A DNA stretch of 64,000 nt, taken from assembly GCF_001447355.1 (NCBI RefSeq), contig NZ_JXBW01000002.1:1-64000 (forward strand), read 5' to 3'. The first letter of the stretch is position 1, and each line of letters begins with the position of its first letter. The DNA is from Alicyclobacillus tolerans (lineage in GTDB: Bacteria > Bacillota > Bacilli > Alicyclobacillales > Alicyclobacillaceae). The position numbers and the translations under genes were made by a program. Below are positions 1 through 64,000 of the stretch, in pieces. The notes beneath the pieces were generated by a model, which was not told where the DNA came from, did not search any database, and saw only the letters and a program-made list of their open reading frames with translations.

Positions 1-1162
1 TGACGAGCTGCCATTCCGACTCCTGCCCCGCGCGCGGATTGACCAGGCAACTCACTGGTTGATACGGCTTGACGAGCGTGTGATCCAAACACGATTGGTT
101 GCAAGCGATACAGACGTTGAGCCCTTGCCGATCCCCTGTGAGGATCTTGCGCGCAAATTCCGCATCCGCCAACCAAGGGCGTGCGGGCGCGATGAAGTCG
201 AGATAGCCGTCGGCCACCAACTGATCCGCCACTTCCGGCACGTTGAGCCGATTGGCGCCAAGCACCGGCACCGACACATGTTGGCGAATGCGCCCGGCAA
301 CCGCCGCAAACCCTCCGCGCGGAACCACCTGCTGCACCGTCGGCACGCGCGACTCGTGCCAGCCAATGCCGATGTTTAACGCATCGACCCCGGCATCCAC
401 CAAGGCCTGCGCAAACCGAATGGTCTCCTCATCCGTCGTGCTATCCGGCATCAAATCCGCACCTGACATCCGAAAGATGATGGGGTATTCGGCCCCGACC
501 GCGGCGCGAACAGCGCGCACGACGTCCAGCGGCATGCGCATCCGCCGTTCGAAATCTCCCCCATACTCGTCGTCGCGCACATTGGTGAGTGGCGACAAGA
601 ACTGATTGAGGAGATAACCTTCGGATCCCATAATTTCAATTGCGTCAAAGCCAATCCGCTTCGCCGTGCTCGCTGCGTTGGCAAAGCCCAAAATCGTGCG
701 CGCAATGTCTTCCGCCGTCATCGCACGCGGCGTCTCTCGCGTCAATCGCGACGGGATTGCGCTCGGGGCCACAGGTTGCATGCCAATCTCGTCAGAAAAC
801 GCATAGCGACCAGCGTGAAACAATTGTAAGGCAATGCGACCTCCGCCCGCATGAACAGCCTCTGGCAACCTGGCGAGCATGTCGATGTGCTCCGGATTCG
901 TGAGCACGTACATCTCGCCACCGCCCTCCGGCAGCACCACGGCACCGCCAGTGATGATAAGTGCCGCCATACCTTCTGCGCGATCGCGATAAAATGTGCA
1001 AAGCCGCTCGATATATTCTGGGTTGCGCTCCAGACCCATGTGCATAGAACCCATCAGGATACGGTGAGGCAGCGTGAGCGAGCCAATCCGTCCGGGTTGA
1101 CGCAAGGCCTCAAACTGGCGCAATACGTTCTGCGGTGCCACCTTCAACACCTCTTCAACCAT
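1..1162 (-). CDS. FadH-like NADH:flavin oxidoreductase / 2,4-dienoyl-CoA reductase (C-terminus cut by window edge)
   Basis: About 387 N-terminal residues are visible: an old-yellow-enzyme TIM barrel followed by the start of the FAD/NAD part. Seen directly: a HAGRY motif, GSEGYLLNQFL (its Tyr matches the FadH catalytic tyrosine), GIGWHESR (its His matches the FadH catalytic histidine) and a Cys cluster CIACNQSC...SCLVNPRA near residue 352 that binds [4Fe-4S] in FadH. The family reduces 2,4-dienoyl-CoA thioesters with NADPH. The ATG at 1162 has no clear SD; a GTG at 1141 preceded by AAGAGGTG is an alternative. It is divergent from the acyl-CoA ligase gene across a promoter region with an operator-like repeat. 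By context it may reduce cyclohexadiene- or cyclohexene-carbonyl-CoA rather than fatty dienoyl-CoA. Enzyme class is secure, substrate is inferred. Confidence 0.85.
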   Translation of the reverse strand, partial: MVEEVLKVAPQNVLRQFEALRQPGRIGSLTLPHRILMGSMHMGLERNPEYIERLCTFYRDRAEGMAALIITGGAVVLPEGGGEMYVLTNPEHIDMLARLPEAVHAGGGRIALQLFHAGRYAFSDEIGMQPVAPSAIPSRLTRETPRAMTAEDIARTILGFANAASTAKRIGFDAIEIMGSEGYLLNQFLSPLTNVRDDEYGGDFERRMRMPLDVVRAVRAAVGAEYPIIFRMSGADLMPDSTTDEETIRFAQALVDAGVDALNIGIGWHESRVPTVQQVVPRGGFAAVAGRIRQHVSVPVLGANRLNVPEVADQLVADGYLDFIAPARPWLADAEFARKILTGDRQGLNVCIACNQSCLDHTLVKPYQPVSCLVNPRAGQESEWQLV

Positions 1163-1228
1163 GGCTTGCGGCGCAACAACCTGTTACCCGCGCATATTCC
1201 CAAGCCATTTTTATAATCTGATATTAAC

Positions 1229-1279
1229 ACCTGGTATTGAATTCGTCGACAAGCGTGCTAGAATGTTTTATAACCAGGT
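1229..1279. promoter_or_regulatory. Divergent promoter region with operator-like inverted repeat
   Basis: A sigma-A-like promoter reads rightward: TTGAAT at 1237-1242, a 16-nt spacer, TAGAAT at 1259-1264. It is bracketed by ACCTGGT (1229-1235) just before the -35 and its perfect complement ACCAGGT (1273-1279) around the expected +1. That placement is typical of a repressor binding two sites. The same region must drive the leftward FadH-like gene. A related motif lies at 11252-11262. The regulator is not in the window. Confidence 0.5.
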
Positions 1280-1311
1280 ACGAATTTCGGAATGAAAGGA
1301 GCGGCGCCACT

Positions 1312-2910
1312 GTGAGCGCTCCGCTGTTTCTCGACAAATTTGACATGTTCCGGGCGCAGAGCCCGAATCAATTGGCTGTTATCGATCTCGCTGGCTCATC
1401 TCCTATTCAATTGACGTATGCCCAATTGGACGAACTCTCCACCCGCGCGGCCATCGGCCTATTACAGCGCGGTGTGCAACCGGGCGATGCAGTCGCCTAT
1501 CAGTTGCCAAGCGGTTGGCCGTTTATTGTCATCACCCTTGGTCTCTGGAAGCTTGGTGCCATTCCCTGCCCGCTCTTGCCTTCCTTGCGCGAACGAGAAG
1601 TGACGTTCATCATGCAGTCTTCCGGCAGCCGCCTCCTCATTGTCCCGGACGAATTTCGACGGTTTGCCTATGTGCAGCTTGTGGATAGAATCCGGCCAGA
1701 ACTGCCCGCGCTGGAACACGTGATTGTAATTGCCCAGCAACAGTACGATCCCGCCGCACACGATCTCGGCGGCATCCTGTGGCAAGGCGAGATATCCGAG
1801 GACATGCTGGCGGAAGTGACACGACGGCGCGCGACGGCGACATCCTACTCACAACTGCTCTACACATCCGGGACGACCGGTGAACCCAAAGGCGTTTTGC
1901 ACACGCACCAAAGCCTGTCAAACGCATTGCTCGCGCATACGACGACACTGGGACTGAGCGCGAGCGACCGCATTTGGGTGCCATCGCCGCTTGCCCACCA
2001 GACAGGATTTCTCTATGGAATGCTCGTTTCCTTCTATATCGGGGGCACGGGCATCTATCAAGCGGTTTGGGACGTCGACACCGCCCGTGCGGCCATCGAA
2101 GTGCATGGCGCGACCTTCGTGCAGGCCGCAATGCCGTTCTTGTCCGATATTACGCGCAGCGCGCAACCGCCAAAGGGTCTGCGCCTGTTTATTGCAACCG
2201 GCGCGGCGATTCCCCGGCAATTGGCGCAAGAAGCCCGCGAAAAGTTGGCTTGCTCCATCGTCGGCGCTTGGGGGTCAACGGAAGCCTGTCTCGTCACCGT
2301 CGGCCGCCCGGACGATCCGCCGGAAAAACTATGGGGTACCGATGGCCGCGCCATCGACGGCATGGAGATCCGCGTCGTCGACGACGAGGGCCATGTTCTC
2401 CCAGCAGGGCGAGAAGGTAACTATCAAATCAAGACGCCGGCGATGTTCGCCACCTACTTGCACCACCATGAGTGGTACGAAGCCGGCTTTACAAAAGACG
2501 GATTTTTTGACACTGGCGATCTCGCCGTGATCGACGAGGATGGTTATTTGAAAATTACCGGACGCAAAAAGGACGTCGTCAATCGCGGCGGTGAGAAGAT
2601 CCCGGTTGTAGAAATCGAAGACTTGCTTTCCCAGCACCCTGCCATCGCGGATGCAGCGGTCGTGGCCATGCCGGACGAACGGCTCGGTGAACGTGCGTGT
2701 GCATACGTCGTGCTGCAACCTGGCCAAGCGGGTATTGACCTGTCGCAAATCACAGACTTTCTCGGCGAACGCGGGATGGCAAAGATTTATTGGCCGGAAC
2801 GGGTCGAGGTCATCGACGAAATGCCTCGCACGGCAAGCGGCAAGATCCAAAAATATGTGTTGCGAAACGACATCGCGAACAAGCTGCAGCAGGAACGCAC
2901 ACAAGCCTAG
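1312..2910 (+). CDS. AMP-forming acyl-CoA ligase, cyclohexanecarboxylate-CoA-ligase-like
   Basis: Predicted 532-residue ANL-superfamily ligase that would activate a carboxylate via the acyl-adenylate to the CoA thioester. The GTG at 1312 is chosen because GAAAGGAG ends 10 nt upstream. Motifs: YTSGTTGEPKG (A3 P-loop), GSTEAC (A5), TGD followed by ITGRKKDVVNRGGEKI (A7/A8 hinge) and RTASGKIQK with the A10 catalytic lysine. The N-terminal part (LREREVTFIM, FRRFAYVQLV) resembles the AliA-type cyclohexanecarboxylate-CoA ligase branch rather than long-chain FadD. It is first in an apparent operon with an acyl-CoA dehydrogenase (22-nt gap) and DAHP synthase. That context suggests a shikimate-derived ring acid as substrate; a 2,3-dihydroxybenzoate- or fatty-acid-type ligase cannot be excluded. 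Confidence 0.87.
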   Translation: MSAPLFLDKFDMFRAQSPNQLAVIDLAGSSPIQLTYAQLDELSTRAAIGLLQRGVQPGDAVAYQLPSGWPFIVITLGLWKLGAIPCPLLPSLREREVTFIMQSSGSRLLIVPDEFRRFAYVQLVDRIRPELPALEHVIVIAQQQYDPAAHDLGGILWQGEISEDMLAEVTRRRATATSYSQLLYTSGTTGEPKGVLHTHQSLSNALLAHTTTLGLSASDRIWVPSPLAHQTGFLYGMLVSFYIGGTGIYQAVWDVDTARAAIEVHGATFVQAAMPFLSDITRSAQPPKGLRLFIATGAAIPRQLAQEAREKLACSIVGAWGSTEACLVTVGRPDDPPEKLWGTDGRAIDGMEIRVVDDEGHVLPAGREGNYQIKTPAMFATYLHHHEWYEAGFTKDGFFDTGDLAVIDEDGYLKITGRKKDVVNRGGEKIPVVEIEDLLSQHPAIADAAVVAMPDERLGERACAYVVLQPGQAGIDLSQITDFLGERGMAKIYWPERVEVIDEMPRTASGKIQKYVLRNDIANKLQQERTQA

Positions 2911-2932
2911 AGCAAAGGAAGGGCGACGAACA

Positions 2933-4096
2933 ATGCAGACGCGAACATTGGCCGATTGGATGGCGGACGTCGATGCTTATGTCGCAGGCCCTGCTGCCGT
3001 GTGGGCGCAAGAGATTGAAGCGACGGGCACCGTGCCACAGGCGGTGTGGGAAGAGTTGAACGATCGCGGCTACTTACGCCTTGCAGCCCCGCGCGATCTC
3101 GGTGGCTACGGCCTCTCCTTTACAGACTATCTGCAGCTACTCGAGAGATTCGCCGCCATGCACGGCTCGCTGCGCGTCATCGTGCATGTCACGAATAGCC
3201 TGTGGCGATCGCTCGCCAGCAAGGCGTCAGCGGAGCAGTTGGAGCGGTTTGTCAAACCGTTTATCGGCGGTCAACTGCGGGCGACGTTTACGTTGACGGA
3301 GCCCAATTCGGGATCTGGAGCAGACATCAAGACCACTGCCCGCCGCGAAGGCGATGAATACATCGTCAACGGCGAGAAGTGGATGATCATCTTCAGCGAT
3401 GTTGCAGATTACTTTCTCTTGTTCTGCCGACTCGAGGGAACGAGTGGCGGTGAAGGCACGTTGGCACTCATGGTGCCCAAAGATGCAGCCGGCCTCGAGA
3501 TAGAATGGATGGCTCCGGCCATGGGCATCACCGGTACCCAGCACGGCCACTTGCGGCTTGTCAATTGTCGTGTGCCCGTCGCCAATCGTCTGGGTGAAGA
3601 AGGCGATGGCCTGGAAGTTGCGTTTCGCGGTTTTCTCGATCCCTCGCGCACTGCAATCGGCATGACGTGCGTCGGCGCGGCCAAACGTAGCCTCGAGTTG
3701 GCGGCGGAACACGCGCTCGCGCGCGTAACCTTTGGGCAACCGCTCGCCAAGCGTCAGATCATCCAGATGTGGCTTGCGGAAATGGCGACGGACATCGAGG
3801 CGGCGCGCCACCTTGTCCTTCATGCTGCCCGCAAGTTCGACGCAGGTCAGCCGATCACGGTGGAAGCGAGTATGGCCAAGATGTTTGCCACGGAGATGCT
3901 GCAGCGGGTCACCGATAAAGCCCTGCAGATCCATGGTGGGCCGGGCTATTTTAAGTCGAGTGAGATCGAACGCTTGTACCGCGATGCGCGGATGCAGCGG
4001 TTTGAAGAAGGAACGTCGGAAATTCAGAAGATGGTGATTGCGCGCGACGTGCTGGACAAGGTGAAGGCGGCGCGTGAAAGGAGAAATCGCGGATGA
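2933..4096 (+). CDS. Acyl-CoA dehydrogenase
   Basis: 387-residue flavin acyl-CoA dehydrogenase. ATG 2933 follows AAAGGAAGGG with good spacing; reading further upstream would overlap the ligase gene. Visible are the FAD/substrate-binding stretch (FTLTEPNSGSGADIKT), the C-terminal helical region with RVTFGQPLAKRQ, an IHGGPGY motif and FEEGTSEIQ near the C-terminus, whose Glu aligns with the catalytic base of medium-chain acyl-CoA dehydrogenase. The family makes an alpha,beta double bond in a CoA thioester and passes electrons to ETF. It sits between a CHC-CoA-ligase-like gene and DAHP synthase, whose start codon overlaps its stop (ATGA). This makes a cyclic substrate on the shikimate to cyclohexanecarbonyl-CoA route plausible; that specific role is inferred. 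Confidence 0.88.
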   Translation: MQTRTLADWMADVDAYVAGPAAVWAQEIEATGTVPQAVWEELNDRGYLRLAAPRDLGGYGLSFTDYLQLLERFAAMHGSLRVIVHVTNSLWRSLASKASAEQLERFVKPFIGGQLRATFTLTEPNSGSGADIKTTARREGDEYIVNGEKWMIIFSDVADYFLLFCRLEGTSGGEGTLALMVPKDAAGLEIEWMAPAMGITGTQHGHLRLVNCRVPVANRLGEEGDGLEVAFRGFLDPSRTAIGMTCVGAAKRSLELAAEHALARVTFGQPLAKRQIIQMWLAEMATDIEAARHLVLHAARKFDAGQPITVEASMAKMFATEMLQRVTDKALQIHGGPGYFKSSEIERLYRDARMQRFEEGTSEIQKMVIARDVLDKVKAARERRNRG

Positions 4097-5106
4097 TTGT
4101 CATGCTGAACCCGAAGCACAATCAGCAACTGTTGGCACAATCCTTGGCCGAACTCGGCGTGACCGCCTACCCTGCGGGTGCCAATCGGGTCATGATTGCT
4201 GGTAACGACGCCGATTTGGCGAATCGCCTGGCCCAACTGCCCGAGGTGCTGGAAGTCGTCCCCGTCGCGCGCCCTTACCCACTCGCCAGCCGCGAGTTCC
4301 AGCAGGAAGACACCGTCATTCAGGTACGCGACGTCGTCATTGGCGGATCGAAACCGGTCGTAATGGCTGGTCCATGTTCTGTCGAGTCGGTCGAGAATAT
4401 CGTCGACATCGCGAAGGCGGTCAAGCGCCTGGGTGGCCATGTGTTGCGTGGCGGCGCCTTTAAACCGCGTTCGAGCCCGTATTCGTTCCAGGGTCACGGC
4501 GAAGAGGGACTCAAGATGATGGCCATGGCGCGCGAGATCACTGGGCTCGCCATCGTCTCGGAAGTGATGGAGCCGGACAAAGTTGCGCTCGTATCGGAGT
4601 ATGTCGACATTCTCCAGATTGGTGCGCGCAACATGCAGAACTACCCCTTGTTGCGCGAAGCGGGCAAGTCGATGAAGCCTGTGCTTCTCAAGCGCGGCCT
4701 GTCGGGAACGATTGAGGAATGGCTGATGGCTGCCGAATACATCTTGGCACAAGGCAACCCCAACGTTATTTTGTGCGAACGAGGTATCCGCACGTTTGAA
4801 ACGGCGACGCGCAATACACTCGACCTCAATGCCGTACCGGTGGTCAAAAGCCTTACTCATCTGCCGGTTATTGTCGATCCGTCGCATGGCGTCGGCAAGC
4901 GTGCGTTCGTCCGTCCAATGGCACGTGCAGGTGTGGCAGCTGGGGCTGACGGCGTGATCGTCGAAATTCACCCGACACCGGATCAAGCGATGTCCGACGC
5001 GGCGCAGACGATCGATTATCAAGAATTCGGGCTGATGGTAGAGGAGATTAATCGGATCTCGGATGTGTTACACGGCACCCGTGAAAAAACGGTTGTCGGC
5101 GTTTGA
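4093..5106 (+). CDS. aroF: 3-deoxy-7-phosphoheptulonate (DAHP) synthase, type I-beta with N-terminal regulatory domain
   Basis: 337 residues. The first ~70 residues form the ferredoxin-like regulatory domain found in the Thermotoga-type enzyme; the remainder is the TIM barrel with [43 protein letters not shown] and [10 protein letters not shown], which carry the PEP, erythrose-4-phosphate and metal ligands. It makes the first intermediate of the shikimate pathway. Its ATG overlaps the stop of the acyl-CoA dehydrogenase as ATGA, indicating translational coupling. A shikimate-pathway entry enzyme tied to CoA-ester chemistry is unusual and suggests local supply of shikimate rather than only aromatic amino acid synthesis. 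The regulatory domain suggests feedback control by an aromatic amino acid, as in that enzyme family. Confidence 0.93.
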
Positions 5107-5128
5107 CAAGCCGAAGGCTTTCTAAGCT

Positions 5129-5177
5129 GTAAAGGGGGCAGGCTGCAATATGAGTGGTAGCAGCATGCCCTCTTTAC
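5129..5177 (+). terminator. Long imperfect hairpin downstream of aroF
   Basis: The arm at 5129-5146 pairs with 5160-5177 over 18 positions with two mismatches, around a 13-nt loop. No T-run follows, so it is not a classical intrinsic terminator; it may protect the mRNA 3' end or act on the antiporter leader. The rest of 5178-5399 shows no gene and no riboswitch that I recognise. Confidence 0.35.
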
Positions 5178-5399
5178 ATCATGGGCATCTATGTCTTTTG
5201 GTTGATTTCCCACCTGCCGTTCACGTACCATAAGTAAGGAGCCACCCTTGAGAGCGCAAAATCATGCTTGCCACGGGGTGAAGCTTTCACTCACAGGTAT
5301 GTTTCGTGCTCAGACTATCCCCTGTCTCTACTAGAGCGTGCCACTTGCTTCAATCTGTTCACTCTAAAATGTCAAAACTTTATATCAAAGGAGGAGAAG

Positions 5400-6875
5400 A
5401 TGGGGTACTTCCTCTTGTTGCTGTCCTTCATTTTACTAGCTGGCGTTTGGTCTGCTCGCGTCGGAACCCGCTTAGGCTTTCCGGTTCTTATCGGTTTTGT
5501 CGCCATCGGCATGCTGCTAGGACCGAGCGGCCTGCATGTGAGTCCGAAAGTCCCGCTGTCTGTCGCGCAATCCATCGGTTACGTCGCGCTCATCCTCATC
5601 CTGTTTGAGGGCGGATTGCATACCCCTGCAGCGAGAATTCGCAACGTGTGGAAACCTGCTATATCGCTCGCTACGGTCGGTGTCCTTGTCAGCTCGGCTA
5701 TCATGACAGCCATTTCTCACTACTTGCTCAAGTTGCCGTTCTTCCCCTCCGCATTACTTGGGGTCGCCGTCAGTTCGACAGATGCCGCATCGGTGTTTTC
5801 CATACTTGGAGGCCAACCACTCCGTCGACGCCTCGTCGATGTCCTCGAAGTTGAATCGGGCACCAACGTCCCGATGGCATTCTTTCTCACGATTGTCTTA
5901 ATGCAATGGTCTATCCACGGATTCGGCACCGTTGAGCAAGCGGCCTGGTATGTCATCGGTACCTTAGCCTTGCAAATGCTAGTTGGTTTGGCTGTCGGCT
6001 TGCTCGCAGGCTATCTTGGCTCGCTCGCCAATCAACGTATTAAATTGGATACCGGCGGACTGTATCCGACGTTAACGCTGGCATTTGCGCTTTCCTCCTA
6101 CGCTGGCGCCGCTCTGCTACATGGCAGTGGATTTCTGGCAGTCTACGTCGCGTCGGTCGTCATGGGCAACCGCAAGCTTGAACATCGCTACAGTATCATG
6201 CGCTTCCACGAAGGACTGTCATGGACGATGCACATTGTCATGTACGTCGTGCTCGGCCTTCAGATGTCGCCTGCTCGCCTTTGGGCAATTCTCTTGCCGG
6301 GAATGGGCCTGGCCGTAAGTGTCCTAGCCATAGCCAGACCGGCGGCCGTCTGGCTATCCACCATCGGAATGGGCTACACCCGCACAGAGAAAGTCTTTAT
6401 ATCCTGGGCGGGCTTGCGTGGAGCCGTTCCCATCGTTTTAGTGCTCACGGCCATCCTGTCGCCCACGTACACGCCTGCGACCATGCTCGATGCTGTGTTC
6501 TTCGTCGTGATCGCCTCCACATTGTTACAGGGATTGACCGTCAAACCGCTGGCGCAAAAGCTTGGCTTGTTTGAATCGTCGCCGTCCGAAGGGTTGTTGG
6601 AACTGGTGGCCATCGCGCGTGAACACGCTGTTGTGATGCCGATTGAAATTCCAGAGGAGTCTGACTTGGTGCACAAAAAGATGGTCGAAATTCAGTTCCC
6701 GCAGAATACGCTTTGTTACGCTATTATTCGCGATAGCCAGGTCATCGTGCCGCGCGGCGCAACCAAGCTCCAAGCGGGAGATCATCTACTCGTGCTATCG
6801 GATCGCCGCCACATCCCAGACTTGCGCAGATTGTTCCGTGCAGGACAAGTCGGTCAACCCGGCTTCTTGCCTTAA
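5400..6875 (+). CDS. CPA1-family K+(Na+)/H+ antiporter with C-terminal TrkA-C domain
   Basis: 491 residues. ATG 5400 is preceded by AAAGGAGG at optimal spacing; upstream in-frame codons lack an SD. About 12 hydrophobic segments span residues 1-400, including FPVLIGFVAIGMLLGPSGL and SSTDAASVFSIL, the conserved cation-site helix of the NhaP/CvrA family (Thr-Asp). LRGAVPIVL is the other conserved motif of this family. Residues ~420-485 form a TrkA-C/RCK-C regulatory domain, which in NhaP2-like proteins senses small ligands. The family exchanges monovalent cations for protons and so controls pH and osmotic balance, which matters in an acidophile. The MFS gene follows with a TAATG overlap, so the two are probably co-transcribed. 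Confidence 0.88.
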   Translation: MGYFLLLLSFILLAGVWSARVGTRLGFPVLIGFVAIGMLLGPSGLHVSPKVPLSVAQSIGYVALILILFEGGLHTPAARIRNVWKPAISLATVGVLVSSAIMTAISHYLLKLPFFPSALLGVAVSSTDAASVFSILGGQPLRRRLVDVLEVESGTNVPMAFFLTIVLMQWSIHGFGTVEQAAWYVIGTLALQMLVGLAVGLLAGYLGSLANQRIKLDTGGLYPTLTLAFALSSYAGAALLHGSGFLAVYVASVVMGNRKLEHRYSIMRFHEGLSWTMHIVMYVVLGLQMSPARLWAILLPGMGLAVSVLAIARPAAVWLSTIGMGYTRTEKVFISWAGLRGAVPIVLVLTAILSPTYTPATMLDAVFFVVIASTLLQGLTVKPLAQKLGLFESSPSEGLLELVAIAREHAVVMPIEIPEESDLVHKKMVEIQFPQNTLCYAIIRDSQVIVPRGATKLQAGDHLLVLSDRRHIPDLRRLFRAGQVGQPGFLP

Positions 6876-8158
6876 TGCCTCGAAAACGTCAGCAACGATT
6901 GATGCAATTAGGAAAGGATTCGATCAGCGTGTTACTTCCTCATCGACAGGGCGCATCGCTCGCCTTTCGTTTGTATATGCTCGTCGTGGTCGTGCTCGAT
7001 TTCACGACACAAATGGCCGCCGTGGCGATCTCCTGGCAAATGTACAGATTAACCGGTTCGGCTTTCGACCTTGGACTCATCGGTCTCATACAGTTTGCCC
7101 CCGTGTTACTCCTCACGTTCATCGTCGGGTATGCGGCGGATCGGTGGAATCGAAAGGGGATTGTTGGATGCGCCTTGGCCGCACAAGCGGTGCTCTTCGC
7201 ATGGCTAGCAACGGCTAGTGGATTGGGCTGGGTCAGCCAAATGACGCTGTTTGGGGCGGTCGTCGTCCTCGGTGTGAGTGGCGCCTTTCTCGACGCCGCG
7301 ATGCCAGCTCTTCTGTCCAGTCTCGTCGCACCTGAGCAACTATCGCAACAAATGGCCAAAGTTACGTCCATCTCGCAGATGGCCGTCATGGTTGGACCTG
7401 CAGTGGGCGGCGTACTATACGCACTGGGAGCCAATGTGGTTTACGGCACAGCGGCCGTCGGATGTTGCATAGCAGCGCTCCTCATGCTCGCAATCAGTGC
7501 CCACAAACAGCAGCCGACGGACGACGAGCCAATCAGCCTTCGCTCTGTGCTCGCTGGGCTCACGTTCATCCGATCCCGTCCGGTCGTGCTTGGGGCCATC
7601 TCGCTCGACCTGTTCGCTGTGCTTTTCGGTGGTGTGACCGCGCTCCTACCCATCTACGCGAACACGATCCTGCACATCGGGGCCACAGGTCTTGGCGTAT
7701 TGTGGGCCGCTCCCGCAATCGGCGCCACACTGATGTCCATCGCACTCACGTGGCGTCCTATTCGCCAACGCGTCGGCCCAATGCTGTTTTTCTCAGTGCT
7801 CATCTTCGGTTGCGCGACGATCGTCTTCGCAGCTTCCAAATCGCTTGCGCTATCCATCGCGGCACTCATCATACTTGGCGCATCGGATGTGATCAGCATG
7901 GTCATTCGCTCGACCTTGGTGATGACACAAACACCCGACTCCATGCGCGGGCGCGTCAATGCCGTCAACCAAGTGTTTATCGGCACATCCAATCAAATCG
8001 GCGCCTTCGAATCAGGGCTGACAGCTTCATGGTTCGGTGCGATTCCCGCCGCCGTCCTCGGCGGTCTTGCGACCATTGCCGTGGTACTTTTATGGTCGAG
8101 GCTGTTTCCAACGTTATTCCGCGCGGACGAGTTTTCCGAAGAGGGACTTGTCGGATAG
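6875..8158 (+). CDS. Major facilitator superfamily exporter (EntS/MFS_3-like)
   Basis: 427 residues with 12 predicted transmembrane helices; the 2-3 loop motif GYAADRWNRKG and the second-half region SMRGRVNAVNQVFIGTSNQIG are typical of the EntS/MefA-like MFS_3 branch. Its ATG shares a base with the antiporter stop (TAATG). A GTG at 6929 with an AGGAAAGGA SD is an equally good start that would remove 18 polar residues. The substrate cannot be told from sequence; relatives export siderophores or macrolides. Confidence 0.82.
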   Translation: MPRKRQQRLMQLGKDSISVLLPHRQGASLAFRLYMLVVVVLDFTTQMAAVAISWQMYRLTGSAFDLGLIGLIQFAPVLLLTFIVGYAADRWNRKGIVGCALAAQAVLFAWLATASGLGWVSQMTLFGAVVVLGVSGAFLDAAMPALLSSLVAPEQLSQQMAKVTSISQMAVMVGPAVGGVLYALGANVVYGTAAVGCCIAALLMLAISAHKQQPTDDEPISLRSVLAGLTFIRSRPVVLGAISLDLFAVLFGGVTALLPIYANTILHIGATGLGVLWAAPAIGATLMSIALTWRPIRQRVGPMLFFSVLIFGCATIVFAASKSLALSIAALIILGASDVISMVIRSTLVMTQTPDSMRGRVNAVNQVFIGTSNQIGAFESGLTASWFGAIPAAVLGGLATIAVVLLWSRLFPTLFRADEFSEEGLVG

Positions 8159-8185
8159 TTGAACAGGGAGCATCCGGCGGCAAAC

Positions 8186-8208
8186 GATGGCCCGCAAGCA
8201 GGGCCATC
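8186..8208. terminator. Hairpin between convergent genes
   Basis: GATGGCCC (8186-8193) and GGGCCATC (8201-8208) form a perfect 8-bp stem with a 7-nt loop lying at the stop codon of the leftward gene. T-runs are short in both directions, so termination strength is uncertain. Confidence 0.45.
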
Positions 8209-8629
8209 ACGCCTGCTCGCGGATCAACTCCGGCAAACTTTCATGCAATTTGCGCTCCCAGCCCATGGCCATGACCTCGCGCACCTTGCTGTACGGCTGT
8301 CCCAGCGGCGATACGCCATCCTCCATCCAGCCCGAATGAACGAGTGTCAACCGTGTTTTCGCGTCATTGACAGGTTGTAGAGCCAGCTCAAGATGCCAAT
8401 TTTCATCCCAATCGAAAGCGACGCGATAGGGCGGATCGACAGCCGTCACTTTACACGGCGAATCCCCGTACGGGCCTGCATGCAATACAAACGCATGTCC
8501 GACCACCGGTTCAAACGTGTTCGGCATAAACCACTTCGCGAGTCCCTCCGACGTCGCAATAAAAGGCCACACAGAGTCGAGTGGCGCGTCAATCACGACT
8601 TCCTTCTGAATATCTGCGAGCTGTCCCAT
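8207..8629 (-). CDS. SRPBCC/AHSA1-family protein (START-like fold)
   Basis: 140 residues starting at ATG 8629 behind an AAAGGGGGG SD. The pattern VVIDAPLDSVWPFIATSEGLAKWF, a central GDSPCKVTAVDPPYRVAFDW and a C-terminal WERKLHESLPEL helix fit the AHSA1 (Activator of Hsp90 ATPase homolog 1-like, YndB-type) family. These form a helix-grip hydrophobic pocket and bind lipids or other small hydrophobic ligands; many have no known function. It is convergent with the MFS gene and divergent from the small monooxygenase-like gene. Fold is confident, function is not. Confidence 0.82.
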   Translation of the reverse strand: MGQLADIQKEVVIDAPLDSVWPFIATSEGLAKWFMPNTFEPVVGHAFVLHAGPYGDSPCKVTAVDPPYRVAFDWDENWHLELALQPVNDAKTRLTLVHSGWMEDGVSPLGQPYSKVREVMAMGWERKLHESLPELIREQA

Positions 8630-8712
8630 GACTAAGCCCCCCTTTCACGATCACGCAGCGTTCAAATCCGCGTGACCGATGTCCTTTCATCGCATACGCG
8701 GATACACATTGC

Positions 8713-8741
8713 CCTCCGTGACCACAATAAGGCCACGGAGG
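8713..8741 (+). promoter_or_regulatory. Inverted repeat that can hide the SD of the next gene
   Basis: CCTCCGTG (8713-8720) is perfectly complementary to CACGGAGG (8734-8741), and the second arm contains the SD (GGAGG) for the start at 8749. The hairpin could gate translation, or the repeat could be a protein operator in the divergent promoter region. Confidence 0.4.
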
Positions 8742-8748
8742 AATGGAT

Positions 8749-9063
8749 ATGACACAACTAGCAACCATCGGCAATCCCCATCCCCACTACGCCGTCATAC
8801 TGACCGTCGTGCCTGGCGACGATCTCGATGGCTATCGCGAGATGTGTCAGCACCTCGTCGCAAAGGCTAAAACACAGCCCGGCTTTCTGGGTGTCGAAAT
8901 GGCCGAATCTGAGATCAGTGTCGTCGTGTCTTACTGGGAGACAATGGACGCCATCCAAGCTTGGAGCCAAGATGCGTTTCACCGGATTGCCAAAGAACAA
9001 GCGAAACAACGTTGGTATAAGTCCTTTCACACGCGCGTCTGCAAAGTCGAATTGGAGTATTGA
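8749..9063 (+). CDS. Antibiotic biosynthesis monooxygenase (ABM)-domain protein
   Basis: 104 residues. The ATG at 8749 is preferred to the ATG at 8743 because the SD GGAGG ends only 1 nt before 8743 but 7 nt before 8749. The dimeric alpha/beta-barrel pattern is visible: a first strand HYAVILTVVPG, the helix containing QPGFLGVEMA, VVVSYWETMDAIQAWSQDAFH and the closing VCKVELEY strand. The family includes cofactor-free quinone-forming monooxygenases and haem-degrading relatives, and many members of unknown function. The WE..DAIQAW..D..H signature resembles stress-related members. The reaction is not predictable. Confidence 0.78.
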   Translation: MTQLATIGNPHPHYAVILTVVPGDDLDGYREMCQHLVAKAKTQPGFLGVEMAESEISVVVSYWETMDAIQAWSQDAFHRIAKEQAKQRWYKSFHTRVCKVELEY

Positions 9064-9153
9064 GCAAGTCCCGCCAACGCACGACACGTTCATCAAAACG
9101 CGGATCGACGGCCAAACAGAAGGCACTCCATGTTCGGGCCGAGACGCCAACCT

Positions 9154-9915
9154 CTAACGTTTAAACGACAAAGCCCCGTCGTCAACGAAGTAGGCATGCC
9201 CATTGAGGAAAGACGCTTCGTCGCTCGCGAGAAACGCCACGACCTGCGCAACCTGCTCCGGCGTGCCCAGCTTGCGGCGCATGTGCGCCTTTTGAATCGT
9301 GTTCCACACGCGCTCATCCGCCCGCCAAGCATCGACCAACCCTGTGTCGATCATCCCCGGTGCAATGGCCACCACCCGGATATTGTAGCGTGCGAGTTCC
9401 AAGGCGGCCGCCTTCGTCATGCCGACGACCGCCGCCTTGCTCGCGTGATACGGAAACTGGTTTCTATCCGCAATATAGGCATAAATCGAGGCTGTGTTGA
9501 TGATGACGCCGCCGCGCTCGCGCATCCGTGCCGCCGCCGCGCGAATGCCGTAGTAGACGCCGTGCTGATTAATGGCAATCGTCCGATGATAGGTCTCCAT
9601 CGGCATGTCGATCACGTTTTGCAATCCGTCACCAAACACACCAGCATTGTTAAACATGATATCGAGTTGGCCATAGGTATCCATGGCAAACTGTACGAGC
9701 GCTTCGACGCTCTCGTAAGCGATCACGTCCACACGGCAAAACGACGCTTCACCGCCCTTTGCACGAATTTCGGCCGTCACCTTGGCCCCGGCCGCCTCGT
9801 CAATGTCGGCGACGACGACCTTGGCCCCTTGCTCGGCCAACAATCGCGCACTCGCGCCGCCAATACCTCCTGCTCCGCCTGTCACGATGGCGACGCGCCC
9901 GTCGAATCGATTCAC
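9154..9915 (-). CDS. Short-chain dehydrogenase/reductase (classical SDR)
   Basis: 253 residues. Rossmann motif TGGAGGIG at 12-19, NNAG at 89-92 and the catalytic set Ser143, Tyr156, Lys160 (YHASK) are all present, so it should be an active NAD(P)-dependent alcohol dehydrogenase/ketoreductase of the FabG/3-hydroxyacyl-CoA type. Its GTG start overlaps the stop of the upstream thioesterase (GTGA), so translation is probably coupled. It lies in a three-gene leftward unit with a thioesterase and a FabL-like reductase, which points to acyl-CoA or acyl-ACP substrates. It could serve as a ring-hydroxyl dehydrogenase in a shikimate-to-cyclohexanecarbonyl-CoA route, but that is inference. Confidence 0.87.
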   Translation of the reverse strand: MNRFDGRVAIVTGGAGGIGGASARLLAEQGAKVVVADIDEAAGAKVTAEIRAKGGEASFCRVDVIAYESVEALVQFAMDTYGQLDIMFNNAGVFGDGLQNVIDMPMETYHRTIAINQHGVYYGIRAAAARMRERGGVIINTASIYAYIADRNQFPYHASKAAVVGMTKAAALELARYNIRVVAIAPGMIDTGLVDAWRADERVWNTIQKAHMRRKLGTPEQVAQVVAFLASDEASFLNGHAYFVDDGALSFKR

Positions 9916-10319
9916 ACCGCATCCCCCTGTTCGTAACTCATCAAAGCCGTCCGCCAGTGCTCAGGTACCGGACATGGAGTTCCGGCCTCATCGACGTGGA
10001 CATAGATGGATTGCGCTTCGAAAATCAGTTCGTCCTGCCTCGTGATCGCAAAGTCGAGGACGATGCTTGTATTGCCGATGTGATGGGTCCGCACCCAAAT
10101 CGATAAATCGTCCTCAAACCGCGCCGACTTATGATACTGCAAGGTCGACTTGGCGAGCACGGTTGTGGGAATCTCGCCGTATAGCTTGAGTTCATGGCGG
10201 AAGAATTGTTGAAACGCGAGATCGAGATACATCAAATAATTTGCGTTATACACGATTAACTGGCCATCCACCTCAGGCCAGCGCACGCGGATGTCGTAGT
10301 GAAATCGAAAACCCTCCAA
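9912..10319 (-). CDS. Hotdog-fold acyl-CoA thioesterase (YbgC/4-HBT type)
   Basis: 135 residues from a TTG start with AGGAGAGG spaced 6 nt upstream. The N-terminal VRWPEVDGQLIVYNANYLMYLDLAFQQFF region is the 4-hydroxybenzoyl-CoA thioesterase active-site helix, with Asp in the usual catalytic position followed by the Y-N-A-N-Y-L stretch. The second half matches the beta-sheet of the hotdog fold. The family hydrolyses short or aromatic acyl-CoA esters. It overlaps the SDR gene by 4 nt and follows the FabL-like gene, so it probably edits or releases acyl thioesters in the same pathway. Confidence 0.85.
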   Translation of the reverse strand: MEGFRFHYDIRVRWPEVDGQLIVYNANYLMYLDLAFQQFFRHELKLYGEIPTTVLAKSTLQYHKSARFEDDLSIWVRTHHIGNTSIVLDFAITRQDELIFEAQSIYVHVDEAGTPCPVPEHWRTALMSYEQGDAV

Positions 10320-10356
10320 TTCAACCTCTCCTTCACCGGGACTCGCAAATGGCCGA

Positions 10357-11130
10357 TCACGGTATCGGCAAGGTAATACCGCCGTCGATGCGAATGGTCT
10401 GGCCGCGGATCATCTCAGCTTCCGGCGAACAAAGGAACAAGGCCAGGTTTGCGATGTCGTCCGGCGTCACCATGCGATGATACGGCATCTTCTCTTCCAC
10501 CGCCGCCAACGTCTTGTCCATCTCCGGAAAATGACCAAGCGCATCGGTCAGCACCGCACCCGCCGAGATGGCATTGACATTGATCCGGCGCGGCGCCAGT
10601 TCGATCGCAAAATAACGGACAATCGATTCGAGCGCCGCCTTGCTCGATCCCACGGACACATAATACGGAAAGACGCGATCCGCCCCAAACGAAGACAGGG
10701 CCAACATGGCACCGCCTGTCTCCGGCATCAGATTCGCGGCCTGCTGGGCCCCAATGAGAAACGCCCGCGTGTTGACCTGTATCGTCCAATCCCAGCCCTT
10801 GGTGTCGACCTCCATCGCAGAGCGATTGCGACCCGACGCCGCGTTATGGACGAAGACGTCGATCCGCCCAAAAGCCTCGCGAATTTGTTCAAACATGGCG
10901 ACGACCTTTTCCTCCTGCGCCATGTTGGCGCGAACCAACAAGGCCTTGCGCCCCAATGCCTCAATCTCCGCCGCAACCTCGCGCGCTTGATCCCCGTTTC
11001 GGAAATAGTTGATGACGACGTCCGCGCCCTCCTCGGCAAAGCGCACAGCAAGCCTGCGGCCAATGCCGCGCGAACTTCCCGTGACGCAGACGACTCGATT
11101 CTGATAGCGATTGCCTGACGGTTGTCCCAT
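10357..11130 (-). CDS. fabL: FabL-type enoyl-ACP (or enoyl-CoA) reductase
   Basis: 257 residues; TGSSRGIG (17-24), VHNAASG (95-100), WDWT (113-116) and a Tyr157-x6-Lys164 pair. The Tyr-x6-Lys spacing marks SDR enoyl reductases, and the NAASG/WDWT/DALGHFPE/MIRGQTI pattern closely follows Bacillus subtilis FabL. It should reduce trans-2-enoyl thioesters with NADPH. An alternative given the surroundings is a role like ChcA, the 1-cyclohexenylcarbonyl-CoA reductase of omega-cyclohexyl fatty acid producers, also an SDR. It is divergent from a beta-ketoacyl synthase, supporting fatty acid elongation or priming. Confidence 0.85.
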   Translation of the reverse strand: MGQPSGNRYQNRVVCVTGSSRGIGRRLAVRFAEEGADVVINYFRNGDQAREVAAEIEALGRKALLVRANMAQEEKVVAMFEQIREAFGRIDVFVHNAASGRNRSAMEVDTKGWDWTIQVNTRAFLIGAQQAANLMPETGGAMLALSSFGADRVFPYYVSVGSSKAALESIVRYFAIELAPRRINVNAISAGAVLTDALGHFPEMDKTLAAVEEKMPYHRMVTPDDIANLALFLCSPEAEMIRGQTIRIDGGITLPIP

Positions 11131-11237
11131 TCTCGTGCCTCCTGTAGCCGCGCTAGGGCCTAACTTCGTTCATCATAGCAAACTCGAGCGGCCTTTAGCA
11201 CCTGATTGTCATCGCAGCAAGTCCAACGACGTGGTAT

Positions 11238-11266
11238 CATAGAATCAGTTCTATGACCAAGTCATA
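11238..11266. promoter_or_regulatory. Two overlapping palindromes, operator-like
   Basis: CATAGAA-TCAG-TTCTATG (11238-11255) overlaps TATGAC-CAA-GTCATA (11252-11266); both are perfect. The second contains TATGACCAAGT, which resembles TATAACCAGGT at 1269-1279 (consensus TATRACCARGT). They lie between the divergent FabL-like and beta-ketoacyl synthase genes and probably bind a dimeric repressor shared with the first gene block. Confidence 0.5.
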
Positions 11267-11321
11267 AATTCACCGGGATGCGAGGCACGCACGTCGCCCT
11301 CGCAGCGAGAGGAGAACATAC

Positions 11322-12581
11322 ATGGCGGAAAAGACGCGCATCGTCGTCACCGGAATGGGTGCCGTTACGCCATTCGGGGTCGGGGTAACCACGTTCTGGG
11401 ATGGCATTGTAGGGGGCAAATCGGCTGTGCGGCAGACCGAAGACGAGTATCTTCGCAGCTGGGCCCCGGTCGTCGCCGCGGCGCACGATTTTGATCCAAC
11501 GCTGTACCTTGACAAGAAGCAAATTCAAAATAGTGATCGATTCACGCAGATGGGGCTTGTCGCCGCCATGGAGGCCATTCGCGACGCAGGACTTGGCGAG
11601 AGCGGCGAATTCGCAGCGTATGCCATGGACCGCATTGGAATTTCTGTTGGCTGTGCATTCGGTGGCGTCCAAACGCTGGAGGACGGCTCGGCGCGTTTGT
11701 CATCCGGGAGATCGTCGCGCGTCGGCCCGCGCCTGGTGCCAAAATCGATACCGAATGCGGCGGCAGCCGGCATCGCCATGCGCTATGGCATCCGCGGCCC
11801 GGTGATGACCTATTCGACCGCCTGTGCATCGTCCGCCAACGCGATTGGCGAGGCAAGCTATTGGCTGCGCTTGGGCGAGGTCGACATGGTGCTTGCAGGG
11901 GGTGCGGAGTGCTTATTCAGTCCGGCCATTCTGGCAGGACTGCGGGCAGCTGGTGCGCTCGCGACGGAGGGGCCCGCGTCGTTCTCCGCCTGGTCGCGGC
12001 CATTCGATAAAGCACGTACGGGCATGGTCATGGGCGAGGGTGCGGCGATGCTCGTGCTCGAGACGTTCGAGAGCGCACAGGCCCGGGGTGCCCATATCTA
12101 TGCGGAGCTGACTGGGTATGGTTCGTCCAACGACGCCTACCATGAAACCTCGCCCGATCCGACCGGACGCGGCGCAAAGTTAGCCATTGAGCGCGCGCTC
12201 AAAAGCGCGGGGCTCAACCCTACGGACATCGACTATATCAACGCCCACGCCACAGCGACGCCTGCGGGCGATCTCGCCGAATCGACCGCATTGCGTGAGA
12301 CGTTCGGCGATCACATCGACGTCATCCCTGTGAGTTCTATCAAAGGGGCGGTCGGACACATGTTGGGAACTGCTGGCGCCATCGAAAGCATCGCCTGCAT
12401 TAAAGCGCTGGAGACCGGCATGCTCCCGCCGACTCTAAACTGTGACGACAAGGAGGAGTTTGCTCCTCGCGACGTGGTGGCTAACGAGAGCCGTGCGGCC
12501 GACATTGCGACGGCACTGAGCTCGTCTTTCGGCTTTGGCGGCCAAAACGGTGTGCTCATTTGGCAGAAAACATCGTTCTAA
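11322..12581 (+). CDS. Beta-ketoacyl-[ACP] synthase II-type (FabF-like)
   Basis: 419 residues; ATG 11322 follows AGAGGAG. The Cys-His-His triad of KAS I/II enzymes is complete: Cys168 in STACASS, His309 in INAHATAT, His346 in GHMLG, with Lys341 before it. It should condense malonyl-ACP with an acyl-ACP. Placement beside a FabL-like reductase, a ketoreductase-like SDR and a thioesterase, away from a recognisable core fab operon, suggests a dedicated extra synthase. In this organism group an omega-alicyclic acyl chain is an attractive substrate, but nothing in the sequence proves chain preference. Confidence 0.88.
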   Translation: MAEKTRIVVTGMGAVTPFGVGVTTFWDGIVGGKSAVRQTEDEYLRSWAPVVAAAHDFDPTLYLDKKQIQNSDRFTQMGLVAAMEAIRDAGLGESGEFAAYAMDRIGISVGCAFGGVQTLEDGSARLSSGRSSRVGPRLVPKSIPNAAAAGIAMRYGIRGPVMTYSTACASSANAIGEASYWLRLGEVDMVLAGGAECLFSPAILAGLRAAGALATEGPASFSAWSRPFDKARTGMVMGEGAAMLVLETFESAQARGAHIYAELTGYGSSNDAYHETSPDPTGRGAKLAIERALKSAGLNPTDIDYINAHATATPAGDLAESTALRETFGDHIDVIPVSSIKGAVGHMLGTAGAIESIACIKALETGMLPPTLNCDDKEEFAPRDVVANESRAADIATALSSSFGFGGQNGVLIWQKTSF

Positions 12582-12677
12582 GCACACTGTCACAAATGAT
12601 ACAAAATCCTCTATGGACGTTTTTGTATGTTCATGTTAAAATTCGGGATGAGAGATAGAAGGTACAGTGTGGAAAGC

Positions 12678-12705
12678 AAAGAGCGGGGCGCATGCCCCGC
12701 TCTTT
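12678..12705. terminator. Strong bidirectional terminator
   Basis: AAAGAGCGGGGC / GCCCCGCTCTTT: a perfect 12-bp stem with loop GCAT (12690-12693), flanked by A- and T-rich ends, between the convergent beta-ketoacyl synthase and aldo/keto reductase genes. Confidence 0.85.
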
Positions 12706-12730
12706 CGCGTATAGCAACCTGTTACTGGAA

Positions 12731-13621
12731 TCAGGTTTGTCCGAGCCAGTCCGCCTCGGCCGTGCGCCGCCATGCTTCGCGAATTGCTTCGTACTCATCG
12801 GTCGGCAATGGACCTGCATCGACATACGCGGCGTTCTGTTGCCAACGGCCGGGATTTTGCGTGCCGACAATGGCCGTACTCACGCCAGGCGTCGATAGGG
12901 TAAAGCGAAGTGCAACGCCGACCGCCTCTGCAACGGGCAACTGAGTAAACGGATAAGCCAACTTCCGCAGCCTCCGCCAGTACTCGACGTAGTAGTCGAC
13001 ATCAGGCGTCGTCGCATATTGCCACGCGACATTCGCGATCGGCCGTTTGGCGATGACGCCCATACCATGGGCCATGGCCAGCGGCAGAACCTCGTCGAGC
13101 ACGCTTTGGTCCGCGACGTTGATTGACGTCTGCAGGCTGTCGAAGACACCCAACTCCACCGCGAAGCGGGCCGCCTCGCGATCCCCGCTGTAACCTAGGA
13201 AGCGAATCTTCCCTGCCTGCTTTGCCTTTTGCAATTCCTCGATCACGCTGCCTTCTTGAAGCACGGCGACGCCACAGCTATGCAGTTGCATCAGATCCAC
13301 ATAGTCTGTCTGCAAACGCTTCAGGCTGCGATCGATGCTGTCGCGAATGGTGCGCGGATCCCAATCAGGCGTAGACAAGCCAGATGCATGCCCGCACTTG
13401 CTGAATACATAATATTCGGATCGACGATGTGACACCGCCTTGCCAATTAATTCTTCGCTATCTCCATAGCACGCAGCTGTGTCGATGACGTTCAGACCCG
13501 CGTCAAGCGCGCTGCCAAGCAACCGCTCGACCGTCCCCCCGTCGGCCCCACGGATTTCCGAACCACCAAAGCCGAGGGCGCTAACTTTCATTCCTGTCTT
13601 ACCAAACTCGCGATACTCCAT
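12731..13621 (-). CDS. Aldo/keto reductase
   Basis: 296 residues. It begins with MEYREFGKTGMKVSALGFG and contains VIDTAACYG (catalytic Asp and Tyr), FSKCGH (catalytic Lys), LMQLHS (catalytic His) and IVGTQNPG near the cofactor site: the complete AKR (beta/alpha)8 barrel. It should reduce carbonyls with NADPH; it belongs to the general L-galactose-dehydrogenase/YhdN-like group and the substrate is unknown. It stands alone between a terminator and the HAD gene. Confidence 0.87.
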   Translation of the reverse strand: MEYREFGKTGMKVSALGFGGSEIRGADGGTVERLLGSALDAGLNVIDTAACYGDSEELIGKAVSHRRSEYYVFSKCGHASGLSTPDWDPRTIRDSIDRSLKRLQTDYVDLMQLHSCGVAVLQEGSVIEELQKAKQAGKIRFLGYSGDREAARFAVELGVFDSLQTSINVADQSVLDEVLPLAMAHGMGVIAKRPIANVAWQYATTPDVDYYVEYWRRLRKLAYPFTQLPVAEAVGVALRFTLSTPGVSTAIVGTQNPGRWQQNAAYVDAGPLPTDEYEAIREAWRRTAEADWLGQT

Positions 13622-13663
13622 ACCAGATACCTCCTAAGACAAGTGATGAGAAAGTGTATCGCT

Positions 13664-14452
13664 TTATTCTGCTGCTGCGCTTCGCAAAGAGCGGCGCAAT
13701 ACGTCAGCCAGTTCGCCGGGATGTCGAAGCTGTACCGTGACATCGGCGCGGGGTTGACCTATGTAGCGATCAATATAAATGGTGTTCATACCAAGCCTGA
13801 TGGCTGGGCGCATCTCGTTGCGATAGTGATCGCCAACGCTGACCGCCTGCTCTGGAGGAATGTCATAATGCGCGAGCCAGCGTGTGAAGTGCTCTGCCGT
13901 GCGATAGGGCTTGCGCGCCTGAAACACATAGTCCTCCAACACGTCTTCCAGCTCTAATTTGCGCAGGATGGCGCGGCTGTCCGGTTCCGGACTATTGGTT
14001 GCGAGCACGACGTGACGTCCCTCGCTGCGCAGCGCCAACATCGCGTCGCGCAACCCGGCAAGCGGTGTCATCGGAAACGGCCCTGCCATAAAGTCACGCG
14101 TCCGCAAAAACGCCTTATCGCGATCCGTCACGGAGACACCATGCCGCGCGGCAACAGCCTGCAATACGCCCCAGGGGTCGTCGACGTGCAGATGTTGCTC
14201 GCTTGGTTCGTCCTCCACTGCGACGGGTTCTCCCGTTAGCCGCGTAAACGCCTGACCATAAAACCGTCCGCCCTGCTCGGCAAGACTCTCCTGCGCCTCG
14301 CGAAGAAAGGCCTCCCGCGCTTCGTCGCCAACAAATCTCGCCAACTGCTGCAGATAATGCTCAAAATGATCCGTTTCGGCGTACACTGTGCCATCGAGAT
14401 CGAAGATAAACAAGTTGCAGTTTGCTAACCGGGTGTATACGTCTTGATTCAT
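13664..14452 (-). CDS. HAD-superfamily hydrolase (phosphatase)
   Basis: 262 residues from ATG 14452, chosen for the AAAGGAGAT SD; an upstream in-frame start at 14491 would run into the chemoreceptor stop. Motif I FDLDGTVY, motif II LATNS, motif III lysine in RKPYRTAEHF and motif IV VGDHYRNEM are present, so the phosphotransfer site is intact with a small cap. Family members act on phosphoglycolate, sugar phosphates or nucleotides. It lies 35 nt after the chemoreceptor gene and may be co-transcribed. Confidence 0.83.
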   Translation of the reverse strand: MNQDVYTRLANCNLFIFDLDGTVYAETDHFEHYLQQLARFVGDEAREAFLREAQESLAEQGGRFYGQAFTRLTGEPVAVEDEPSEQHLHVDDPWGVLQAVAARHGVSVTDRDKAFLRTRDFMAGPFPMTPLAGLRDAMLALRSEGRHVVLATNSPEPDSRAILRKLELEDVLEDYVFQARKPYRTAEHFTRWLAHYDIPPEQAVSVGDHYRNEMRPAIRLGMNTIYIDRYIGQPRADVTVQLRHPGELADVLRRSLRSAAAE

Positions 14453-14487
14453 CGCTGCGGAATCTCCTTTGCCTCTCTGAGTGTCCC

Positions 14488-15825
14488 TCACATCTCTGTA
14501 TCGACCGCCGTATAGCGAAATGCGCCGACAAGTGACTGCAAACGCTCTGCCATTTGCGTCAACGCCGAGCTCGAAGCTGTGATTTCTTCCATCGAAGCAA
14601 GCTGTTCTTCGGTCGAGGCGGCCACGGTCTGCATGCTGGCGTTGGTCATGCTGGAGACGCGTGTCAACTCAGCAATGCCGTCCTGCAGCTGCTGTGTCCC
14701 GTTCGCGATGCGGTCCATAAACCCTGAAACTTCACCGATGTGATCCGTCACAGCGTGTACAGACGCCTCAATTTCCGCGAACGACACTTCAGTGCTGCGC
14801 ACCATATCCATACCCGCAGCCACTTCTTGAGTGGAAGCCGTCATCGACTCGACCGCCGCGTTCGTCTCCGCCTGAATGGATTCGATCAACTCCGCGATCT
14901 GTGTCGCCTGATCCGCCGACTGCTCAGCCAATTTGCGCACCTCATCGGCGACGACCGCAAAGCCGCGGCCACTCTCACCCGCCCTTGCCGCTTCGATCGC
15001 GGCGTTAAGCGACAACAAATGAGTCTGGCGGGCGATGCGCGTCATCACGTCGACAATGGCGCCAATCTCTGCCGAACGTTCGCCGAGGCCTTGCACGACG
15101 CCGGCCAAAGCGGCAACCGATTGCTGAATCGAAGCCATCTGCTCCATGGCCGCGCGCACCGTGGAACCACCCGCAGTCGCAGAATCGGTTGCCGCCGCGA
15201 CCGACTGCGAGACTGCCCGAAATCGCTCGGCTATATCCGTAATGCCCTGTGCAATGGCGGTGAAGACATCGGTACTGCGCTCGATGCGTTCCTCTTGTCG
15301 CCCGACACCGACAGAAACTTCCTGTACCGTGACGGCGATCTGTTCGGAGGCCTGACCCGTCTGCTCGGCGCTGGCCGCAAGCTCCTCAGCCGCTGCGGCA
15401 AGTTGCTCGGCGGCAGCGCCGACCCCGCTCACCAAGCGATTCAACTGTTCTGCCATCGCATTTAATTCGTGGGCGAGTTGGCCGATTTCGTCACGGGATC
15501 GATAGCCGGAGCGAGCCGTTAGATTGCCTGCCGCAATGTCGCGCAAGACGGCGATCACGCCGTGCAATGGGCGAATCGCGAGCATTTGTACCAGCCACGT
15601 GATAATCAGGGCCGATACGATAATACTGATGGCGGTGTTGATATAGACCCCATAATGCGTATTCGGAAGGGCGCGCCGCACCAATCGGTTGAGCTCATTG
15701 GCGATAGGTGCGCTGACAATGAGGCTCAGCACGACGATGAGGATGATTTTCGTCCGTAGACTGAAGGATGTCACCTTATTCACTGCGTTTTTCCGATCCG
15801 CTGTTGCGACTGAATCATTGTCCAT
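14488..15825 (-). CDS. Methyl-accepting chemotaxis protein without a large sensor domain
   Basis: 445 residues from ATG 15825 (GGAG 8 nt upstream; a GTG at 15834 overlaps the SD). Two membrane helices at roughly 25-45 and 60-85 are separated by only ~20 residues, so no extracellular ligand domain exists. A HAMP domain (~85-140) and a long coiled-coil signalling domain follow; the hairpin tip [21 protein letters not shown] is the conserved CheA/CheW contact. Such receptors may sense membrane state, pH or proton motive force, or couple to a partner. No che gene is nearby. Confidence 0.9.
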
Positions 15826-16022
15826 TCGACACACTCCTCACGAAATCACTTACGCATCCTCATCTTACTACAAATACCGTCCTTTCTCTGCAGCGCGATC
15901 GGACAAGTTTTACTGCCGAAAAAGACATGTGGCGTTGCCGTCCTACCCTCGTGACATTCATAATAGAAACGGCTTGACTGCGCCCTGTGATAGATACTTG
16001 GGCGATTGTGGAGGTGTCTAGA

Positions 16023-16445
16023 TTGGGGTTCGACTACTGTTTTGTTTGCGGTGAGAACAATCCGCACGGCCTGCACATCCATTTCGAGAAGGACGGCGAC
16101 GGGGTCGTCGGCTACTTTCAAACGGAACCGCATCATATGGGTTGGCCCAACGTACAGCACGGTGGCATCACGAGCTCGCTGCTCGACGAGGCGTCTGCGT
16201 ACGTACCACTTAATTTGGGCCTGGTGACGGTGACGGCAGAGCTCAATATTGCGTTTAAGAAGCCGATTCGCGTGGGTGAACGCGTCCGCATTGAGGCGCA
16301 TCCGACGAAAATATCGTCGCGGTTGCTATTGGTCGACGCGAAGATCACAGGGGAAGACGGCGAGGAAAAGGCGTCGTCGAAGGCGAAGATGATCGTTTTG
16401 ACGAAAGCACAGAAAGAAGAATTGGGGATTGGAGAGTTGTCATAA
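16023..16445 (+). CDS. PaaI-type hotdog thioesterase
   Basis: 140 residues starting at TTG 16023, placed by GGAGGTG 6 nt upstream; an ATG further up lacks an SD and would add unconserved residues. CFVCGENNPHGLHIHF is the signature start of a widespread PaaI-like thioesterase group, followed by PNVQHGGITSSLLDEA, the active-site helix (His-Gly-Gly then Asp/Glu). It probably hydrolyses acyl-CoA or aryl-CoA esters. purU begins within its stop codon (TAATG), so the two are co-translated although no functional link is known. Confidence 0.84.
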   Translation: MGFDYCFVCGENNPHGLHIHFEKDGDGVVGYFQTEPHHMGWPNVQHGGITSSLLDEASAYVPLNLGLVTVTAELNIAFKKPIRVGERVRIEAHPTKISSRLLLVDAKITGEDGEEKASSKAKMIVLTKAQKEELGIGELS

Positions 16446-17308
16446 TGGCAGCAAGAGACAATCGGGGTAGGCTGCTCATCTCGTGTCCAGACCGATTGGG
16501 CATCGTCGCAGCCATCGGTCAATTTCTCTCCGCGCACGGTGCGAATATTGCGGAATCCGCCCAATATTCGACCGAGCCGCAGGGCGGAGACTTTTTCATG
16601 CGGATCGAGTTCGAACTGGACGACCTTGCCCAAAAGGAAAACACACTGTGCGAGGACTTCGGGCAACTGGCGAAAGAATACGGAATGCGTTGGCGCTATG
16701 CTCCAGCGCGTGCGAAAAAGCGCATGGCCATTTTTGTTTCTCGTGAACTTCACTGTTTGCAGGAACTGCTTTGGGATTGGCAGGACGGTTTACTCGACGC
16801 CGATGTGAAAATGGTTGTCAGCAATCACCCAGATGCCCGGCCACTCGTCGAAAGCCTTGGCATTCCGTTTCATCACGTCCCGGTGACGGCAGACACAAAA
16901 GCACAGGCGGAACAACGGCAACTCGAATTGCTCGCCGAGGGCATTGACGTCATTGTGCTCGCGCGTTACATGCAAATCTTGAGTCCGTCGTTTCTCGAAC
17001 GGTTTCCGCAGCGGATCATCAACATTCACCACTCGTTTTTACCGGCATTTATCGGTCGCAATCCCTACCAGCGCGCGTACGATCGCGGTGTCAAGCTGAT
17101 CGGCGCAACGGCACACTACGTGACTGAAGAGCTGGATGAGGGGCCCATCATCGAACAGGATGTCACGCGGGTCGATCACCGTTTTGATGCATCCGACTTG
17201 CGAATCGCAGGACGCCAAGTCGAGCGGGCCGTGCTCAGCCGCGCAGTCAAATGGCACCTCGAAGACAAGGTGATTGTGCACGGCAACAAAACCATCGTAT
17301 TTGCCTGA
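16445..17308 (+). CDS. purU: Formyltetrahydrofolate deformylase
   Basis: 287 residues. An N-terminal ACT domain (about 8-85: LLISCPDRLGIVAAIGQFLSAHGANI) is followed by a formyltransferase/hydrolase domain with SNHPDARPL, VLARYMQILS, NIHHSFLPAF and GATAHYVTEELDEGPII. It converts 10-formyl-THF to THF and formate, balancing one-carbon pools and feeding PurT-type purine synthesis. The N-H-D active-site pattern is present. The start overlaps the thioesterase stop as TAATG. Confidence 0.94.
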   Translation: MAARDNRGRLLISCPDRLGIVAAIGQFLSAHGANIAESAQYSTEPQGGDFFMRIEFELDDLAQKENTLCEDFGQLAKEYGMRWRYAPARAKKRMAIFVSRELHCLQELLWDWQDGLLDADVKMVVSNHPDARPLVESLGIPFHHVPVTADTKAQAEQRQLELLAEGIDVIVLARYMQILSPSFLERFPQRIINIHHSFLPAFIGRNPYQRAYDRGVKLIGATAHYVTEELDEGPIIEQDVTRVDHRFDASDLRIAGRQVERAVLSRAVKWHLEDKVIVHGNKTIVFA

Positions 17309-17397
17309 CGAGCTCTTGCGCCCAATTCCCCGGGCACGTGTACGCTTCGGCCATTTGCCGCGAGGCATACGCTGAAGCGAAAGGAGGGGAATGCAGC

Positions 17398-17718
17398 ATG
17401 GCACATCCGTTGTACCCTGTTGCGCGGCGCCTCGTGGGCCGTCACGTCATCGCCCATCACATCAACGGCAGGTCGTACCCTGGCATTTTGCACAGCGTTT
17501 ACGATCACGGCATCTATCTGATTCACACGACGCAAGCGTCATCCGACGGGGAGGCGTCCTTTGTCACTTTGCAGGAAACACCGTCCGGCGACGCGCTGGA
17601 GCACGTTTATGCACCCGCGAGCTACTTCGCGTTTGGCGCGTTAACCGGACTTACGCTGGGTGCGCTGGCCCGCCCGTATTATGGGTATGGCTACGGCTAT
17701 CCAGGGTATTGGTGGTAA
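17398..17718 (+). CDS. Small hypothetical protein with GY-rich tail
   Basis: 106 residues; ATG 17398 follows AAAGGAGGGG with 8-nt spacing, a very strong ribosome site. The N-terminal half (VGRHVIAHHINGRSYPGILHSVYDHGIYLI) looks like a small beta domain of the kind seen in short spore-coat or Sm-like proteins. A hydrophobic stretch (FAFGALTGLTLGALA) and a terminal PYYGYGYGYPGYWW tail follow. No function is recognised; the Tyr/Gly tail suggests a structural spore or surface protein. Confidence 0.65.
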   Translation: MAHPLYPVARRLVGRHVIAHHINGRSYPGILHSVYDHGIYLIHTTQASSDGEASFVTLQETPSGDALEHVYAPASYFAFGALTGLTLGALARPYYGYGYGYPGYWW

Positions 17719-17753
17719 ACTCATATAAGGCCGAGAGACCGTGGCATGTCAAA

Positions 17754-17785
17754 AACGCCGATCCCAATTGCATTGGATCGGCGTT
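17754..17785. terminator. Bidirectional terminator
   Basis: AACGCCGATCC (17754-17764) pairs with GGATCGGCGTT (17775-17785) over 11 bp between the small protein gene and the convergent siroheme operon; A-rich on one side and T-containing on the other. Confidence 0.8.
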
Positions 17786-17790
17786 CTTAT

Positions 17791-18543
17791 CTACATATGC
17801 GCTTGGATCTGCCTGGCCACGGCTTGCGCCAGCAGCGGATGGCCACCTAGATGGCTGCCGATGCGCACATCCGCGCCCGGATGTACGCTTGCCCATTTGC
17901 CCACGCGCGTTGGTAACGTATCCGTCAGCCAGCCTGAAAACCACAAAAACGGCACGACAGTTACATTCCGCACGCCTTCCACCCATAATGCGTCCAGAGC
18001 CTGTTCGAGCGAACTTCCAGTTCCAGCGAGATAAGCCGTTTCCAGCCGCCACGGTACCACCCGTTGCGCTACCCTCCGCGCCACCTGCGCGAACGCCTGT
18101 TGGGCACTAGGTTCGCGATTGCCACGCCCAAGCAACACAATGGCAGACTCGTTTGGCGCTTTGCCCCAAAGTCCCAAGGCTTCCTGCACGCGCAAGGACG
18201 CTACGTCGACAAACTCAGGCTCGTCGCCAAACGGCTTCAGCAAGCGGATAGGCACGCCATGCAAATCGTTCTCTGCCAGAGCAAACGCCCGTGGAATGTC
18301 TATGTGCATATGACCTGCTGCAAAGAGGAGTAACGGAACCGCAAGGATCTGATCCGCCCCCGCGGCTACGAGTTGGCGTAAAGCGTCCTCGATGATCGGC
18401 GGTTCGATCTCGACGAACGCACAAGTCATCCGTGAACCTCCGTTTGGCACCCATGCCACCACTTGTCGCACAAACGTGAGCCATTCGACCACGCCATGAC
18501 GCCGCCGCGTTCCGTGCCCAATAAACAGCACACCAGGCTTCAC
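17791..18543 (-). CDS. sirB: Sirohydrochlorin ferrochelatase (long CbiX/SirB type)
   Basis: 250 residues from GTG 18543, which overlaps the stop of the upstream cobA/hemD gene (GTGA) and has GTGGAGG upstream. Two tandem chelatase-like halves are visible: the first with LFIGHGTRRRHG and LLFAAGHMHID carrying the metal-binding histidines, the second with LLGRGNRE, where the first histidine is replaced by Arg. That asymmetry is usual for the long form. It inserts Fe2+ into sirohydrochlorin to give siroheme, the cofactor of the sulfite reductase encoded upstream in the same operon. Confidence 0.88.
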   Translation of the reverse strand: MKPGVLFIGHGTRRRHGVVEWLTFVRQVVAWVPNGGSRMTCAFVEIEPPIIEDALRQLVAAGADQILAVPLLLFAAGHMHIDIPRAFALAENDLHGVPIRLLKPFGDEPEFVDVASLRVQEALGLWGKAPNESAIVLLGRGNREPSAQQAFAQVARRVAQRVVPWRLETAYLAGTGSSLEQALDALWVEGVRNVTVVPFLWFSGWLTDTLPTRVGKWASVHPGADVRIGSHLGGHPLLAQAVARQIQAHM

Positions 18544-20033
18544 CGATTTGACCTCCACTCCGACGCCAAAACGTAGGGCGGGCTTGCGCGATCGCCTGAC
18601 AAACACAGACTCTCCGCTGGCGTGTGCGCCATGATGGACGTCTCACCAACCACATCGCGATAAAGCGGCGCAAGCGTGTCCGGGTCGCCCACGATGTGAA
18701 CCGCATCAGGCTTTCCGTCGCGGACCCAAGCGCGAAGCACGTCGGCCCACGTATAACGAAGTGCATCTACCCCTGCAATATCTTCGAAAATAGGTGCGGT
18801 GAAACCTTTGAACGTCCTCACAGGCCCACCAAACGCCTCGATCGCCGCGCGAAGTGCGGGGCTCAGATCCACCTGCGGTACGTCTTCCGCCCACCAGGCA
18901 GCGACCTTCGCACGTGCAACCTCGCCCAAACTCGTGAAGTCCGCCTCGATGCCGTAGCGCCGCAACTCGGCTGCCACACCGGCATCCAGCGCGGCAAAGC
19001 GCACTTGGGAAAGTCGGCGCAGGTCGATTTTGGCGACTTGCAAGGACTGCCAAAACAACCGGACCGCAAATGACGTGCGAAAAAGCACTCCGAGTGCCGT
19101 ACCAGTCGCACAAGCCTCCACGAGTTTCGCCCATTGTTGCCAATCAGGGCGCCAGCGTTGTTCAAGCGTTGCGATGCACGTTTCTGCACCTTCACTTTCC
19201 AAGTGCTCCGCGATACTCAGGGCTTCGGCGTTTGTTCCGGCGGCGACCAGGATGCGCTCGCCAAACCGCGGCAACCTCTCAAACCAACGCAGTTGCTCCT
19301 GCACACGAACAACATCACCAATGACGATCACGGCTGGCGAAGAAAGCGCCGCGCGGCGTGCAATGGCCGGGAGATCCGCCAATGTCCCCGTCACCGAGCG
19401 CTGGCGCGATCGCGTTCCCCATTCGACGGCAGCCGCCGGTGTGTCGGATGCCCGCCCTGCGGCGATGAGTTCCGCCGCAAGTTCCGCGAGTTGACCGACT
19501 CCCATCAGGATGACCAAACTACCATGGACGTTGGCGGCGCCGCGGACATCGCCGAGCGTGCCATCCGCACGGTGACCTGTTAGGACGGCAAATCCGGGCG
19601 CCGCATTGCGCAACGTCACCGGAATTCCCGCAAAGGCCGGCACAGCCACGGCGGACGAGATGCCCGGAACGACCTCCCAGGCAATGCCGCGCTGTTCCAG
19701 ACGAATCGCTTCTTCAGCCCCACGTCCGAATACAAATGGGTCGCCACCTTTTAGGCGAACGACAAACAGCCCGCGTTCTGCGAGCTGAATTAACAATTCC
19801 TCAATATCTCGCTGGGGCAATGTGTGGCATTTCGCTTCCTTGCCCGCATAAATCAATGTCGCATCGGGCCGAGCGTGGGCCAAAATGCGCGGTGAGACGA
19901 GCCGGTCAAACACAATGGCGTCCGCCTCACCGAGCAACTGCCGCCCGCGCTCCGTAAAGAGTCCAGGATGGCCTGGCCCGGCACCGACCAGCGCAACCTT
20001 CCCCGCTGCCACCACCGCGCACCTCCGCTTCAT
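18540..20033 (-). CDS. cobA: Uroporphyrinogen-III C-methyltransferase fused to a uroporphyrinogen-III synthase-like domain
   Basis: 497 residues. Residues ~12-250 are a complete SUMT domain: VGAGPGHPG, DAIVFDRLVS, VRLKGGDPFVFGRG, VVPGISSAVAVPAFAGIPVT and the C-terminal SPAVIVIGDVV. It methylates uroporphyrinogen III twice to precorrin-2. Residues ~255-490 resemble a HemD (uroporphyrinogen-III synthase) domain of two lobes but are poorly conserved, so that activity is uncertain. CobA-HemD fusions are known in Bacillota. It is third in the cysH-cysI-cobA-sirB operon, 6 nt after cysI, and supplies siroheme precursor. Confidence 0.88.
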   Translation of the reverse strand: MKRRCAVVAAGKVALVGAGPGHPGLFTERGRQLLGEADAIVFDRLVSPRILAHARPDATLIYAGKEAKCHTLPQRDIEELLIQLAERGLFVVRLKGGDPFVFGRGAEEAIRLEQRGIAWEVVPGISSAVAVPAFAGIPVTLRNAAPGFAVLTGHRADGTLGDVRGAANVHGSLVILMGVGQLAELAAELIAAGRASDTPAAAVEWGTRSRQRSVTGTLADLPAIARRAALSSPAVIVIGDVVRVQEQLRWFERLPRFGERILVAAGTNAEALSIAEHLESEGAETCIATLEQRWRPDWQQWAKLVEACATGTALGVLFRTSFAVRLFWQSLQVAKIDLRRLSQVRFAALDAGVAAELRRYGIEADFTSLGEVARAKVAAWWAEDVPQVDLSPALRAAIEAFGGPVRTFKGFTAPIFEDIAGVDALRYTWADVLRAWVRDGKPDAVHIVGDPDTLAPLYRDVVGETSIMAHTPAESLCLSGDRASPPYVLASEWRSNR

Positions 20034-20039
20034 GCCAAG

Positions 20040-21728
20040 TTACGAAACAGGTACAAACCGATCCTGCAGTTGCTCAATCCCGACGCGTTCACAATAATCG
20101 CCAAACGCTTCACCCGGCTGGCGTTCGTCGCGATACGCTTGCAACAGTGGATACAGCGTCGGCACGAGTTCGGAAAGCGGCACCATTTCCCGATACACGC
20201 GGTTCGTCCGCGTCCCCACGACATTCGCACCCAACAAAATGTCATACTTGCCGATCACGCGGCCAACAAACCCGATCTCCGCAATGTAGGGGCGCGCACA
20301 GCCGTTTGCGCAACCCGTCATGCGCACGGTGATCGGTTCATCTTGCAACCCGAGCTCCTCCAACGCCTTCTCCAAGTCGGCCACAACGCCAGGCAACGCG
20401 CGTTCCGACTCTGCGATGGCCAAACCGCAGGTTGGTAATGCCGGACAGGCCATCGAACGCACTTTCACAGGTGTATACGATGAAGCCAACTTCACGCCTG
20501 CTTCTTCGAGCTTTGTGGCCACTTCGGCTGCCTGTTCACGCGTGAGATCAGTCAAAATGAGATTCTGTTGCGTCGTCAAACGGACGCCGGGCCTGTATGC
20601 CATCATGATTTCGCGCAAAACGGACTTCAGCGCCATCCCAGGCTTGTCAACAATCCGTCCGTTTTCGATGAACAAGCCAAGATGCACCTTGTCTCCTTGC
20701 ACGATCTCGCCAAGGTGATCGTCCGCTGAATGCCATACGAGTTCGCGCGGATCCTCGAGCGCATAGCCCAGTCGCCTCTCCGCCTCTTCGCGGAACCACG
20801 GAATACCGCGTTCCAGCACGAGGTACTTCATTCGCGCAAATTTCCGATTTTCGCGATTTCCGTAATCGCGCTGAATGGAAATCACGGCACGGCACACGTC
20901 AATGAGCTTATCCGGAGTCACAAAGCAAAACGGCTTTGCCAAGTGGGGTGCCGTTTGCTTATCGCTGGCGGGGCGGCCCATACCGCCGCCGATGACCAGC
21001 GTATAGCCAGCCACTTGATCGCCATCGCGGTGTGCAATGAGGCCAATATCATTGGAATAGATGTCGGCGCAGTTATCACCTTCATACGCAAAGGCAATCT
21101 TGAACTTGCGCGGCAAGTACGTTTCGCCGTAAAGCGTCTCCTGCTGGCGGTCGACCTCGGGATCGACTCGTTCACCGTCGAGCCAGATTTCGTGATATGC
21201 GTGGGTTTTAGCCGAGACAGAATCGACCAAAGCCAGAATATCTCGACGAACCGCATCGTAAAAGGGTCCTTCGTGCGGGAAGGCGCAACCAACCGTGTTG
21301 CGAACTTGGTCACCACAACCGCCCAGCGTCGTGATGAGCACATCATTGATGGCGCGAATGGTGGCCTTCAAGTTCCCCTTGAGCACGCCGTGCAACTGGA
21401 ACGTCTGCCGCGTGGTAATGCGCATGGTGCCGTTACCATATTCGTCGGACAGGCGATCAAATTGCAGATATTGATCTGCGTTTAACACGCCGCCTGGGAT
21501 GCGGGCTCGGATCATCATCATGTAATGACGCTCCTTGCCCTCTTTGGTCAACTGCTTGCGCAAATCACGGTCATCCTGTTGATAGGTTCCGTGGAATTTC
21601 AATACCTGAATGTTCTCTTCGCTGAAGTGGCTGCTGCCATCCTCCAACGCCTCTTGTATCGAACCGCGCAGAAAACGGCTTTCGCGTTTGATGTGCTCGA
21701 TCTTCGAGAGCTTCTTCTCCTCTTCCAC
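20040..21728 (-). CDS. cysI: Assimilatory sulfite reductase, haemoprotein subunit
   Basis: 562 residues from GTG 21728 (GAGGTG 5 nt upstream; longer readings overlap cysH). The siroheme/[4Fe-4S] ligands are Cys428 and Cys434 (CPALPTC) and Cys473 and Cys477 (GCANGC), matching the four cysteines of E. coli CysI. RITTRQTFQLHG, the conserved siroheme-binding strand, and GGCGDQVRNTVGC are also present. It reduces sulfite to sulfide with six electrons. No CysJ flavoprotein is adjacent, so the electron donor lies elsewhere. It is second in the cysH operon and directly upstream of siroheme genes. Confidence 0.93.
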   Translation of the reverse strand: MEEEKKLSKIEHIKRESRFLRGSIQEALEDGSSHFSEENIQVLKFHGTYQQDDRDLRKQLTKEGKERHYMMMIRARIPGGVLNADQYLQFDRLSDEYGNGTMRITTRQTFQLHGVLKGNLKATIRAINDVLITTLGGCGDQVRNTVGCAFPHEGPFYDAVRRDILALVDSVSAKTHAYHEIWLDGERVDPEVDRQQETLYGETYLPRKFKIAFAYEGDNCADIYSNDIGLIAHRDGDQVAGYTLVIGGGMGRPASDKQTAPHLAKPFCFVTPDKLIDVCRAVISIQRDYGNRENRKFARMKYLVLERGIPWFREEAERRLGYALEDPRELVWHSADDHLGEIVQGDKVHLGLFIENGRIVDKPGMALKSVLREIMMAYRPGVRLTTQQNLILTDLTREQAAEVATKLEEAGVKLASSYTPVKVRSMACPALPTCGLAIAESERALPGVVADLEKALEELGLQDEPITVRMTGCANGCARPYIAEIGFVGRVIGKYDILLGANVVGTRTNRVYREMVPLSELVPTLYPLLQAYRDERQPGEAFGDYCERVGIEQLQDRFVPVS

Positions 21729-21765
21729 GCTGCCACCTCGCCTCACTTTCGACTCGACTCGGATC

Positions 21766-22470
21766 TCACGCGCTCGGATGCAGACCGCACTCGGTCTTGT
21801 TAAAGCCTGCCCAGCGGCCGCTGCGCGGGTCTTCGCCTGGTTTAACCGGGCGCGTGCAATGCAGGCAACCGATGCTTGGATAGTTCTGGTCGTGCAACGG
21901 ATTGTACGGCACGTCATGTTGCTTAATGTAGCGCCAAACCTGCCCCTCGGTCCAACGCACAAGTGGATTGACCTTCACCAAGTTGAACTTGCCATCCCAT
22001 TCAAAAACCTTCGCGTTGGCGCGGGTCGGTGCCTGTTCGCGGCGGATGCCAGTAATCCAACCGTCGTACTCCTGGAGTACGTTTGTCAAAGGCTGCACCT
22101 TGCGGATGTTGCAGCACTGGTTCGGATCCCGTCCCCACAAAGCTTCCCCGTACTGCTCTGCTTGTTGTTCCAATGTGATGGCAGGCAACACTTGGCGCAA
22201 ATTCGGAATTCCGTACTTTTCCACAGCGCGATCGCGCAGGTCATAGGTTTCCTGGAACAGGACATTCGTATCGAGGTAAAACACGTTCGCCTCTTTGTCG
22301 ATGTTCATCAGCATATCGAGAAGAACCATGTCTTCCGCGCCGAATGAGCAAGCAAACGTGATATTCGGCACGCGCTTTAGCGCCTCTTCAATGATCTTCT
22401 CTGGTTGCGCCTCTTCAAATTCATCGGCAAGCCGTTCAATCCAACCAAGTTCCTTTTCGGTCGTGGACAT
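21766..22470 (-). CDS. cysH: Adenylyl-sulfate (APS/PAPS) reductase
   Basis: 234 residues. The PP-loop-like start (ITFACSFGAEDMVLLD), Cys119-Cys120 and Cys202-x2-Cys205 binding a [4Fe-4S] cluster, and the C-terminal catalytic Cys228 in KTECGLH are all seen. The four-cysteine cluster marks the bacterial type that uses APS (sometimes also PAPS) with thioredoxin and gives sulfite. First gene of the sulfate reduction/siroheme operon, divergent from the siroheme dehydrogenase. ATP sulfurylase is not in the window. Confidence 0.93.
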   Translation of the reverse strand: MSTTEKELGWIERLADEFEEAQPEKIIEEALKRVPNITFACSFGAEDMVLLDMLMNIDKEANVFYLDTNVLFQETYDLRDRAVEKYGIPNLRQVLPAITLEQQAEQYGEALWGRDPNQCCNIRKVQPLTNVLQEYDGWITGIRREQAPTRANAKVFEWDGKFNLVKVNPLVRWTEGQVWRYIKQHDVPYNPLHDQNYPSIGCLHCTRPVKPGEDPRSGRWAGFNKTECGLHPSA

Positions 22471-22486
22471 GTGCCTTTCACCTCAT

Positions 22487-22509
22487 ATTCCGATAAACAT
22501 ATCTGGAAT
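22487..22509. promoter_or_regulatory. Inverted repeat in the divergent cysH / siroheme dehydrogenase region
   Basis: ATTCC (22487-22491) and GGAAT (22505-22509) flank an AT-rich 13-nt centre in the short region controlling both directions. It resembles the general form of sulfur-metabolism repressor sites of Bacillota such as CymR boxes, but only the outer five bases per arm match. No regulator gene is nearby. Confidence 0.35.
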
Positions 22510-22588
22510 TAATCCTATCGTAACTGTAAACTTGTATAGCGAGAAAGTCAACGTGAAATCTGAGCTCGTCGGCAAAGGAGAGAGGGAT

Positions 22589-23089
22589 GTGTTGTATCCT
22601 GTGTGGTTGAAACTGGCAGGCACCAAATGCCTTGTGGTGGGCGGCGGGCGGATTGCACTGCGGCGGGCAACGACACTCGTAAACTGCGGTGCGCGCGTCG
22701 TGATCGTCAGCCCACAGCTCTGTGCCGAACTGCTAACGATGCTAGAGCGCGGCGACATTGAGCATATCGCCGCCCGCTATGAGCCGATTTACTTGGCCGA
22801 CACCAAGCTTGTCATCGCGGCGACAGACCGCCGTGACGTCAATGCGGCCATCGGGCGCGACGCCCGCGACCGCGGCATCCTGTGCAATATTGCCGACATG
22901 CAGGCGGAAAGTGATTTTTTCCTGCCAAGCCTCGTCAACTGCGGCGCTGTACAAGTGGCGATTTCCACAGGCGGCGCTTCTCCTGCGACTGCCAAGGCGT
23001 TGCGGCAAGCGCTGGCATCTGATCTCGAGGACGGCGGCAACCGCTTTGTGTCCCTGCTACGCACGTTGCCCGGCTCGCTTTCGCGTTGA
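22589..23089 (+). CDS. Precorrin-2 dehydrogenase (siroheme synthase N-terminal domain only)
   Basis: 166 residues from GTG 22589, placed by AAAGGAGAG 6 nt upstream. LVVGGGRIALRRATTLVNCGARVVIVSP is the NAD-binding Rossmann core of Met8p/CysG-N; SDFFLPSLVNCGAVQVAISTGGASPATAKALR is its conserved dimer/active-site segment. It oxidises precorrin-2 to sirohydrochlorin and lacks the methyltransferase domain, which is supplied by the cobA gene across the divergent promoter. Corresponds to B. subtilis YlnF. It ends only 71 nt from the convergent glycosyltransferase gene. Confidence 0.9.
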   Translation: MLYPVWLKLAGTKCLVVGGGRIALRRATTLVNCGARVVIVSPQLCAELLTMLERGDIEHIAARYEPIYLADTKLVIAATDRRDVNAAIGRDARDRGILCNIADMQAESDFFLPSLVNCGAVQVAISTGGASPATAKALRQALASDLEDGGNRFVSLLRTLPGSLSR

Positions 23090-23160
23090 CCGTTCTGACA
23101 TCGTACGTGCTTGTGAAGCCGGCTGTTCACGCCATTTGACATACTTCTGCATGCGATTCT

Positions 23161-24183
23161 TCAAGATTTTGTGTGATCGAGAATATAAAGTGGCCGACCG
23201 CGGGCTTCGTCGTACAGACGCCCCAGATACTGGCCCACAATGCCAAGGCCGACGAGTACCATGCTGTTGAGCAAGCCACCAGATGCCAGCACCAACGCCA
23301 CAACCGACCAGCGATGCGTGAAGATAGGCGCAATGAGGAAGGCGATAAGCGCGCAGACACTAAGCCCAAAGGTGATGAGCCCCGCGTAGAGTGTCCACCT
23401 CAAAGGCTTTTCTGAAAATGACGTGATGGCATCGAAAGCGAGTCTCAGCATCCGCTTAAGCGGATATTTTGTCTCGCCCGCAAAGCGCGGTTGCCGTACA
23501 TACTCGATTGCACACTGACGAAATCCCGACCATGCCACGAGTCCACGCACAAATCGGCTGTGCTCGGGCAGCATGCGCAAAACATCGCACACCTTTCGGT
23601 CGATCAGCCTGAAGTCGCCTGTGTCGACCGGAATATCGATCTCGGTCAAAGCTCGCAGCGCGCGGTAGAAGGCAGCTGCAGTGAAACGTTTGAACCACGT
23701 TTCGCCATGGCGTAGAACGCGCTTGGCATAGACGACATCGAACCCTTCCTCCCAGCGTTTGATCATGTCCGGTATCAATTCAGGCGGATCCTGCAAGTCC
23801 GCATCAATCACGATGACGGCATCGCCCATGGCGTGATCCATGCCTGCGCTAATTGCAATCTGATGACCAAAGTTGCGGGAAAAGTTGAGAAGTTTGACCG
23901 CTTGATCACCCTTTGCCAAGTCGACGATCATGCTGGCCGATGCGTCGGAACTACCGTCGTTTACAAAAATCAACTCGTAGCGAACACCCACACTCTGCAT
24001 CACGGCGGTGAGACGTTCGTACGTGGCACGAATGACCGCCTCCTCATTGAATACAGGAATGACGACGGAGATTCGCACAGGTGATGACCATATATCACCA
24101 GATGCCGTTTGGCATGAGCAGTCGCTCGCGACCGCCCCGTCCGCAGCATGCACATCACGACGTTGTCGAAGCGTCGTATTCAT
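23161..24183 (-). CDS. GT2 glycosyltransferase, DPM1/GtrB type with two C-terminal membrane helices
   Basis: About 340 residues if started at ATG 24183, which overlaps the end of the upstream GT39 gene by 29 nt; GTG codons further in are alternatives since no start has a good SD. VVIPVFNEEAVI, FVNDGSSD and DADLQDPPE (the metal-binding DxD) are the GT-A catalytic motifs; FSRNFGHQIAISAGMDHA is typical of polyprenyl-phosphate sugar synthases. Two hydrophobic helices near the C-terminus anchor it. It probably loads a sugar onto undecaprenyl phosphate for the GT39 partner to transfer, as for B. subtilis YkcC/YkcB. Confidence 0.87.
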   Translation of the reverse strand: MNTTLRQRRDVHAADGAVASDCSCQTASGDIWSSPVRISVVIPVFNEEAVIRATYERLTAVMQSVGVRYELIFVNDGSSDASASMIVDLAKGDQAVKLLNFSRNFGHQIAISAGMDHAMGDAVIVIDADLQDPPELIPDMIKRWEEGFDVVYAKRVLRHGETWFKRFTAAAFYRALRALTEIDIPVDTGDFRLIDRKVCDVLRMLPEHSRFVRGLVAWSGFRQCAIEYVRQPRFAGETKYPLKRMLRLAFDAITSFSEKPLRWTLYAGLITFGLSVCALIAFLIAPIFTHRWSVVALVLASGGLLNSMVLVGLGIVGQYLGRLYDEARGRPLYILDHTKS

Positions 24184-26278
24184 AGAGGCTTGTACCCCCC
24201 CCCATGCCGTGAAAACCAAACCCAAACGCCGAACTTCTCGAACCACTTGCATCGGCCTGCAAAGCATTCGATCCGCCCCAAGCACTCTGCGGCACGAGCT
24301 TGCAATGCGCCGTGATCCACGCGGTCAACTTGGCTTGACCACCCATACCGCCACCCATGCCAGCAAGCAAGAAATACTTGACCTTGCCTTCTTCGACGAG
24401 CGTCTCCAGCTTGCTGACGGTCATGGCGCCGTCTTGTCCGCTAAACCCACCCATCGCCATCACAGGTAGACCTGTGGCGATGATGATCGGCTCAGCGTCG
24501 CCGGCGCTCAGCGTCGCCACGAGAAACGAACCCTTGGAAGGCCGGTAGTGCGCCTCCAAATATTTGATCAGTGCACTATCCTGACTGACATTATCATTCA
24601 TGGAAGACCCAAGATTTGTGCCCAGCCTGGATTGCGATGCGTTGGCGGGACCAGCCGCAGGCATCTGGCCGTTCACACCATACAGAATAGGTGTTGCAGC
24701 CCAATAACCTGGGATGACCAACAATGCGAGCAGGCCCATGACCGCGCCGATCATCCGAGCAGATCTCGAGCGTCGTCGCAGCAGCGCCAGAAGTACCGCA
24801 CAGAACCCTAATAAGACCGCGAGGGCGATGAGTACAGTGCGAATCGCTGGATAGTGCCAAACCAGAAAACACTCGTAGCCGAAAGCGATGAGGAACACGC
24901 CAGGTAGATAGAACCTCCACGCGCTGTTCGACCACAGGTCGTTCCACATGCGCACAAGCCCCGCTCCGGTTAAGGCCGCAATCGCTGGAGCAAGTGTGAT
25001 GAGATAGTATTGGTGGAAAAATCCTGCAATACTAAAGAATGCGCCAACCGGGATCAACCAACCGGTCCAGAACACCGTTCCCAGTTGCCGTTTCGTGAGC
25101 GTTTTTCGCCAGCGAATGTTACGTAACAGAGGAAGCAGTGACAAGCAGGCCACTGGCAAGAGCCAACCAATCTGTGGGCCTAACTGCAATTGGAATAAGC
25201 GTAGGATGCCTGCTCGTCCAGTGTCAAACATGCCCCCACCGCCGAAATGCCCGTTACTCACGCCCGGTGGAATTGTGCCCCCGTCACCAGATGTTCCCTC
25301 AAAATGGCGGAAAGCGTACGGATAATTCGCGGTTTGCCCGTTAGGCGGTGCGCCGAACTCCCCACCCTGCCGGCTTTTCACATTGGATTGCGTCGATTGA
25401 AATCCAGGCATGTCTGGAAACCCCTGACCACGTGATTCGACAAACTCGTGACCAAGAAGCCCCGACGGACTGGCCCCCACCGACATGTCACCCGTGAGAC
25501 GATTGACCCCGTTGTACCCGAAGATGAGTGTAAACTCATTGTTATCGGTGGTACTGCCGACATACGGACGCTCGTTCGCCGGCGTCAGTTGAACCACCGT
25601 CGCCCACGAGAAGGAAACGACGCCCAACACCACGGTCATCGCAATGAGGTTGACAAGTTTGCTCCGCCAAGCGACGTGATGAACCAAAGCATACGTCAAA
25701 TAAATGGCCGGCAAGATGAGATAGGCTTCCATCATCTTGGTATTGAATGCAATACCTTCAATACAGCCAACTGCAATGAGCCAGCGCAAGCGATTTGTCT
25801 CGATCGACTTTTGCAAGCACCACGAGGCCATCAGCATAAGCAAAACCAGCAAACCGTCAACTTGATTTGTTCGTTGCACGGCAACAGCAATTGGCGTGCA
25901 TGCTAACACTGCCGCCGCGATGAGCCCGGCCGCTTTGCCAAAGACTCGGCAAACCAAGTGATAAATGACGAAAACGGAGGCAACACCCGCTAAGGCTTGT
26001 GGTAAAAACAGCGCCCAGCCATGAAAGCCAAAAATCCAGGCGGACGCAGCTTGCAGCCAAAAGTCGAATGGAGGCTTATCAATGGTAATAAAGCCACCGG
26101 GATCGAAAGCGTTGAAGAAGAAGTTGTGCCAGCTCTCGAGCATACTGCGAATGGCCGCCGCGTAATACTCGTTGCCGTACCCCTCCTTATTCAACGCGTA
26201 AAGGTTGAGCCACCCCGATACCGCCAAAATCAAAGTCAGTAGCGAGTGGTTCCACTTCCAAGTCCATCGTCGCTGCAT
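24155..26278 (-). CDS. GT39 (PMT/ArnT-like) membrane glycosyltransferase, YkcB-like
   Basis: 707 residues. The first extracytoplasmic loop carries NKEGYGNEYYAAAIRSML and the conserved FDPGGFITIDKPP; 10 or more hydrophobic helices follow. There is a large Gly/Asn-rich extracellular loop at ~260-365 and a C-terminal outside domain rich in GMGGG repeats. The family uses polyprenyl-phosphate sugars to modify envelope polymers or proteins. Translation of the next gene starts inside its 3' end. A run of nine G (plus-strand C at 24195-24203) lies 13 codons before the stop, so slippage would alter the tail and the overlap with the GT2 gene. Confidence 0.87.
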   Translation of the reverse strand: MQRRWTWKWNHSLLTLILAVSGWLNLYALNKEGYGNEYYAAAIRSMLESWHNFFFNAFDPGGFITIDKPPFDFWLQAASAWIFGFHGWALFLPQALAGVASVFVIYHLVCRVFGKAAGLIAAAVLACTPIAVAVQRTNQVDGLLVLLMLMASWCLQKSIETNRLRWLIAVGCIEGIAFNTKMMEAYLILPAIYLTYALVHHVAWRSKLVNLIAMTVVLGVVSFSWATVVQLTPANERPYVGSTTDNNEFTLIFGYNGVNRLTGDMSVGASPSGLLGHEFVESRGQGFPDMPGFQSTQSNVKSRQGGEFGAPPNGQTANYPYAFRHFEGTSGDGGTIPPGVSNGHFGGGGMFDTGRAGILRLFQLQLGPQIGWLLPVACLSLLPLLRNIRWRKTLTKRQLGTVFWTGWLIPVGAFFSIAGFFHQYYLITLAPAIAALTGAGLVRMWNDLWSNSAWRFYLPGVFLIAFGYECFLVWHYPAIRTVLIALAVLLGFCAVLLALLRRRSRSARMIGAVMGLLALLVIPGYWAATPILYGVNGQMPAAGPANASQSRLGTNLGSSMNDNVSQDSALIKYLEAHYRPSKGSFLVATLSAGDAEPIIIATGLPVMAMGGFSGQDGAMTVSKLETLVEEGKVKYFLLAGMGGGMGGQAKLTAWITAHCKLVPQSAWGGSNALQADASGSRSSAFGFGFHGMGGGTSLYEYDASTTS
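24195..24203. repeat. Homopolymer C9/G9 tract in coding sequence
   Basis: Nine consecutive C on the plus strand (G on the coding strand) near the 3' end of the GT39 gene and 12 nt upstream of the proposed GT2 start. Tracts of this length are slippage prone in replication and in sequencing. Confidence 0.9.
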
Positions 26279-26458
26279 AGACTCAACTCCCGTGTAAAAT
26301 AGCCATGGCCTGGCTGATGGCTATCATGGAACTTGAACCTGAAGCGGATTTGAGAGCAAACTGAAAGTTTCCTGAGGACAAGGCGTGATGTAAAGGTAAA
26401 GGCGCTTCTATACAATCTGAGGACGTAAATCGCTCCCTGTGTCGATGCGAAAACGAAG

Positions 26459-26506
26459 ATGGGGCATCTCCCCTGCCGCGACATGCGGGCAGGGAAAACA
26501 CCCCAT
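26459..26506 (-). terminator. Nested hairpin terminator after the efflux operon
   Basis: Outer stem ATGGGG (26459-26464) with CCCCAT (26501-26506), inner stem CCCTGCCGC (26471-26479) with GCGGGCAGGG (26485-26494, one bulge). It lies just beyond the stop of the MFS gene. The rest of 26279-26532 is non-coding and should hold the promoter of the GT39 gene; no confident -35/-10 pair was found. Confidence 0.6.
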
Positions 26507-26532
26507 TTTGCAAAATGACATCTTGCATGCTC

Positions 26533-28221
26533 TTATTGCGGTCGCGGCGCGAGCGTTCGGCGCACGACCACCGCCCGCCGCGCTCGTCCGTCTGGCAACG
26601 AAGAACGCGATTCGTCGCCCCCCTCATCGCTTCTTTGTGGCGACGCTGCAGGGCGTTTCGCATTGCGCAAGAACAGCGACAAAATCAACGCAAAGAGCGA
26701 AATGCCAGCCGCTACCAGATAAGCATCGTCGACCCCTTGGACAGAAGCCAGCATCTGTGCCTGCCCATACATCAGGTATGTCACGAGTTCGTGCGCCACC
26801 GACAAAGGCTGTGACATCATACGCGCCAACATGGCGGTCAACTCGGACAAAGTCGTCGACAGTTGCGGATTCGTCGAAAGGACGCTGTTGACAAATTGGT
26901 TATAGTGCATATTCGAGCGATCCGTCATGACCGTGATAAGCAGCGATGTGCCTAACGATCCGGCGATGGTCCGCACCGTATTCGCCGCTGCGGTACCGTG
27001 ACTGTTGAACTGTCGCGGCAAATGATTGAGACCAGACGTCATAATGGTCATCATGATAAACCCCATGCCAAACATGCGGATCGTATAAACCCACATGATG
27101 TGACGAAGAGGTGTGTAGGACGTCAGATGACCAAGATCCCACGTCGTGATCACCGTGATGATGAGGCCGATGATCGCCAACGGCCGAATGCCAATCTTGT
27201 CGAGCAAGGCGCCGGAAATAGGCGACATGATACCCATGAGAATGGCCCCGGGTAACAAGATGAGGCCTGAGTCGAGGGCAGAATAGCCACGGATATTTTG
27301 CACGTACATCGGCGTCAGCAACGCACCACCGAACATGGCCATGTTAACCACGCAACTCACACCTGCGGCGATGGAAAATCCAGGGTAGCGGAAGACGCGC
27401 AGGTTGAGGAGCGGATGGTCTGACGTCAGTTCCCGCGCGACGAAGACGATTAAAAAGACCACTCCAACAGCGATGCTGCCAAGTACCTCGCCTGCGTGCC
27501 AGCCCTTGTTGCCAGCTTCACTAAACCCATAAAGCAAAGCGCCAAGGCCAATCGTCGACGCGACGAAACTGACGCCTTCGAACTTCGGGAATGTCCGCTC
27601 AGTCACGTTCTTCAGGAAGATGGACGCCACGATGATGTCGATCACGGCGACCGGAATCACAATATAGAACAACACGCGCCAGGAATATTGCTGAATGATC
27701 CAGCCTGACAGCGTGGGACCGACCGCTGGTGCAAAAAACATGGCGATCCCGATGGTACCCATGGCCTTGCCCCGCGTTTCTGGTGGATACAGGTTCAAGA
27801 TGACCGTCATCATCAGCGGCATCATGATACCAGCGCCCGCGGCTTGCACGATGCGGCCGATCAACATCACCGGAAAGTCCGGAGCGGCGGCGCAAAACAA
27901 TGTGCCAATGCCGAAACAGAACATCGCCCCAAGAAACAACTGCCGCGTCGTGAAGGTGCCAATGAGAAACGCGGTTAGTGGAATGACAATGCCGTTGGTC
28001 AGCATGTAGCCTGTCGACAACCATTGAATCGTACTCGCCGAGACATTGAACTCGGTCATAAGTTTTGGCACGGCGACGTTGAGCAAAGTCTGATTGAGAA
28101 TAGCTGCAAACGCCCCCAAAATCAGCGAGATGAGAATCGGCGCTTTGTGTGCAATGGGTTCGCCTGTCGGGCCACCCGGGCCCGGGTCGACCGGCTTTGG
28201 GGCATCGTTATCCACGCTCAC
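26533..28221 (-). CDS. emrB: DHA2-family (EmrB-like) 14-helix drug/proton antiporter
   Basis: 562 residues with 14 hydrophobic segments. NQTLLNVAVPKL in TM1, the WLSTGYMLTNGIVIPL stretch, GRIVQAAGAGIMMPLMM (motif C region) and the GWIIQQYSWRVLFYIVIPV stretch are characteristic of EmrB/QacA-type MFS exporters. The last ~45 residues are a basic, low-complexity cytosolic tail. It is 12 nt downstream of the membrane-fusion protein gene, so the two form an EmrAB-like efflux pair. Confidence 0.9.
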   Translation of the reverse strand: MSVDNDAPKPVDPGPGGPTGEPIAHKAPILISLILGAFAAILNQTLLNVAVPKLMTEFNVSASTIQWLSTGYMLTNGIVIPLTAFLIGTFTTRQLFLGAMFCFGIGTLFCAAAPDFPVMLIGRIVQAAGAGIMMPLMMTVILNLYPPETRGKAMGTIGIAMFFAPAVGPTLSGWIIQQYSWRVLFYIVIPVAVIDIIVASIFLKNVTERTFPKFEGVSFVASTIGLGALLYGFSEAGNKGWHAGEVLGSIAVGVVFLIVFVARELTSDHPLLNLRVFRYPGFSIAAGVSCVVNMAMFGGALLTPMYVQNIRGYSALDSGLILLPGAILMGIMSPISGALLDKIGIRPLAIIGLIITVITTWDLGHLTSYTPLRHIMWVYTIRMFGMGFIMMTIMTSGLNHLPRQFNSHGTAAANTVRTIAGSLGTSLLITVMTDRSNMHYNQFVNSVLSTNPQLSTTLSELTAMLARMMSQPLSVAHELVTYLMYGQAQMLASVQGVDDAYLVAAGISLFALILSLFLRNAKRPAASPQRSDEGGDESRSSLPDGRARRAVVVRRTLAPRPQ

Positions 28222-28233
28222 GGCTGCCCCTCC

Positions 28234-28881
28234 TCACTTGTGAATGCGTACGGTCGCACTCATCCCAGGTGCCAACTGTCCCGTGTAGGTCTGCAAGCGG
28301 ATCGTCACCGGAATGACCTGCGTCACCTTGGTAAAGTTGGCATTCGTGTTCGTCTGCGGCAACAGCGAGAAGGTCGACGCGGTGGCCAGACCAATTTGCT
28401 GGACCACACCCGAAAAAGACGTTCCCGGGTAAGCATCGACATACACATCGACGGCCTGCCCCACATGGACGTCGTTGATCTGTGTCTCCTTAATGTTTGC
28501 TGTCACCCAGAGGTTGTTCAGATTGTACGCATACGCCAGTGGCGTACCAGCGGCGACAAACTCGCGGTTCACCGCCGAGTTCTGGACGATGGTCGACGTT
28601 TGTGGTGCCGTAATGTTGACCGTGGCGGTACGCGTACCGGATGGCACCGAAATCGTGCCGATCACGTCGCCGCTCGCAAATTGTGTGCCTTCTGTCCCGT
28701 TCCACGACGACAATTGTCCGCTGGCGGGCGCAGCGATGACAATCTGCTGCCCGGTCACTTGGGCATCGTCTGTGCGCAGGTACTGTGTGGATTGGTGATA
28801 AAAGTAGTACCCCACGAAGCCAGCGGCGACGACGACCACGATAATGATGACCTGAATGAAAAGCAATCGCTTCGCGCTCAC
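28234..28881 (-). CDS. emrA: HlyD/EmrA-family membrane fusion protein
   Basis: 215 residues from GTG 28881 (GAGGAGG 9 nt upstream). One N-terminal membrane helix (IQVIIIVVVVAAGFVGYYF), then YLRTDDAQVTGQQIVIAAPASGQL, the EmrA lipoyl-like entry motif, and a beta-barrel with VGQAVDVYVDAYPGTSFSGVVQQIG. It is short because the long coiled-coil hairpin is missing, as expected in single-membrane bacteria. First gene of the efflux pair with emrB. Confidence 0.88.
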   Translation of the reverse strand: MSAKRLLFIQVIIIVVVVAAGFVGYYFYHQSTQYLRTDDAQVTGQQIVIAAPASGQLSSWNGTEGTQFASGDVIGTISVPSGTRTATVNITAPQTSTIVQNSAVNREFVAAGTPLAYAYNLNNLWVTANIKETQINDVHVGQAVDVYVDAYPGTSFSGVVQQIGLATASTFSLLPQTNTNANFTKVTQVIPVTIRLQTYTGQLAPGMSATVRIHK

Positions 28882-28988
28882 CCAAGATGCCTCCTCGTTT
28901 CCATGCTCTCGAGGCTAGGATGTCCAAACGAAACGAAAATCGATCGGCCGCTAAAACGAATCCAGTCTAGAACAATATGGAAGGCAAA

Positions 28989-29011
28989 ACCCACGACCAA
29001 TGGCCGTGGGT
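28989..29011 (-). terminator. Terminator of the threonine aldolase gene
   Basis: Plus-strand ACCCACG (28989-28995) and CGTGGGT (29005-29011) form a 7-bp stem followed, in the leftward direction, by TTTT. Region 28882-29040 holds this and presumably the promoter of the emrAB unit. Confidence 0.65.
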
Positions 29012-29040
29012 CATGTTTGAATGATGAAAACTCTATGCCG

Positions 29041-30093
29041 TCATTGCGCAATACCAAAATGCGCAATGGTTTGGCGAATGCGATCAATCGCCGTTTCGAC
29101 GTCGGCCTGACTGACATCTTTGTGCGTCACGAAGCGCACCGTGCGAGGACCAAAAGCAGTCGCCAACACTCCGTTATTGGCGAGTTCGGCGATGAACTGT
29201 TCGGCCATCACATCCTTGTGAGTGAGTTCAGCCAGGACGATATTCGTCTGTACCGTCTCCAGGTTCACCGTGATGCCCGGCATGTTGGCGAGCCGCTCCG
29301 CCAACACCTTCGCATGGGCGTGGTCTTCCGCCAGCCGCTCGACCATGTTGGTCAATGCCCAGATGCAAGGCGCCGCCAACACCCCCGCTTGCCGCAATCC
29401 ACCACCGAGACGCTTGCGCCAGACCCTGGCGCGATCGATCATCGCGCGTGGACCGACCAGCACCGATCCAACGGGAGCACCTAGCCCCTTTGACAGACAG
29501 AACTGCAAGGAATCGACCTCGCTCGCCCACGTCCGTTCACCGATACCGGATGCGACGACCGCATTGAAGATGCGCGCACCATCCATATGTAGCGGCACAC
29601 CCGCCTCACGCGCGACGCTTGCGGTCGCCCGCAGTATCTCGATGGGCAACACGGTACCTCCGGCGCGGTTATGCGTGTTCTCGACACAGATGAGCCCTGT
29701 CCTAGGCTGATGAATATCCCGCTTGCGAATGGCCTGCCGAACATCCTCCGGATCCATGGCGCCCATCTGCCCGACGATGGGGCGTGGCTGCGCCCCTGCG
29801 ATCACGCTGATCCCTGCCACCTCATAATAAAAGACGTGCGACTCTGCCTCGACAATCACTTCATCCCCGCGCTCGGCCCATGCGGCAATGGCTACCTGAT
29901 TTCCCTGTGTACCACTCGTGACAAAGAGCGCCGCTTCCTTTCCGAACATATCCGCGGCCAGTTCTTCCAGCCTGCGAACCGTTGGATCTTCTCCATATAC
30001 GTCATCGCCCACCTCGGCCTTCGCCATAAGACGACGCATCTGTTCAGTTGGCTGTGTTACCGTGTCGCTGCGCAAATCGACTCGCTTTGGCAT
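29041..30093 (-). CDS. ltaE: Low-specificity L-threonine aldolase
   Basis: 350 residues of the PLP fold-type I family. VDLRSDTVTQPT is the hallmark N-terminus, VTSGTQGNQ binds the phosphate, HMDGARIFNA holds the Asp that pairs with the pyridine nitrogen, and Lys202 in LSKGLGAPVGS is the Schiff-base lysine. It cleaves L-threonine/allo-threonine to glycine and acetaldehyde. Downstream of the PBP2 gene with a 30-nt gap, so possibly in the same transcript. Confidence 0.93.
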   Translation of the reverse strand: MPKRVDLRSDTVTQPTEQMRRLMAKAEVGDDVYGEDPTVRRLEELAADMFGKEAALFVTSGTQGNQVAIAAWAERGDEVIVEAESHVFYYEVAGISVIAGAQPRPIVGQMGAMDPEDVRQAIRKRDIHQPRTGLICVENTHNRAGGTVLPIEILRATASVAREAGVPLHMDGARIFNAVVASGIGERTWASEVDSLQFCLSKGLGAPVGSVLVGPRAMIDRARVWRKRLGGGLRQAGVLAAPCIWALTNMVERLAEDHAHAKVLAERLANMPGITVNLETVQTNIVLAELTHKDVMAEQFIAELANNGVLATAFGPRTVRFVTHKDVSQADVETAIDRIRQTIAHFGIAQ

Positions 30094-30123
30094 CGTGCAT
30101 CACTCCGCTATCATGTGTTCCTT

Positions 30124-32217
30124 TTAGTGGCTCTGCTCCGGCAGGGTATAGGCCGGCGAAGACTTCCAATTCGATGGAATGGCAGTACTCGTCCAGCCGC
30201 TCTTTGGCATAAACGGTTCATGGTGTTCATTGAAGTAGGCATCGAGCATCTGTCGTGCAATGACCGCCGAAAACTGTGCGCCGTAACCACCGCCGGGAGC
30301 CATCACGGCGATAGCAACCTGCGGGTTATTGAGCGGTGCATAGCAAATGAACACCGAGTTGTCTGTCGGTTTGCCGCCGAGATAAATTTGCGCTGTGCCC
30401 GTCTTTCCGGCCACCTGGTATGGCGCGCCGACAAAGGCTGAATACGCCGTTCCACTCGGATTCGAGGTCACACCATACATCCCTTGCTTCACCAAGTTCC
30501 ACTGCCAACTGGCAGCCTGCACTTTCCCTTCAACCTGTGGCTTTACCGTCTGCAATGGCTTCGCGCCAGAACTCGGCGTTCCATTTTCCGTAAAGACGTT
30601 CTCAAGTAAATGTGGTTTTAAGCGCAAGCCCTGATCCGCCAGCGTCATCGCATATTCAGCCAACTGCATGGGTGTAAACTGCTGCGACTGGCCAATGGCA
30701 GCGTCTGCCAAGCTGGCTGGCGATCCGTAGTTGACATATTTCCCCGTTTTTGCGACCGAGGCCTCGCTTGCTTTCAGGTTATACTGCACCTGACTGTTGC
30801 CCTGCGTATAGTCCTCGACATAAAACTTGCCGGCTGCTTCATAGGGCAAGTCAATGCCCGTAGGATAACCAAGGCCAAAATCGACTTCGCCCTGAAAAAG
30901 TCGGTTGATTCCCTTCGCAAAATCCGTATTGAGGTAGTTTTGAAAACTACCCGCCGTCGGTGGATAGCCGCCACCGCTCGACGTGCTGCTACCAAACCAT
31001 TTGCCTAGCCACAGTCCGACCTGATAAAAGAAGACGTCGCTCGAGACTGTAATGGCTTCTATCGGATTGACGCCGCCAAAGGCAAAGCCTTCGTCCTCGT
31101 TTTTCCGCGACGTGCCAATATAGATGTATCCATCGTCTTCAATGACGGTATCAGGCTTGACGACGCCTGCCTTAAGAGCAGTGATCAGATTTGCGGGCTT
31201 CACAGTCGATCCAGGGTAGTTGTACATGCCAATGGCGTTATTCATCTGCGCACCGGATGTACTCAAATAATTCGCATGCTGCCCCAGCGTACCCATCGTA
31301 TACCAGTTTGGATCGAGATACGGGTAACTCACCATCGCGATCACGCCGCCCGTTTTCACATTGAGCATCACCGCGGCTGCATCCTCGACGTTGTTTTTAT
31401 TGCTGCTGCTGTTGATCATGTTTTGCATGATCATCTGGGCTTCAGCCTGCTCATGGCCATCGAGAGTCAACTGAATATTGTCTCCGTCCTTTGGCGCGAT
31501 CTCGCCAACACTGCCGATGGCATTGCCCGCGCTGTTGATGGCCACCAATTCGTAGCCAGGCTTGCCCTGTAAAATCGGTTCATACTCCTGCTCAATGCCT
31601 GTTTCGCCGACCTTTTGACTGTACAGATAGCCTTTGTACTGGTTGACGTTTTCCGCCGTGATGGCACCCACATAGCCGAGAACTTGGCCAGCGAGATCAC
31701 CATTGGGATATTGCCGCTGATAATCCTGTACCACCTGCACACCAGGAAGCTGCGACTGGTGCTCTACGACAAATGCCACCTGCGCATTGGTTACGTTGTT
31801 CGCAAGTGTCACCTGAATGGTACCCGTAGCGCTGTTCATCGTCTGATACAGCTTTGCGGGGGTGGTTTGTAAAACGGGTGCCAACACTTGCGCCACCTGA
31901 TGATATGTCGCGTCGCTGACGGTGGAATAGCGGTTGAGCACGATACTCATCGTGGGTTTGTCCCACGCGAGCACCTGGCCGTTGGCGTCGTAAATCCATC
32001 CGCGCTGCGGCAAAATGGGGATTCTTGCCGTTTGGGTCGTCAACTCCGCCTGCCGGAACGACTTCCCTTTCGCGACCTGGACATAACCAGCGCGCAACAC
32101 GAGCGATGTGAACGATAAAAATACGATCCCGTACACCATGTTCGTGCGAAACGCCCGGCGGCGGCGCCGTTTTTCCTCTTCCGTCAGTTGTTCTTGTTTA
32201 TCCTTCCAGTTTCTCAT
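30124..32217 (-). CDS. Class B penicillin-binding protein 2 (elongation type)
   Basis: 697 residues: a basic cytosolic N-terminus (RRRRRAFR), one membrane helix (~28-46), a dimerisation region beginning ARIPILPQRGWIYDANGQ (R-G-x-I-x-D), then the transpeptidase domain. Active-site motifs are Ser337-x-x-Lys340 (STVK), Ser392-x-Asp394 (SSD) and Lys605-Thr-Gly (KTGT). The SxD form instead of SxN is that of E. coli PBP2, supporting an elongasome (MrdA/PbpA-like) rather than a divisome enzyme. It crosslinks peptidoglycan outside the membrane. No RodA gene is adjacent. Confidence 0.9.
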   Translation of the reverse strand: MRNWKDKQEQLTEEEKRRRRRAFRTNMVYGIVFLSFTSLVLRAGYVQVAKGKSFRQAELTTQTARIPILPQRGWIYDANGQVLAWDKPTMSIVLNRYSTVSDATYHQVAQVLAPVLQTTPAKLYQTMNSATGTIQVTLANNVTNAQVAFVVEHQSQLPGVQVVQDYQRQYPNGDLAGQVLGYVGAITAENVNQYKGYLYSQKVGETGIEQEYEPILQGKPGYELVAINSAGNAIGSVGEIAPKDGDNIQLTLDGHEQAEAQMIMQNMINSSSNKNNVEDAAAVMLNVKTGGVIAMVSYPYLDPNWYTMGTLGQHANYLSTSGAQMNNAIGMYNYPGSTVKPANLITALKAGVVKPDTVIEDDGYIYIGTSRKNEDEGFAFGGVNPIEAITVSSDVFFYQVGLWLGKWFGSSTSSGGGYPPTAGSFQNYLNTDFAKGINRLFQGEVDFGLGYPTGIDLPYEAAGKFYVEDYTQGNSQVQYNLKASEASVAKTGKYVNYGSPASLADAAIGQSQQFTPMQLAEYAMTLADQGLRLKPHLLENVFTENGTPSSGAKPLQTVKPQVEGKVQAASWQWNLVKQGMYGVTSNPSGTAYSAFVGAPYQVAGKTGTAQIYLGGKPTDNSVFICYAPLNNPQVAIAVMAPGGGYGAQFSAVIARQMLDAYFNEHHEPFMPKSGWTSTAIPSNWKSSPAYTLPEQSH

Positions 32218-32403
32218 TGCACAACCCCAACGTTGAATAAAGTATCATTTCGCTCGGCCTGGGACATCCAAACCGAGCAACAGCAGTGCACTTGGACATA
32301 TAATGAGACAGACAGAGTAACACATCCCACTTTCTTGTCGACGCCTAACGACTAGATTACCATAAATGAGAACAGACAGATGGGGAATAAAGGGGACTGG
32401 TCT

Positions 32404-33615
32404 ATGTTTTCAGATTATGCACAGACCTGGCTAACCATCCTCCAAACACTGCACTGGCACGCCGTGATTCCCACTTTGGTGGCAGCCGTTTGGACCTTTA
32501 TATTCTTGCGCACCATACCGGACTTGGTCCGCACGCCGCGCTTGAAACAGGTGCGAGGTGCTGAAGACGAGCGCTGCGCCGCGAAACGAGACCTCGGCAA
32601 AGTCAGCGTGATCGTCGCGGCACGGGACGAAGCCGAACGCATTCGGCAAACGGTCGAGTCACTGACGGCACAAACATACCCGAACATGGAAATCATTTTG
32701 GTGGATGACAGGTCCAGCGACGATACGGGAGCGGAAATTGACCGCCAAGCTGCTTTGGCGGACAGCATCATACCTATCCATATAACAGAACTACCGCGCG
32801 GCTGGCTCGGGAAAAACCACGCGCTATATGTGGGATCAAAACAGGCGACGGGCGACTGGCTGTTATTCGCGGACGCTGATGTGTATTTCTACCCGGACGC
32901 AATCGAACGCGCGATGCAGTATGTACATACGCACAAACTTCAGCATTTGACCGTCGCCCCACGCCTGATTGCCACCGGCTATTGGTTGCGCATGCTGACG
33001 GCAATGTACATCTTTAATTACGTTTTGTTTAAACGCCCACAGAGTGCGTACCGCAGGCGTGCGCGGGCCCATGCGGGAATTGGTGCATTTAATCTTGTCG
33101 CCCGCCAAGCCTATGAGAAAAGTGGCACGCACAAGGCTATCTCGCTGCGCCCTGACGACGATTTGCTTCTGGGCAAACAGATTAAGCGCCACGGCTTTCG
33201 GCAACGGTTTGTCCTCGCGCAACAATGTATCGAGATTGAGTGGTATCCAGATCTATCGTCGATGATAGTGGGCATGGAAAAAGCACCTTTGCCAGCGTTT
33301 CGCTACTCGGCACTGCTGCTCTTTCTGAGTATGGTACTGATGATGGCTTTATACAGCACGCCATTCATCGGGGCGTTTGTTGGGCCCGGGTGGTACCGTC
33401 TGTTGTATGTCTACGCGTTGTTGCTCATGTGCATCCTCTACGAATTGCATGCCGTGTTTTTAAAGTTGCCAAAACACCAGTTTCTCATTTTGCCTATTGG
33501 CATGTTGCTCTACAGCTATGCATTTATTCGCTCTGCAGTTCTTGCCGTTCGCCGAGGCGGCTTAGTGTGGCGCGACACATTCTATACGTTGCGCGAGCTT
33601 CGCCGCGGCCTGTAA
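32404..33615 (+). CDS. GT2-family membrane glycosyltransferase (CrtQ-like)
   Basis: 403 residues from ATG 32404, chosen over an ATG at 32380 because AGGGGA lies 7 nt upstream. An N-terminal helix, then VSVIVAARDEAERI, ILVDDRSSDDT, PRGWLGKNHAL, DWLLFADADVYF (DxD) and RPDDDLLLGKQIKRHGFRQRF (ED/QxxRW-like region), and three or four C-terminal helices. This subgroup glycosylates carotenoids, hopanoids or envelope lipids. A hopanoid or carotenoid substrate fits this genome, but the gene is about 9 kb from the hpn cluster, so the acceptor is unknown. Confidence 0.83.
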   Translation: MFSDYAQTWLTILQTLHWHAVIPTLVAAVWTFIFLRTIPDLVRTPRLKQVRGAEDERCAAKRDLGKVSVIVAARDEAERIRQTVESLTAQTYPNMEIILVDDRSSDDTGAEIDRQAALADSIIPIHITELPRGWLGKNHALYVGSKQATGDWLLFADADVYFYPDAIERAMQYVHTHKLQHLTVAPRLIATGYWLRMLTAMYIFNYVLFKRPQSAYRRRARAHAGIGAFNLVARQAYEKSGTHKAISLRPDDDLLLGKQIKRHGFRQRFVLAQQCIEIEWYPDLSSMIVGMEKAPLPAFRYSALLLFLSMVLMMALYSTPFIGAFVGPGWYRLLYVYALLLMCILYELHAVFLKLPKHQFLILPIGMLLYSYAFIRSAVLAVRRGGLVWRDTFYTLRELRRGL

Positions 33616-33664
33616 CTAAGACCTACTTGGGAGCCATGTATGCCGTTCTAGCTTATATGAACAA

Positions 33665-33696
33665 AACAAGGTGCGCCGCTAGTGGCGCACCTTGTT
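33665..33696. terminator. Strong bidirectional terminator
   Basis: AACAAGGTGCGCC / GGCGCACCTTGTT, 13 bp perfect, loop GCTAGT (33678-33683), followed by TTGTTC-like or TGTTT-like runs on either side; separates the convergent GT2 and NlpC/P60 genes. Confidence 0.88.
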
Positions 33697-33723
33697 TGTT
33701 TAGCAGTGCCATCTATCGCGACA

Positions 33724-34893
33724 TCAGTGCGTGATGTAGCGGCGAGCCCCTATATACTTAGGTCCCCAATACGAATTGAACACGCTGTCGATAGATACAC
33801 CCATGTCCTGTGAGTCAATCATCAATCCGTTGCCGATGTAGATGCCGACATGAGATGCTCCAGGTGCATACGTGCTGAAGAATACCAAGTCGCCCGGCTG
33901 TAAATCATTTTGGCTAACAGGCACACCTGCCGCAAATTGTTCTTCCGAAGTACGGCTGATATAGACACCAAAATGGGCAAACACATACTGCGTAAATCCA
34001 GAGCAATCGAACCCGCTTGGCGACGTACCGCCCCAGACGTATGGCGTACCGAGGAATTGCTCTGCATAGCCGATAATTGAGTTCGGATCCGCCGGAACCA
34101 ACGCCGCCTGTTGCTGTTGAACGTATTGAGGGTTGCTCTCTTGTTGCTCGGCTGCTTGCGTCGCTGCCTGAATCGCTTGGATATCGGACTGCGTCAACTG
34201 AATTTGACTCTCGAGCAGCCCTTGTTGCTTCTTACCACTTTGGATGTCAGCCTCAACCACTGCTAAATTGTGTTGCTTCTCACCTTTAAGAGCTTCGTCT
34301 GTCGCCTGCAACGCCTGCAACTGAGCCTCTACTTGGGCAACCTGCTGCTCAGATGCCTTGACTTCATTTTGTTTATCGACAATGGCCTGTTGCAGTGTCT
34401 TGACAGACTGAACGACTTGATTCTGGGTCTTGGACACGACGGATAAATCATAGAGGCGAGAGAGAAAGTCTGTGAAGCTTGTGGCATTAAATAGAACCTC
34501 TAAATAGGAAACATTCCCGTCCTCGTATTCACTGCGGACGATCTGCGCGAGCTCGTTTTGGTCAGTTTCCAACTCCTGTTGATTCTGCGCCAATTGCACG
34601 CCTAACTGGTGTTCCTGCGCCCGCAAGGATGCCATACGCGCATGATTCGTCTCAATCTGCAACTCTACGGTATGTATCGAATTGTCAAACGTGGCAATGG
34701 CGTTTTTCAGCGCCAATTCCTTCGCTGCGTCGGATTGTACTTGTTGTTCTACAGTGGTCTTTTCGCTCTGCAACTGCGCCAATTTCTGTTGGTCTTCAGC
34801 CAATGAATTTGCGAAAATGTCACGTGGAAAAAACACAAACGACAAAGCTACGATTGCGGATACGCCATACATCCATTTTGACTTAATCTGCAT
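33724..34893 (-). CDS. Secreted NlpC/P60 peptidoglycan endopeptidase with coiled-coil (CwlO/PcsB-like)
   Basis: 389 residues. Signal peptide 1-28 (VSAIVALSFVFFPRDIFANS), a long coiled coil ~30-245 rich in Gln/Glu with the YLEVLFNATSFTDFLSRL motif typical of CwlO/PcsB, then an NlpC/P60 domain with Cys297 (FDCSGFTQ) and His348 (ASHVGIY) as catalytic residues. It would cut D-Glu/m-DAP stem peptides outside the cell; coiled-coil members are usually controlled by FtsEX, not encoded here. Confidence 0.9.
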   Translation of the reverse strand: MQIKSKWMYGVSAIVALSFVFFPRDIFANSLAEDQQKLAQLQSEKTTVEQQVQSDAAKELALKNAIATFDNSIHTVELQIETNHARMASLRAQEHQLGVQLAQNQQELETDQNELAQIVRSEYEDGNVSYLEVLFNATSFTDFLSRLYDLSVVSKTQNQVVQSVKTLQQAIVDKQNEVKASEQQVAQVEAQLQALQATDEALKGEKQHNLAVVEADIQSGKKQQGLLESQIQLTQSDIQAIQAATQAAEQQESNPQYVQQQQAALVPADPNSIIGYAEQFLGTPYVWGGTSPSGFDCSGFTQYVFAHFGVYISRTSEEQFAAGVPVSQNDLQPGDLVFFSTYAPGASHVGIYIGNGLMIDSQDMGVSIDSVFNSYWGPKYIGARRYITH

Positions 34894-35255
34894 ACTCGCT
34901 CCTCACTGCCAATATCGGATTTGAATTCTATACCTGCAGTTCCCGACAATCCATCAATAACACTGTGTTTCTAGTTCTATTCGACAACTTCTTCGAAAAT
35001 CCTGCCGCAAAAATCGATCTATTGTCTCTATATCTTCGCCGATGTCTCTTTTTACAACTTAAACCACGCGATCTACCCAGTGAATCCCGTTTCATTTTGA
35101 CGATTTTTTGAGATAAAATAAGGTTCACCATCGCATGACCATCGTGAGATCCAATTGAACCAGGTAACTTCAAGGCGTTTTCAATGCTAGCTGGTTATGC
35201 TGTGCTAAACCGGAAAGGGATCAAAAGGCAAAGAACCTCAGGAGAGTGAACCCTG
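34894..35255. other. 362-nt divergent intergenic region
   Basis: It lies between the cell-wall hydrolase and phosphosulfolactate synthase. AT-rich, with no ORF preceded by an SD. I looked for a c-di-AMP (ydaO) riboswitch on the leftward strand, common before cell-wall hydrolases, and found no matching core. An inverted repeat TTGAA-N9-TTCAA (35155-35173) contains an ACCAGGT core. An SD (AGGAGAG) precedes the GTG at 35256. Confidence 0.4.
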
Positions 35256-36032
35256 GTGTCAACTACACTAGAACTCGGCTTACGGTTACCGTCCCGTGAC
35301 GTGAAGCCACGGACGACTGGGCTGACCATCGTGATCGACAATGGCGTGCCCCTTCGTTTTTTTGAAGATGTGATGGAGAGTTCCGGCGATTGGGTGGATC
35401 TCGTCAAGTTTGGTTGGGGCACTTCACTGGTGACCCCGCGGCTGGATGAGAAAATCGCATGCTTACGCCGTCTGGGTATCGATTATTTCTTTGGTGGAAC
35501 GCTGTTTGAGAAGTTTTACGTGCAGAATCAAATCGACGCATACGAGAAGTTTTGTCTGCAACACGAGTGCCGTTACGTGGAAATTTCCAACGGGACCGCG
35601 CCGCTATCGAATGAAGAGAAATGTCGCTGGATTGCACACTTCGCCGAGCGCTTTAAAGTACTCAGTGAAGTGGGCTACAAAGATGTCAATCAATCGTTGA
35701 TGCTGCCTCCCAATCGCTGGATTCAGTTTATTCAAGAGGATTTCGCAGCGGGCGCCAGCTATGTCATTACCGAAGCTCGAGAATCCGGCACAAGTGGCAT
35801 TTGTCGCGAAAATGGCGAGTTGCGCTTTGGGCTCATTGAAGAAATTCTCGATGCCAATATCGAGATCGAAAAACTTGTCTTTGAAGCGCCAAACAAGTCG
35901 TTACAAACTCACTTTATCGAGAAGGTTGGAAGCAACGTCAACCTTGCGAACGTGCCGTTTGCCGATATTATTCCACTCGAGACGTTGCGACTCGGACTGC
36001 GTTCCGATACTTTCATGTTGTTTGAAGGCTGA
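35256..36032 (+). CDS. comA: Phosphosulfolactate synthase
   Basis: 258 residues from GTG 35256. RPSxR-like LPSRDVKPRTTGLTIVIDNG, VDLVKFGWGTS, FFGGTLFEKF, VEISNGTAPL and YVITEARESGTSGI match the ComA/YitD TIM-barrel family. It adds sulfite to phosphoenolpyruvate to give (R)-phosphosulfolactate. In methanogens this starts coenzyme M synthesis; in Bacillus yitD it is linked to the sulfolactate stored in spores. The adjacent germination operon favours the spore role. The VOC protein gene follows 38 nt later. Confidence 0.9.
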   Translation: MSTTLELGLRLPSRDVKPRTTGLTIVIDNGVPLRFFEDVMESSGDWVDLVKFGWGTSLVTPRLDEKIACLRRLGIDYFFGGTLFEKFYVQNQIDAYEKFCLQHECRYVEISNGTAPLSNEEKCRWIAHFAERFKVLSEVGYKDVNQSLMLPPNRWIQFIQEDFAAGASYVITEARESGTSGICRENGELRFGLIEEILDANIEIEKLVFEAPNKSLQTHFIEKVGSNVNLANVPFADIIPLETLRLGLRSDTFMLFEG

Positions 36033-36070
36033 ATCTCAATTCCCTGGCACGGCCTGAAGGAGGACTATGT

Positions 36071-36469
36071 ATGCGCGATCCCCATAACGTGTTTCACTTG
36101 GCGATCCCTGCCCGCGATCTCGATGAAACGTACGACTTTTATGTGACGAAGCTTGGATGTAAACTCGCACGCCGCTATGCGGATCGAATTACGTTAGACT
36201 TTTTCGGTGACCAAGTGGTTTGCCATCTCTCAGACAATTTCGATCGCGACGTGAAGATGTATCCGCGCCACTTTGGCGTCACGTTTAGGGACAAGCGGCA
36301 ATTTGATAACCTGTACAAGCTGGCGAAACAACGCGAAATCCCGTTTTTCCAAGACCTGTCGAAGCGTTTTCAAGGAATGATTGAAGAACATGAAATGTTT
36401 TTCCTGCGCGATCCATCCAATAACCTGCTCGAATTCAAGTACTACTACGATGAGCGCATGATGTATTGA
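36071..36469 (+). CDS. VOC-superfamily (glyoxalase/dioxygenase-fold) protein
   Basis: 132 residues with the paired beta-alpha-beta-beta-beta modules of the VOC fold. Candidate metal ligands are His9 (VFHLAIPARDL), His68 (RHFGVTF) and a C-terminal Glu in LLEFKYYYD. An SD (GAAGGAGG) precedes ATG 36071. It is probably co-transcribed with comA, so it might act on a sulfolactate-related metabolite, but small VOC proteins are too diverse to assign a reaction. Confidence 0.75.
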   Translation: MRDPHNVFHLAIPARDLDETYDFYVTKLGCKLARRYADRITLDFFGDQVVCHLSDNFDRDVKMYPRHFGVTFRDKRQFDNLYKLAKQREIPFFQDLSKRFQGMIEEHEMFFLRDPSNNLLEFKYYYDERMMY

Positions 36470-36474
36470 GCCAC

Positions 36475-36499
36475 GGCGCCAGCCCAGCTGGCTGGCGCC
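36475..36499. terminator. Bidirectional hairpin terminator
   Basis: GGCGCCAGCC / GGCTGGCGCC, 10 bp perfect with a 5-nt loop (36485-36489), between the VOC gene and the convergent gerAB-like gene. No clear T-run. Confidence 0.6.
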
Positions 36500-37588
36500 T
36501 CATGACGGGCGCCGCAAGCGCGACTGTTGCACGCGCGCAAGGATAAGTAAGCCAACACACGCGAACACGGGAATCATGATCCACCAAAAGATGACCAGCA
36601 CGGGCCAGGCATCATTGACGCTCACGACTTCCACCGAGGTGTGAAACAGCCAAAAACCAAACACGACAATCCAGGCTCCCACGGCGGGGACAACCGTCCG
36701 GGCTTCGAGCGAGGGCCAAATGCGCTGTAAAGCCGTGCAAATCACATACAGGTTGATGCCAATTTTGATGACAATGGTGGGCAACCATAACCCGACAATT
36801 GGTAGATCAAAGCGATCCAAAAAGTCCGTTAAGCGAATTTCGCGAACCGCTTCATACGCGGGATACATGAGGTGGCCTGCCAGTGTACTGCTGAGATTGA
36901 GCTGACATATGATGAGCACAAACTCGAGCAAACCACAGGAAATCAATATCGCCATACAGGACTGGCGAAACGTAAAATGCTGATTCGAGAACATCAGCGG
37001 CAAAATCATGATGTTGCCAATTGGGGTCAACGCATACCAAACCCCCACCATAGGGCGAATCATCCCTTTTTCAAAAAACGGTTGCATATACTGCCAGCTT
37101 AAGTCCGGAATGAGGAGCAACCCGGCGCACAAAGCGACAACGATAAACAGCGGTATATACAACTCCGCCATGCGCCCGACAATTTCAATTCCTCCGCGCA
37201 CCATGAACACACACGTCGCTGCGATGAGCGTTGCAATCAAAATGGACGGCGTTCTGGGCAAGAAGACGACGTTAACAAAATCCGTCCCAAACCGCAGATC
37301 TTTGCCCATGTCGAGGGTCAGTAACAGCACGTACGCACCAACCAAACACTTGCCAAGCCACCCATACTTTTCGACAAAGAGCGTCAACAAGTCTTTGCCC
37401 GGATGAGCGTGCAAGGTGCGGTTAACCACCCAAAGCACGCCAAGCATGATCAGCGCACACGTGGGCACGCCAATCCACGCGTCTTGCCTCGCCAAGCGCA
37501 GGATTTGACCAGGCCACGTGACAAGCGTCGCCGAGAATACATAACAAAGACCCATGATGACAATCTGGCGCGACGAAGCCGTTTCCAA
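36500..37588 (-). CDS. gerAB: Spore germination receptor B subunit (GerAB-like, APC-fold permease)
   Basis: 362 residues, about 10 hydrophobic helices, start TTG 37588 with GGGGTGA just upstream. The N-terminal SSRQIVIMGLCYVFSATLVTWPGQILRLARQDAWIG and the following AYVLLLTLDMGKDLRF pattern are characteristic of GerAB-type endospore permeases, which carry the germinant-binding pocket. Last gene of a four-gene operon (A, C, small D-like, B), with 6 nt to the small gene upstream. Confidence 0.92.
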   Translation of the reverse strand: METASSRQIVIMGLCYVFSATLVTWPGQILRLARQDAWIGVPTCALIMLGVLWVVNRTLHAHPGKDLLTLFVEKYGWLGKCLVGAYVLLLTLDMGKDLRFGTDFVNVVFLPRTPSILIATLIAATCVFMVRGGIEIVGRMAELYIPLFIVVALCAGLLLIPDLSWQYMQPFFEKGMIRPMVGVWYALTPIGNIMILPLMFSNQHFTFRQSCMAILISCGLLEFVLIICQLNLSSTLAGHLMYPAYEAVREIRLTDFLDRFDLPIVGLWLPTIVIKIGINLYVICTALQRIWPSLEARTVVPAVGAWIVVFGFWLFHTSVEVVSVNDAWPVLVIFWWIMIPVFACVGLLILARVQQSRLRRPS

Positions 37589-37594
37589 CTCAAC

Positions 37595-37801
37595 TCACCC
37601 CGCAAATGAGAACTTCGGGAGCCACGCGAATGACGTATGTGTGAACATTAAGGTGTTCGAGAGCACCCACATGGTTGCTGCTGACAATAGACAAACAGCA
37701 TAGATGATGCGGGTGACCCGATTGCTCTTTTTCCACTCGCGCCATTGAACGAACAACAAACCTCCAACTAGGCCGACTGCCTGAATCAGTAGCAAAATCA
37801 A
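37595..37801 (-). CDS. Small two-helix membrane protein of a germination operon (D-subunit-like)
   Basis: 68 residues from TTG 37801, whose codon overlaps the gerAC stop (TTGA) and which has GGAGGAG 9 nt upstream. Two hydrophobic segments (ILLLIQAVGLVGGLLF and IIYAVCLLSAATMWVLSN) flank a basic loop (WREWKKSNRVTR). Small two-helix proteins encoded within gerA-type operons have been described in Bacillus as D subunits that modulate receptor function. Position, size and topology match; direct homology could not be tested. Confidence 0.72.
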   Translation of the reverse strand: MILLLIQAVGLVGGLLFVQWREWKKSNRVTRIIYAVCLLSAATMWVLSNTLMFTHTSFAWLPKFSFAG

Positions 37802-38997
37802 GACTGTAGCTCCTCCTCAGGTACCCCCACGGGTGACGTCGCATTGCCGCTGTTGCGAATCTCTACCTGCGCATCGATTTGAACTGGAATGTTCGGGTAG
37901 AACTCGTCTCGCCAGTTGTGCTTAACGTGATGCCAATACCCTGGATAGTTTCGATAAACACGATTACAGATTCCAATCGGATCCGCGTGCAAGCGTTGCA
38001 GTTGATCGACTCCCAAGCGCATATCATCTGTGACGGCTTGACTTGCCTGTCGTTCGAGACTGGCAAGATTCTGACTGCGCTCATAGGTCAGATTGGATGT
38101 ATTTTCACTTAATGCCCCCGTTACGCGCGCTTTGATCTGGCACACCATTCGGCCATCCGGTGTCGGTTTCACTGTCGTGCGCACATGGTAGCTCGTCACC
38201 ATCACCGAAACAAAGCCACTGCCGTTTTGCGCAGGTATCGTAATGAGCGGTCGGCGAAATTCACCCATTGCCCATAAAACGCCGTCCGCGGCACGGCCTG
38301 ACAACATCGCAACCATCTTTTTCTTCTGGAAGATAGCTAGCCCGTTCAGTTTTAAGTTGGTCTGTGCATCGCCTGCATCTCCAGGTTTCGTCGTCGTCCA
38401 TGATACAACTGGCATGATGGGATCTTGTCCTTCAGCCAGTAGTGCTTCTGTAACCCGTTTTACGGTTCGCGGGTGGATCATCGATTCGTTGGCCAATTCC
38501 CGTAAAAACTCGGCTGGGGTCTTCTCCATGGTTGCTTGCGCATTCAACAAATCTGCCGCAGGCCCTGAACTGACAAGGAGATATGTCGTCATGCGATTTT
38601 GTGGTATGCGGCTCATGACGTCAATAGGTGAAGCAATATTCTCTCGCGCCAAATCTTCGCCGAAGACGAAAACGCGCATATGTGAAAAGTACAATTGCCT
38701 CGACATTGCATTTTGTTGCTTCGCGTTCGCCGCCCGGAAGGTATCACCAATTGTCGAGTCGAGAAAATAGGCCTTATTCCCACTCGCTCCACCGCCGCCC
38801 CCTTTCTGACCAACGTCAGAGATTTTGCCAGGTAACGGCACCTGAATTGTCACTCGATAGTGGTTATCCGGAGTGATATCGGCGGCGGCCGCGGTGACAA
38901 AGGCAATGTCGTTGATTTCGCGCCTGTCCCAACAGCCGCTGGTCAAAGGCACCAGACACAACGCACAGACGAAGGTCATTGCCACTTTGGCCTTCAT
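37798..38997 (-). CDS. gerAC: Spore germination receptor C subunit (GerAC-like lipoprotein)
   Basis: 399 residues with a lipoprotein signal ending LTSGC (Cys22) followed by WDRREIND, the hallmark of GerAC proteins. Downstream LYFSHMRVFVFGEDLARENI and the C-terminal three-domain pattern fit the family. It is anchored in the outer leaflet of the spore inner membrane. A GGGGG linker sits at ~66-70. ATG 38997 overlaps the gerAA stop (ATGA). Confidence 0.93.
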   Translation of the reverse strand: MKAKVAMTFVCALCLVPLTSGCWDRREINDIAFVTAAAADITPDNHYRVTIQVPLPGKISDVGQKGGGGGASGNKAYFLDSTIGDTFRAANAKQQNAMSRQLYFSHMRVFVFGEDLARENIASPIDVMSRIPQNRMTTYLLVSSGPAADLLNAQATMEKTPAEFLRELANESMIHPRTVKRVTEALLAEGQDPIMPVVSWTTTKPGDAGDAQTNLKLNGLAIFQKKKMVAMLSGRAADGVLWAMGEFRRPLITIPAQNGSGFVSVMVTSYHVRTTVKPTPDGRMVCQIKARVTGALSENTSNLTYERSQNLASLERQASQAVTDDMRLGVDQLQRLHADPIGICNRVYRNYPGYWHHVKHNWRDEFYPNIPVQIDAQVEIRNSGNATSPVGVPEEELQS

Positions 38998-40661
38998 CGG
39001 GCTCCCCCTCGCGAACCGGATCGCTTATCCGGCCCTGGCATCTGACGTTCCGCCATACGCTTACGGTTGTGATGCGCAAAAGACGATGGACGAAAGACCA
39101 TTTTCCACCATGGCGGTCTAAAGAACAGATCTTTGATTTCCTTGCGCTTGTACGGTGCGAGTCCTGAAAGATACGGAACCCCGAAGGATCGCAACTTGCA
39201 AAGGTGAATGGAAATCCACATGACACCGATGACAATGCCGAACATACCGAGTACCGCTGCCAGAAGCATCATCGGGAATCGCAATAAGCGGATGGCAATA
39301 GCGGCATTGTAACGGGGCAATGTAAACGAAGCGATACCCGTGATGGCCACAATAATTACCATCGGCGCGGATACAATCCCTGCTTCAACGGCCGCCTGCC
39401 CGATAACTAAAGCACCAAGAATGCTGACTGCTTGTCCTACCGCCTTGGGGAGTCGAATTCCTGCCTCCCGCAACGCTTCAAAAGTGAGTTCCATGATCAA
39501 AGCTTCAATAATCGCTGGAAAGGGGATGCTTTCACGTGCGGCCGCAACACTCATGACAAGACTTGTCGGCAACATGTCCTGATGATACGTGGTCACCGCG
39601 ATATACATAGCTGGCAAAAAAAGTGCCAGAAAAAGAGAAATATAGCGAAGGACACGCACCAGATAGACAAGAAAAAACCGCTCATAATAATCTTCGCTGG
39701 CCTGTACGAACTGCCACCAGGTCACCGGAGCAATGAGCACAAATGGAGTCCCCTCGGTGAAGATGGCAAAACGGCCTTCTAACAACTGTGCGGCAATCGT
39801 ATCCGGTCTTTCCGAATACTGAAACTGGGGAAATGGCGACATGGGCTGATCTTCAATAAGCTCCTCAATGTAGCCACTCTCCAAAACGCCGTCGATCTCG
39901 ATGCTTGAAATGCGCCGTTTGGCCTCCGCAATGACCTTTGGATCCGCCAGATCTTCAATGTAAACGAGCAAGACTGCCGTCTTGGTGTACGTGCCCAATG
40001 TAAACGAATGCGCCTTAAGTTGTGGCGTCCGAATCTTGTGACGCAATAATGCTATATTGACCGACAGATCTTCCGTGAATCCTTCGCGTGGCCCACGGAC
40101 AACTGATTCCGTTTCTGGCTCAGAAATGCTGCGACGTTCTGGCCCAGAAGTGGATAACAAGAAGGCCTGCGACACGCCGTCGACAAATAAGGCGGCCTGA
40201 CCACCCACAATGCCATCGATGGCCTTCCGAAAGGTATCCGCTCGACCGACCCGCGCCAGAAGAACACCTTCGTCGCGAATCTTGTCAGGCGAAAGCCGAT
40301 CCATAACATGCTCATCGTTCGCTTGAAAATCGTATATGAGAGGACGAAGTGCTTCCTCGCTTAAATCGGTAGCATTGACCAGTCCAGAAAGATACAACAT
40401 GCAGGCATCCCGCGCATGGCCCACACACAAATGGCGAACTTGCAAATCTGAGCAGTCAGAGAAGACTTTGAGCATCATGGTCAGGTTGTCGTGCAAGTGG
40501 TCCGAAATGGGGACCTCGCAGGATGCCGCGTATGACGAACCACCCTCTATTTCCAGGGGTGTAGACGCATCAAGTTCCGTTCCCTGCTGTTCCGGACCAC
40601 GCACAGACTCCGTCGGGCGTCTGCGACGTCTGCGAATCAACACTCGTCCGCTCACGTTCAC
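38994..40661 (-). CDS. gerAA: Spore germination receptor A subunit (GerAA-like)
   Basis: 555 residues from GTG 40661 with GGAGGAAG upstream. A soluble N-terminal two-lobe domain (to ~310) is followed by membrane helices; LVYLVRVLRYISLFLALFLPAMYIAVTTYHQDMLPT and PFPAIIEALIMELTFEALREAGIRLPK are GerAA family signatures. With GerAB and GerAC it forms the nutrient receptor of the spore inner membrane. First gene of the operon and preceded by a sigma-G-like promoter. Confidence 0.93.
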   Translation of the reverse strand: MNVSGRVLIRRRRRRPTESVRGPEQQGTELDASTPLEIEGGSSYAASCEVPISDHLHDNLTMMLKVFSDCSDLQVRHLCVGHARDACMLYLSGLVNATDLSEEALRPLIYDFQANDEHVMDRLSPDKIRDEGVLLARVGRADTFRKAIDGIVGGQAALFVDGVSQAFLLSTSGPERRSISEPETESVVRGPREGFTEDLSVNIALLRHKIRTPQLKAHSFTLGTYTKTAVLLVYIEDLADPKVIAEAKRRISSIEIDGVLESGYIEELIEDQPMSPFPQFQYSERPDTIAAQLLEGRFAIFTEGTPFVLIAPVTWWQFVQASEDYYERFFLVYLVRVLRYISLFLALFLPAMYIAVTTYHQDMLPTSLVMSVAAARESIPFPAIIEALIMELTFEALREAGIRLPKAVGQAVSILGALVIGQAAVEAGIVSAPMVIIVAITGIASFTLPRYNAAIAIRLLRFPMMLLAAVLGMFGIVIGVMWISIHLCKLRSFGVPYLSGLAPYKRKEIKDLFFRPPWWKMVFRPSSFAHHNRKRMAERQMPGPDKRSGSRGGAR

Positions 40662-40679
40662 CTTCCTCCATCCAAAGAA

Positions 40680-40710
40680 TAATATGTAAGTCCAAACAGT
40701 ATTTTATCCA
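40680..40710 (-). promoter_or_regulatory. Sigma-G-like forespore promoter of the ger operon
   Basis: On the minus strand TGGATA (-35) at 40710-40705, an 18-nt spacer and CATATTA (-10) at 40686-40680; forespore consensus is TGAATA and CATACTA. It lies 19 nt before the gerAA start, consistent with gerA operons being under sigma-G. Confidence 0.65.
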
Positions 40711-40722
40711 TAGACATAACGA

Positions 40723-40756
40723 AGCTGGCCTTGGTGCCCATGCACCAAGGCCAGCT
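40723..40756 (-). terminator. Terminator of htrA
   Basis: AGCTGGCCTTGGTGC (40723-40737) pairs perfectly with 40742-40756 (15 bp, loop CCAT). It separates the leftward htrA gene from the ger promoter. The T-run (TTCGTT) is weak but the stem is very stable. Confidence 0.75.
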
Positions 40757-40811
40757 CCACCATGATCCATATGTTCTTGTGCAAAGTTGCCGTGATCAAA
40801 CACGTTAGCCC

Positions 40812-42137
40812 TTAATACCCAAACGGGCTGGTCGAGTTAAAGGGATCTGGCATCACACTGCCGCCGCCCGACGAGAACGGATCCTGTCCGGAATTGCCGG
40901 CCGCTTGATTTTGACTCGAAGCGCCAGACGCAGTGGTATTCGGCGACTCTTCCGAACCGATTTTCACATTGAGCGTCTTCTTTTGGCTGCCCCGGTACAC
41001 GACGATTGGCACCGTCTCACCCGGCTTAAGCGTGAACAATTCGGTCCGCAGATCCGCAATCGACTGAATGGTCTTTCCGTCGATGGAAATAATCACATCG
41101 CCCGTTCGCAAACCAGCATTCTTCGCGTTGGCCGAATCGACCTTCTCTACATACACACCGTAATTGACCGGAATGTTTCCTGGCAAGTAGCCAGACGGTA
41201 TGCTCGACAGATCAATGCCTTCAATGCCAAGAGCCGGGTGCAAAGCATGCCCTGTGCGGATAATTTGGTCCGCAACGTTCAGTACTTCGTTGGACGGAAT
41301 CGCAAAGCCCATCCCCTCGAAGTCCTGCTCGACAATTTTACTGCTGTTAATGCCAATGACCTGACCCGCTGCGTTCAACAAGGGCCCACCACTATTACCG
41401 GGGTTGATGGCGGCATCGGTCTGAATGACAGATTGATAATCAAGTGTCGTGTCCGAAGTTGGCTCCTCGACGGGCATCATACGCTGATCGCCACTCACGA
41501 TACCCGACGTCACGGTGTCTGCAAAATCAAGTCCCATCGGTGTCCCAATGGCAATGGCCGGTTCGCCGACCTGAATGTCATCCGAGTTCGCAAACTGCGC
41601 AGGCTGAATGCCTGGGAATGTCGACGCCGGGACTTTCAACACCGCAAGGTCTGTGTACGGGTCCGTGCCGACCACCGTAGCCCTCACCTGCTTGTTGGTG
41701 TTGAGGACAATCTCGACCTTCGATCCGCCCTGCACAACGTGGTTGTTCGTCACGATATAAGCATTGTTGCCATTCTTGTAAAAGTAGACGCCAGACCCGA
41801 TGTCAGATTCCTGAGTCTGTGATTGCTGTGTAAAGAAGTCACTGGTCGTCGTGTAGTTGACGACAGCAACGACATCAGGCTCAACCTTTTTGACAACCTG
41901 CGTAATATCGTCATTTATATTGACGCTCACAGACATCGGCTTACTCGCTGACGTAGTCGAGGTCGGCAACGAAGATTCCGAAGCCAACGGTGTTTGTGCG
42001 TTTCGCACCATCGGCATGAGAGCGAGCGTCGCGCCTGCACCGACAAGCGCCGAGACAACCACGGTTGCGGCCCACTTCAGCGCACCAGCAGACTCGCGAA
42101 AGAAGCCGTTGCCCTGCCTCGAACGATAATAGCCCAT
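40812..42137 (-). CDS. htrA: HtrA/DegP-family membrane serine protease
   Basis: 441 residues: cytosolic start, one membrane helix (~22-42), Ser/Thr-rich linker, trypsin-like domain with His133 (TNNHVV), Asp163 (TDLAVLK) and Ser249 (GNSGGPL), a PDZ domain (~310-400) and a Ser/Gly/Pro-rich tail ending DPFNSTSPFGY. It degrades misfolded exported proteins under envelope stress. SD AAAGGTG precedes ATG 42137. It follows hpnE in the same direction with an 80-nt gap. Confidence 0.93.
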   Translation of the reverse strand: MGYYRSRQGNGFFRESAGALKWAATVVVSALVGAGATLALMPMVRNAQTPLASESSLPTSTTSASKPMSVSVNINDDITQVVKKVEPDVVAVVNYTTTSDFFTQQSQTQESDIGSGVYFYKNGNNAYIVTNNHVVQGGSKVEIVLNTNKQVRATVVGTDPYTDLAVLKVPASTFPGIQPAQFANSDDIQVGEPAIAIGTPMGLDFADTVTSGIVSGDQRMMPVEEPTSDTTLDYQSVIQTDAAINPGNSGGPLLNAAGQVIGINSSKIVEQDFEGMGFAIPSNEVLNVADQIIRTGHALHPALGIEGIDLSSIPSGYLPGNIPVNYGVYVEKVDSANAKNAGLRTGDVIISIDGKTIQSIADLRTELFTLKPGETVPIVVYRGSQKKTLNVKIGSEESPNTTASGASSQNQAAGNSGQDPFSSGGGSVMPDPFNSTSPFGY

Positions 42138-42217
42138 TCCTGTTCACACCTTTCGACGTCAAGTCAGCTTTGATGCCTTTAGTATGCATCGTAAACCTTG
42201 AAACCGTATCGAAAAGG

Positions 42218-43579
42218 TCAGACCAAGAATGCTTGGCGTGATCGCAATAAGGCAAAAGCCGCCGCCTCGCCGCTACGCACCGCCCCTTCGAGACAGGCAG
42301 GCCAGTCTGTGCGCGTCCAATCCCCGGCCAAGAAGAGGCCTGTCATGGGCGTCACCGGTTGCGGGCGCAAATGCCATGTACCAGGTTCGGCGAGAAACGT
42401 CGCCTTCGGCTGCCAAACGACTTTCGCGGCAAGCAGTTTGGCATCGCGTGCGTCTTTGCACGCTTTGCCGATGGCATCTTGCACGCCGCGGATAATTTCT
42501 TGATGCGTCCAATCGCGGAATCGATCCGCAGCCGAGATCGAAACGGATAACCAGCGCCCGTCTTGTCCCGAATCGGGCAGCAAGCGACCGCGGTTAAACA
42601 CGAACATGCCATCAAAGTCGGTCGCGGCAAACACGTCCTCGGCCAAAACTTGACGGTCATAGTTGAGAAACACATTGAGGATGGGGCTCCAACGCAATTT
42701 TGCAATGCCGCGAAACGGCTCTTTTCCTGCCCAGTCGTCTGGCAACATACGGAGTAAAGCATCATGTGGAACCGTGGAAACGACTTGCTCCGTCGCGACG
42801 AACGAACCGTCGCGCAGAGCTAGACCACACACCTTGTTCTCTGCAACCTGCACTCGTTCCACATACGTCGAATAGCGGATGGTCACGCCCCGTGCAACCA
42901 AGCGATCGATGGCGTCGCGTGCGAGATCGCCAAGGGGCCGCGTAAACAAGCCTAGCCGCGCGGGCTGCCACCCACGCATAAAGCCGATGTGAAACGAATG
43001 GGCGGCCAAACCAGCACTGATCTCACCAGCGTGGCCGTTTAAAATCGCCGTCCCAACCAAATCCCACACCAAACGAATGGCTGTATCCGATTGTCCTGTG
43101 GTCTGAAGCCACTTGGCGAAACTTACGGCATCCAGCTTTTCGGCCCGTGGTCGCATAAAGGCGAGCGCACCCGCAAGCGTCGACACGCGCTCGCTCGGAG
43201 ACAAGTGCCCGTAAGCCAACAGCGCGGGCAACAAATGCAACGGCCCTACAAGGCGTCTGCTGGCGATGCGATACATCTGCCCATCGTGGTAGACAGGAAT
43301 GTCAAGCAAAGGCTGCAGCCGATAGCCGCTACGTACGTCGAGGTGCTTCAACAACGCAATGAATCGATCACAGCACCCCAACAGCACGTGTTGACCGTTG
43401 TCCAATGCGAGTCCAGTTTCGCGATCGACAAAGGAAAACGCGCGCCCTCCTGGATAGGGCGTGCGTTCGAGTAGCACAATGCGCTTAGGATCTATGCCCT
43501 TGGATAGTAAGGCCTCGGCAGTTGCAATCCCTGCCCATCCCGCACCGATGATGACTATACTGTCGCTGATGCGTTCCAT
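42218..43579 (-). CDS. hpnE: Hydroxysqualene dehydroxylase
   Basis: 453 residues of the FAD-dependent phytoene-desaturase-like amine oxidase fold. Dinucleotide motif IVIIGAGWAGIATAE, then LERTPYPGGRAFSF and DNGQHVLLGCC, and a C-terminal FLAGDWTRTDWPACLEGAVRSGEAAA FAD motif. In the HpnCDE route it reduces hydroxysqualene to squalene. The ATG at 43579 overlaps the end of hpnD by 25 nt; a GTG at 43591 is possible. Last gene of the hopanoid run. Confidence 0.92.
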   Translation of the reverse strand: MERISDSIVIIGAGWAGIATAEALLSKGIDPKRIVLLERTPYPGGRAFSFVDRETGLALDNGQHVLLGCCDRFIALLKHLDVRSGYRLQPLLDIPVYHDGQMYRIASRRLVGPLHLLPALLAYGHLSPSERVSTLAGALAFMRPRAEKLDAVSFAKWLQTTGQSDTAIRLVWDLVGTAILNGHAGEISAGLAAHSFHIGFMRGWQPARLGLFTRPLGDLARDAIDRLVARGVTIRYSTYVERVQVAENKVCGLALRDGSFVATEQVVSTVPHDALLRMLPDDWAGKEPFRGIAKLRWSPILNVFLNYDRQVLAEDVFAATDFDGMFVFNRGRLLPDSGQDGRWLSVSISAADRFRDWTHQEIIRGVQDAIGKACKDARDAKLLAAKVVWQPKATFLAEPGTWHLRPQPVTPMTGLFLAGDWTRTDWPACLEGAVRSGEAAAFALLRSRQAFLV

Positions 43580-44415
43580 AACACACCCCACACCAAGCGC
43601 AATTTACGCGAACTGGATAACGCAATTCGGCGATCAAACACATTGAACCGACTCTCTTCTATCTTCGTCAATAATTCGCGATACATGAGAAACAGCATGC
43701 GCAAACAGCGAAGACTGTCCTCCTCAACCAGCGGGAACAGCCCTTTGGCTCGTTCATAGTACATCTCAGCCCGCTCGGCCTGCTCGCGCATCAGCGCCAG
43801 AAAGCCAGGCGTCAGACGTTTTAATCGTAGATCGTCAATCGTATAACCATGCCTGGCGAGCTCTTCAGAAGGCAAATACACGCGATCGCGCTCGATGTCC
43901 TCGCCAAGATCGCGAAGGATGTTGGTCAACTGCAACGCGCGCCCCATGTCCCGCGCCAAGGAAAGGGCTTTGGGATCGCGATAGCCAAAAATGTGGACAC
44001 ACATGATGCCGACCGTTCCTGCAACGTAGTCGCAGTATTGTTCAAGCTCCGCCATGGTTTGCAGGCGAACCGCGCGCATATCGATACGCATGCCCTGCAC
44101 CATATCGTGAAACGGCTGTATGGGGAGTTGAAACCGCCGGACGGCGTCGCCCAATGCCAAGACGACCGGATGGTCTGAGCTTTGATAGCCGTCGGCAAAG
44201 GCTTGCTCGACGATGTGTTCCGCCATCGCGAGATGCGCCTCGGCTTCCTCACCCTCGTAGTCATCGACTGCGTCGTCGCAAATGCGACTCCAGGCATAAA
44301 TCGCGTACATCGCGAGGCGCTTGTGTATAGGCAAAAGACGCATGCCGGAATAAAACGAGCTTCCAGCTTGGCGGGTCAGCTTTGTGCAGTGTTGATAGGC
44401 CTGGTCGATGTTCAT
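43555..44415 (-). CDS. hpnD: Presqualene diphosphate synthase
   Basis: 286 residues from ATG 44415, overlapping the hpnC stop as ATGA. Trans-isoprenyl head-to-head synthase fold: first Asp-rich motif CDDAVDDYE (Asp47, Asp48, Asp51, Asp52), second NILRDLGEDIERDRVYLP. It condenses two farnesyl diphosphates to presqualene diphosphate. The longer upstream reading frame is inside hpnC and not used. Confidence 0.93.
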   Translation of the reverse strand: MNIDQAYQHCTKLTRQAGSSFYSGMRLLPIHKRLAMYAIYAWSRICDDAVDDYEGEEAEAHLAMAEHIVEQAFADGYQSSDHPVVLALGDAVRRFQLPIQPFHDMVQGMRIDMRAVRLQTMAELEQYCDYVAGTVGIMCVHIFGYRDPKALSLARDMGRALQLTNILRDLGEDIERDRVYLPSEELARHGYTIDDLRLKRLTPGFLALMREQAERAEMYYERAKGLFPLVEEDSLRCLRMLFLMYRELLTKIEESRFNVFDRRIALSSSRKLRLVWGVLWNASATV

Positions 44416-45293
44416 CCGGGAGCCACCCCTCGTTGCGCGAAGCCCATGAAGGCTCGCATCGCAATACGTAGCTTTTGGCCGCTTGTCACCACCGGTCGAC
44501 GTACAAACGGATCGTAATTTTGGCGGCGCAACGCTTCCAGAACAGCTTCGCCGCCGAGCCGATAAAGGCGCAACTGTAGCCCGAGTCGCTGCGGCACCAA
44601 ACGCTCCAGGCGAGCCCCCTGTGTAAACCACTCGGCTGTGCGCTCGACCTCAAACTTGATGCAGGCACGCACACCATCTGTCATTCGAGCCTGGCGGATA
44701 TCTTCCAAAGAGGCCCCGAATGACTCGAGATCCGCCTTCGGTACATAAATCCTACCATTCTTCAAATCGCGATGAATATCTTGAAGGTGATTCGCGACTT
44801 GTAAGGCTGTGCATGTGTAATCGGACAATGCGGCACGCTCCTCGTCGCAGCAGCCAAAGACGCCAAGCACGAGACGGCCCACGGGATCCGCCGAATACCG
44901 GCAATAATCCCGCAGGTCGTCCCAGGTCTCGTATGTCGCTTGGCGCTGATCTCGCCGATTGGCTTCAATCAGACGCAGGAACGGATCCATCGGCAGCCCG
45001 CACGCTTCGATCGTGTGTTGCAAGGCTCGAAAAACGGGCGTCTGCGGCGTGCCACCGTACGCTCGCCGCAGTTCTTCTTCGTACGCATCGAGGGCCGCCA
45101 GCCGATCCCCTTTCAGTTCGTCACCGAGATCGTCCACGCCGCGACAAAATGCATAAATAGAACAAAAGTGCGGACGAAGCTCGCGCGGGACAAAGAGCGA
45201 GACGACTGAAAAGTTCTCGTAATGACTGGCCGTCAAGCGCGCACACACCTCGAAATCAGCTCGCAAACCGACTGGGACCGACTGCATCGCCAT
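44412..45293 (-). CDS. hpnC: Hydroxysqualene synthase
   Basis: 293 residues, squalene/phytoene synthase fold. First Asp motif VDDLGDE (Asp54, Asp55), second ANHLQDIHRDLKNGRIYVP. HpnC converts presqualene diphosphate to hydroxysqualene, between HpnD and HpnE. Its ATG shares one base with the shc stop (TAATG), so the shc-hpnC-hpnD-hpnE genes form a coupled chain. Confidence 0.93.
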   Translation of the reverse strand: MAMQSVPVGLRADFEVCARLTASHYENFSVVSLFVPRELRPHFCSIYAFCRGVDDLGDELKGDRLAALDAYEEELRRAYGGTPQTPVFRALQHTIEACGLPMDPFLRLIEANRRDQRQATYETWDDLRDYCRYSADPVGRLVLGVFGCCDEERAALSDYTCTALQVANHLQDIHRDLKNGRIYVPKADLESFGASLEDIRQARMTDGVRACIKFEVERTAEWFTQGARLERLVPQRLGLQLRLYRLGGEAVLEALRRQNYDPFVRRPVVTSGQKLRIAMRAFMGFAQRGVAPG

Positions 45294-47194
45294 TACCTCG
45301 TCAACCTGCCCAAGGCATCTTTGTAGCGACCGAGTGCCATAACGGGAAAGATGTGTCGATAAAGCGTATAGCCCAGGTAAAAGTCTCCGGGGAAGCCCGT
45401 TCCGGTGTAGTACGGTTCATCCCAACCGCCATCCGGCCGCTGCGTGCGCACGAGGTATGCGACGCCGCGCGAAACCGCGTCCGCTTGCACACGCCCACCG
45501 GCAATCAAGGCCATGAGCGCCCAAGCAGTCTGTGATGGCGTGCTCGGCCCCACTCCGGCAAAGCGCTCGTCGACATACGAACGACAGTCTTCGCCCCAGC
45601 CGCCGTCCTCATTCTGGTGTGCGACCAACCAGTCGAGTGCCTTCTGAACAAAAGGTTCCTTCATATCGACGCCGACCGACTTTAAAGCTGGCACCACGGC
45701 ACCAATGCCATAGATGTAATTGACACCCCAACGCCCATACCAAGAGCCGTCAGGCTTCTGTTCGCGCTTCAGATAATTCACTGCCCGCGCGACGACTTTC
45801 CAAGCTTCGTCATAGCCAAAACTGCCGAAGCACTCCAGGACGTGTGCGGTAACGTCTTCGGAAGGCGGATCGATCACTTCACCAAAGTCGCAGAACGGGA
45901 TGCGATTGGGAAGCTCCTTGTTGTTGTCGACGTCGTACGCCCCCCAGCCGCCATTCGAACTCTGCATCGCCGTCAGCCAGCGGAAGCCAGCCGTCATGGC
46001 ATCGCGCCGTTCCGCCTCGTTCGGCAGTTTCAGGCCGTTTAACGCCCAAACGACAACCGCCGTATCGTCGACGTCTGGATAATGTGGATTGTCAAACTGG
46101 AATGCCCAGCCACCTGGCTTCGCGTTTGGCCGCCGTACTGCCCAGTCTCCCTTCGTGGCAATGCGATGGTCGAGAAGCCACTGTCCCGCTTTGACCAGAG
46201 CAGGCTCGTCTGGAGCTAGACCGGCTGCTCGCAGTGCGAGAATGGAAAGTCCCGTATCCCATACTGGGGAAATCGAAGCTTGGAACATCCATCCGCCGTA
46301 TTCCAACTCTAGTCCATAGAGTTCGAGTCCCTCCCACCCCTTGATAAACGCAGGATGGCTGGTCATATTCATGACTTTTAGGGCAAGTAAGGCATAAAAC
46401 CATGGCGGCTGAATGCCACCCCAACTACCATCGCCAGCCTGATGCTCGATCAGCCATTCGATGGCACGCTGCTCGGCAGCCTTGCGAAATGGATGAAACG
46501 ATCCATTCTGGTATCCTTGCAGTAACTTATCGATGGATAAAAAGAGGCTTGAATTGCCGCCTTTGGCCGCGCGCCGACGGGGAGGCACGTTGGTCTCAAA
46601 CAACTCAGGCACCTTGGCGTGCGCAGGCAACGGGAATACCGCGCGGCGGCTCATCACAATGGTGAGTGCGACAATTGTCGGCCTCGCCCACGAACCGAAA
46701 TCATAGATATTCAAAGGCATGTTCTTGCCCAAGAACATGATTTCAGGCGGAACGACAGGCAACTTACGCCACGGATACTCGCCGACCAAAGCCAGCCATA
46801 AGCGCGTGAATACGCGGGCTGATTCAATCCCACCCTGACTTTGAATAAAAGCCAAGGCCTTCTGCATTCGTTCATCGTCAGGGGATAACCCAATATATTT
46901 CAGAGCAACATAGGCCTCGATGGTCGTGTCGAGGTCTTGTGGCCCGCCTGGGTACTGCGCCCATGTGCCATCCTCTCGCTGCTCATGCAAAAGATATGTC
47001 TTGATCTTCTCAAGGCGCTCTTTGTCCACCTTGCCCAAACAGTGACACAAAAGCACGTATTCAGCTTCCATGGTCACGTTGCTGAGCAAAGGCCCCCACC
47101 AATATCCTTCTTCATGCTGGCGGCTCAACAGGTACTCGACGCCGTTGTCGAGCGTCTGCATATAAGCTGGAATTTCAGCTAGTTGCTTGGTCAT
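45293..47194 (-). CDS. shc: Squalene-hopene cyclase
   Basis: 633 residues. The catalytic DVDDTA motif (about Asp374-Asp377) and several QW repeats (for example QEGYWWGPL, GDGSWGGIQ, SNGGWGAYD, EDGGWGEDC, PDGGWDEPY) are present. From memory it aligns without gaps over most of its length with the Alicyclobacillus acidocaldarius enzyme, which gives the taxonomic clue for the window. A monotopic membrane enzyme, it cyclises squalene to hopene and diplopterol. ATG 47194 follows AAGGGGG. Confidence 0.97.
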   Translation of the reverse strand: MTKQLAEIPAYMQTLDNGVEYLLSRQHEEGYWWGPLLSNVTMEAEYVLLCHCLGKVDKERLEKIKTYLLHEQREDGTWAQYPGGPQDLDTTIEAYVALKYIGLSPDDERMQKALAFIQSQGGIESARVFTRLWLALVGEYPWRKLPVVPPEIMFLGKNMPLNIYDFGSWARPTIVALTIVMSRRAVFPLPAHAKVPELFETNVPPRRRAAKGGNSSLFLSIDKLLQGYQNGSFHPFRKAAEQRAIEWLIEHQAGDGSWGGIQPPWFYALLALKVMNMTSHPAFIKGWEGLELYGLELEYGGWMFQASISPVWDTGLSILALRAAGLAPDEPALVKAGQWLLDHRIATKGDWAVRRPNAKPGGWAFQFDNPHYPDVDDTAVVVWALNGLKLPNEAERRDAMTAGFRWLTAMQSSNGGWGAYDVDNNKELPNRIPFCDFGEVIDPPSEDVTAHVLECFGSFGYDEAWKVVARAVNYLKREQKPDGSWYGRWGVNYIYGIGAVVPALKSVGVDMKEPFVQKALDWLVAHQNEDGGWGEDCRSYVDERFAGVGPSTPSQTAWALMALIAGGRVQADAVSRGVAYLVRTQRPDGGWDEPYYTGTGFPGDFYLGYTLYRHIFPVMALGRYKDALGRLTR

Positions 47195-47222
47195 CCGACA
47201 ACCCCCTTACACGTCAGTTCTG

Positions 47223-48224
47223 TCATTTCGAGACAGGCGCCATACCCGCTTCGCGAAACCATGTAATCGCCCGACGCAATGCGTCTTCGACCGAGGACTG
47301 CGGCATGCCGAGTTCCTGCACGGCTTTTGTCGCGTCAAAATACATTGGTTCCCGTGCCAGTTTGACACCTGCCACCGGCGCCCGTGGAGCCCGGCGCAAC
47401 AAGCGCGACAACATGTAGTCGTCCACCACAGCCACCGACATGGCGACCCAGAACGGGATTTTTGCCCGCGGCGCGCGGCGACCAGAGAGGCGCGCCACCA
47501 TGGCGACAAGATCGCCAAAGTGCATATTGCGATGGCCAAGAATATAGCGCTCGCCGCGCCGCCCACGCTCATAGGCAAGGAGATGACCCAAGGCGACATC
47601 CTCCACAGCGACTAAGTTCAGCCCTGTTTCGACGTATGCAGGCATCCGTCCAAGCATCGTGTCGAGGACAATTCGCCCTGTGGGCGTCGGCTTCACGTCG
47701 TACGGTCCGACCGGTGTCGACGGATTGACGATCACGATGTCCATGCCTGACGCCGCCGCATCCATCGCCAGTCGTTCCGCTAGCACCTTCGTTTTTTTGT
47801 ACGTACTGTACACCTTGTCCGGATCGTTAAAACCGTCCTCTTCCGTCGCCGGCTTTCCGTCGTGCCGCAACTTCACGGCAGCGGTCGAGCTGGTATAGAC
47901 GAGCCTTGGCCCGCCCGCGCGGCGCACGGCGTCGATTAGCCTGCGCGTCCCCTCGACGTTCGCCGCGTACATCACAGCGTCATCCCGGCGATCCAGCGAG
48001 TAGTGTGCGGCCACGTGAAAGACGGCATCAGAGCCGCGCACCGCCGCCTCAATGCCCGCGCCTGTCGCGAGATCGCCTACGCAAACGTCTGCGCCAAGGG
48101 CGATAAGCGGCTGCGCCCGCACGGGATCGCGCACGAGCGCCCGCACCTTGTGCCCGCGTTCGCGCAAAGCGGCGACGACATGGTAGCCGACAAATCCTGT
48201 GCCTCCTGTCACCAGCGCAAGCAC
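47223..48224 (-). CDS. hpnA: Hopanoid-associated NAD-dependent sugar epimerase/dehydratase
   Basis: 333 residues from GTG 48224 with GGGAGGG 6-7 nt upstream; the frame stays open much further but that part is antisense-like and overlaps hpnG. VTGGTGFVGYHVV is the Rossmann motif, YTSSTAAV plus YSTYKKTK provide the Ser/Tyr/Lys set, and LVAVEDVALGHLLAYERG is typical of HpnA. It belongs to the extended SDR family found in hpn clusters; its exact substrate is not established. It overlaps hpnG by 16 nt. Confidence 0.88.
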   Translation of the reverse strand: MLALVTGGTGFVGYHVVAALRERGHKVRALVRDPVRAQPLIALGADVCVGDLATGAGIEAAVRGSDAVFHVAAHYSLDRRDDAVMYAANVEGTRRLIDAVRRAGGPRLVYTSSTAAVKLRHDGKPATEEDGFNDPDKVYSTYKKTKVLAERLAMDAAASGMDIVIVNPSTPVGPYDVKPTPTGRIVLDTMLGRMPAYVETGLNLVAVEDVALGHLLAYERGRRGERYILGHRNMHFGDLVAMVARLSGRRAPRAKIPFWVAMSVAVVDDYMLSRLLRRAPRAPVAGVKLAREPMYFDATKAVQELGMPQSSVEDALRRAITWFREAGMAPVSK

Positions 48225-48841
48225 GCCAGTTCCCTCCCGATCTGCTGCAAAATCCGACGCGCGCGCAGAGCGTGCAACGGCAAGCGCAACGCATGCCCCC
48301 AAGTCCCGGGGTGCCAGGACGGCAGTTGGTCGGACGCGGTGTCGAGCACGACGCGAATGGCGTAAAACGGAACGCCCTGCGATCTCGCCGCCTGTGCCCA
48401 GGCAAATGTCTCCTGGTCCACCCAGCGAGCGCCCACACGAAGTGCCAGTTCGCGCTTGTCCGCAGGCGATGCAGCGATGCGCCCAACCGAAGCGATACCT
48501 TGGTCGGCCCGCACGCCCACCCCAACTTTGCGCGCGGCCATCTGCACGGCTTCCAATAAGGGCTCCGGCAAAGGAGCGATCCGCTCGACGGCGCCGGCAT
48601 CCGAAACCGCCGTTTGTGGCAACGCAATCTCGCCGCGCCGCGCGTCCGCGGAAAGTGCCCCGCACACGCCCACCCCCAACGCAAATGCCGGGCGAGCAGC
48701 CGCAAATACCTGTTCTGCAGTGGCACGGCCGCGCGCTGGACCCACGCCCGTTGCGATCACGCCCCAATCCAGGGCGGATCGCAAAGGACGGAGGGCATTT
48801 GCTTCAAACGCAAGTGCGGTCAAAACCAGTCTGGAAGCCAT
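48209..48841 (-). CDS. hpnG: Adenosylhopane nucleosidase (HpnG, phosphorylase superfamily)
   Basis: 210 residues. TGVGPARGRATAEQVF near the N-terminus and VDQETFAWAQAARSQGVPFYAIRVVLD (acidic active-site residues of the MTAN/purine nucleosidase fold) fit HpnG. It removes adenine from adenosylhopane to give ribosylhopane. The stop of hpnH lies 6 nt upstream of its ATG. GC content is high compared with neighbours, as seen in the Ala/Arg-rich composition. Confidence 0.87.
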   Translation of the reverse strand: MASRLVLTALAFEANALRPLRSALDWGVIATGVGPARGRATAEQVFAAARPAFALGVGVCGALSADARRGEIALPQTAVSDAGAVERIAPLPEPLLEAVQMAARKVGVGVRADQGIASVGRIAASPADKRELALRVGARWVDQETFAWAQAARSQGVPFYAIRVVLDTASDQLPSWHPGTWGHALRLPLHALRARRILQQIGRELACLRW

Positions 48842-48847
48842 TTTTCG

Positions 48848-49858
48848 TTATGATGCGAAGAACCAACGCACAAGCTTCCAGGTATCCGCCGGCGACACAG
48901 CCTTGACCGCGGACATCTCGTAGCCGCTGTGCATCATGCAGCTCGCGCAACGCGGGTTCTCGCCATAGCCGAACTCGTCCCAATTCGTCTTTTCCATCAT
49001 CTCTTGGAACGAATCATAGTGATCGTCCGTCAATAGATAGCAAGGACCTTTCCAACCTTTTGGGTTGCGGTTTGGCATCGCCCATGGCGTGCAGCGCAAG
49101 TCCTTTTTGCCTGTGAGGAAGTCGAAGTAAATTGGCGTATCGTAGAAGCGGATTTTGTCGCCAGCGTGTTCGAGGATTTCCGAAACCAGCTGATTGACCT
49201 CTTTGCGGTGGAGGAAGATATCACTGTGTGCGGAATCCACCTCTTCGTAGGTGAACGCGGGCGACACAATGCAGTTGTCGACTCCAAGATCCATCAACTC
49301 TTGGAGCAGTTCGGCCGTGTCCTTGGCACTTGCGCCCTTATATAAGGTCGTATTGGTCGCAACGCGGAAGCCTCGCTCTTTCGCTGCCTTGATGCCTTTA
49401 ATCACGATGTCGAAGACGCCAGCCCTCTCGACCATGCGGTCATGGTGCTCGCGTTTGCCATCCAGGTGAAACACGAACGTGAAGTTCGGATGTGGCTTCA
49501 ACTTGTCGAGCACGCGATGCAAAAGGATACCGTTAGTGCAGAGCATCACGAGCTTTCTGCGCGCCAGCATGCCGTTGACGATATCGACAATCTCGGGGTG
49601 GACAAGCGGTTCGCCGCCTGCAATGGAAACGGCGGGGGCGCCGCACTCCTCGATCGCCTTAAAGCAATCTTCCGCTGTCAGGCGCAGTTTGAGCACTTCT
49701 TCGCTTTGCCTGATCTTTCCGCAACCGGTACACGTAAGGTTGCAAATTTCTGTCGGCTCCAGCATCAATACCATGGGATAACGTTTGACACCTTTGACCT
49801 TGTTCTTGGCAAGGTACTTAACCATGTCTACCGTCGCCGACAACGACTGTCTTGCCAT
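48848..49858 (-). CDS. hpnH: Adenosyl-hopene synthase HpnH (radical SAM)
   Basis: 336 residues. Radical-SAM cluster Cys39-x3-Cys43-x2-Cys46 (CNLTCTGC), the GGEPLVHP SAM motif, and a C-terminal Cys group (CTPWAMPNRNPKGW, NPRCASCMMHSG) typical of HpnH. It joins the 5'-deoxyadenosyl group to hopene, the first step of side-chain extension. ATG 49858 follows AGGAGGGG. The 107-nt gap before fni may hold an internal promoter. Confidence 0.95.
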   Translation of the reverse strand: MARQSLSATVDMVKYLAKNKVKGVKRYPMVLMLEPTEICNLTCTGCGKIRQSEEVLKLRLTAEDCFKAIEECGAPAVSIAGGEPLVHPEIVDIVNGMLARRKLVMLCTNGILLHRVLDKLKPHPNFTFVFHLDGKREHHDRMVERAGVFDIVIKGIKAAKERGFRVATNTTLYKGASAKDTAELLQELMDLGVDNCIVSPAFTYEEVDSAHSDIFLHRKEVNQLVSEILEHAGDKIRFYDTPIYFDFLTGKKDLRCTPWAMPNRNPKGWKGPCYLLTDDHYDSFQEMMEKTNWDEFGYGENPRCASCMMHSGYEMSAVKAVSPADTWKLVRWFFAS

Positions 49859-49965
49859 CCTAATCCCCTCCTAGTCAATCCGCTTCGACGAATGAGAAGA
49901 TAGAAATGAATCCTGTCTGAGGGAACAATATCCCATATTCGGGGTCAGAAGCAAATTCCGGGCAA

Positions 49966-51078
49966 CTACATGTCACCCACAATCGCGATGCCGTCGCGCT
50001 GCTGCAAGCTCTTTAAGTACGCATGCTTGCCTCGCGCCGCGAGCCATTCGCGGAGCTTCCCGGTCACGACAACTGGCTTCTTCCGCAAATCGGCCCAGGT
50101 TCGGCACCCGGTCAAAACGAGCAACGTGCGTATCCCAGCATGTAACTCTTCCAAATAGCGATCCAATGCCGCCTCGCCATCTGGCTGACCAAGCAAACGC
50201 ACGAGCGGACCGGCAATTCCGACCGCCTTCGCCCCCATCGCCATCGCCTTGACGATCTCGTCGGCTGTACGCATCCCACCGGACGCAAAGACGTCCGCGC
50301 GATCGCCCACAGCGTCCATCACTTCGGCAAGCGACGCAGCCGTCGATAGTCCCCAGTTTTGCCAAGAATCCGCGAGTTGTAAGCCTCGTCGCCACGCCTC
50401 GACCGCAATAAAATTTGTTCCCCCGCGACCGCCAACATCAATTCCCCGCACACCGCACTCGACAAACTGAACTGCCTGCTCGGCCGCAATTCCCTGGCCG
50501 ACTTCCTTGGCAATCACCGGTACGCCTACGCCTTGCACCACATCCACAAGTTTCGCGAGCGCACCGCGAAAGTCGCGATCTCCTTCGGTCATGAACATCT
50601 CCTGGGCGACATTCCAATGCACCTGCAGCAGCTGTGCTCCCACGATGTCAACAGCCGCCTTCGCAGTTTCCACGTCCGTGCCCATGCCGACGTTCGCGAT
50701 CACGACGCCATCTGGGTGCACTTCCCGAACGACGCTGTACGTGTATGCGACTTCAGGCGAACGCACACCCGCGGTACCGGAACCCAAGGCCATGGCAAGC
50801 CCATGCCGACGAGCGGCTCCGGCAAGTTTGCGATTGATTTCATAGACCTCGTCTGCGCCACCGGTCATGGCGTTCACCACAATGGGAGACGGAAGCGTCA
50901 CGCCACACACTTCGCTCGCGATGGACACCTCGTCCACTGCCAACTCTGGTGCACAGCATGGAACGAGGGACACGTCCTCGAACCAGTTGGTGCTCGCCGG
51001 GTTGTCGCCGAGCGCGCGCACCGCAGCGACGTGCTCGACCTTGCGGCGCTGCCGCAGATCTCCAACCACTTTCGCCAT
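49966..51078 (-). CDS. fni: Isopentenyl-diphosphate delta-isomerase, type 2
   Basis: 370 residues. FMN-binding TIM barrel with RRKVEHV at the N-terminus, VVNAMTGGADEVYEINRKLA, ALGSGTAGVRSPEV, LLQVHWNVAQEMFMTEGDRDF (with the conserved His-x-Asn) and VIAKEVGQGI, GRGGTNFIAVE for FMN and diphosphate. It interconverts IPP and DMAPP. Sitting 44 nt after dxs and before hpnH, it links MEP pathway output to farnesyl diphosphate for squalene. Confidence 0.94.
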   Translation of the reverse strand: MAKVVGDLRQRRKVEHVAAVRALGDNPASTNWFEDVSLVPCCAPELAVDEVSIASEVCGVTLPSPIVVNAMTGGADEVYEINRKLAGAARRHGLAMALGSGTAGVRSPEVAYTYSVVREVHPDGVVIANVGMGTDVETAKAAVDIVGAQLLQVHWNVAQEMFMTEGDRDFRGALAKLVDVVQGVGVPVIAKEVGQGIAAEQAVQFVECGVRGIDVGGRGGTNFIAVEAWRRGLQLADSWQNWGLSTAASLAEVMDAVGDRADVFASGGMRTADEIVKAMAMGAKAVGIAGPLVRLLGQPDGEAALDRYLEELHAGIRTLLVLTGCRTWADLRKKPVVVTGKLREWLAARGKHAYLKSLQQRDGIAIVGDM

Positions 51079-51122
51079 GTTCCGTCTCCTTCTTTCTGTC
51101 GCGAACAGGGCCGCAGCCGTGC

Positions 51123-53018
51123 TTACGTCCCTACTTTGTCCAATATATGCGTCGACTTCCCTTTATGACCTAAAAGTTGCAATGCATCCGCCACAATTCC
51201 TTCGGCATCCAAGCCCAACCTGTGCAATACCTCGTCGCGTCCCCCGTGTTCGACGAATGTGTCAGGCACGCCTTTGCGACGCATCGGAACGACAAGACCG
51301 CGATCGATGAGCAATTCGGCAACGGCCGAACCTGCACCACCTGCCAAGGCCGCTTCCTCAACCGTCAACATGGGTCTTCCCGTTTTACCCAATTGCACAA
51401 TGAGATCCTCATCGAGCGGTTTGACAAACCGCAAATTGACGACCGTCGATTCGATTTGATAATCATCGGCAAGCGTGCGGGCGGCCTTCAGCGCCGGATC
51501 GACCATCGAGCCGAGTGCGATAATCGTCAAATCCGCCCCCTCGCGAAGCACTTCCGACTTCCCCCATGGCAAAGTCTGCAGCGTTTCATCAAGAGGCACG
51601 CCCAATCCATCTGCGCGGGGATAGCGAACAGCAACCGGCCCATCGTGCTGGCTGGCTGTATAAAGCATGTGCCGCAACTCGTTTTCGTCCTTTGGCATCA
51701 TGACCGCCATGTTCGGCACCGTGCGCAGATACGCGACATCGAATACGCCCTGGTGCGTCTCGCCGTCGGGGCCAACAATGCCAGCGCGATCGACCGCGAG
51801 TAAAACTGGTAAGTTTTGGATGCAGATGTCATGGATGGTCTGGTCGTACGCGCGTTGCAGGAAGGTGGAGTAGACGGCAAAAATCGGACGCTTGCCGGCA
51901 GCCGCCAAACCTGCGCAGAACGTGCCCGCGTGCTGTTCGGCAATCCCTACGTCAAACGTGCGCGTGGGAAACTCCTTCTGAAATTTCGTCAAGCCACTCC
52001 CCGACAACATTGCAGGTGTCACGACCACGATGCGCTCATCGCGGCGCGCCAGTTCGGCCACCGTCGCCGCAAATACGTTCGTGTACGAAGGTGGTTGATT
52101 GCCCTTCACAGCACTCGGCCACGCATGCCACTTGTCTTCCGAACTCTCCGCCTGTGGATATCCCTTGCCTTTTTGTGTAAGCGTATGAATGAGGACAGGG
52201 CCGCGAATCTCCTTCGCGCGCTCAAAAACAGAAATCAATTGAGGCAAGTCGTGTCCGTCGATGGGTCCAATATACTTAAAGCCAAACCCTTCGAAAGGCG
52301 TGATCGGCAACAACATATGGCGTGCGGCGTCCTTGGCTCTGTCGAGGACTTTGGTCACCTTCGCGCCAACGCCGCTCAACTGTTTAAGAATGTGGTCGAT
52401 ATCCGCCTTGGCCTTGGCATAGCTCGGATCTGTGCGCAAGCGGGTCAGGTATTTGGACACAGCCCCAACGTTATTGGAAATGGACATCTCGTTGTCATTG
52501 AGGACGACAATCAGGTCGAGCCCAAGATCACCCGCGTGATTCATCGCCTCCAGGGCCATGCCTCCCGTGAGTGCACCATCGCCGATCACGGCAATGACAT
52601 GATGGTTTTCACGACGGAGATCACGAGCCACCGCCATGCCTACAGCCGCCGAGATGCTGGTGCTGGAGTGACCTGCACCGAACGGATCATGCGGGCTTTC
52701 ACTCCGCTTTAAAAAGCCCGCAAGGCCACCTAGCTTGCGCAAGGTCGGAAACATGTCTTTGCGGCCGGTCAAGATCTTGTGTACGTACCCCTGATGACCA
52801 ACGTCCCACAAAATCTTGTCTCGAGGACTGTCGAACACCCGGTGCAGAGCCAAGGTCAATTCGACCACGCCCATATTTGCGCCGAAGTGGCCGCCCGTCC
52901 TCGAGATGGACGACACCAGGAAATCGCGGATTTCCTGAGCCAGCGTCACCAGTTGCGACTCCGTCAGTTGCTTCAAATCTTTTGGGTCTTGAATCGAATC
53001 CAGTAACGTAATCAACAC
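51123..53018 (-). CDS. dxs: 1-deoxy-D-xylulose-5-phosphate synthase
   Basis: 631 residues if started at GTG 53018, which matches the start of B. subtilis Dxs; a TTG at 53051 with AGGAAGG upstream is the alternative. Thiamine-diphosphate motifs GDGALTGGMALEAMNHAG and NDNEMSI, HSSTSISAAVGMA, the second-half FDVGIAEQHA and DRAGIVGPDGETHQG are complete. It forms DXP from pyruvate and glyceraldehyde-3-phosphate, entering the MEP route. Probable first gene of the isoprenoid-hopanoid run. Confidence 0.95.
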   Translation of the reverse strand: MLITLLDSIQDPKDLKQLTESQLVTLAQEIRDFLVSSISRTGGHFGANMGVVELTLALHRVFDSPRDKILWDVGHQGYVHKILTGRKDMFPTLRKLGGLAGFLKRSESPHDPFGAGHSSTSISAAVGMAVARDLRRENHHVIAVIGDGALTGGMALEAMNHAGDLGLDLIVVLNDNEMSISNNVGAVSKYLTRLRTDPSYAKAKADIDHILKQLSGVGAKVTKVLDRAKDAARHMLLPITPFEGFGFKYIGPIDGHDLPQLISVFERAKEIRGPVLIHTLTQKGKGYPQAESSEDKWHAWPSAVKGNQPPSYTNVFAATVAELARRDERIVVVTPAMLSGSGLTKFQKEFPTRTFDVGIAEQHAGTFCAGLAAAGKRPIFAVYSTFLQRAYDQTIHDICIQNLPVLLAVDRAGIVGPDGETHQGVFDVAYLRTVPNMAVMMPKDENELRHMLYTASQHDGPVAVRYPRADGLGVPLDETLQTLPWGKSEVLREGADLTIIALGSMVDPALKAARTLADDYQIESTVVNLRFVKPLDEDLIVQLGKTGRPMLTVEEAALAGGAGSAVAELLIDRGLVVPMRRKGVPDTFVEHGGRDEVLHRLGLDAEGIVADALQLLGHKGKSTHILDKVGT

Positions 53019-53365
53019 CTCGATTGCACCAGAGTGTACAACAGACAACAAGCCGCAGGGGCCTTCCTGTGCACGCGGCGATCCGGTCTTCGAGGCTCCA
53101 CCCCCAATCAAAGTTGGTCGAAGGAAAAATGACAAATAATAAAATTTCTCAACTTCAAGCGTACCAAATTCTGAGGTGTGCCCGCAATCGTACAACTAAA
53201 TTTTTCGTGTGCCTGAACAACTGAGTTTGGCCAAAAGCAAACCATTGCCACCCATGTATGCCGCTTACGAATCCGAAACGCAAAATCAAACAAGAAAGGC
53301 CCACGCTGTCTTGTATGTCATGCACTATGCGAATATGCGGCAAATCGGGCAATGCGGCTCTATGC
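53019..53365. other. 347-nt intergenic region upstream of dxs
   Basis: It holds the presumed leftward promoter of the dxs-hpn run. A candidate on the minus strand is TTGTAC then CAGAAT with 16-nt spacing near 53200-53170. No ORF with an SD and no hairpin terminator for the next gene were recognised. 53100-53200 is distinctly AT-rich. Confidence 0.35.
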
Positions 53366-53908
53366 TCAGCGAAACAGTCCGACAATCGCCCAGCCCCCGT
53401 AGGCGATAATAAACGTAGAACTGACCATGCCGATGAGAATACTGGTCACTACCAATGTCGTGTTCCATCTCAGCAAATAGCCGATGGCCATACAAACGTA
53501 GGCACCTAAGATGGGGCACAAGGGAATGAGGATCCACACCCCGAAGCGCCCATACTTTTGAGATAGACGCTCAGCCTTCTGTAATCGCTTGCGCGCCCAT
53601 TTCCACCGCTGTACGATCTCGCCGAATGCAAACATCATAATCGGCAGTGAGATAAGGTTAGCAAGGATCGAAATCACGGCACCTGTAAACGGGTGAAAGC
53701 CAAGCGGAATACTCGCTGCTGCGGCTGGTTGTGCTTCGAGTACAATCGACGTACCAATTAAAGACAGGGTCGGGACGATTCTCCCCTGACTCATTCCAAC
53801 TCCTAGCGCGGCGGCAAAAAACAGCAAGGCCACGGCAACACCATACATGAGTCCGCGTACAAACGTGGAACGAACTGCAGTTGGACCCATTTGCCGCCCC
53901 ATGGACAT
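53366..53908 (-). CDS. Small multidrug export family membrane protein
   Basis: 180 residues with four or five hydrophobic segments. The central AVISILANLISLPIMMFAFGEIVQRW, then SQKYGRFGVWILIPLCPILGAYVCMAIGYLL, match the pattern of the COG2426 'small multi-drug export' family (YGRFG then a membrane helix with P-x-P/G-A). Transport function is only presumed for this family. ATG 53908 or 53902; GGGGGA supports the latter. Confidence 0.7.
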   Translation of the reverse strand: MSMGRQMGPTAVRSTFVRGLMYGVAVALLFFAAALGVGMSQGRIVPTLSLIGTSIVLEAQPAAAASIPLGFHPFTGAVISILANLISLPIMMFAFGEIVQRWKWARKRLQKAERLSQKYGRFGVWILIPLCPILGAYVCMAIGYLLRWNTTLVVTSILIGMVSSTFIIAYGGWAIVGLFR

Positions 53909-54050
53909 TCCCCCATTCTTTCACCATCTATTGTACCATTTGCTGGCGCTCATTTCGCTCATCATCTGTCATCCCATGGCAAGCTGCAACCTGCGCGTAA
54001 CCCCTCTTATGAGAATGCGCACCAGAGGCATTCCTTATCAATGAAAGCGA

Positions 54051-55727
54051 TTAGGTTGTGGTCTGGGCCGATGCGGGTGGCGCACTCCAAATCGAGCCGT
54101 CGAACGATGTATGTACGCCGATCTCGTTGAGGATATTGACCAAATCGTTCACGCAGACATATGGGGCTTGGCCGCCCACATCCGGATCGTTTGCGGTTTC
54201 TACGAAAGCATTTCCCAAAAGCGTTCCATTCACTATAAAATGTGCCATGCCATCGATGGGAACTTGGTGCGCGATGGCCCCTCTAAAAGGCGTGTGAATG
54301 ACGACATTCAAGCCATTCATACGGCTCGACACACCGATGACATTCATCCAGCCAATCGCGCTTTGCAATGGCACAAACAAGGCCTTTCCTATTTTCTGAA
54401 CGGGCATCGTGGTCGAGAGATCACCAGCAATGACAGATATCCTGTTTCTCGCCGGTAGCACAGTCACGGTCATTGCGACATGATATACACTGTCGATTGG
54501 ACTTGCAAAATGATAGACCCCAGCGGCATCAAACGTAAGCGAGTAGCCGGTGTTGCTCGTCAGCACATTCGAACTGGCACTCCCTGCACCGTCGAACGCA
54601 TGGCTGCCGCTCGCTGTTGGGACCATCAGCATGGAAGTAGAGCCCGCTGTATTGCTCGCTTCGTACGCCACCGCATGTATACCATGTACGCCAACTTCCT
54701 TCCAAACTACCGTATCGCCGACATGTATGGTCAACGATTTGGGTGCACAGCCAGCATAGGCATAAGCGGGCGCCGTGATGGAACACGCCGCAACCGGTTG
54801 CATGTTTGCGTTTTCCACTACGTACTCCCAAACGCCTTGCGGAACGCCAGCGGATCGAACAACCCCCTGTAAATCAACCCGCCCGCGGCTATCCGCAGTG
54901 GCGTGAAGCGTGGAGATCCCCGGAACCAACGGCCCTGTCACACTTGCATAGCGCAACTCCCCCACGTATTGGCCGCCAGCTTCCAGCCCAGTCAGGCTCA
55001 CCGCGATGCTATACGCAGTGCCGTTTGCCACACTCGCATCAAGTCGCGGCGTCAGCGTGACACGCCCCTGGGCGGAACTTTTACCCAATGGTTGAAGCGG
55101 CGTTTGCACGCCTTCGCCATCTGGCAGATCGACATCCTCGACATAGGTCAGCGTGCCATTCGCATTGTCTACCACCTCAGCCCGCGTCTTGGCCAACGCC
55201 TGTTCCCCGGCCGCAATGTCGACCTCTGCCTCGTGCGCCGCCACAGCGTTATACGAAGACGCATCGGTGGGATACGGCGTTCTTGTCGGCTGGACAATCA
55301 CGACGCCCTCCATACCTGGATGCAGCGGATCAAAACAGACATAAGTCCCCGGTTTGACAAACGTCAAATGATACGGAGCCGTCGTTAATATTCCAGATGC
55401 CACGGCATGCACACCATCGTATACGTCGCCGCCCAAAGCGTGCAACGAACTCGTCCACGGTGGCGGCGCAAGCTTGCCTTGCGGAGGAATGTAAATCGCT
55501 TGCCCAACGCCTGAAAATGACACGGTGTCGCCGGCGTCGATGGTGATGGTATTAGGTAGAAAAGCCGCCGCAAAGACTCCATCCGCCGCTTGTACGCCCG
55601 CCTGCATTGCCCAAGTAACCGGAAGCGGCGAATGGATGGCAGCAAGCGCGAGCGGTGCCGGTGAAATCATCATGAAGATACCTAACGCAACAGCAATGAT
55701 GTGACGAATCCGATCCATGCGGTGCAA
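54051..55727 (-). CDS. Secreted protein with two cupredoxin-like domains and a copper-amine-oxidase N-terminal (stalk) domain
   Basis: 558 residues. TTG 55727 is set by GGAGGG 7 nt upstream; ATG 55718 is alternative. Signal peptide to ~30. Domain 1 (~50-160) ends GTYVCFDPLHPGMEGVVIV: Cys-x4-His-x2-Met, the type-1 copper loop. Domain 2 (~340-460) has SLTIHVGDTVVW and VHGIHAV but lacks the Cys at the equivalent loop (HFASPIDSVYHVAM), so it probably lost copper. The C-terminal ~100 residues resemble the Cu_amine_oxidN1 domain used as a cell-wall module by Bacillota. Possible electron carrier or copper binder at the cell surface; the architecture is unusual. Confidence 0.72.
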   Translation of the reverse strand: MHRMDRIRHIIAVALGIFMMISPAPLALAAIHSPLPVTWAMQAGVQAADGVFAAAFLPNTITIDAGDTVSFSGVGQAIYIPPQGKLAPPPWTSSLHALGGDVYDGVHAVASGILTTAPYHLTFVKPGTYVCFDPLHPGMEGVVIVQPTRTPYPTDASSYNAVAAHEAEVDIAAGEQALAKTRAEVVDNANGTLTYVEDVDLPDGEGVQTPLQPLGKSSAQGRVTLTPRLDASVANGTAYSIAVSLTGLEAGGQYVGELRYASVTGPLVPGISTLHATADSRGRVDLQGVVRSAGVPQGVWEYVVENANMQPVAACSITAPAYAYAGCAPKSLTIHVGDTVVWKEVGVHGIHAVAYEASNTAGSTSMLMVPTASGSHAFDGAGSASSNVLTSNTGYSLTFDAAGVYHFASPIDSVYHVAMTVTVLPARNRISVIAGDLSTTMPVQKIGKALFVPLQSAIGWMNVIGVSSRMNGLNVVIHTPFRGAIAHQVPIDGMAHFIVNGTLLGNAFVETANDPDVGGQAPYVCVNDLVNILNEIGVHTSFDGSIWSAPPASAQTTT

Positions 55728-55900
55728 GCGCTTTCCCTCCGTGCTAGGACTGTTTATTCGGAAGCTTAACACGCATCGACTTGTTTGAATATTGTCTCAA
55801 ACCGCCTTGTCCACAAGATGGGTTTGGCTTTTCAATCCGATTTCAACATAATGTTCGTATGATACAAGGAAGCCAAACCTGCGAAAAAGGGGGACTGTGC

Positions 55901-57085
55901 TTGGCGCGGCGGTATTTGCATGAGATTGACCTCATGCGCGCATTTGTCATCCTCGGTGTATTATCCGTGCATACGACGTCTTTTTTTAATGTGCTCAACA
56001 ACGACATGACACCCGGTTTTTTAACGCTTGGCGCACTGATTACGACCATGCATTACACGCGGGAGACGTTCATGTTCGTCACGGGCCTCGTCTTATTTAT
56101 CACGTACTATCGAAACCCATTCAATACACTGGTGTTTTGGCGAAAGCGCTTTTTGCTGATTGCCATTCCCTACATCATATGGACACTTGCCTATATTGCA
56201 TTCGTGGGTTTGTTAACGCCCGGCTTCGACTGGTCGTGGTCCGTCCTTTGGCCTGCCATCACACACAATTTACTTACCGGAAACATGTATTTTTTATATT
56301 TTCTTGTTGTATCCATGCAGCTCTATATCGTATTCCCCTTTCTGCTGTACATGTTACGAAAGTGGGAAAAGTACCATATTCACATTCTCATCGCGAGCTT
56401 TGTCCTACAAATTAGTTTAATGTGGTTAAACAAGTACGCGCTTGGCAACATCAACGCAGCGAATTTGTCAAAAGTGCTCTATGATCTATACCAATATCGC
56501 GATCGAAACATTGTCATGTATCAGTTCTGGTTCGTTGCCGGTGGCATCCTTGCTTGCCATTATGATCGCGTGGCGGCTTTTATCTATCGGCATCGCCGTG
56601 CGCTATTCGTGTCCCTGGGAATTGGCGTGTGCCTGGTGTGGGGGTATTACTTTTTGGAACGCCTGGCCGTGGGCGAGAGCGAGAGTTCGGCGGAACTTGT
56701 GCTACAACCCATCATGGTTCCATACAGCCTGCTCGTGACATTGGTCTATTGGTATGCCGGCATGTCTTGGGCCAAACGAATGGGTCGCCCTGGGTGGCGC
56801 CCGTTCAGCAAATTCGTCAAGGTTGCGGGCAACACGTCGTTTGGCATCTACCTGGCCCAACCGTTCCCGTTGTACCTGATGGAACTGACGGTCAACCACA
56901 TTGATGGCCTTGGTATTCCGACGTGGCTCCACTACGCCCTGCTGCCTGTCTCCATCTTATTTGTCTATTTCTCATCGATGCTCATTTCGTATGTTCTTGG
57001 CAAAATCCCGCTTCTCACGTATACAGTCGGCAGGCGTACACAATGGCGCCGCCACAAACACGAGGCAGTTCAGCACGCGGCATAA
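55901..57085 (+). CDS. Membrane acyltransferase (acyltransferase-3 family)
   Basis: 394 residues from TTG 55901 (AAAGGGGGA upstream; in-frame codons further up lack an SD). RRYLHEIDLMRAFVILGVLSVHTTSF gives the family's N-terminal basic patch and catalytic His; RETFMFVTGLVLF and the RKRFLLIAIPYIIW (R-R/K-R-F-x-R-I-x-P-Y) motif follow. About 10 helices. Such enzymes O-acetylate or acylate peptidoglycan, exopolysaccharide or lipids. Divergent from the cupredoxin gene. Confidence 0.87.
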   Translation: MARRYLHEIDLMRAFVILGVLSVHTTSFFNVLNNDMTPGFLTLGALITTMHYTRETFMFVTGLVLFITYYRNPFNTLVFWRKRFLLIAIPYIIWTLAYIAFVGLLTPGFDWSWSVLWPAITHNLLTGNMYFLYFLVVSMQLYIVFPFLLYMLRKWEKYHIHILIASFVLQISLMWLNKYALGNINAANLSKVLYDLYQYRDRNIVMYQFWFVAGGILACHYDRVAAFIYRHRRALFVSLGIGVCLVWGYYFLERLAVGESESSAELVLQPIMVPYSLLVTLVYWYAGMSWAKRMGRPGWRPFSKFVKVAGNTSFGIYLAQPFPLYLMELTVNHIDGLGIPTWLHYALLPVSILFVYFSSMLISYVLGKIPLLTYTVGRRTQWRRHKHEAVQHAA

Positions 57086-57092
57086 CACATCA

Positions 57093-57115
57093 GGGGGCCA
57101 AGTCACTTGGCCCCC
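57093..57115. terminator. Bidirectional terminator
   Basis: GGGGGCCAAG / CTTGGCCCCC, 10 bp perfect with 3-nt loop TCA, between the convergent acyltransferase and Aas-like genes. Confidence 0.75.
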
Positions 57116-57124
57116 GTCTTATGA

Positions 57125-59074
57125 TTACCTCACATCCGCCAAGATCAGGCTGCGCAACGATACGTAGTCCGTCTTCCCACTTCCAAGTAGAGGAAATTCA
57201 TTAATGGTGCGCAATTCACTTGGCACATGCATCCGAGAATAGCCTGATTCCTCGACGATCTTACGCATCGGTGCCAACGTCAAACCAGCGACTGTCGTGA
57301 CCAGTAAAATCCGTTCTCCTCGCACCTCGTCAGGTACCGTGATCGCGGCAAAATCGGGGCTGTCATAAGCGCGAGCTGCCAACTGTTCGACAAGATTAAG
57401 CGACACCATTTCGCCTGCAATTTTCGCAAAGCGCTTGAGACGCCCAATAATCGTGACAAAGCCATCGTCGTCCACCGTAACGACGTCCCCAGTGTCATAC
57501 CAACCACTCTGTTCCACGTAGCCCTGGCCGTGCAATAAGTAGCCTTTCATCACGTTCGGACCTTGCACGTGCAGCACCCCGCCCTCGGGAATTCCCTCGA
57601 CGGCAAGAAGACGATAGGCAATGCCGGGCAAGAGTCGTCCAACCGTCCCCTGGCGATGGTTGATGGGTGTATCCAAGCACAAGATGGGCGACGTCTCAGT
57701 TGCGCCATATCCCTGCATAATTTGCAACTGGAACTTTTTCAACCAAGCGCGCTCGACTTCGGGCTTTAATCGTTCAGCCCCGACGACCGCATAGCGCAGC
57801 GATGCAAATTGTTCAGGTGTGGCATGTTGGCCATACTTCTCCAAAAAGGACGACGTCCCGAAAAGAATGGTGGACCGTTCTTCCCCTGCCAATTCGGGAA
57901 TTCGTTTGTAGTGCAAGGGCGATGGGTATAAGTAGGTCTGTATTCCGGCCAGGAGCGGCAACAAAGCTCCAGCTGTCAGACCGAATGAGTGAAACATTGG
58001 CATCGCGTTCAACATTCTATCCTGCGTTCCAAAGTCGATAACCGATCTGGTTTGTTGAACGTTGGCATAAATGTTCGCGTGAGACAATACCACTCCACGC
58101 GGCTTGTATTCACTGCCCGACGTAAATAAGATCAGTTCGCGCAAGCCCTTGCTCGCGCGCGCTCGGCGCTTCGATGCGAGCAGACCCTGCACCTTCTCGA
58201 ATACGGAAATACGCTTGCGCACATCCTCCATTTCGTGAACGGACAGACGGACACTCAGCGCTGCCTCGACATCTTGCAACTGACCTTTCTGAATAAATTC
58301 GCGCGATGTTAAGACGGTGCGCAAATCTGCCGTCTCGCAAGCATCGAGAATCGTTTGAATTCCACTTGAATAGTTGAGCATCACAGGTGTAATCCCCGCA
58401 TAAAACAGCGCGAAGAGGACGACCACTTGGCCAATGGAATTGGGCAAAAGCACACCAACGCGCTCCGTCCCGGCAAACATGCGACGAAACGTCGTCCCAA
58501 GTACATACGAGTTCAACAGGATCTCGCGATATGTTGCCTTACCGCTGATATCCTTGCAAATCACGCGCTCCTCCCCATAGTACCTGGCGGAACGAACCAG
58601 CTCATCGAACAGATTGACTTCCGCATCATCTCTTCTGCCAAGATAACTCACCAACAAAAATCTTTGTAACTCGTCGAGCGTTTTGCGCGCATCTGTCAAA
58701 GGCAAAGCCTCACCCATACTCGGGAGGCGCGTGTGTCCGTACACAGGAATCAGTGGAACTTGGCGACGAAATGCATAGCTTGCCACCGCCTGAAACGTCG
58801 CTTGATCCGTATCCAGGGCGACAAAGACCGGTTTTCCGTCTTGTAGACTGCGGATGAGTGGCGCAAACGAACGCGGCTTCGCGGCGTAAATGCACACCGC
58901 CCCCCTGTTGCGCAGGAATTCCCCATAGCGCGCCTGTACCATCTCGTTCACACAGATAAGCACATCTCGAGGTACTGCCTCTAACACTCTGCGAAAATCC
59001 GTGTGAATCGTTACGTTTAATAAGTAGATTGCACATCTTTCCGTGCGAAACGGCACATCCGATAACGCTTTCAT
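57125..59074 (-). CDS. Aas-like acyl-ACP/acyl-CoA synthetase with degenerate N-terminal acyltransferase domain
   Basis: 649 residues; ATG 59074 is 6 nt after AAGGAG (ATG 59080 is too close). Residues ~150-649 follow E. coli Aas closely: LFTSGSE, AMPMFHSFGLTAGALLPLLAG, LYPSPLHYKRIPEL, TILFGTSSFL, GYGATE, GWYDTGD, GRLKRFAKIAGEMVSL and LLGSGKTDYV with the catalytic Lys. Residues 1-150 align with the lysophospholipid acyltransferase domain of Aas but the NHxxFxD motif reads NEMVQARYG and the EGR motif reads DTD, so acyltransferase activity should be lost. The P-loop has PRG for PKG. Likely activates free fatty acids for recycling. Confidence 0.83.
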   Translation of the reverse strand: MKALSDVPFRTERCAIYLLNVTIHTDFRRVLEAVPRDVLICVNEMVQARYGEFLRNRGAVCIYAAKPRSFAPLIRSLQDGKPVFVALDTDQATFQAVASYAFRRQVPLIPVYGHTRLPSMGEALPLTDARKTLDELQRFLLVSYLGRRDDAEVNLFDELVRSARYYGEERVICKDISGKATYREILLNSYVLGTTFRRMFAGTERVGVLLPNSIGQVVVLFALFYAGITPVMLNYSSGIQTILDACETADLRTVLTSREFIQKGQLQDVEAALSVRLSVHEMEDVRKRISVFEKVQGLLASKRRARASKGLRELILFTSGSEYKPRGVVLSHANIYANVQQTRSVIDFGTQDRMLNAMPMFHSFGLTAGALLPLLAGIQTYLYPSPLHYKRIPELAGEERSTILFGTSSFLEKYGQHATPEQFASLRYAVVGAERLKPEVERAWLKKFQLQIMQGYGATETSPILCLDTPINHRQGTVGRLLPGIAYRLLAVEGIPEGGVLHVQGPNVMKGYLLHGQGYVEQSGWYDTGDVVTVDDDGFVTIIGRLKRFAKIAGEMVSLNLVEQLAARAYDSPDFAAITVPDEVRGERILLVTTVAGLTLAPMRKIVEESGYSRMHVPSELRTINEFPLLGSGKTDYVSLRSLILADVR

Positions 59075-59222
59075 ACTCATCTCCTTGTGATCCCTACGGC
59101 GATATGTGGCACCAGTTTAGCACGCCTGTACGCAATTCGACACACTGAATTTCTCCGCACTGGTATAATTGTCTAAGGCTGATCTTCGCGATCGCGCTGA
59201 ATAGCGAAACGGAGGAATTCCG

Positions 59223-60917
59223 ATGAAATTTTCTGAAATGGTGTACGAACGGCCAAACATGGGCGACATCTCGTCGCAAATGAAAGAACGTATTGCCGCA
59301 TTCTCGAGCGCTGAAACGGCCGACGAACAACTCGAACAGATTGCGGCCATCAACAATCTTCGCAATCACTTTATGTCAATGGCTGAGCTTGCATCCATTC
59401 GCAACTCCATTGATACGCGCGACGAATTCTATAAGGCTGAAAAGGAATACTTTGATACGGTATCGCCAGAGATGGAAGCTATTGAAACCGAGTTTCGTGA
59501 AGCCTTGTTAGCTTCACCGTTTCGCGCGGAACTGGAGAAACATCTGGGCGCCCAACTGTTCAAGCTTGCTGAGGTGCAAAAGCGTTCATTTGGCAACGCC
59601 ATTGTTGCTGATATGCAGGAGACAAATCGGCTGGTGACGGAATACAACGCACTGGTCGCAAGTGCGAAAATCCCATTTGAAGGGAAAGAGTTGACACTCA
59701 GTCAAATGGGTCGTTATCTGAATGCGCCGGATCGCCATGTCCGACGAGCGGCTAACGAGGCGCGTTACGCCTTTTTCGCGAAGCACGAAGAGGATTTTGA
59801 TAGACTTTACGACGAGATGGTGAAACTGCGCACGCGCATGGCTCGCCAACTCGGCTACGACAACTATGTGCAGATGGGCTACGACCGCATGAATCGAACC
59901 GACTATGGCCCAGCGGAGACGAGGCGGTTTCGCGACCAAATCAAGCAACACATCGTCCCACTCGCGGAATCACTGCGCGATCGACAACGGCAGCGCCTCG
60001 GCCTCGACAAACTGCAATATTACGACCTCGCCCTTCACTTCCCAACGGGCAATCCGGAACCCAAGGGAGATCCCAGCTGGATTGTCGAGAACGGGAGGCG
60101 GATGTATCGCGAGCTATCTCCCGAGACAGACGCCTTTTTCAAGTTTATGGTCGACAACGAACTGCTTGATCTGCAGAGCCGCGACGGCAAACGCGTCGGA
60201 GGTTACTGCACCATCATCCCGTCCGCCAAAGCTCCATTTATCTTCGCAAACTTCAATGGAACAGCGCATGATGTCACCGTACTTACGCACGAAGCAGGTC
60301 ATGCGTTCCAAGCGTTTGAGTCGCGCAATTTGCCGTGTCCGGAGTACTATTTCCCGACGTCGGAGGCGGCTGAAATTCATTCAATGAGCATGGAGTTCTT
60401 TACGTGGAATTGGATGAACCTGTTCTTTGAAGAGGATACAGAGAAATTTAAGTTTTATCATTTGAGCACTTCGGTGTTGACGATCCCGTACTTTGCAGTC
60501 GTCGACGAGTTCCAGCACTTCGTCTATGAAAACCCGACGGCCACCCCACAGGAGCGCAAGGCGTACTGGCGGGAGTTGGAGCGCACCTACTTCCCAAGCC
60601 GTACGTACGAGGAAAGCGAATATCTCGAGCGCGGTGGCTACTGGCACCAGCAACTCCATATTTTCAATTACCCGTTTTACTACATTGATTACGGCCTGGC
60701 ACAAGTCTGTGCACTGCAGTTCTGGACCAAAATACAGTCCAACAAAGAACAGGCGTGGAAGGATTATCTCCGCCTATGTCAATTGGGCGGCAGCCGTTCC
60801 TTTGTCGAACTTGTACAAGCCGCGAATCTACGTTCACCCTTTGATGAGAACTGCATTGAATCCATGATTGGCGATATCGCCAATTGGTTGGACAGCGTCG
60901 ACGACAAGGCCCTGTAA
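59223..60917 (+). CDS. M3-family oligoendopeptidase (PepF-like)
   Basis: 564 residues, cytosolic, no signal. Zinc motif HEAGH (His356, Glu357, His360) with the third ligand in the helix SEAAEIHSMSMEFF, as in M3 peptidases. The C-terminal QLHIFNYPFYYIDYGLAQVCALQFW carries the conserved substrate-binding Tyr/His residues. ACGGAGGAA precedes ATG 59223. It cleaves short peptides in the cell. Monocistronic by position, divergent from the Aas-like gene. Confidence 0.92.
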   Translation: MKFSEMVYERPNMGDISSQMKERIAAFSSAETADEQLEQIAAINNLRNHFMSMAELASIRNSIDTRDEFYKAEKEYFDTVSPEMEAIETEFREALLASPFRAELEKHLGAQLFKLAEVQKRSFGNAIVADMQETNRLVTEYNALVASAKIPFEGKELTLSQMGRYLNAPDRHVRRAANEARYAFFAKHEEDFDRLYDEMVKLRTRMARQLGYDNYVQMGYDRMNRTDYGPAETRRFRDQIKQHIVPLAESLRDRQRQRLGLDKLQYYDLALHFPTGNPEPKGDPSWIVENGRRMYRELSPETDAFFKFMVDNELLDLQSRDGKRVGGYCTIIPSAKAPFIFANFNGTAHDVTVLTHEAGHAFQAFESRNLPCPEYYFPTSEAAEIHSMSMEFFTWNWMNLFFEEDTEKFKFYHLSTSVLTIPYFAVVDEFQHFVYENPTATPQERKAYWRELERTYFPSRTYEESEYLERGGYWHQQLHIFNYPFYYIDYGLAQVCALQFWTKIQSNKEQAWKDYLRLCQLGGSRSFVELVQAANLRSPFDENCIESMIGDIANWLDSVDDKAL

Positions 60918-60924
60918 AACATGG

Positions 60925-60949
60925 CGCCGCCGCTTCCTTAGCGGCGGCG
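60925..60949. terminator. Bidirectional terminator
   Basis: CGCCGCCGCT / AGCGGCGGCG, 10 bp perfect with loop TCCTT, between the M3 peptidase gene and the leftward small membrane protein gene; it overlaps the last codons of the latter. Confidence 0.7.
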
Positions 60950-61135
60950 TGCCATCCACCAAAAGCCAACGACGATTGCGATTAATAATATAAGAAGAAA
61001 CGGGATATGCCGAGCGATGGAATAACCTATGCCCCAGCCGAGGCCATGCACAACACCCCGAGCAAATTCGTGTCCCAGCCCAGATCCAAAACTCGAATAC
61101 GCATGATGAGAGAACGCGTACGAGCGAAGTAACAT
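60938..61135 (-). CDS. Small hypothetical membrane protein
   Basis: 65 residues from ATG 61135 with GGGGGAG just upstream. The N-terminal half is Ser/Gly/His-rich (SYAFSHHAYSSFGSGLGHEFARGVVHGLGWGIGYS) and the C-terminal half is one membrane helix (IPFLLILLIAIVVGFWWMARRR) ending in positive charges. No family recognised. It stands alone, with 175 nt of non-coding sequence before the ammonium transporter stop; nothing else was seen there. Confidence 0.55.
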   Translation of the reverse strand: MLLRSYAFSHHAYSSFGSGLGHEFARGVVHGLGWGIGYSIARHIPFLLILLIAIVVGFWWMARRR

Positions 61136-61310
61136 CTTTCTCCCCCATTCATTGCTCATCAATGCGCAGATCGTAAAGTAAGTCCGGGCGGGCGTCAATA
61201 CTTTGTTGACGCCGCTACGAATCCGCCAACCGGATCCCTCCATGTTGAAAACGCATTTGGGCAATCACATGCCGCGAGCACTCGTTTGAATAGGCAAACG
61301 GGATCGGCCA

Positions 61311-62702
61311 TTAGCGTACCTCCTGCCCAATGGTTTGGCGAGGGACATCAAAGTATTTCGGCAGTTCACTGGCAGTTAAAGTCTCTGGATATGCAGATTC
61401 GTGGTGCAAAGCCAGATCAAGCCCCATGATCTCTTCTTCTTTTGTCACCCTCAGACCGAACAGCTTGTCGACGACCCAAAGCAGAACGAATGTGCCAATA
61501 CCGGAGAACAGCCAGGTCGCAACGATTCCCGTCAACTGCAGCAGCACCTGATGCACGTTGCCGTGGATCAACCCGTTTGCACCCGCCGAATTGACGGTGG
61601 TCGAGGCAAATAGGCCGGTCGCGAAGGCCCCCCATGTGCCGCCGATACCGTGGCCACCGAACGCGTCCAAGGCGTCGTCGTAGCCTAATTTCGACTTCAT
61701 AAACGTCGAGGCAAGATAACAAATCGCGCCGCCAAGAAGTCCGAGTACAATCGACCAACCGGCTGAGACGAAACCGGCTGCCGGCGTGATCGCGACCAGC
61801 CCTGCGACAGCTCCGGCGCAAGCACCAACGAGTGTAACGTGACCGGTGCGCAGTTTCTCGGCAATCATCCAACCCACCGCAGCCGCGGCTGTGGCGGTAT
61901 TCGTCGCAAGAAACGCCTCGGCCGACAGATAGTTTGCGGCAAGAGCACTGCCTGCGTTAAAACCGAACCAGCCGAACCATAGAAGTGCAGTACCAAGCAG
62001 GACGAACGGCACATTGTGTGCTTTAATCTCACCCGATCCATGTTCTGCACGACGTCCGAGATACAAAGCTGCCACCAGCCCCGCAACACCCGACGAGATG
62101 TGGACGACAGTGCCTCCTGCAAAATCCAGTACGCCGAGCGAGTGCAACCAGCCACCTGCGCCCCACACCCAGTGCGCCAGCGGATCGTAAATGATGGTTG
62201 CCCATAGGACGATAAAGACGACAAACGATGCGAACTTGACGCGCTCTGCCAAGCCGCCGACAATGAGCGCCGGTGTGATGATGGCGAACATCATCTGGAA
62301 GATGCTGAATACCATATTCGGGATGGTACTAGCATAGTCGGAGTCTGGAGCGGCGCCGACACCTCTCATCATGATCCAACTCAGGTTGCCGATGATGTGG
62401 TGGAAATCCGGCCCAAAGGCCAGGCTATAGCCAATAACAACCCACTGCAATGAAACCACCAGGATGACGGATACAACCTGCAGCATAGTCGTGATCACGT
62501 TTTTGGTGCGAACGAGGCCGCCGTAGAAAAATGCCAAGCCGGGCGTCATGAGCAATACGAGTGCGGAGGATGCGAGAATCCAAGCTGTGTCACCCGAGTT
62601 GATGGGCGACGTCGTGGCAGCAAAACTGGTGCTCGGGAACAGAATGATGCCCAAGCATGCGGATAGAATCCAAGGCCATTTTGACCCAAACCGCTTCTTC
62701 AT
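61311..62702 (-). CDS. amt: Ammonium transporter
   Basis: 463 residues with an N-terminal signal-like helix (1-30) and 11 membrane helices. DTAWILASSALVLLMTPGLAFFYGGLVR, NVITTMLQ, DPLAHWVWGAGGWLHSLGVLDFAGGTVVHISSG and DDALDAFGGHGIGGTWGA carry the Amt signatures including the twin pore histidines. ATG 62702 is 6 nt from GGAG; a GTG at 62714 is possible. No glnK/PII gene adjoins it, though PII usually controls Amt. Upstream 62715-62890 is AT-rich and probably holds a nitrogen-regulated promoter. Confidence 0.93.
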   Translation of the reverse strand: MKKRFGSKWPWILSACLGIILFPSTSFAATTSPINSGDTAWILASSALVLLMTPGLAFFYGGLVRTKNVITTMLQVVSVILVVSLQWVVIGYSLAFGPDFHHIIGNLSWIMMRGVGAAPDSDYASTIPNMVFSIFQMMFAIITPALIVGGLAERVKFASFVVFIVLWATIIYDPLAHWVWGAGGWLHSLGVLDFAGGTVVHISSGVAGLVAALYLGRRAEHGSGEIKAHNVPFVLLGTALLWFGWFGFNAGSALAANYLSAEAFLATNTATAAAAVGWMIAEKLRTGHVTLVGACAGAVAGLVAITPAAGFVSAGWSIVLGLLGGAICYLASTFMKSKLGYDDALDAFGGHGIGGTWGAFATGLFASTTVNSAGANGLIHGNVHQVLLQLTGIVATWLFSGIGTFVLLWVVDKLFGLRVTKEEEIMGLDLALHHESAYPETLTASELPKYFDVPRQTIGQEVR

Positions 62703-62890
62703 CTCCGTCTCCACTCCTTATCCTGAATTTTTTCATAACCTTACATGGCAAGGCGGGGTGGCGTCAACGGATTATGTAATGTTTTCTAACACAAATAAAA
62801 ATAACATTTTATCAAGATGGATGAGTAAGGGGTTTGCCGCGGATTCATCGCAACAAACTTTACATCACGTGGGGTAAGACTTCGTATAAA

Positions 62891-62940
62891 AACCGAGTCT
62901 GCCGGAAGCTCAACTCCAGCAAACTCGGTTATCGAGTTTC
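62891..62940 (-). terminator. Terminator of codA
   Basis: AACCGAGT (62891-62898) pairs with ACTCGGTT (62933-62940); the leftward strand continues TTTTT after the stem. The 34-nt loop can fold an inner GC/GGA stem. Confidence 0.65.
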
Positions 62941-62962
62941 CTCTCGTTTTCACGTGTGAACG

Positions 62963-64000
62963 TCAAGCTCCAGGTTCTGATGCCGACACTGGCGATCCGG
63001 TATGCACGCGAAAATCGACACCATATCCGCCTTCTCCAACCGCCCCGTCGCGCGAAGTCCAATACACGCGGCGCTTGACTGGCTCCGTTTGCGCCACCAC
63101 CATGCCATGACTCATGACGATCTCGGCAGGTGGCATGCGCCGCAGGAGATCCCACTTGTCATCCGCATCGACGAGCAACAACGACGCAGGCTTCCCGACC
63201 TCAATGCCATATCGGTCCTCAATCTGCAACGTCTTCGCGGATCGATCCGTCACCATATCGACGCAGGCCATAGCCTCTTGACGCCCAGTCATCTGCCCGA
63301 CATGCATAGCCATGTGTGCCACCTGAAGCATGCTTCCAGTACCAAACGAGTACCATGGATCCATGATATCGTCGTGGCCAAGGCACACATTGATGCCCGC
63401 CTGCCATAACTCTTTTACACGCGTAAAGCCGCGCCGCTTCGGATAACTGTCAAAACGCCCTTGAAGTGTAGTGTTGATCAGTGGATTGGCAATGAAATGG
63501 ATATCTGCCTTGCGCAGAAGTCCGAACAATTTATAGGCGTATGCGTCGTTGTAGCTACCCATGGCCGTCGTGTGACTGGCCGTGACACGCTGGCCCATGC
63601 CCCGCTCCAACGCTCGTGTCGCAACAACCTCGACAAACCGCGACTGCTCGTCGTCGATCTCGTCACAGTGCACGTCCACCAAGCGGTCATATTTTTCGGC
63701 GAGATCGAAACACGCGTCGATCGAGCGAACGCCGTACTCTCGCGTATACTCGTAGTGCGGAATGGCACCAACGACATCCGCCCCTAAGCGCAGGGCTTCT
63801 TCCAAAAGTTCGAGTCCGCGACCATTCTGATACGAATAGATGCCCTCCTGGGGAAACGCGACGATTTGAATGTCGATAACACCGCGGACCTTCTCCCGCA
63901 ACTCCAGCAAGGCCTGTAGCGCAGTCAAGGTCGGATCAGTCACATCGACATGTGTGCGAATGTGCAGTGTGCCTTGCGCCATCATCCACTGCAAAGCCTC
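62963..64000 (-). CDS. codA: Cytosine deaminase (N-terminus cut by window edge)
   Basis: About 345 C-terminal residues of an amidohydrolase that tracks E. coli CodA closely. [67 protein letters not shown] (metal His and catalytic Glu), [12 protein letters not shown] (metal His), [13 protein letters not shown] and [10 protein letters not shown] (metal Asp) are all seen. The missing N-terminal ~85 residues would carry the first HxH metal ligands. It deaminates cytosine to uracil in pyrimidine salvage and can free ammonium; the ammonium transporter is next downstream on the same strand. Confidence 0.93.

What the first reader, a model, noticed from the sequence alone, without database searches (positions are those of the whole stretch)
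1..5106. Candidate operon for cyclohexanecarbonyl-CoA (omega-cyclohexyl fatty acid starter) made from shikimate
Seen: FadH-like reductase, a CHC-CoA-ligase-like ANL enzyme, acyl-CoA dehydrogenase and DAHP synthase grouped around one divergent promoter. Known: Alicyclobacillus membranes contain omega-cyclohexyl fatty acids whose starter derives from shikimate through CoA activation, dehydrations and enoyl reductions, and the Streptomyces collinus ansatrienin route uses a ligase, an acyl-CoA dehydrogenase, a dienoyl-reductase-like enzyme and ChcA. Inference: this block is the Bacillota version, with its own shikimate-pathway entry enzyme.
Basis: partly seen in the sequence, partly recalled or inferred. 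Interest (0 to 1): 0.82.

Follow-up and report, generated by a model that had tools for sequence, protein, structure and literature searches.

The report
Shikimate-to-cyclohexyl membrane-lipid starter genes
The genes look like the set with which acid- and heat-loving Alicyclobacillus bacteria turn shikimate into the six-membered ring at the tip of their unusual membrane fats, using the same enzyme kit that some Streptomyces use to start antibiotics.

Summary
In detail: a truncated FadH-like reductase, an acyl-CoA ligase (LIG1), an acyl-CoA-dehydrogenase-family protein (ACAD1) and a DAHP synthase flank one divergent region. The window starts at a contig end; the rest of FadH, a ChcA-like reductase (SDR) and a second module lie at the end of contig C1. 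Ten of 392 sampled genomes of a genus taken to be Streptomyces carry AroA-like, ligase, ACAD, SDR in this order, FadH in 8 of 10, matching the order printed for phoslactomycin cyclohexanecarboxyl-CoA genes (PMC5852498). Four of 396 Actinomycetota genomes have AroA-LIG1-ACAD1-SDR. ACAD1 is in 24 of 59 genomes of the order and in none of 298 other sampled Bacillota. Eight of eight carriers with an entry in the phenotype review contain omega-cyclohexane fatty acids. New: all Alicyclobacillus sensu stricto neighbourhoods read lack the dedicated AroA-like enzyme and have a DAHP synthase; a second ligase/ACAD module with FabL often travels along. No enzyme was assayed.

The parts
2..1162 (-). FadH-like NAD(P)H:flavin enoyl/dienoyl-CoA reductase (PlmM-like), N-terminal 387 aa; the gene is cut by the contig start and the rest is at L035:18277-19092
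   Evidence: nearest solved structure E. coli 2,4-dienoyl-CoA reductase 1ps9 (with the intact sister protein)
1163..1311 (.). divergent intergenic region; one sigma-70-like match TTGAAT-16-TAGAAT at 1237-1264 (+), none found on the - strand here
   Evidence: consensus matches only: 5 found in 1000-5500 against 2.2 expected
1312..2910 (+). LIG1, acyl-CoA ligase, candidate shikimate (or shikimate-derived ring acid) CoA ligase, ortholog of the ligase part of the Streptomyces-type AroA-ligase protein
   Evidence: 48% identity to L208
2933..4096 (+). ACAD1, acyl-CoA-dehydrogenase-fold flavoprotein (plmL-like), with non-canonical RFEEGT and HGSxRxxxHxxNxxW motifs
4093..5106 (+). second DAHP synthase of the genome, entry enzyme of the shikimate pathway
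9154..9915 (-). SDR3, FabG-like reductase with YxxxK motif; lies beside DAHPS or ACAD1 in other genera
9912..10319 (-). 4HBT-type acyl-CoA thioesterase, found next to SDR3 in most loci read that far
10357..11130 (-). FabL enoyl-ACP reductase (374.7 bits, cut-off 328); beside ZnADH of module B in other genera and in two Actinomycetota loci
11322..12581 (+). FabF-like beta-ketoacyl-ACP synthase II (TIGR03150 455.8 bits, under its 493.75 cut-off); a 67% identical copy lies beside module B in L153 (Actinomycetota), a 65% one in L045

Best explanation
The block is part of a gene set that converts shikimate to cyclohexanecarboxyl-CoA (CHC-CoA), the starter of omega-cyclohexyl fatty acids. Inferred steps: the extra DAHP synthase feeds the shikimate pathway; LIG1 makes the CoA thioester of shikimate or an early ring acid; ACAD1 removes a ring hydroxyl or shifts double bonds on the thioester; FadH reduces ring dienoyl-CoA; the FabL-like SDR (ChcA-like, at the end of contig C1) reduces ring enoyl-CoA, ending in CHC-CoA. 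By formula, shikimate to CHC needs loss of three waters and four two-electron reductions. A FabH (not examined) would load CHC-CoA, and the linked FabL, FabF and SDR3 would elongate it. Shown here: gene content, order, orthology, distribution, motifs. Inferred: substrates, order of steps, product.
For: Same four families in the same order as plmJK-plmL-chcA-plmM (PMC5852498 Table 2) in 10 of 392 sampled genomes of a genus taken to be Streptomyces (FadH in 8 of 10 loci), with ACAD1 at 532-565 bits against at most 293.5 for the next. ACAD1 clade of 17 Alicyclobacillaceae + 10 Streptomyces-type + 3 Actinomycetota rows, SH-aLRT 99; LIG1 clade of 29 rows, 100. Cluster FadH of these Streptomyces does not group with ordinary Streptomyces FadH (p-AU 3.3e-7). 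Shikimate-pathway genes are in the block: DAHPS beside ACAD1 in 16 of 19 evaluable neighbourhoods, an AroA-like gene beside LIG1 in 5 of 20 and in the actinobacterial loci. One Streptomyces-type locus abuts a modular polyketide synthase. SDR has the YxxxxxxK spacing of FabL. 24 of 59 genomes of the order, 0 of 298 other sampled Bacillota. A. acidocaldarius (chromosome length = G002:C1) has about 51% and 33% omega-cyclohexane C17:0 and C19:0.
Against: No enzyme, mutant or labelling result was produced. No NCBIfam equivalog cut-off for a CHC enzyme is met. The grouping of the Alicyclobacillus SDR with the Streptomyces-type SDRs is unresolved (supports 45 and 61; one clade not rejected, p 0.58; in L205 the SDR even scores slightly nearer to FabL, 202 against 195 bits), and the FadH clade has support 46. 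The AroA-like protein found in all 14 actinobacterial loci read is missing here, so a step may differ. No FadH lies near in the four non-Streptomyces actinobacterial loci. A fifth Actinomycetota genome (G178, 42%) has no such operon. Genomes without the cluster could not be named, so the negative half of the phenotype test is not done.
Confidence: 0.85

Rival explanations
1. A catabolic operon for a ring acid (cyclohexanecarboxylate, quinate or shikimate), run in the oxidative direction.
For: LIG1's best NCBIfam hit is cyclohexanecarboxylate-CoA ligase and ACAD1 hits cyclohexanecarbonyl-CoA dehydrogenase models; the nearest relatives outside the ACAD1/ACAD2 clades among the tree rows, at 45%, lie beside a thiolase, an MFS transporter and a ligase on Rhodococcus plasmids.
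Against: All those models score far under their cut-offs; a biosynthetic DAHPS or an AroA-like protein sits in the block in most genomes read; no ring-cleavage, crotonase or thiolase family came up among the cluster genes put to family searches (the rest of the genome was not searched for them); an ortholog set abuts a polyketide synthase in L213.
Confidence: 0.07
2. Ordinary fatty acid beta-oxidation genes (FadD, FadE, FadH) beside an unrelated DAHP synthase.
For: LIG1, ACAD1 and FadH belong to families with beta-oxidation members.
Against: ACAD1 lacks the usual IYEGT and ITN motifs and forms its own clade with its cluster mates across phyla; 0 of 298 other sampled Bacillota have it, although the listed ones gave ACAD-like candidates.
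Confidence: 0.03
3. A CHC-CoA-like pathway that serves another end product (for example a secondary metabolite or an omega-cycloheptyl lipid) rather than omega-cyclohexyl fatty acids.
For: Several Streptomyces-type orthologs sit beside polyketide-type genes; strains in PMC10562698 were reported with both cyclohexyl and cycloheptyl acids (passages).
Against: Eight of eight carriers with an entry in the review are omega-cyclohexane species; FabL, FabF, SDR3 and a thioesterase are linked; no polyketide synthase came up among 29 window proteins examined.
Confidence: 0.05

Closest known systems
Streptomyces CHC-CoA starter genes of phoslactomycin (plmJK, plmL, chcA, plmM) and, by recall, ansatrienin and asukamycin
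   Same: Same four enzyme families; same order ligase-ACAD-SDR-FadH in the Streptomyces-type loci read; identities of the A. hesperidum cluster proteins to those loci 44-48% (ligase), 50-55% (ACAD), 41-45% (SDR), 43-46% (FadH, 8 loci).
   Different: In Alicyclobacillus the set is split around a divergent region, mostly has a DAHP synthase, lacks the AroA part in the neighbourhoods read of the window's genus, and is linked to fatty acid synthesis genes. The plm sequences themselves were not compared.
Cyclohexanecarboxylate degradation (aliA/aliB, bad genes)
   Same: Same superfamilies of ligase and acyl-CoA dehydrogenase.
   Different: Scores far below the equivalog cut-offs; biosynthetic neighbours.
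E. coli 2,4-dienoyl-CoA reductase FadH (1ps9)
   Same: Full-length match of the sister FadH, E 1.1e-157.
   Different: Placed in a ring-acid operon; groups with the Streptomyces-type cluster copies (support 46 only).
FabL enoyl-ACP reductase (3oic)
   Same: Nearest solved structure of the ChcA-like SDR (E 4.4e-58); same YxxxxxxK motif.
   Different: 255.7 bits, under the FabL cut-off of 328; a separate FabL above the cut-off is at window 10357-11130.

Membership tests
Streptomyces-type shikimate-to-CHC-CoA pathway | ligase, ACAD, ChcA-type SDR and FadH-type reductase encoded together | tested here: met
   LIG1-ACAD1-FadH in 20 of 20 neighbourhoods read; an SDR beside FadH in 19 of 19 where the contig goes on (for the window genome on contig C1)
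Streptomyces-type shikimate-to-CHC-CoA pathway | orthology of ligase and ACAD to the Streptomyces-type operon members | tested here: met
Streptomyces-type shikimate-to-CHC-CoA pathway | SDR orthologous to ChcA | tested here: inconclusive
   41-45% identity and enoyl-reductase motif, but one-clade grouping unresolved; ChcA itself not compared
Streptomyces-type shikimate-to-CHC-CoA pathway | dedicated EPSP-synthase-like (AroA) protein or domain in the operon | tested here: not met
   absent from the window genome (one AroA only) and from 15 of 20 Alicyclobacillaceae neighbourhoods; present in 5 of 20. Whether this feature is required is unknown, so the filing is as a variant
Streptomyces-type shikimate-to-CHC-CoA pathway | conversion of shikimate to CHC-CoA | not testable with these tools
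   needs enzymes or labelling
Cyclohexanecarboxylate degradation (aliA/aliB) | TIGR03208 and TIGR03207 / NF043006 equivalog cut-offs | tested here: not met
   467.6 of 792.3; 156.7 of 575.35; 216.1 of 650 bits
omega-cyclohexyl fatty acid producers | cluster carriers contain omega-cyclohexane fatty acids | tested here: met
   8 of 8 carriers with an entry in the passages of PMC5023266 seen; five further named carriers have no entry in what I saw
omega-cyclohexyl fatty acid producers | species without these acids lack the cluster | not tested

The most novel reading that the evidence does not exclude
The membrane-lipid version is a distinct variant: in Alicyclobacillus sensu stricto the EPSP-synthase-like enzyme, present in all 14 actinobacterial loci read, is gone, so the step it serves must be done another way or not at all. 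In addition a second module (LIG2-ACAD2-ZnADH-FabL, with FabF beside it in some genomes), sister to LIG1-ACAD1, forms a dedicated lipid-building set exchanged between Alicyclobacillaceae and Actinomycetota, and it predicts omega-alicyclic lipids in the four unnamed Actinomycetota.
Probability: 0.45. Interest if true: 0.72.

Novelty: new variant of a known kind. Interest (0 to 1): 0.62.

Why it matters
Omega-cyclohexyl fatty acids gave Alicyclobacillus its name, and their origin from shikimate is in the title of a 1972 paper (seen only as a reference; not held). Among what five searches of the held library listed (one search listed 30 of 145) I saw no paper that names a gene cluster for them in Alicyclobacillus; one Sulfobacillus paper says such genes were identified, without naming them in the passage seen (PMC4378227). 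Subscription journals are mostly not held, so it may be in print elsewhere. If right, the trait becomes testable by deletion or transfer, juice-spoilage strains can be typed for it, and the role of these lipids in acid and heat tolerance can be tested directly. The absence of the AroA-like enzyme in a high producer bears on what that enzyme does in Streptomyces.

Tried and rejected
Rejected: beta-oxidation and ring-acid catabolism (see rivals). Module B as a necessary part: A. cellulosilyticus (omega-cyclohexane in the review) has no ACAD2 ortholog in a 94% complete draft (best match 41%), the ten Streptomyces-type genomes have none either (best 40-41%), and G018 and G029 have module B without an ACAD1 ortholog; so B is accessory or separate. 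A second DAHP synthase as a marker by itself: several cluster-negative genomes also have two or more, so only adjacency counts. Led nowhere: plasmid searches for Streptomyces CHC clusters (generic FadH and Rhodococcus ACADs came up); search for a paper on omega-cyclohexyl lipids in acidophilic actinobacteria (15 of 27 listed, the word cyclohexyl in none of these); the roughly 200-aa protein beside ZnADH (no family; model pLDDT 79 but no PDB match at E <= 0.001); Rfam and tRNA scans of the window (none).

Rows dropped: hits under 70% of query length, and all but four hits per locus and family, were left out of the trees; overlapping weaker hits were hidden, and short weak ones. Four of the 24 ACAD1-positive genomes (G003, G004, G005, G014) were not read around the gene. 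The Actinomycetota, Streptomyces-type and Bacillota sets are samples drawn by the tool (396, 392 and 299 genomes) and in them at most 3 to 6 best candidates per genome were scored, so a weak ortholog could be missed. One search kept 80 of 222 relatives and did not list A. acidocaldarius or A. acidoterrestris, so a name missing there is no evidence of absence. The LIG tree has few outgroup rows.
Full report
What is there. The window is bases 1-64000 of contig C12 of a 2.81 Mb draft genome. ACAD1 is 98% identical to that of Alicyclobacillus hesperidum DSM 12489. The four genes of the finding exist at the stated places. FadH is cut by the contig start; its C-terminal part (residues 396-671 of the sister protein) lies at the end of contig C1 (L035), followed outward by an SDR, LIG2, ACAD2, a zinc alcohol dehydrogenase and a protein of unknown family. 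The sister genome L033/L053 shows the whole block on one contig: orf225, ZnADH, ACAD2, LIG2, SDR, FadH on one strand, then LIG1, ACAD1, DAHPS on the other.

Two modules. Module A is SDR-FadH | LIG1-ACAD1(-DAHPS). I read 20 of the 24 Alicyclobacillaceae genomes that have ACAD1: LIG1, ACAD1 and FadH are adjacent in 20 of 20, SDR beside FadH in 19 of 19 where the contig goes on (for the window genome on contig C1), DAHPS beside ACAD1 in 16 of 19 evaluable (not in G026, G028, G034; G037 cut by a contig end). Module B is LIG2-ACAD2-ZnADH-FabL; LIG2, ACAD2 and ZnADH adjoin module A in the neighbourhoods read of the window's genus (for the window genome on C1), but lie about 58 kb or 1.6 Mb away in G036 and G040, on other contigs in G033 and G034, and occur without an ACAD1 ortholog in G018 and G029. 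The window's FabL (10357-11130) belongs to this second set: it is 66-75% identical to a gene beside ZnADH in other genera, and L153 (Actinomycetota) reads LIG2-ACAD2-ZnADH-FabL with FabF on the other strand beside it, at 58, 68, 38, 70 and 67%. SDR3 (window 9154-9915), mostly with a 4HBT thioesterase, lies beside DAHPS or ACAD1 in several genera.

Link to a known pathway. PMC5852498 (passages and Table 2 seen) lists the phoslactomycin genes plmJK (AMP-dependent synthetase and ligase), plmL (short-chain-CoA dehydrogenase), chcA (cyclohexenylcarbonyl-CoA reductase) and plmM (NADH:FMN oxidoreductase) and speaks of six genes for the cyclohexanecarboxyl-CoA starter. PMC12593393 (one passage) calls PlmM a flavin-dependent enoylreductase of that route. 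With an ACAD1 profile, 10 of 392 sampled genomes of one genus gave 532-565 bits, the next best 293.5. I take the genus to be Streptomyces from genome sizes (5.5-11.3 Mb among those listed) and because the centre genome's FadH (L161) groups with that of Streptomyces fungicidicus (L136). All 10 loci carry an AroA-like domain, LIG1, ACAD1 and SDR in that order, and 8 of 10 FadH next. AroA and ligase share one frame of 1003-1113 aa in the three loci listed (domains shown for one), and the AroA frame is 997-1127 aa long in all six such genomes tested, which fits the joint name plmJK. One locus abuts a KR-ACP-KS-AT-KR polyketide synthase (L213); another (L210) has a DegT aminotransferase, a Gfo/Idh oxidoreductase and a class II DAHP-synthase-like gene under the family cut-off, which by recall is what an aminohydroxybenzoate (ansamycin) cluster such as ansatrienin has. 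I did not compare the plm or ans sequences themselves.

A third group. Of 396 sampled Actinomycetota, five matched at E <= 1e-80. Four (G130, G141, G152, G162; 2.8-3.6 Mb, unnamed) have ACAD1 at 56-61% identity in AroA-LIG1-ACAD1-SDR loci (L156, L152, L157, L154); AroA of two is TIGR01356 above cut-off. The fifth, G178 at 42%, has no such operon. All four have an ACAD2 ortholog at 67-68%; module B was read in two (L153, L155). In the LIG2 tree the actinobacterial rows nest inside Alicyclobacillaceae, which suggests transfer.

Trees. ACAD1 rows (17 Alicyclobacillaceae, 10 Streptomyces-type, 3 Actinomycetota) form one clade, SH-aLRT 99, with ACAD2 as sister (88); LIG1 (29 rows) 100, with LIG2 as sister (90, few outgroups). 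So the two ligase-ACAD pairs look like an old duplicated pair (inference). FadH of the clusters: one clade of 22 rows with support 46 only, but grouping the Streptomyces-type cluster copies with ordinary Streptomyces FadH is rejected (p-AU 3.3e-7). SDR: Alicyclobacillus and actinobacterial rows are not shown to be one clade, nor rejected (p-AU 0.58).

Distribution. In a Bacillota sample, none of the 298 other genomes. PMC5023266 (passages with part of Table 1) gives omega-cyclohexane fatty acids for hesperidum, sacchari, acidiphilus, fastidiosus, sendaiensis, cellulosilyticus, acidocaldarius and acidoterrestris: 8 of 8. The other five named species have no entry in what I saw.

Mechanism. Shikimate C7H10O5 to cyclohexanecarboxylate C7H12O2 needs loss of 3 H2O and 4 two-electron reductions. 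Candidates: LIG1 for CoA activation; FadH for dienoyl and SDR for enoyl reduction (SDR shows YxxxxxxK as in FabL, SDR3 the ordinary YxxxK). ACAD1 keeps a glutamate at the usual catalytic place but in RFEEG(T/P) instead of IYEGT, with HG(S/T)xRxxxHxxNxxW and I(I/T)F where others have ITN; with no net oxidation in the route, I favour a flavin-held elimination or double-bond shift over a plain dehydrogenation (inference). From memory, a recent paper describes a shikimoyl-CoA synthetase and a FAD-dependent dehydratase in CHC-CoA synthesis; it was not found in the held library, so it is not used as evidence.

The missing AroA. A dedicated AroA-like gene sits between FadH and LIG1 in 5 of 20 Alicyclobacillaceae neighbourhoods (G019 A. 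mengziensis, G033, G034, G036, G040) and is 45-51% identical to the one of G141. G000, G002, G004, G009, G026, G027 and G028 have one AroA only, at 28-31%. The dedicated form has PxSKYHxHRAL and GSxGxxxxF where a solved EPSP synthase has PGSKSVSNRAL and GNAGTAMR, so it may no longer act on the usual substrate (inference). Its absence from A. acidocaldarius, with about 84% omega-cyclohexane acids (51 + 33), says that the route can run without it, if module A is the route.

Limits. The phenotype link is by species name and review, not by strain. Draft assemblies hide neighbours. Sampled searches score few candidates per genome. Function rests on homology and gene order.

Noticed in passing
window 42218-53195: Hopanoid-type genes lie in the same window: squalene-hopene cyclase (45293-47194), an epimerase-family protein (47223-48767, HpnA-like by recall), a flavin amine oxidoreductase (42218-43591) and DXP synthase (51123-53195), so two acid-membrane lipid loci lie within about 50 kb.
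   Followed up: partly
L036, L038, L042, L046, L048 (between FadH and LIG1); L152, L154, L156, L157; L205-L214: An EPSP-synthase-like protein with altered active-site motifs (PxSKYHxHRAL, GSxGxxxxF) goes with these operons and shares one frame with the ligase in the Streptomyces-type loci checked. G796 has a second such copy on another contig (49%).
   Followed up: partly
L153, L155 and G018/G029 (L044, L045): Module B (LIG2-ACAD2-ZnADH-FabL, FabF beside it in L153 and L045) is shared between Alicyclobacillaceae and Actinomycetota (LIG2, ACAD2, FabL 58-70%, ZnADH about 40%) and occurs without an ACAD1 ortholog in two genomes; its substrate is unknown.
   Followed up: partly
L053:324-998 (-), L035:12404-13069: A conserved protein of about 200 aa with no Pfam or NCBIfam match, seen next to ZnADH only in Alicyclobacillus sensu stricto among the loci read; predicted helical N-terminus and beta C-terminus, no PDB match at E <= 0.001.
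   Followed up: partly
L050:4405-5112: In the MAG G037 the FadH-LIG1 gap holds an extra 235-aa ORF that looks like an inserted endonuclease-type gene (by eye only).
   Followed up: no
L040 (A. cellulosilyticus): Two ACAD1-type genes, 62% and 73% identical to the sister's ACAD1, lie 5.5 kb apart.
   Followed up: no
L133:8148-11372, L134:8107-11352: Rhodococcus plasmids carry an SDR-ACAD-thiolase set facing an MFS-ligase-quinone oxidoreductase set; the ACAD (45%) is the closest relative outside the ACAD1/ACAD2 clades among the tree rows and may belong to ring-acid catabolism.
   Followed up: no
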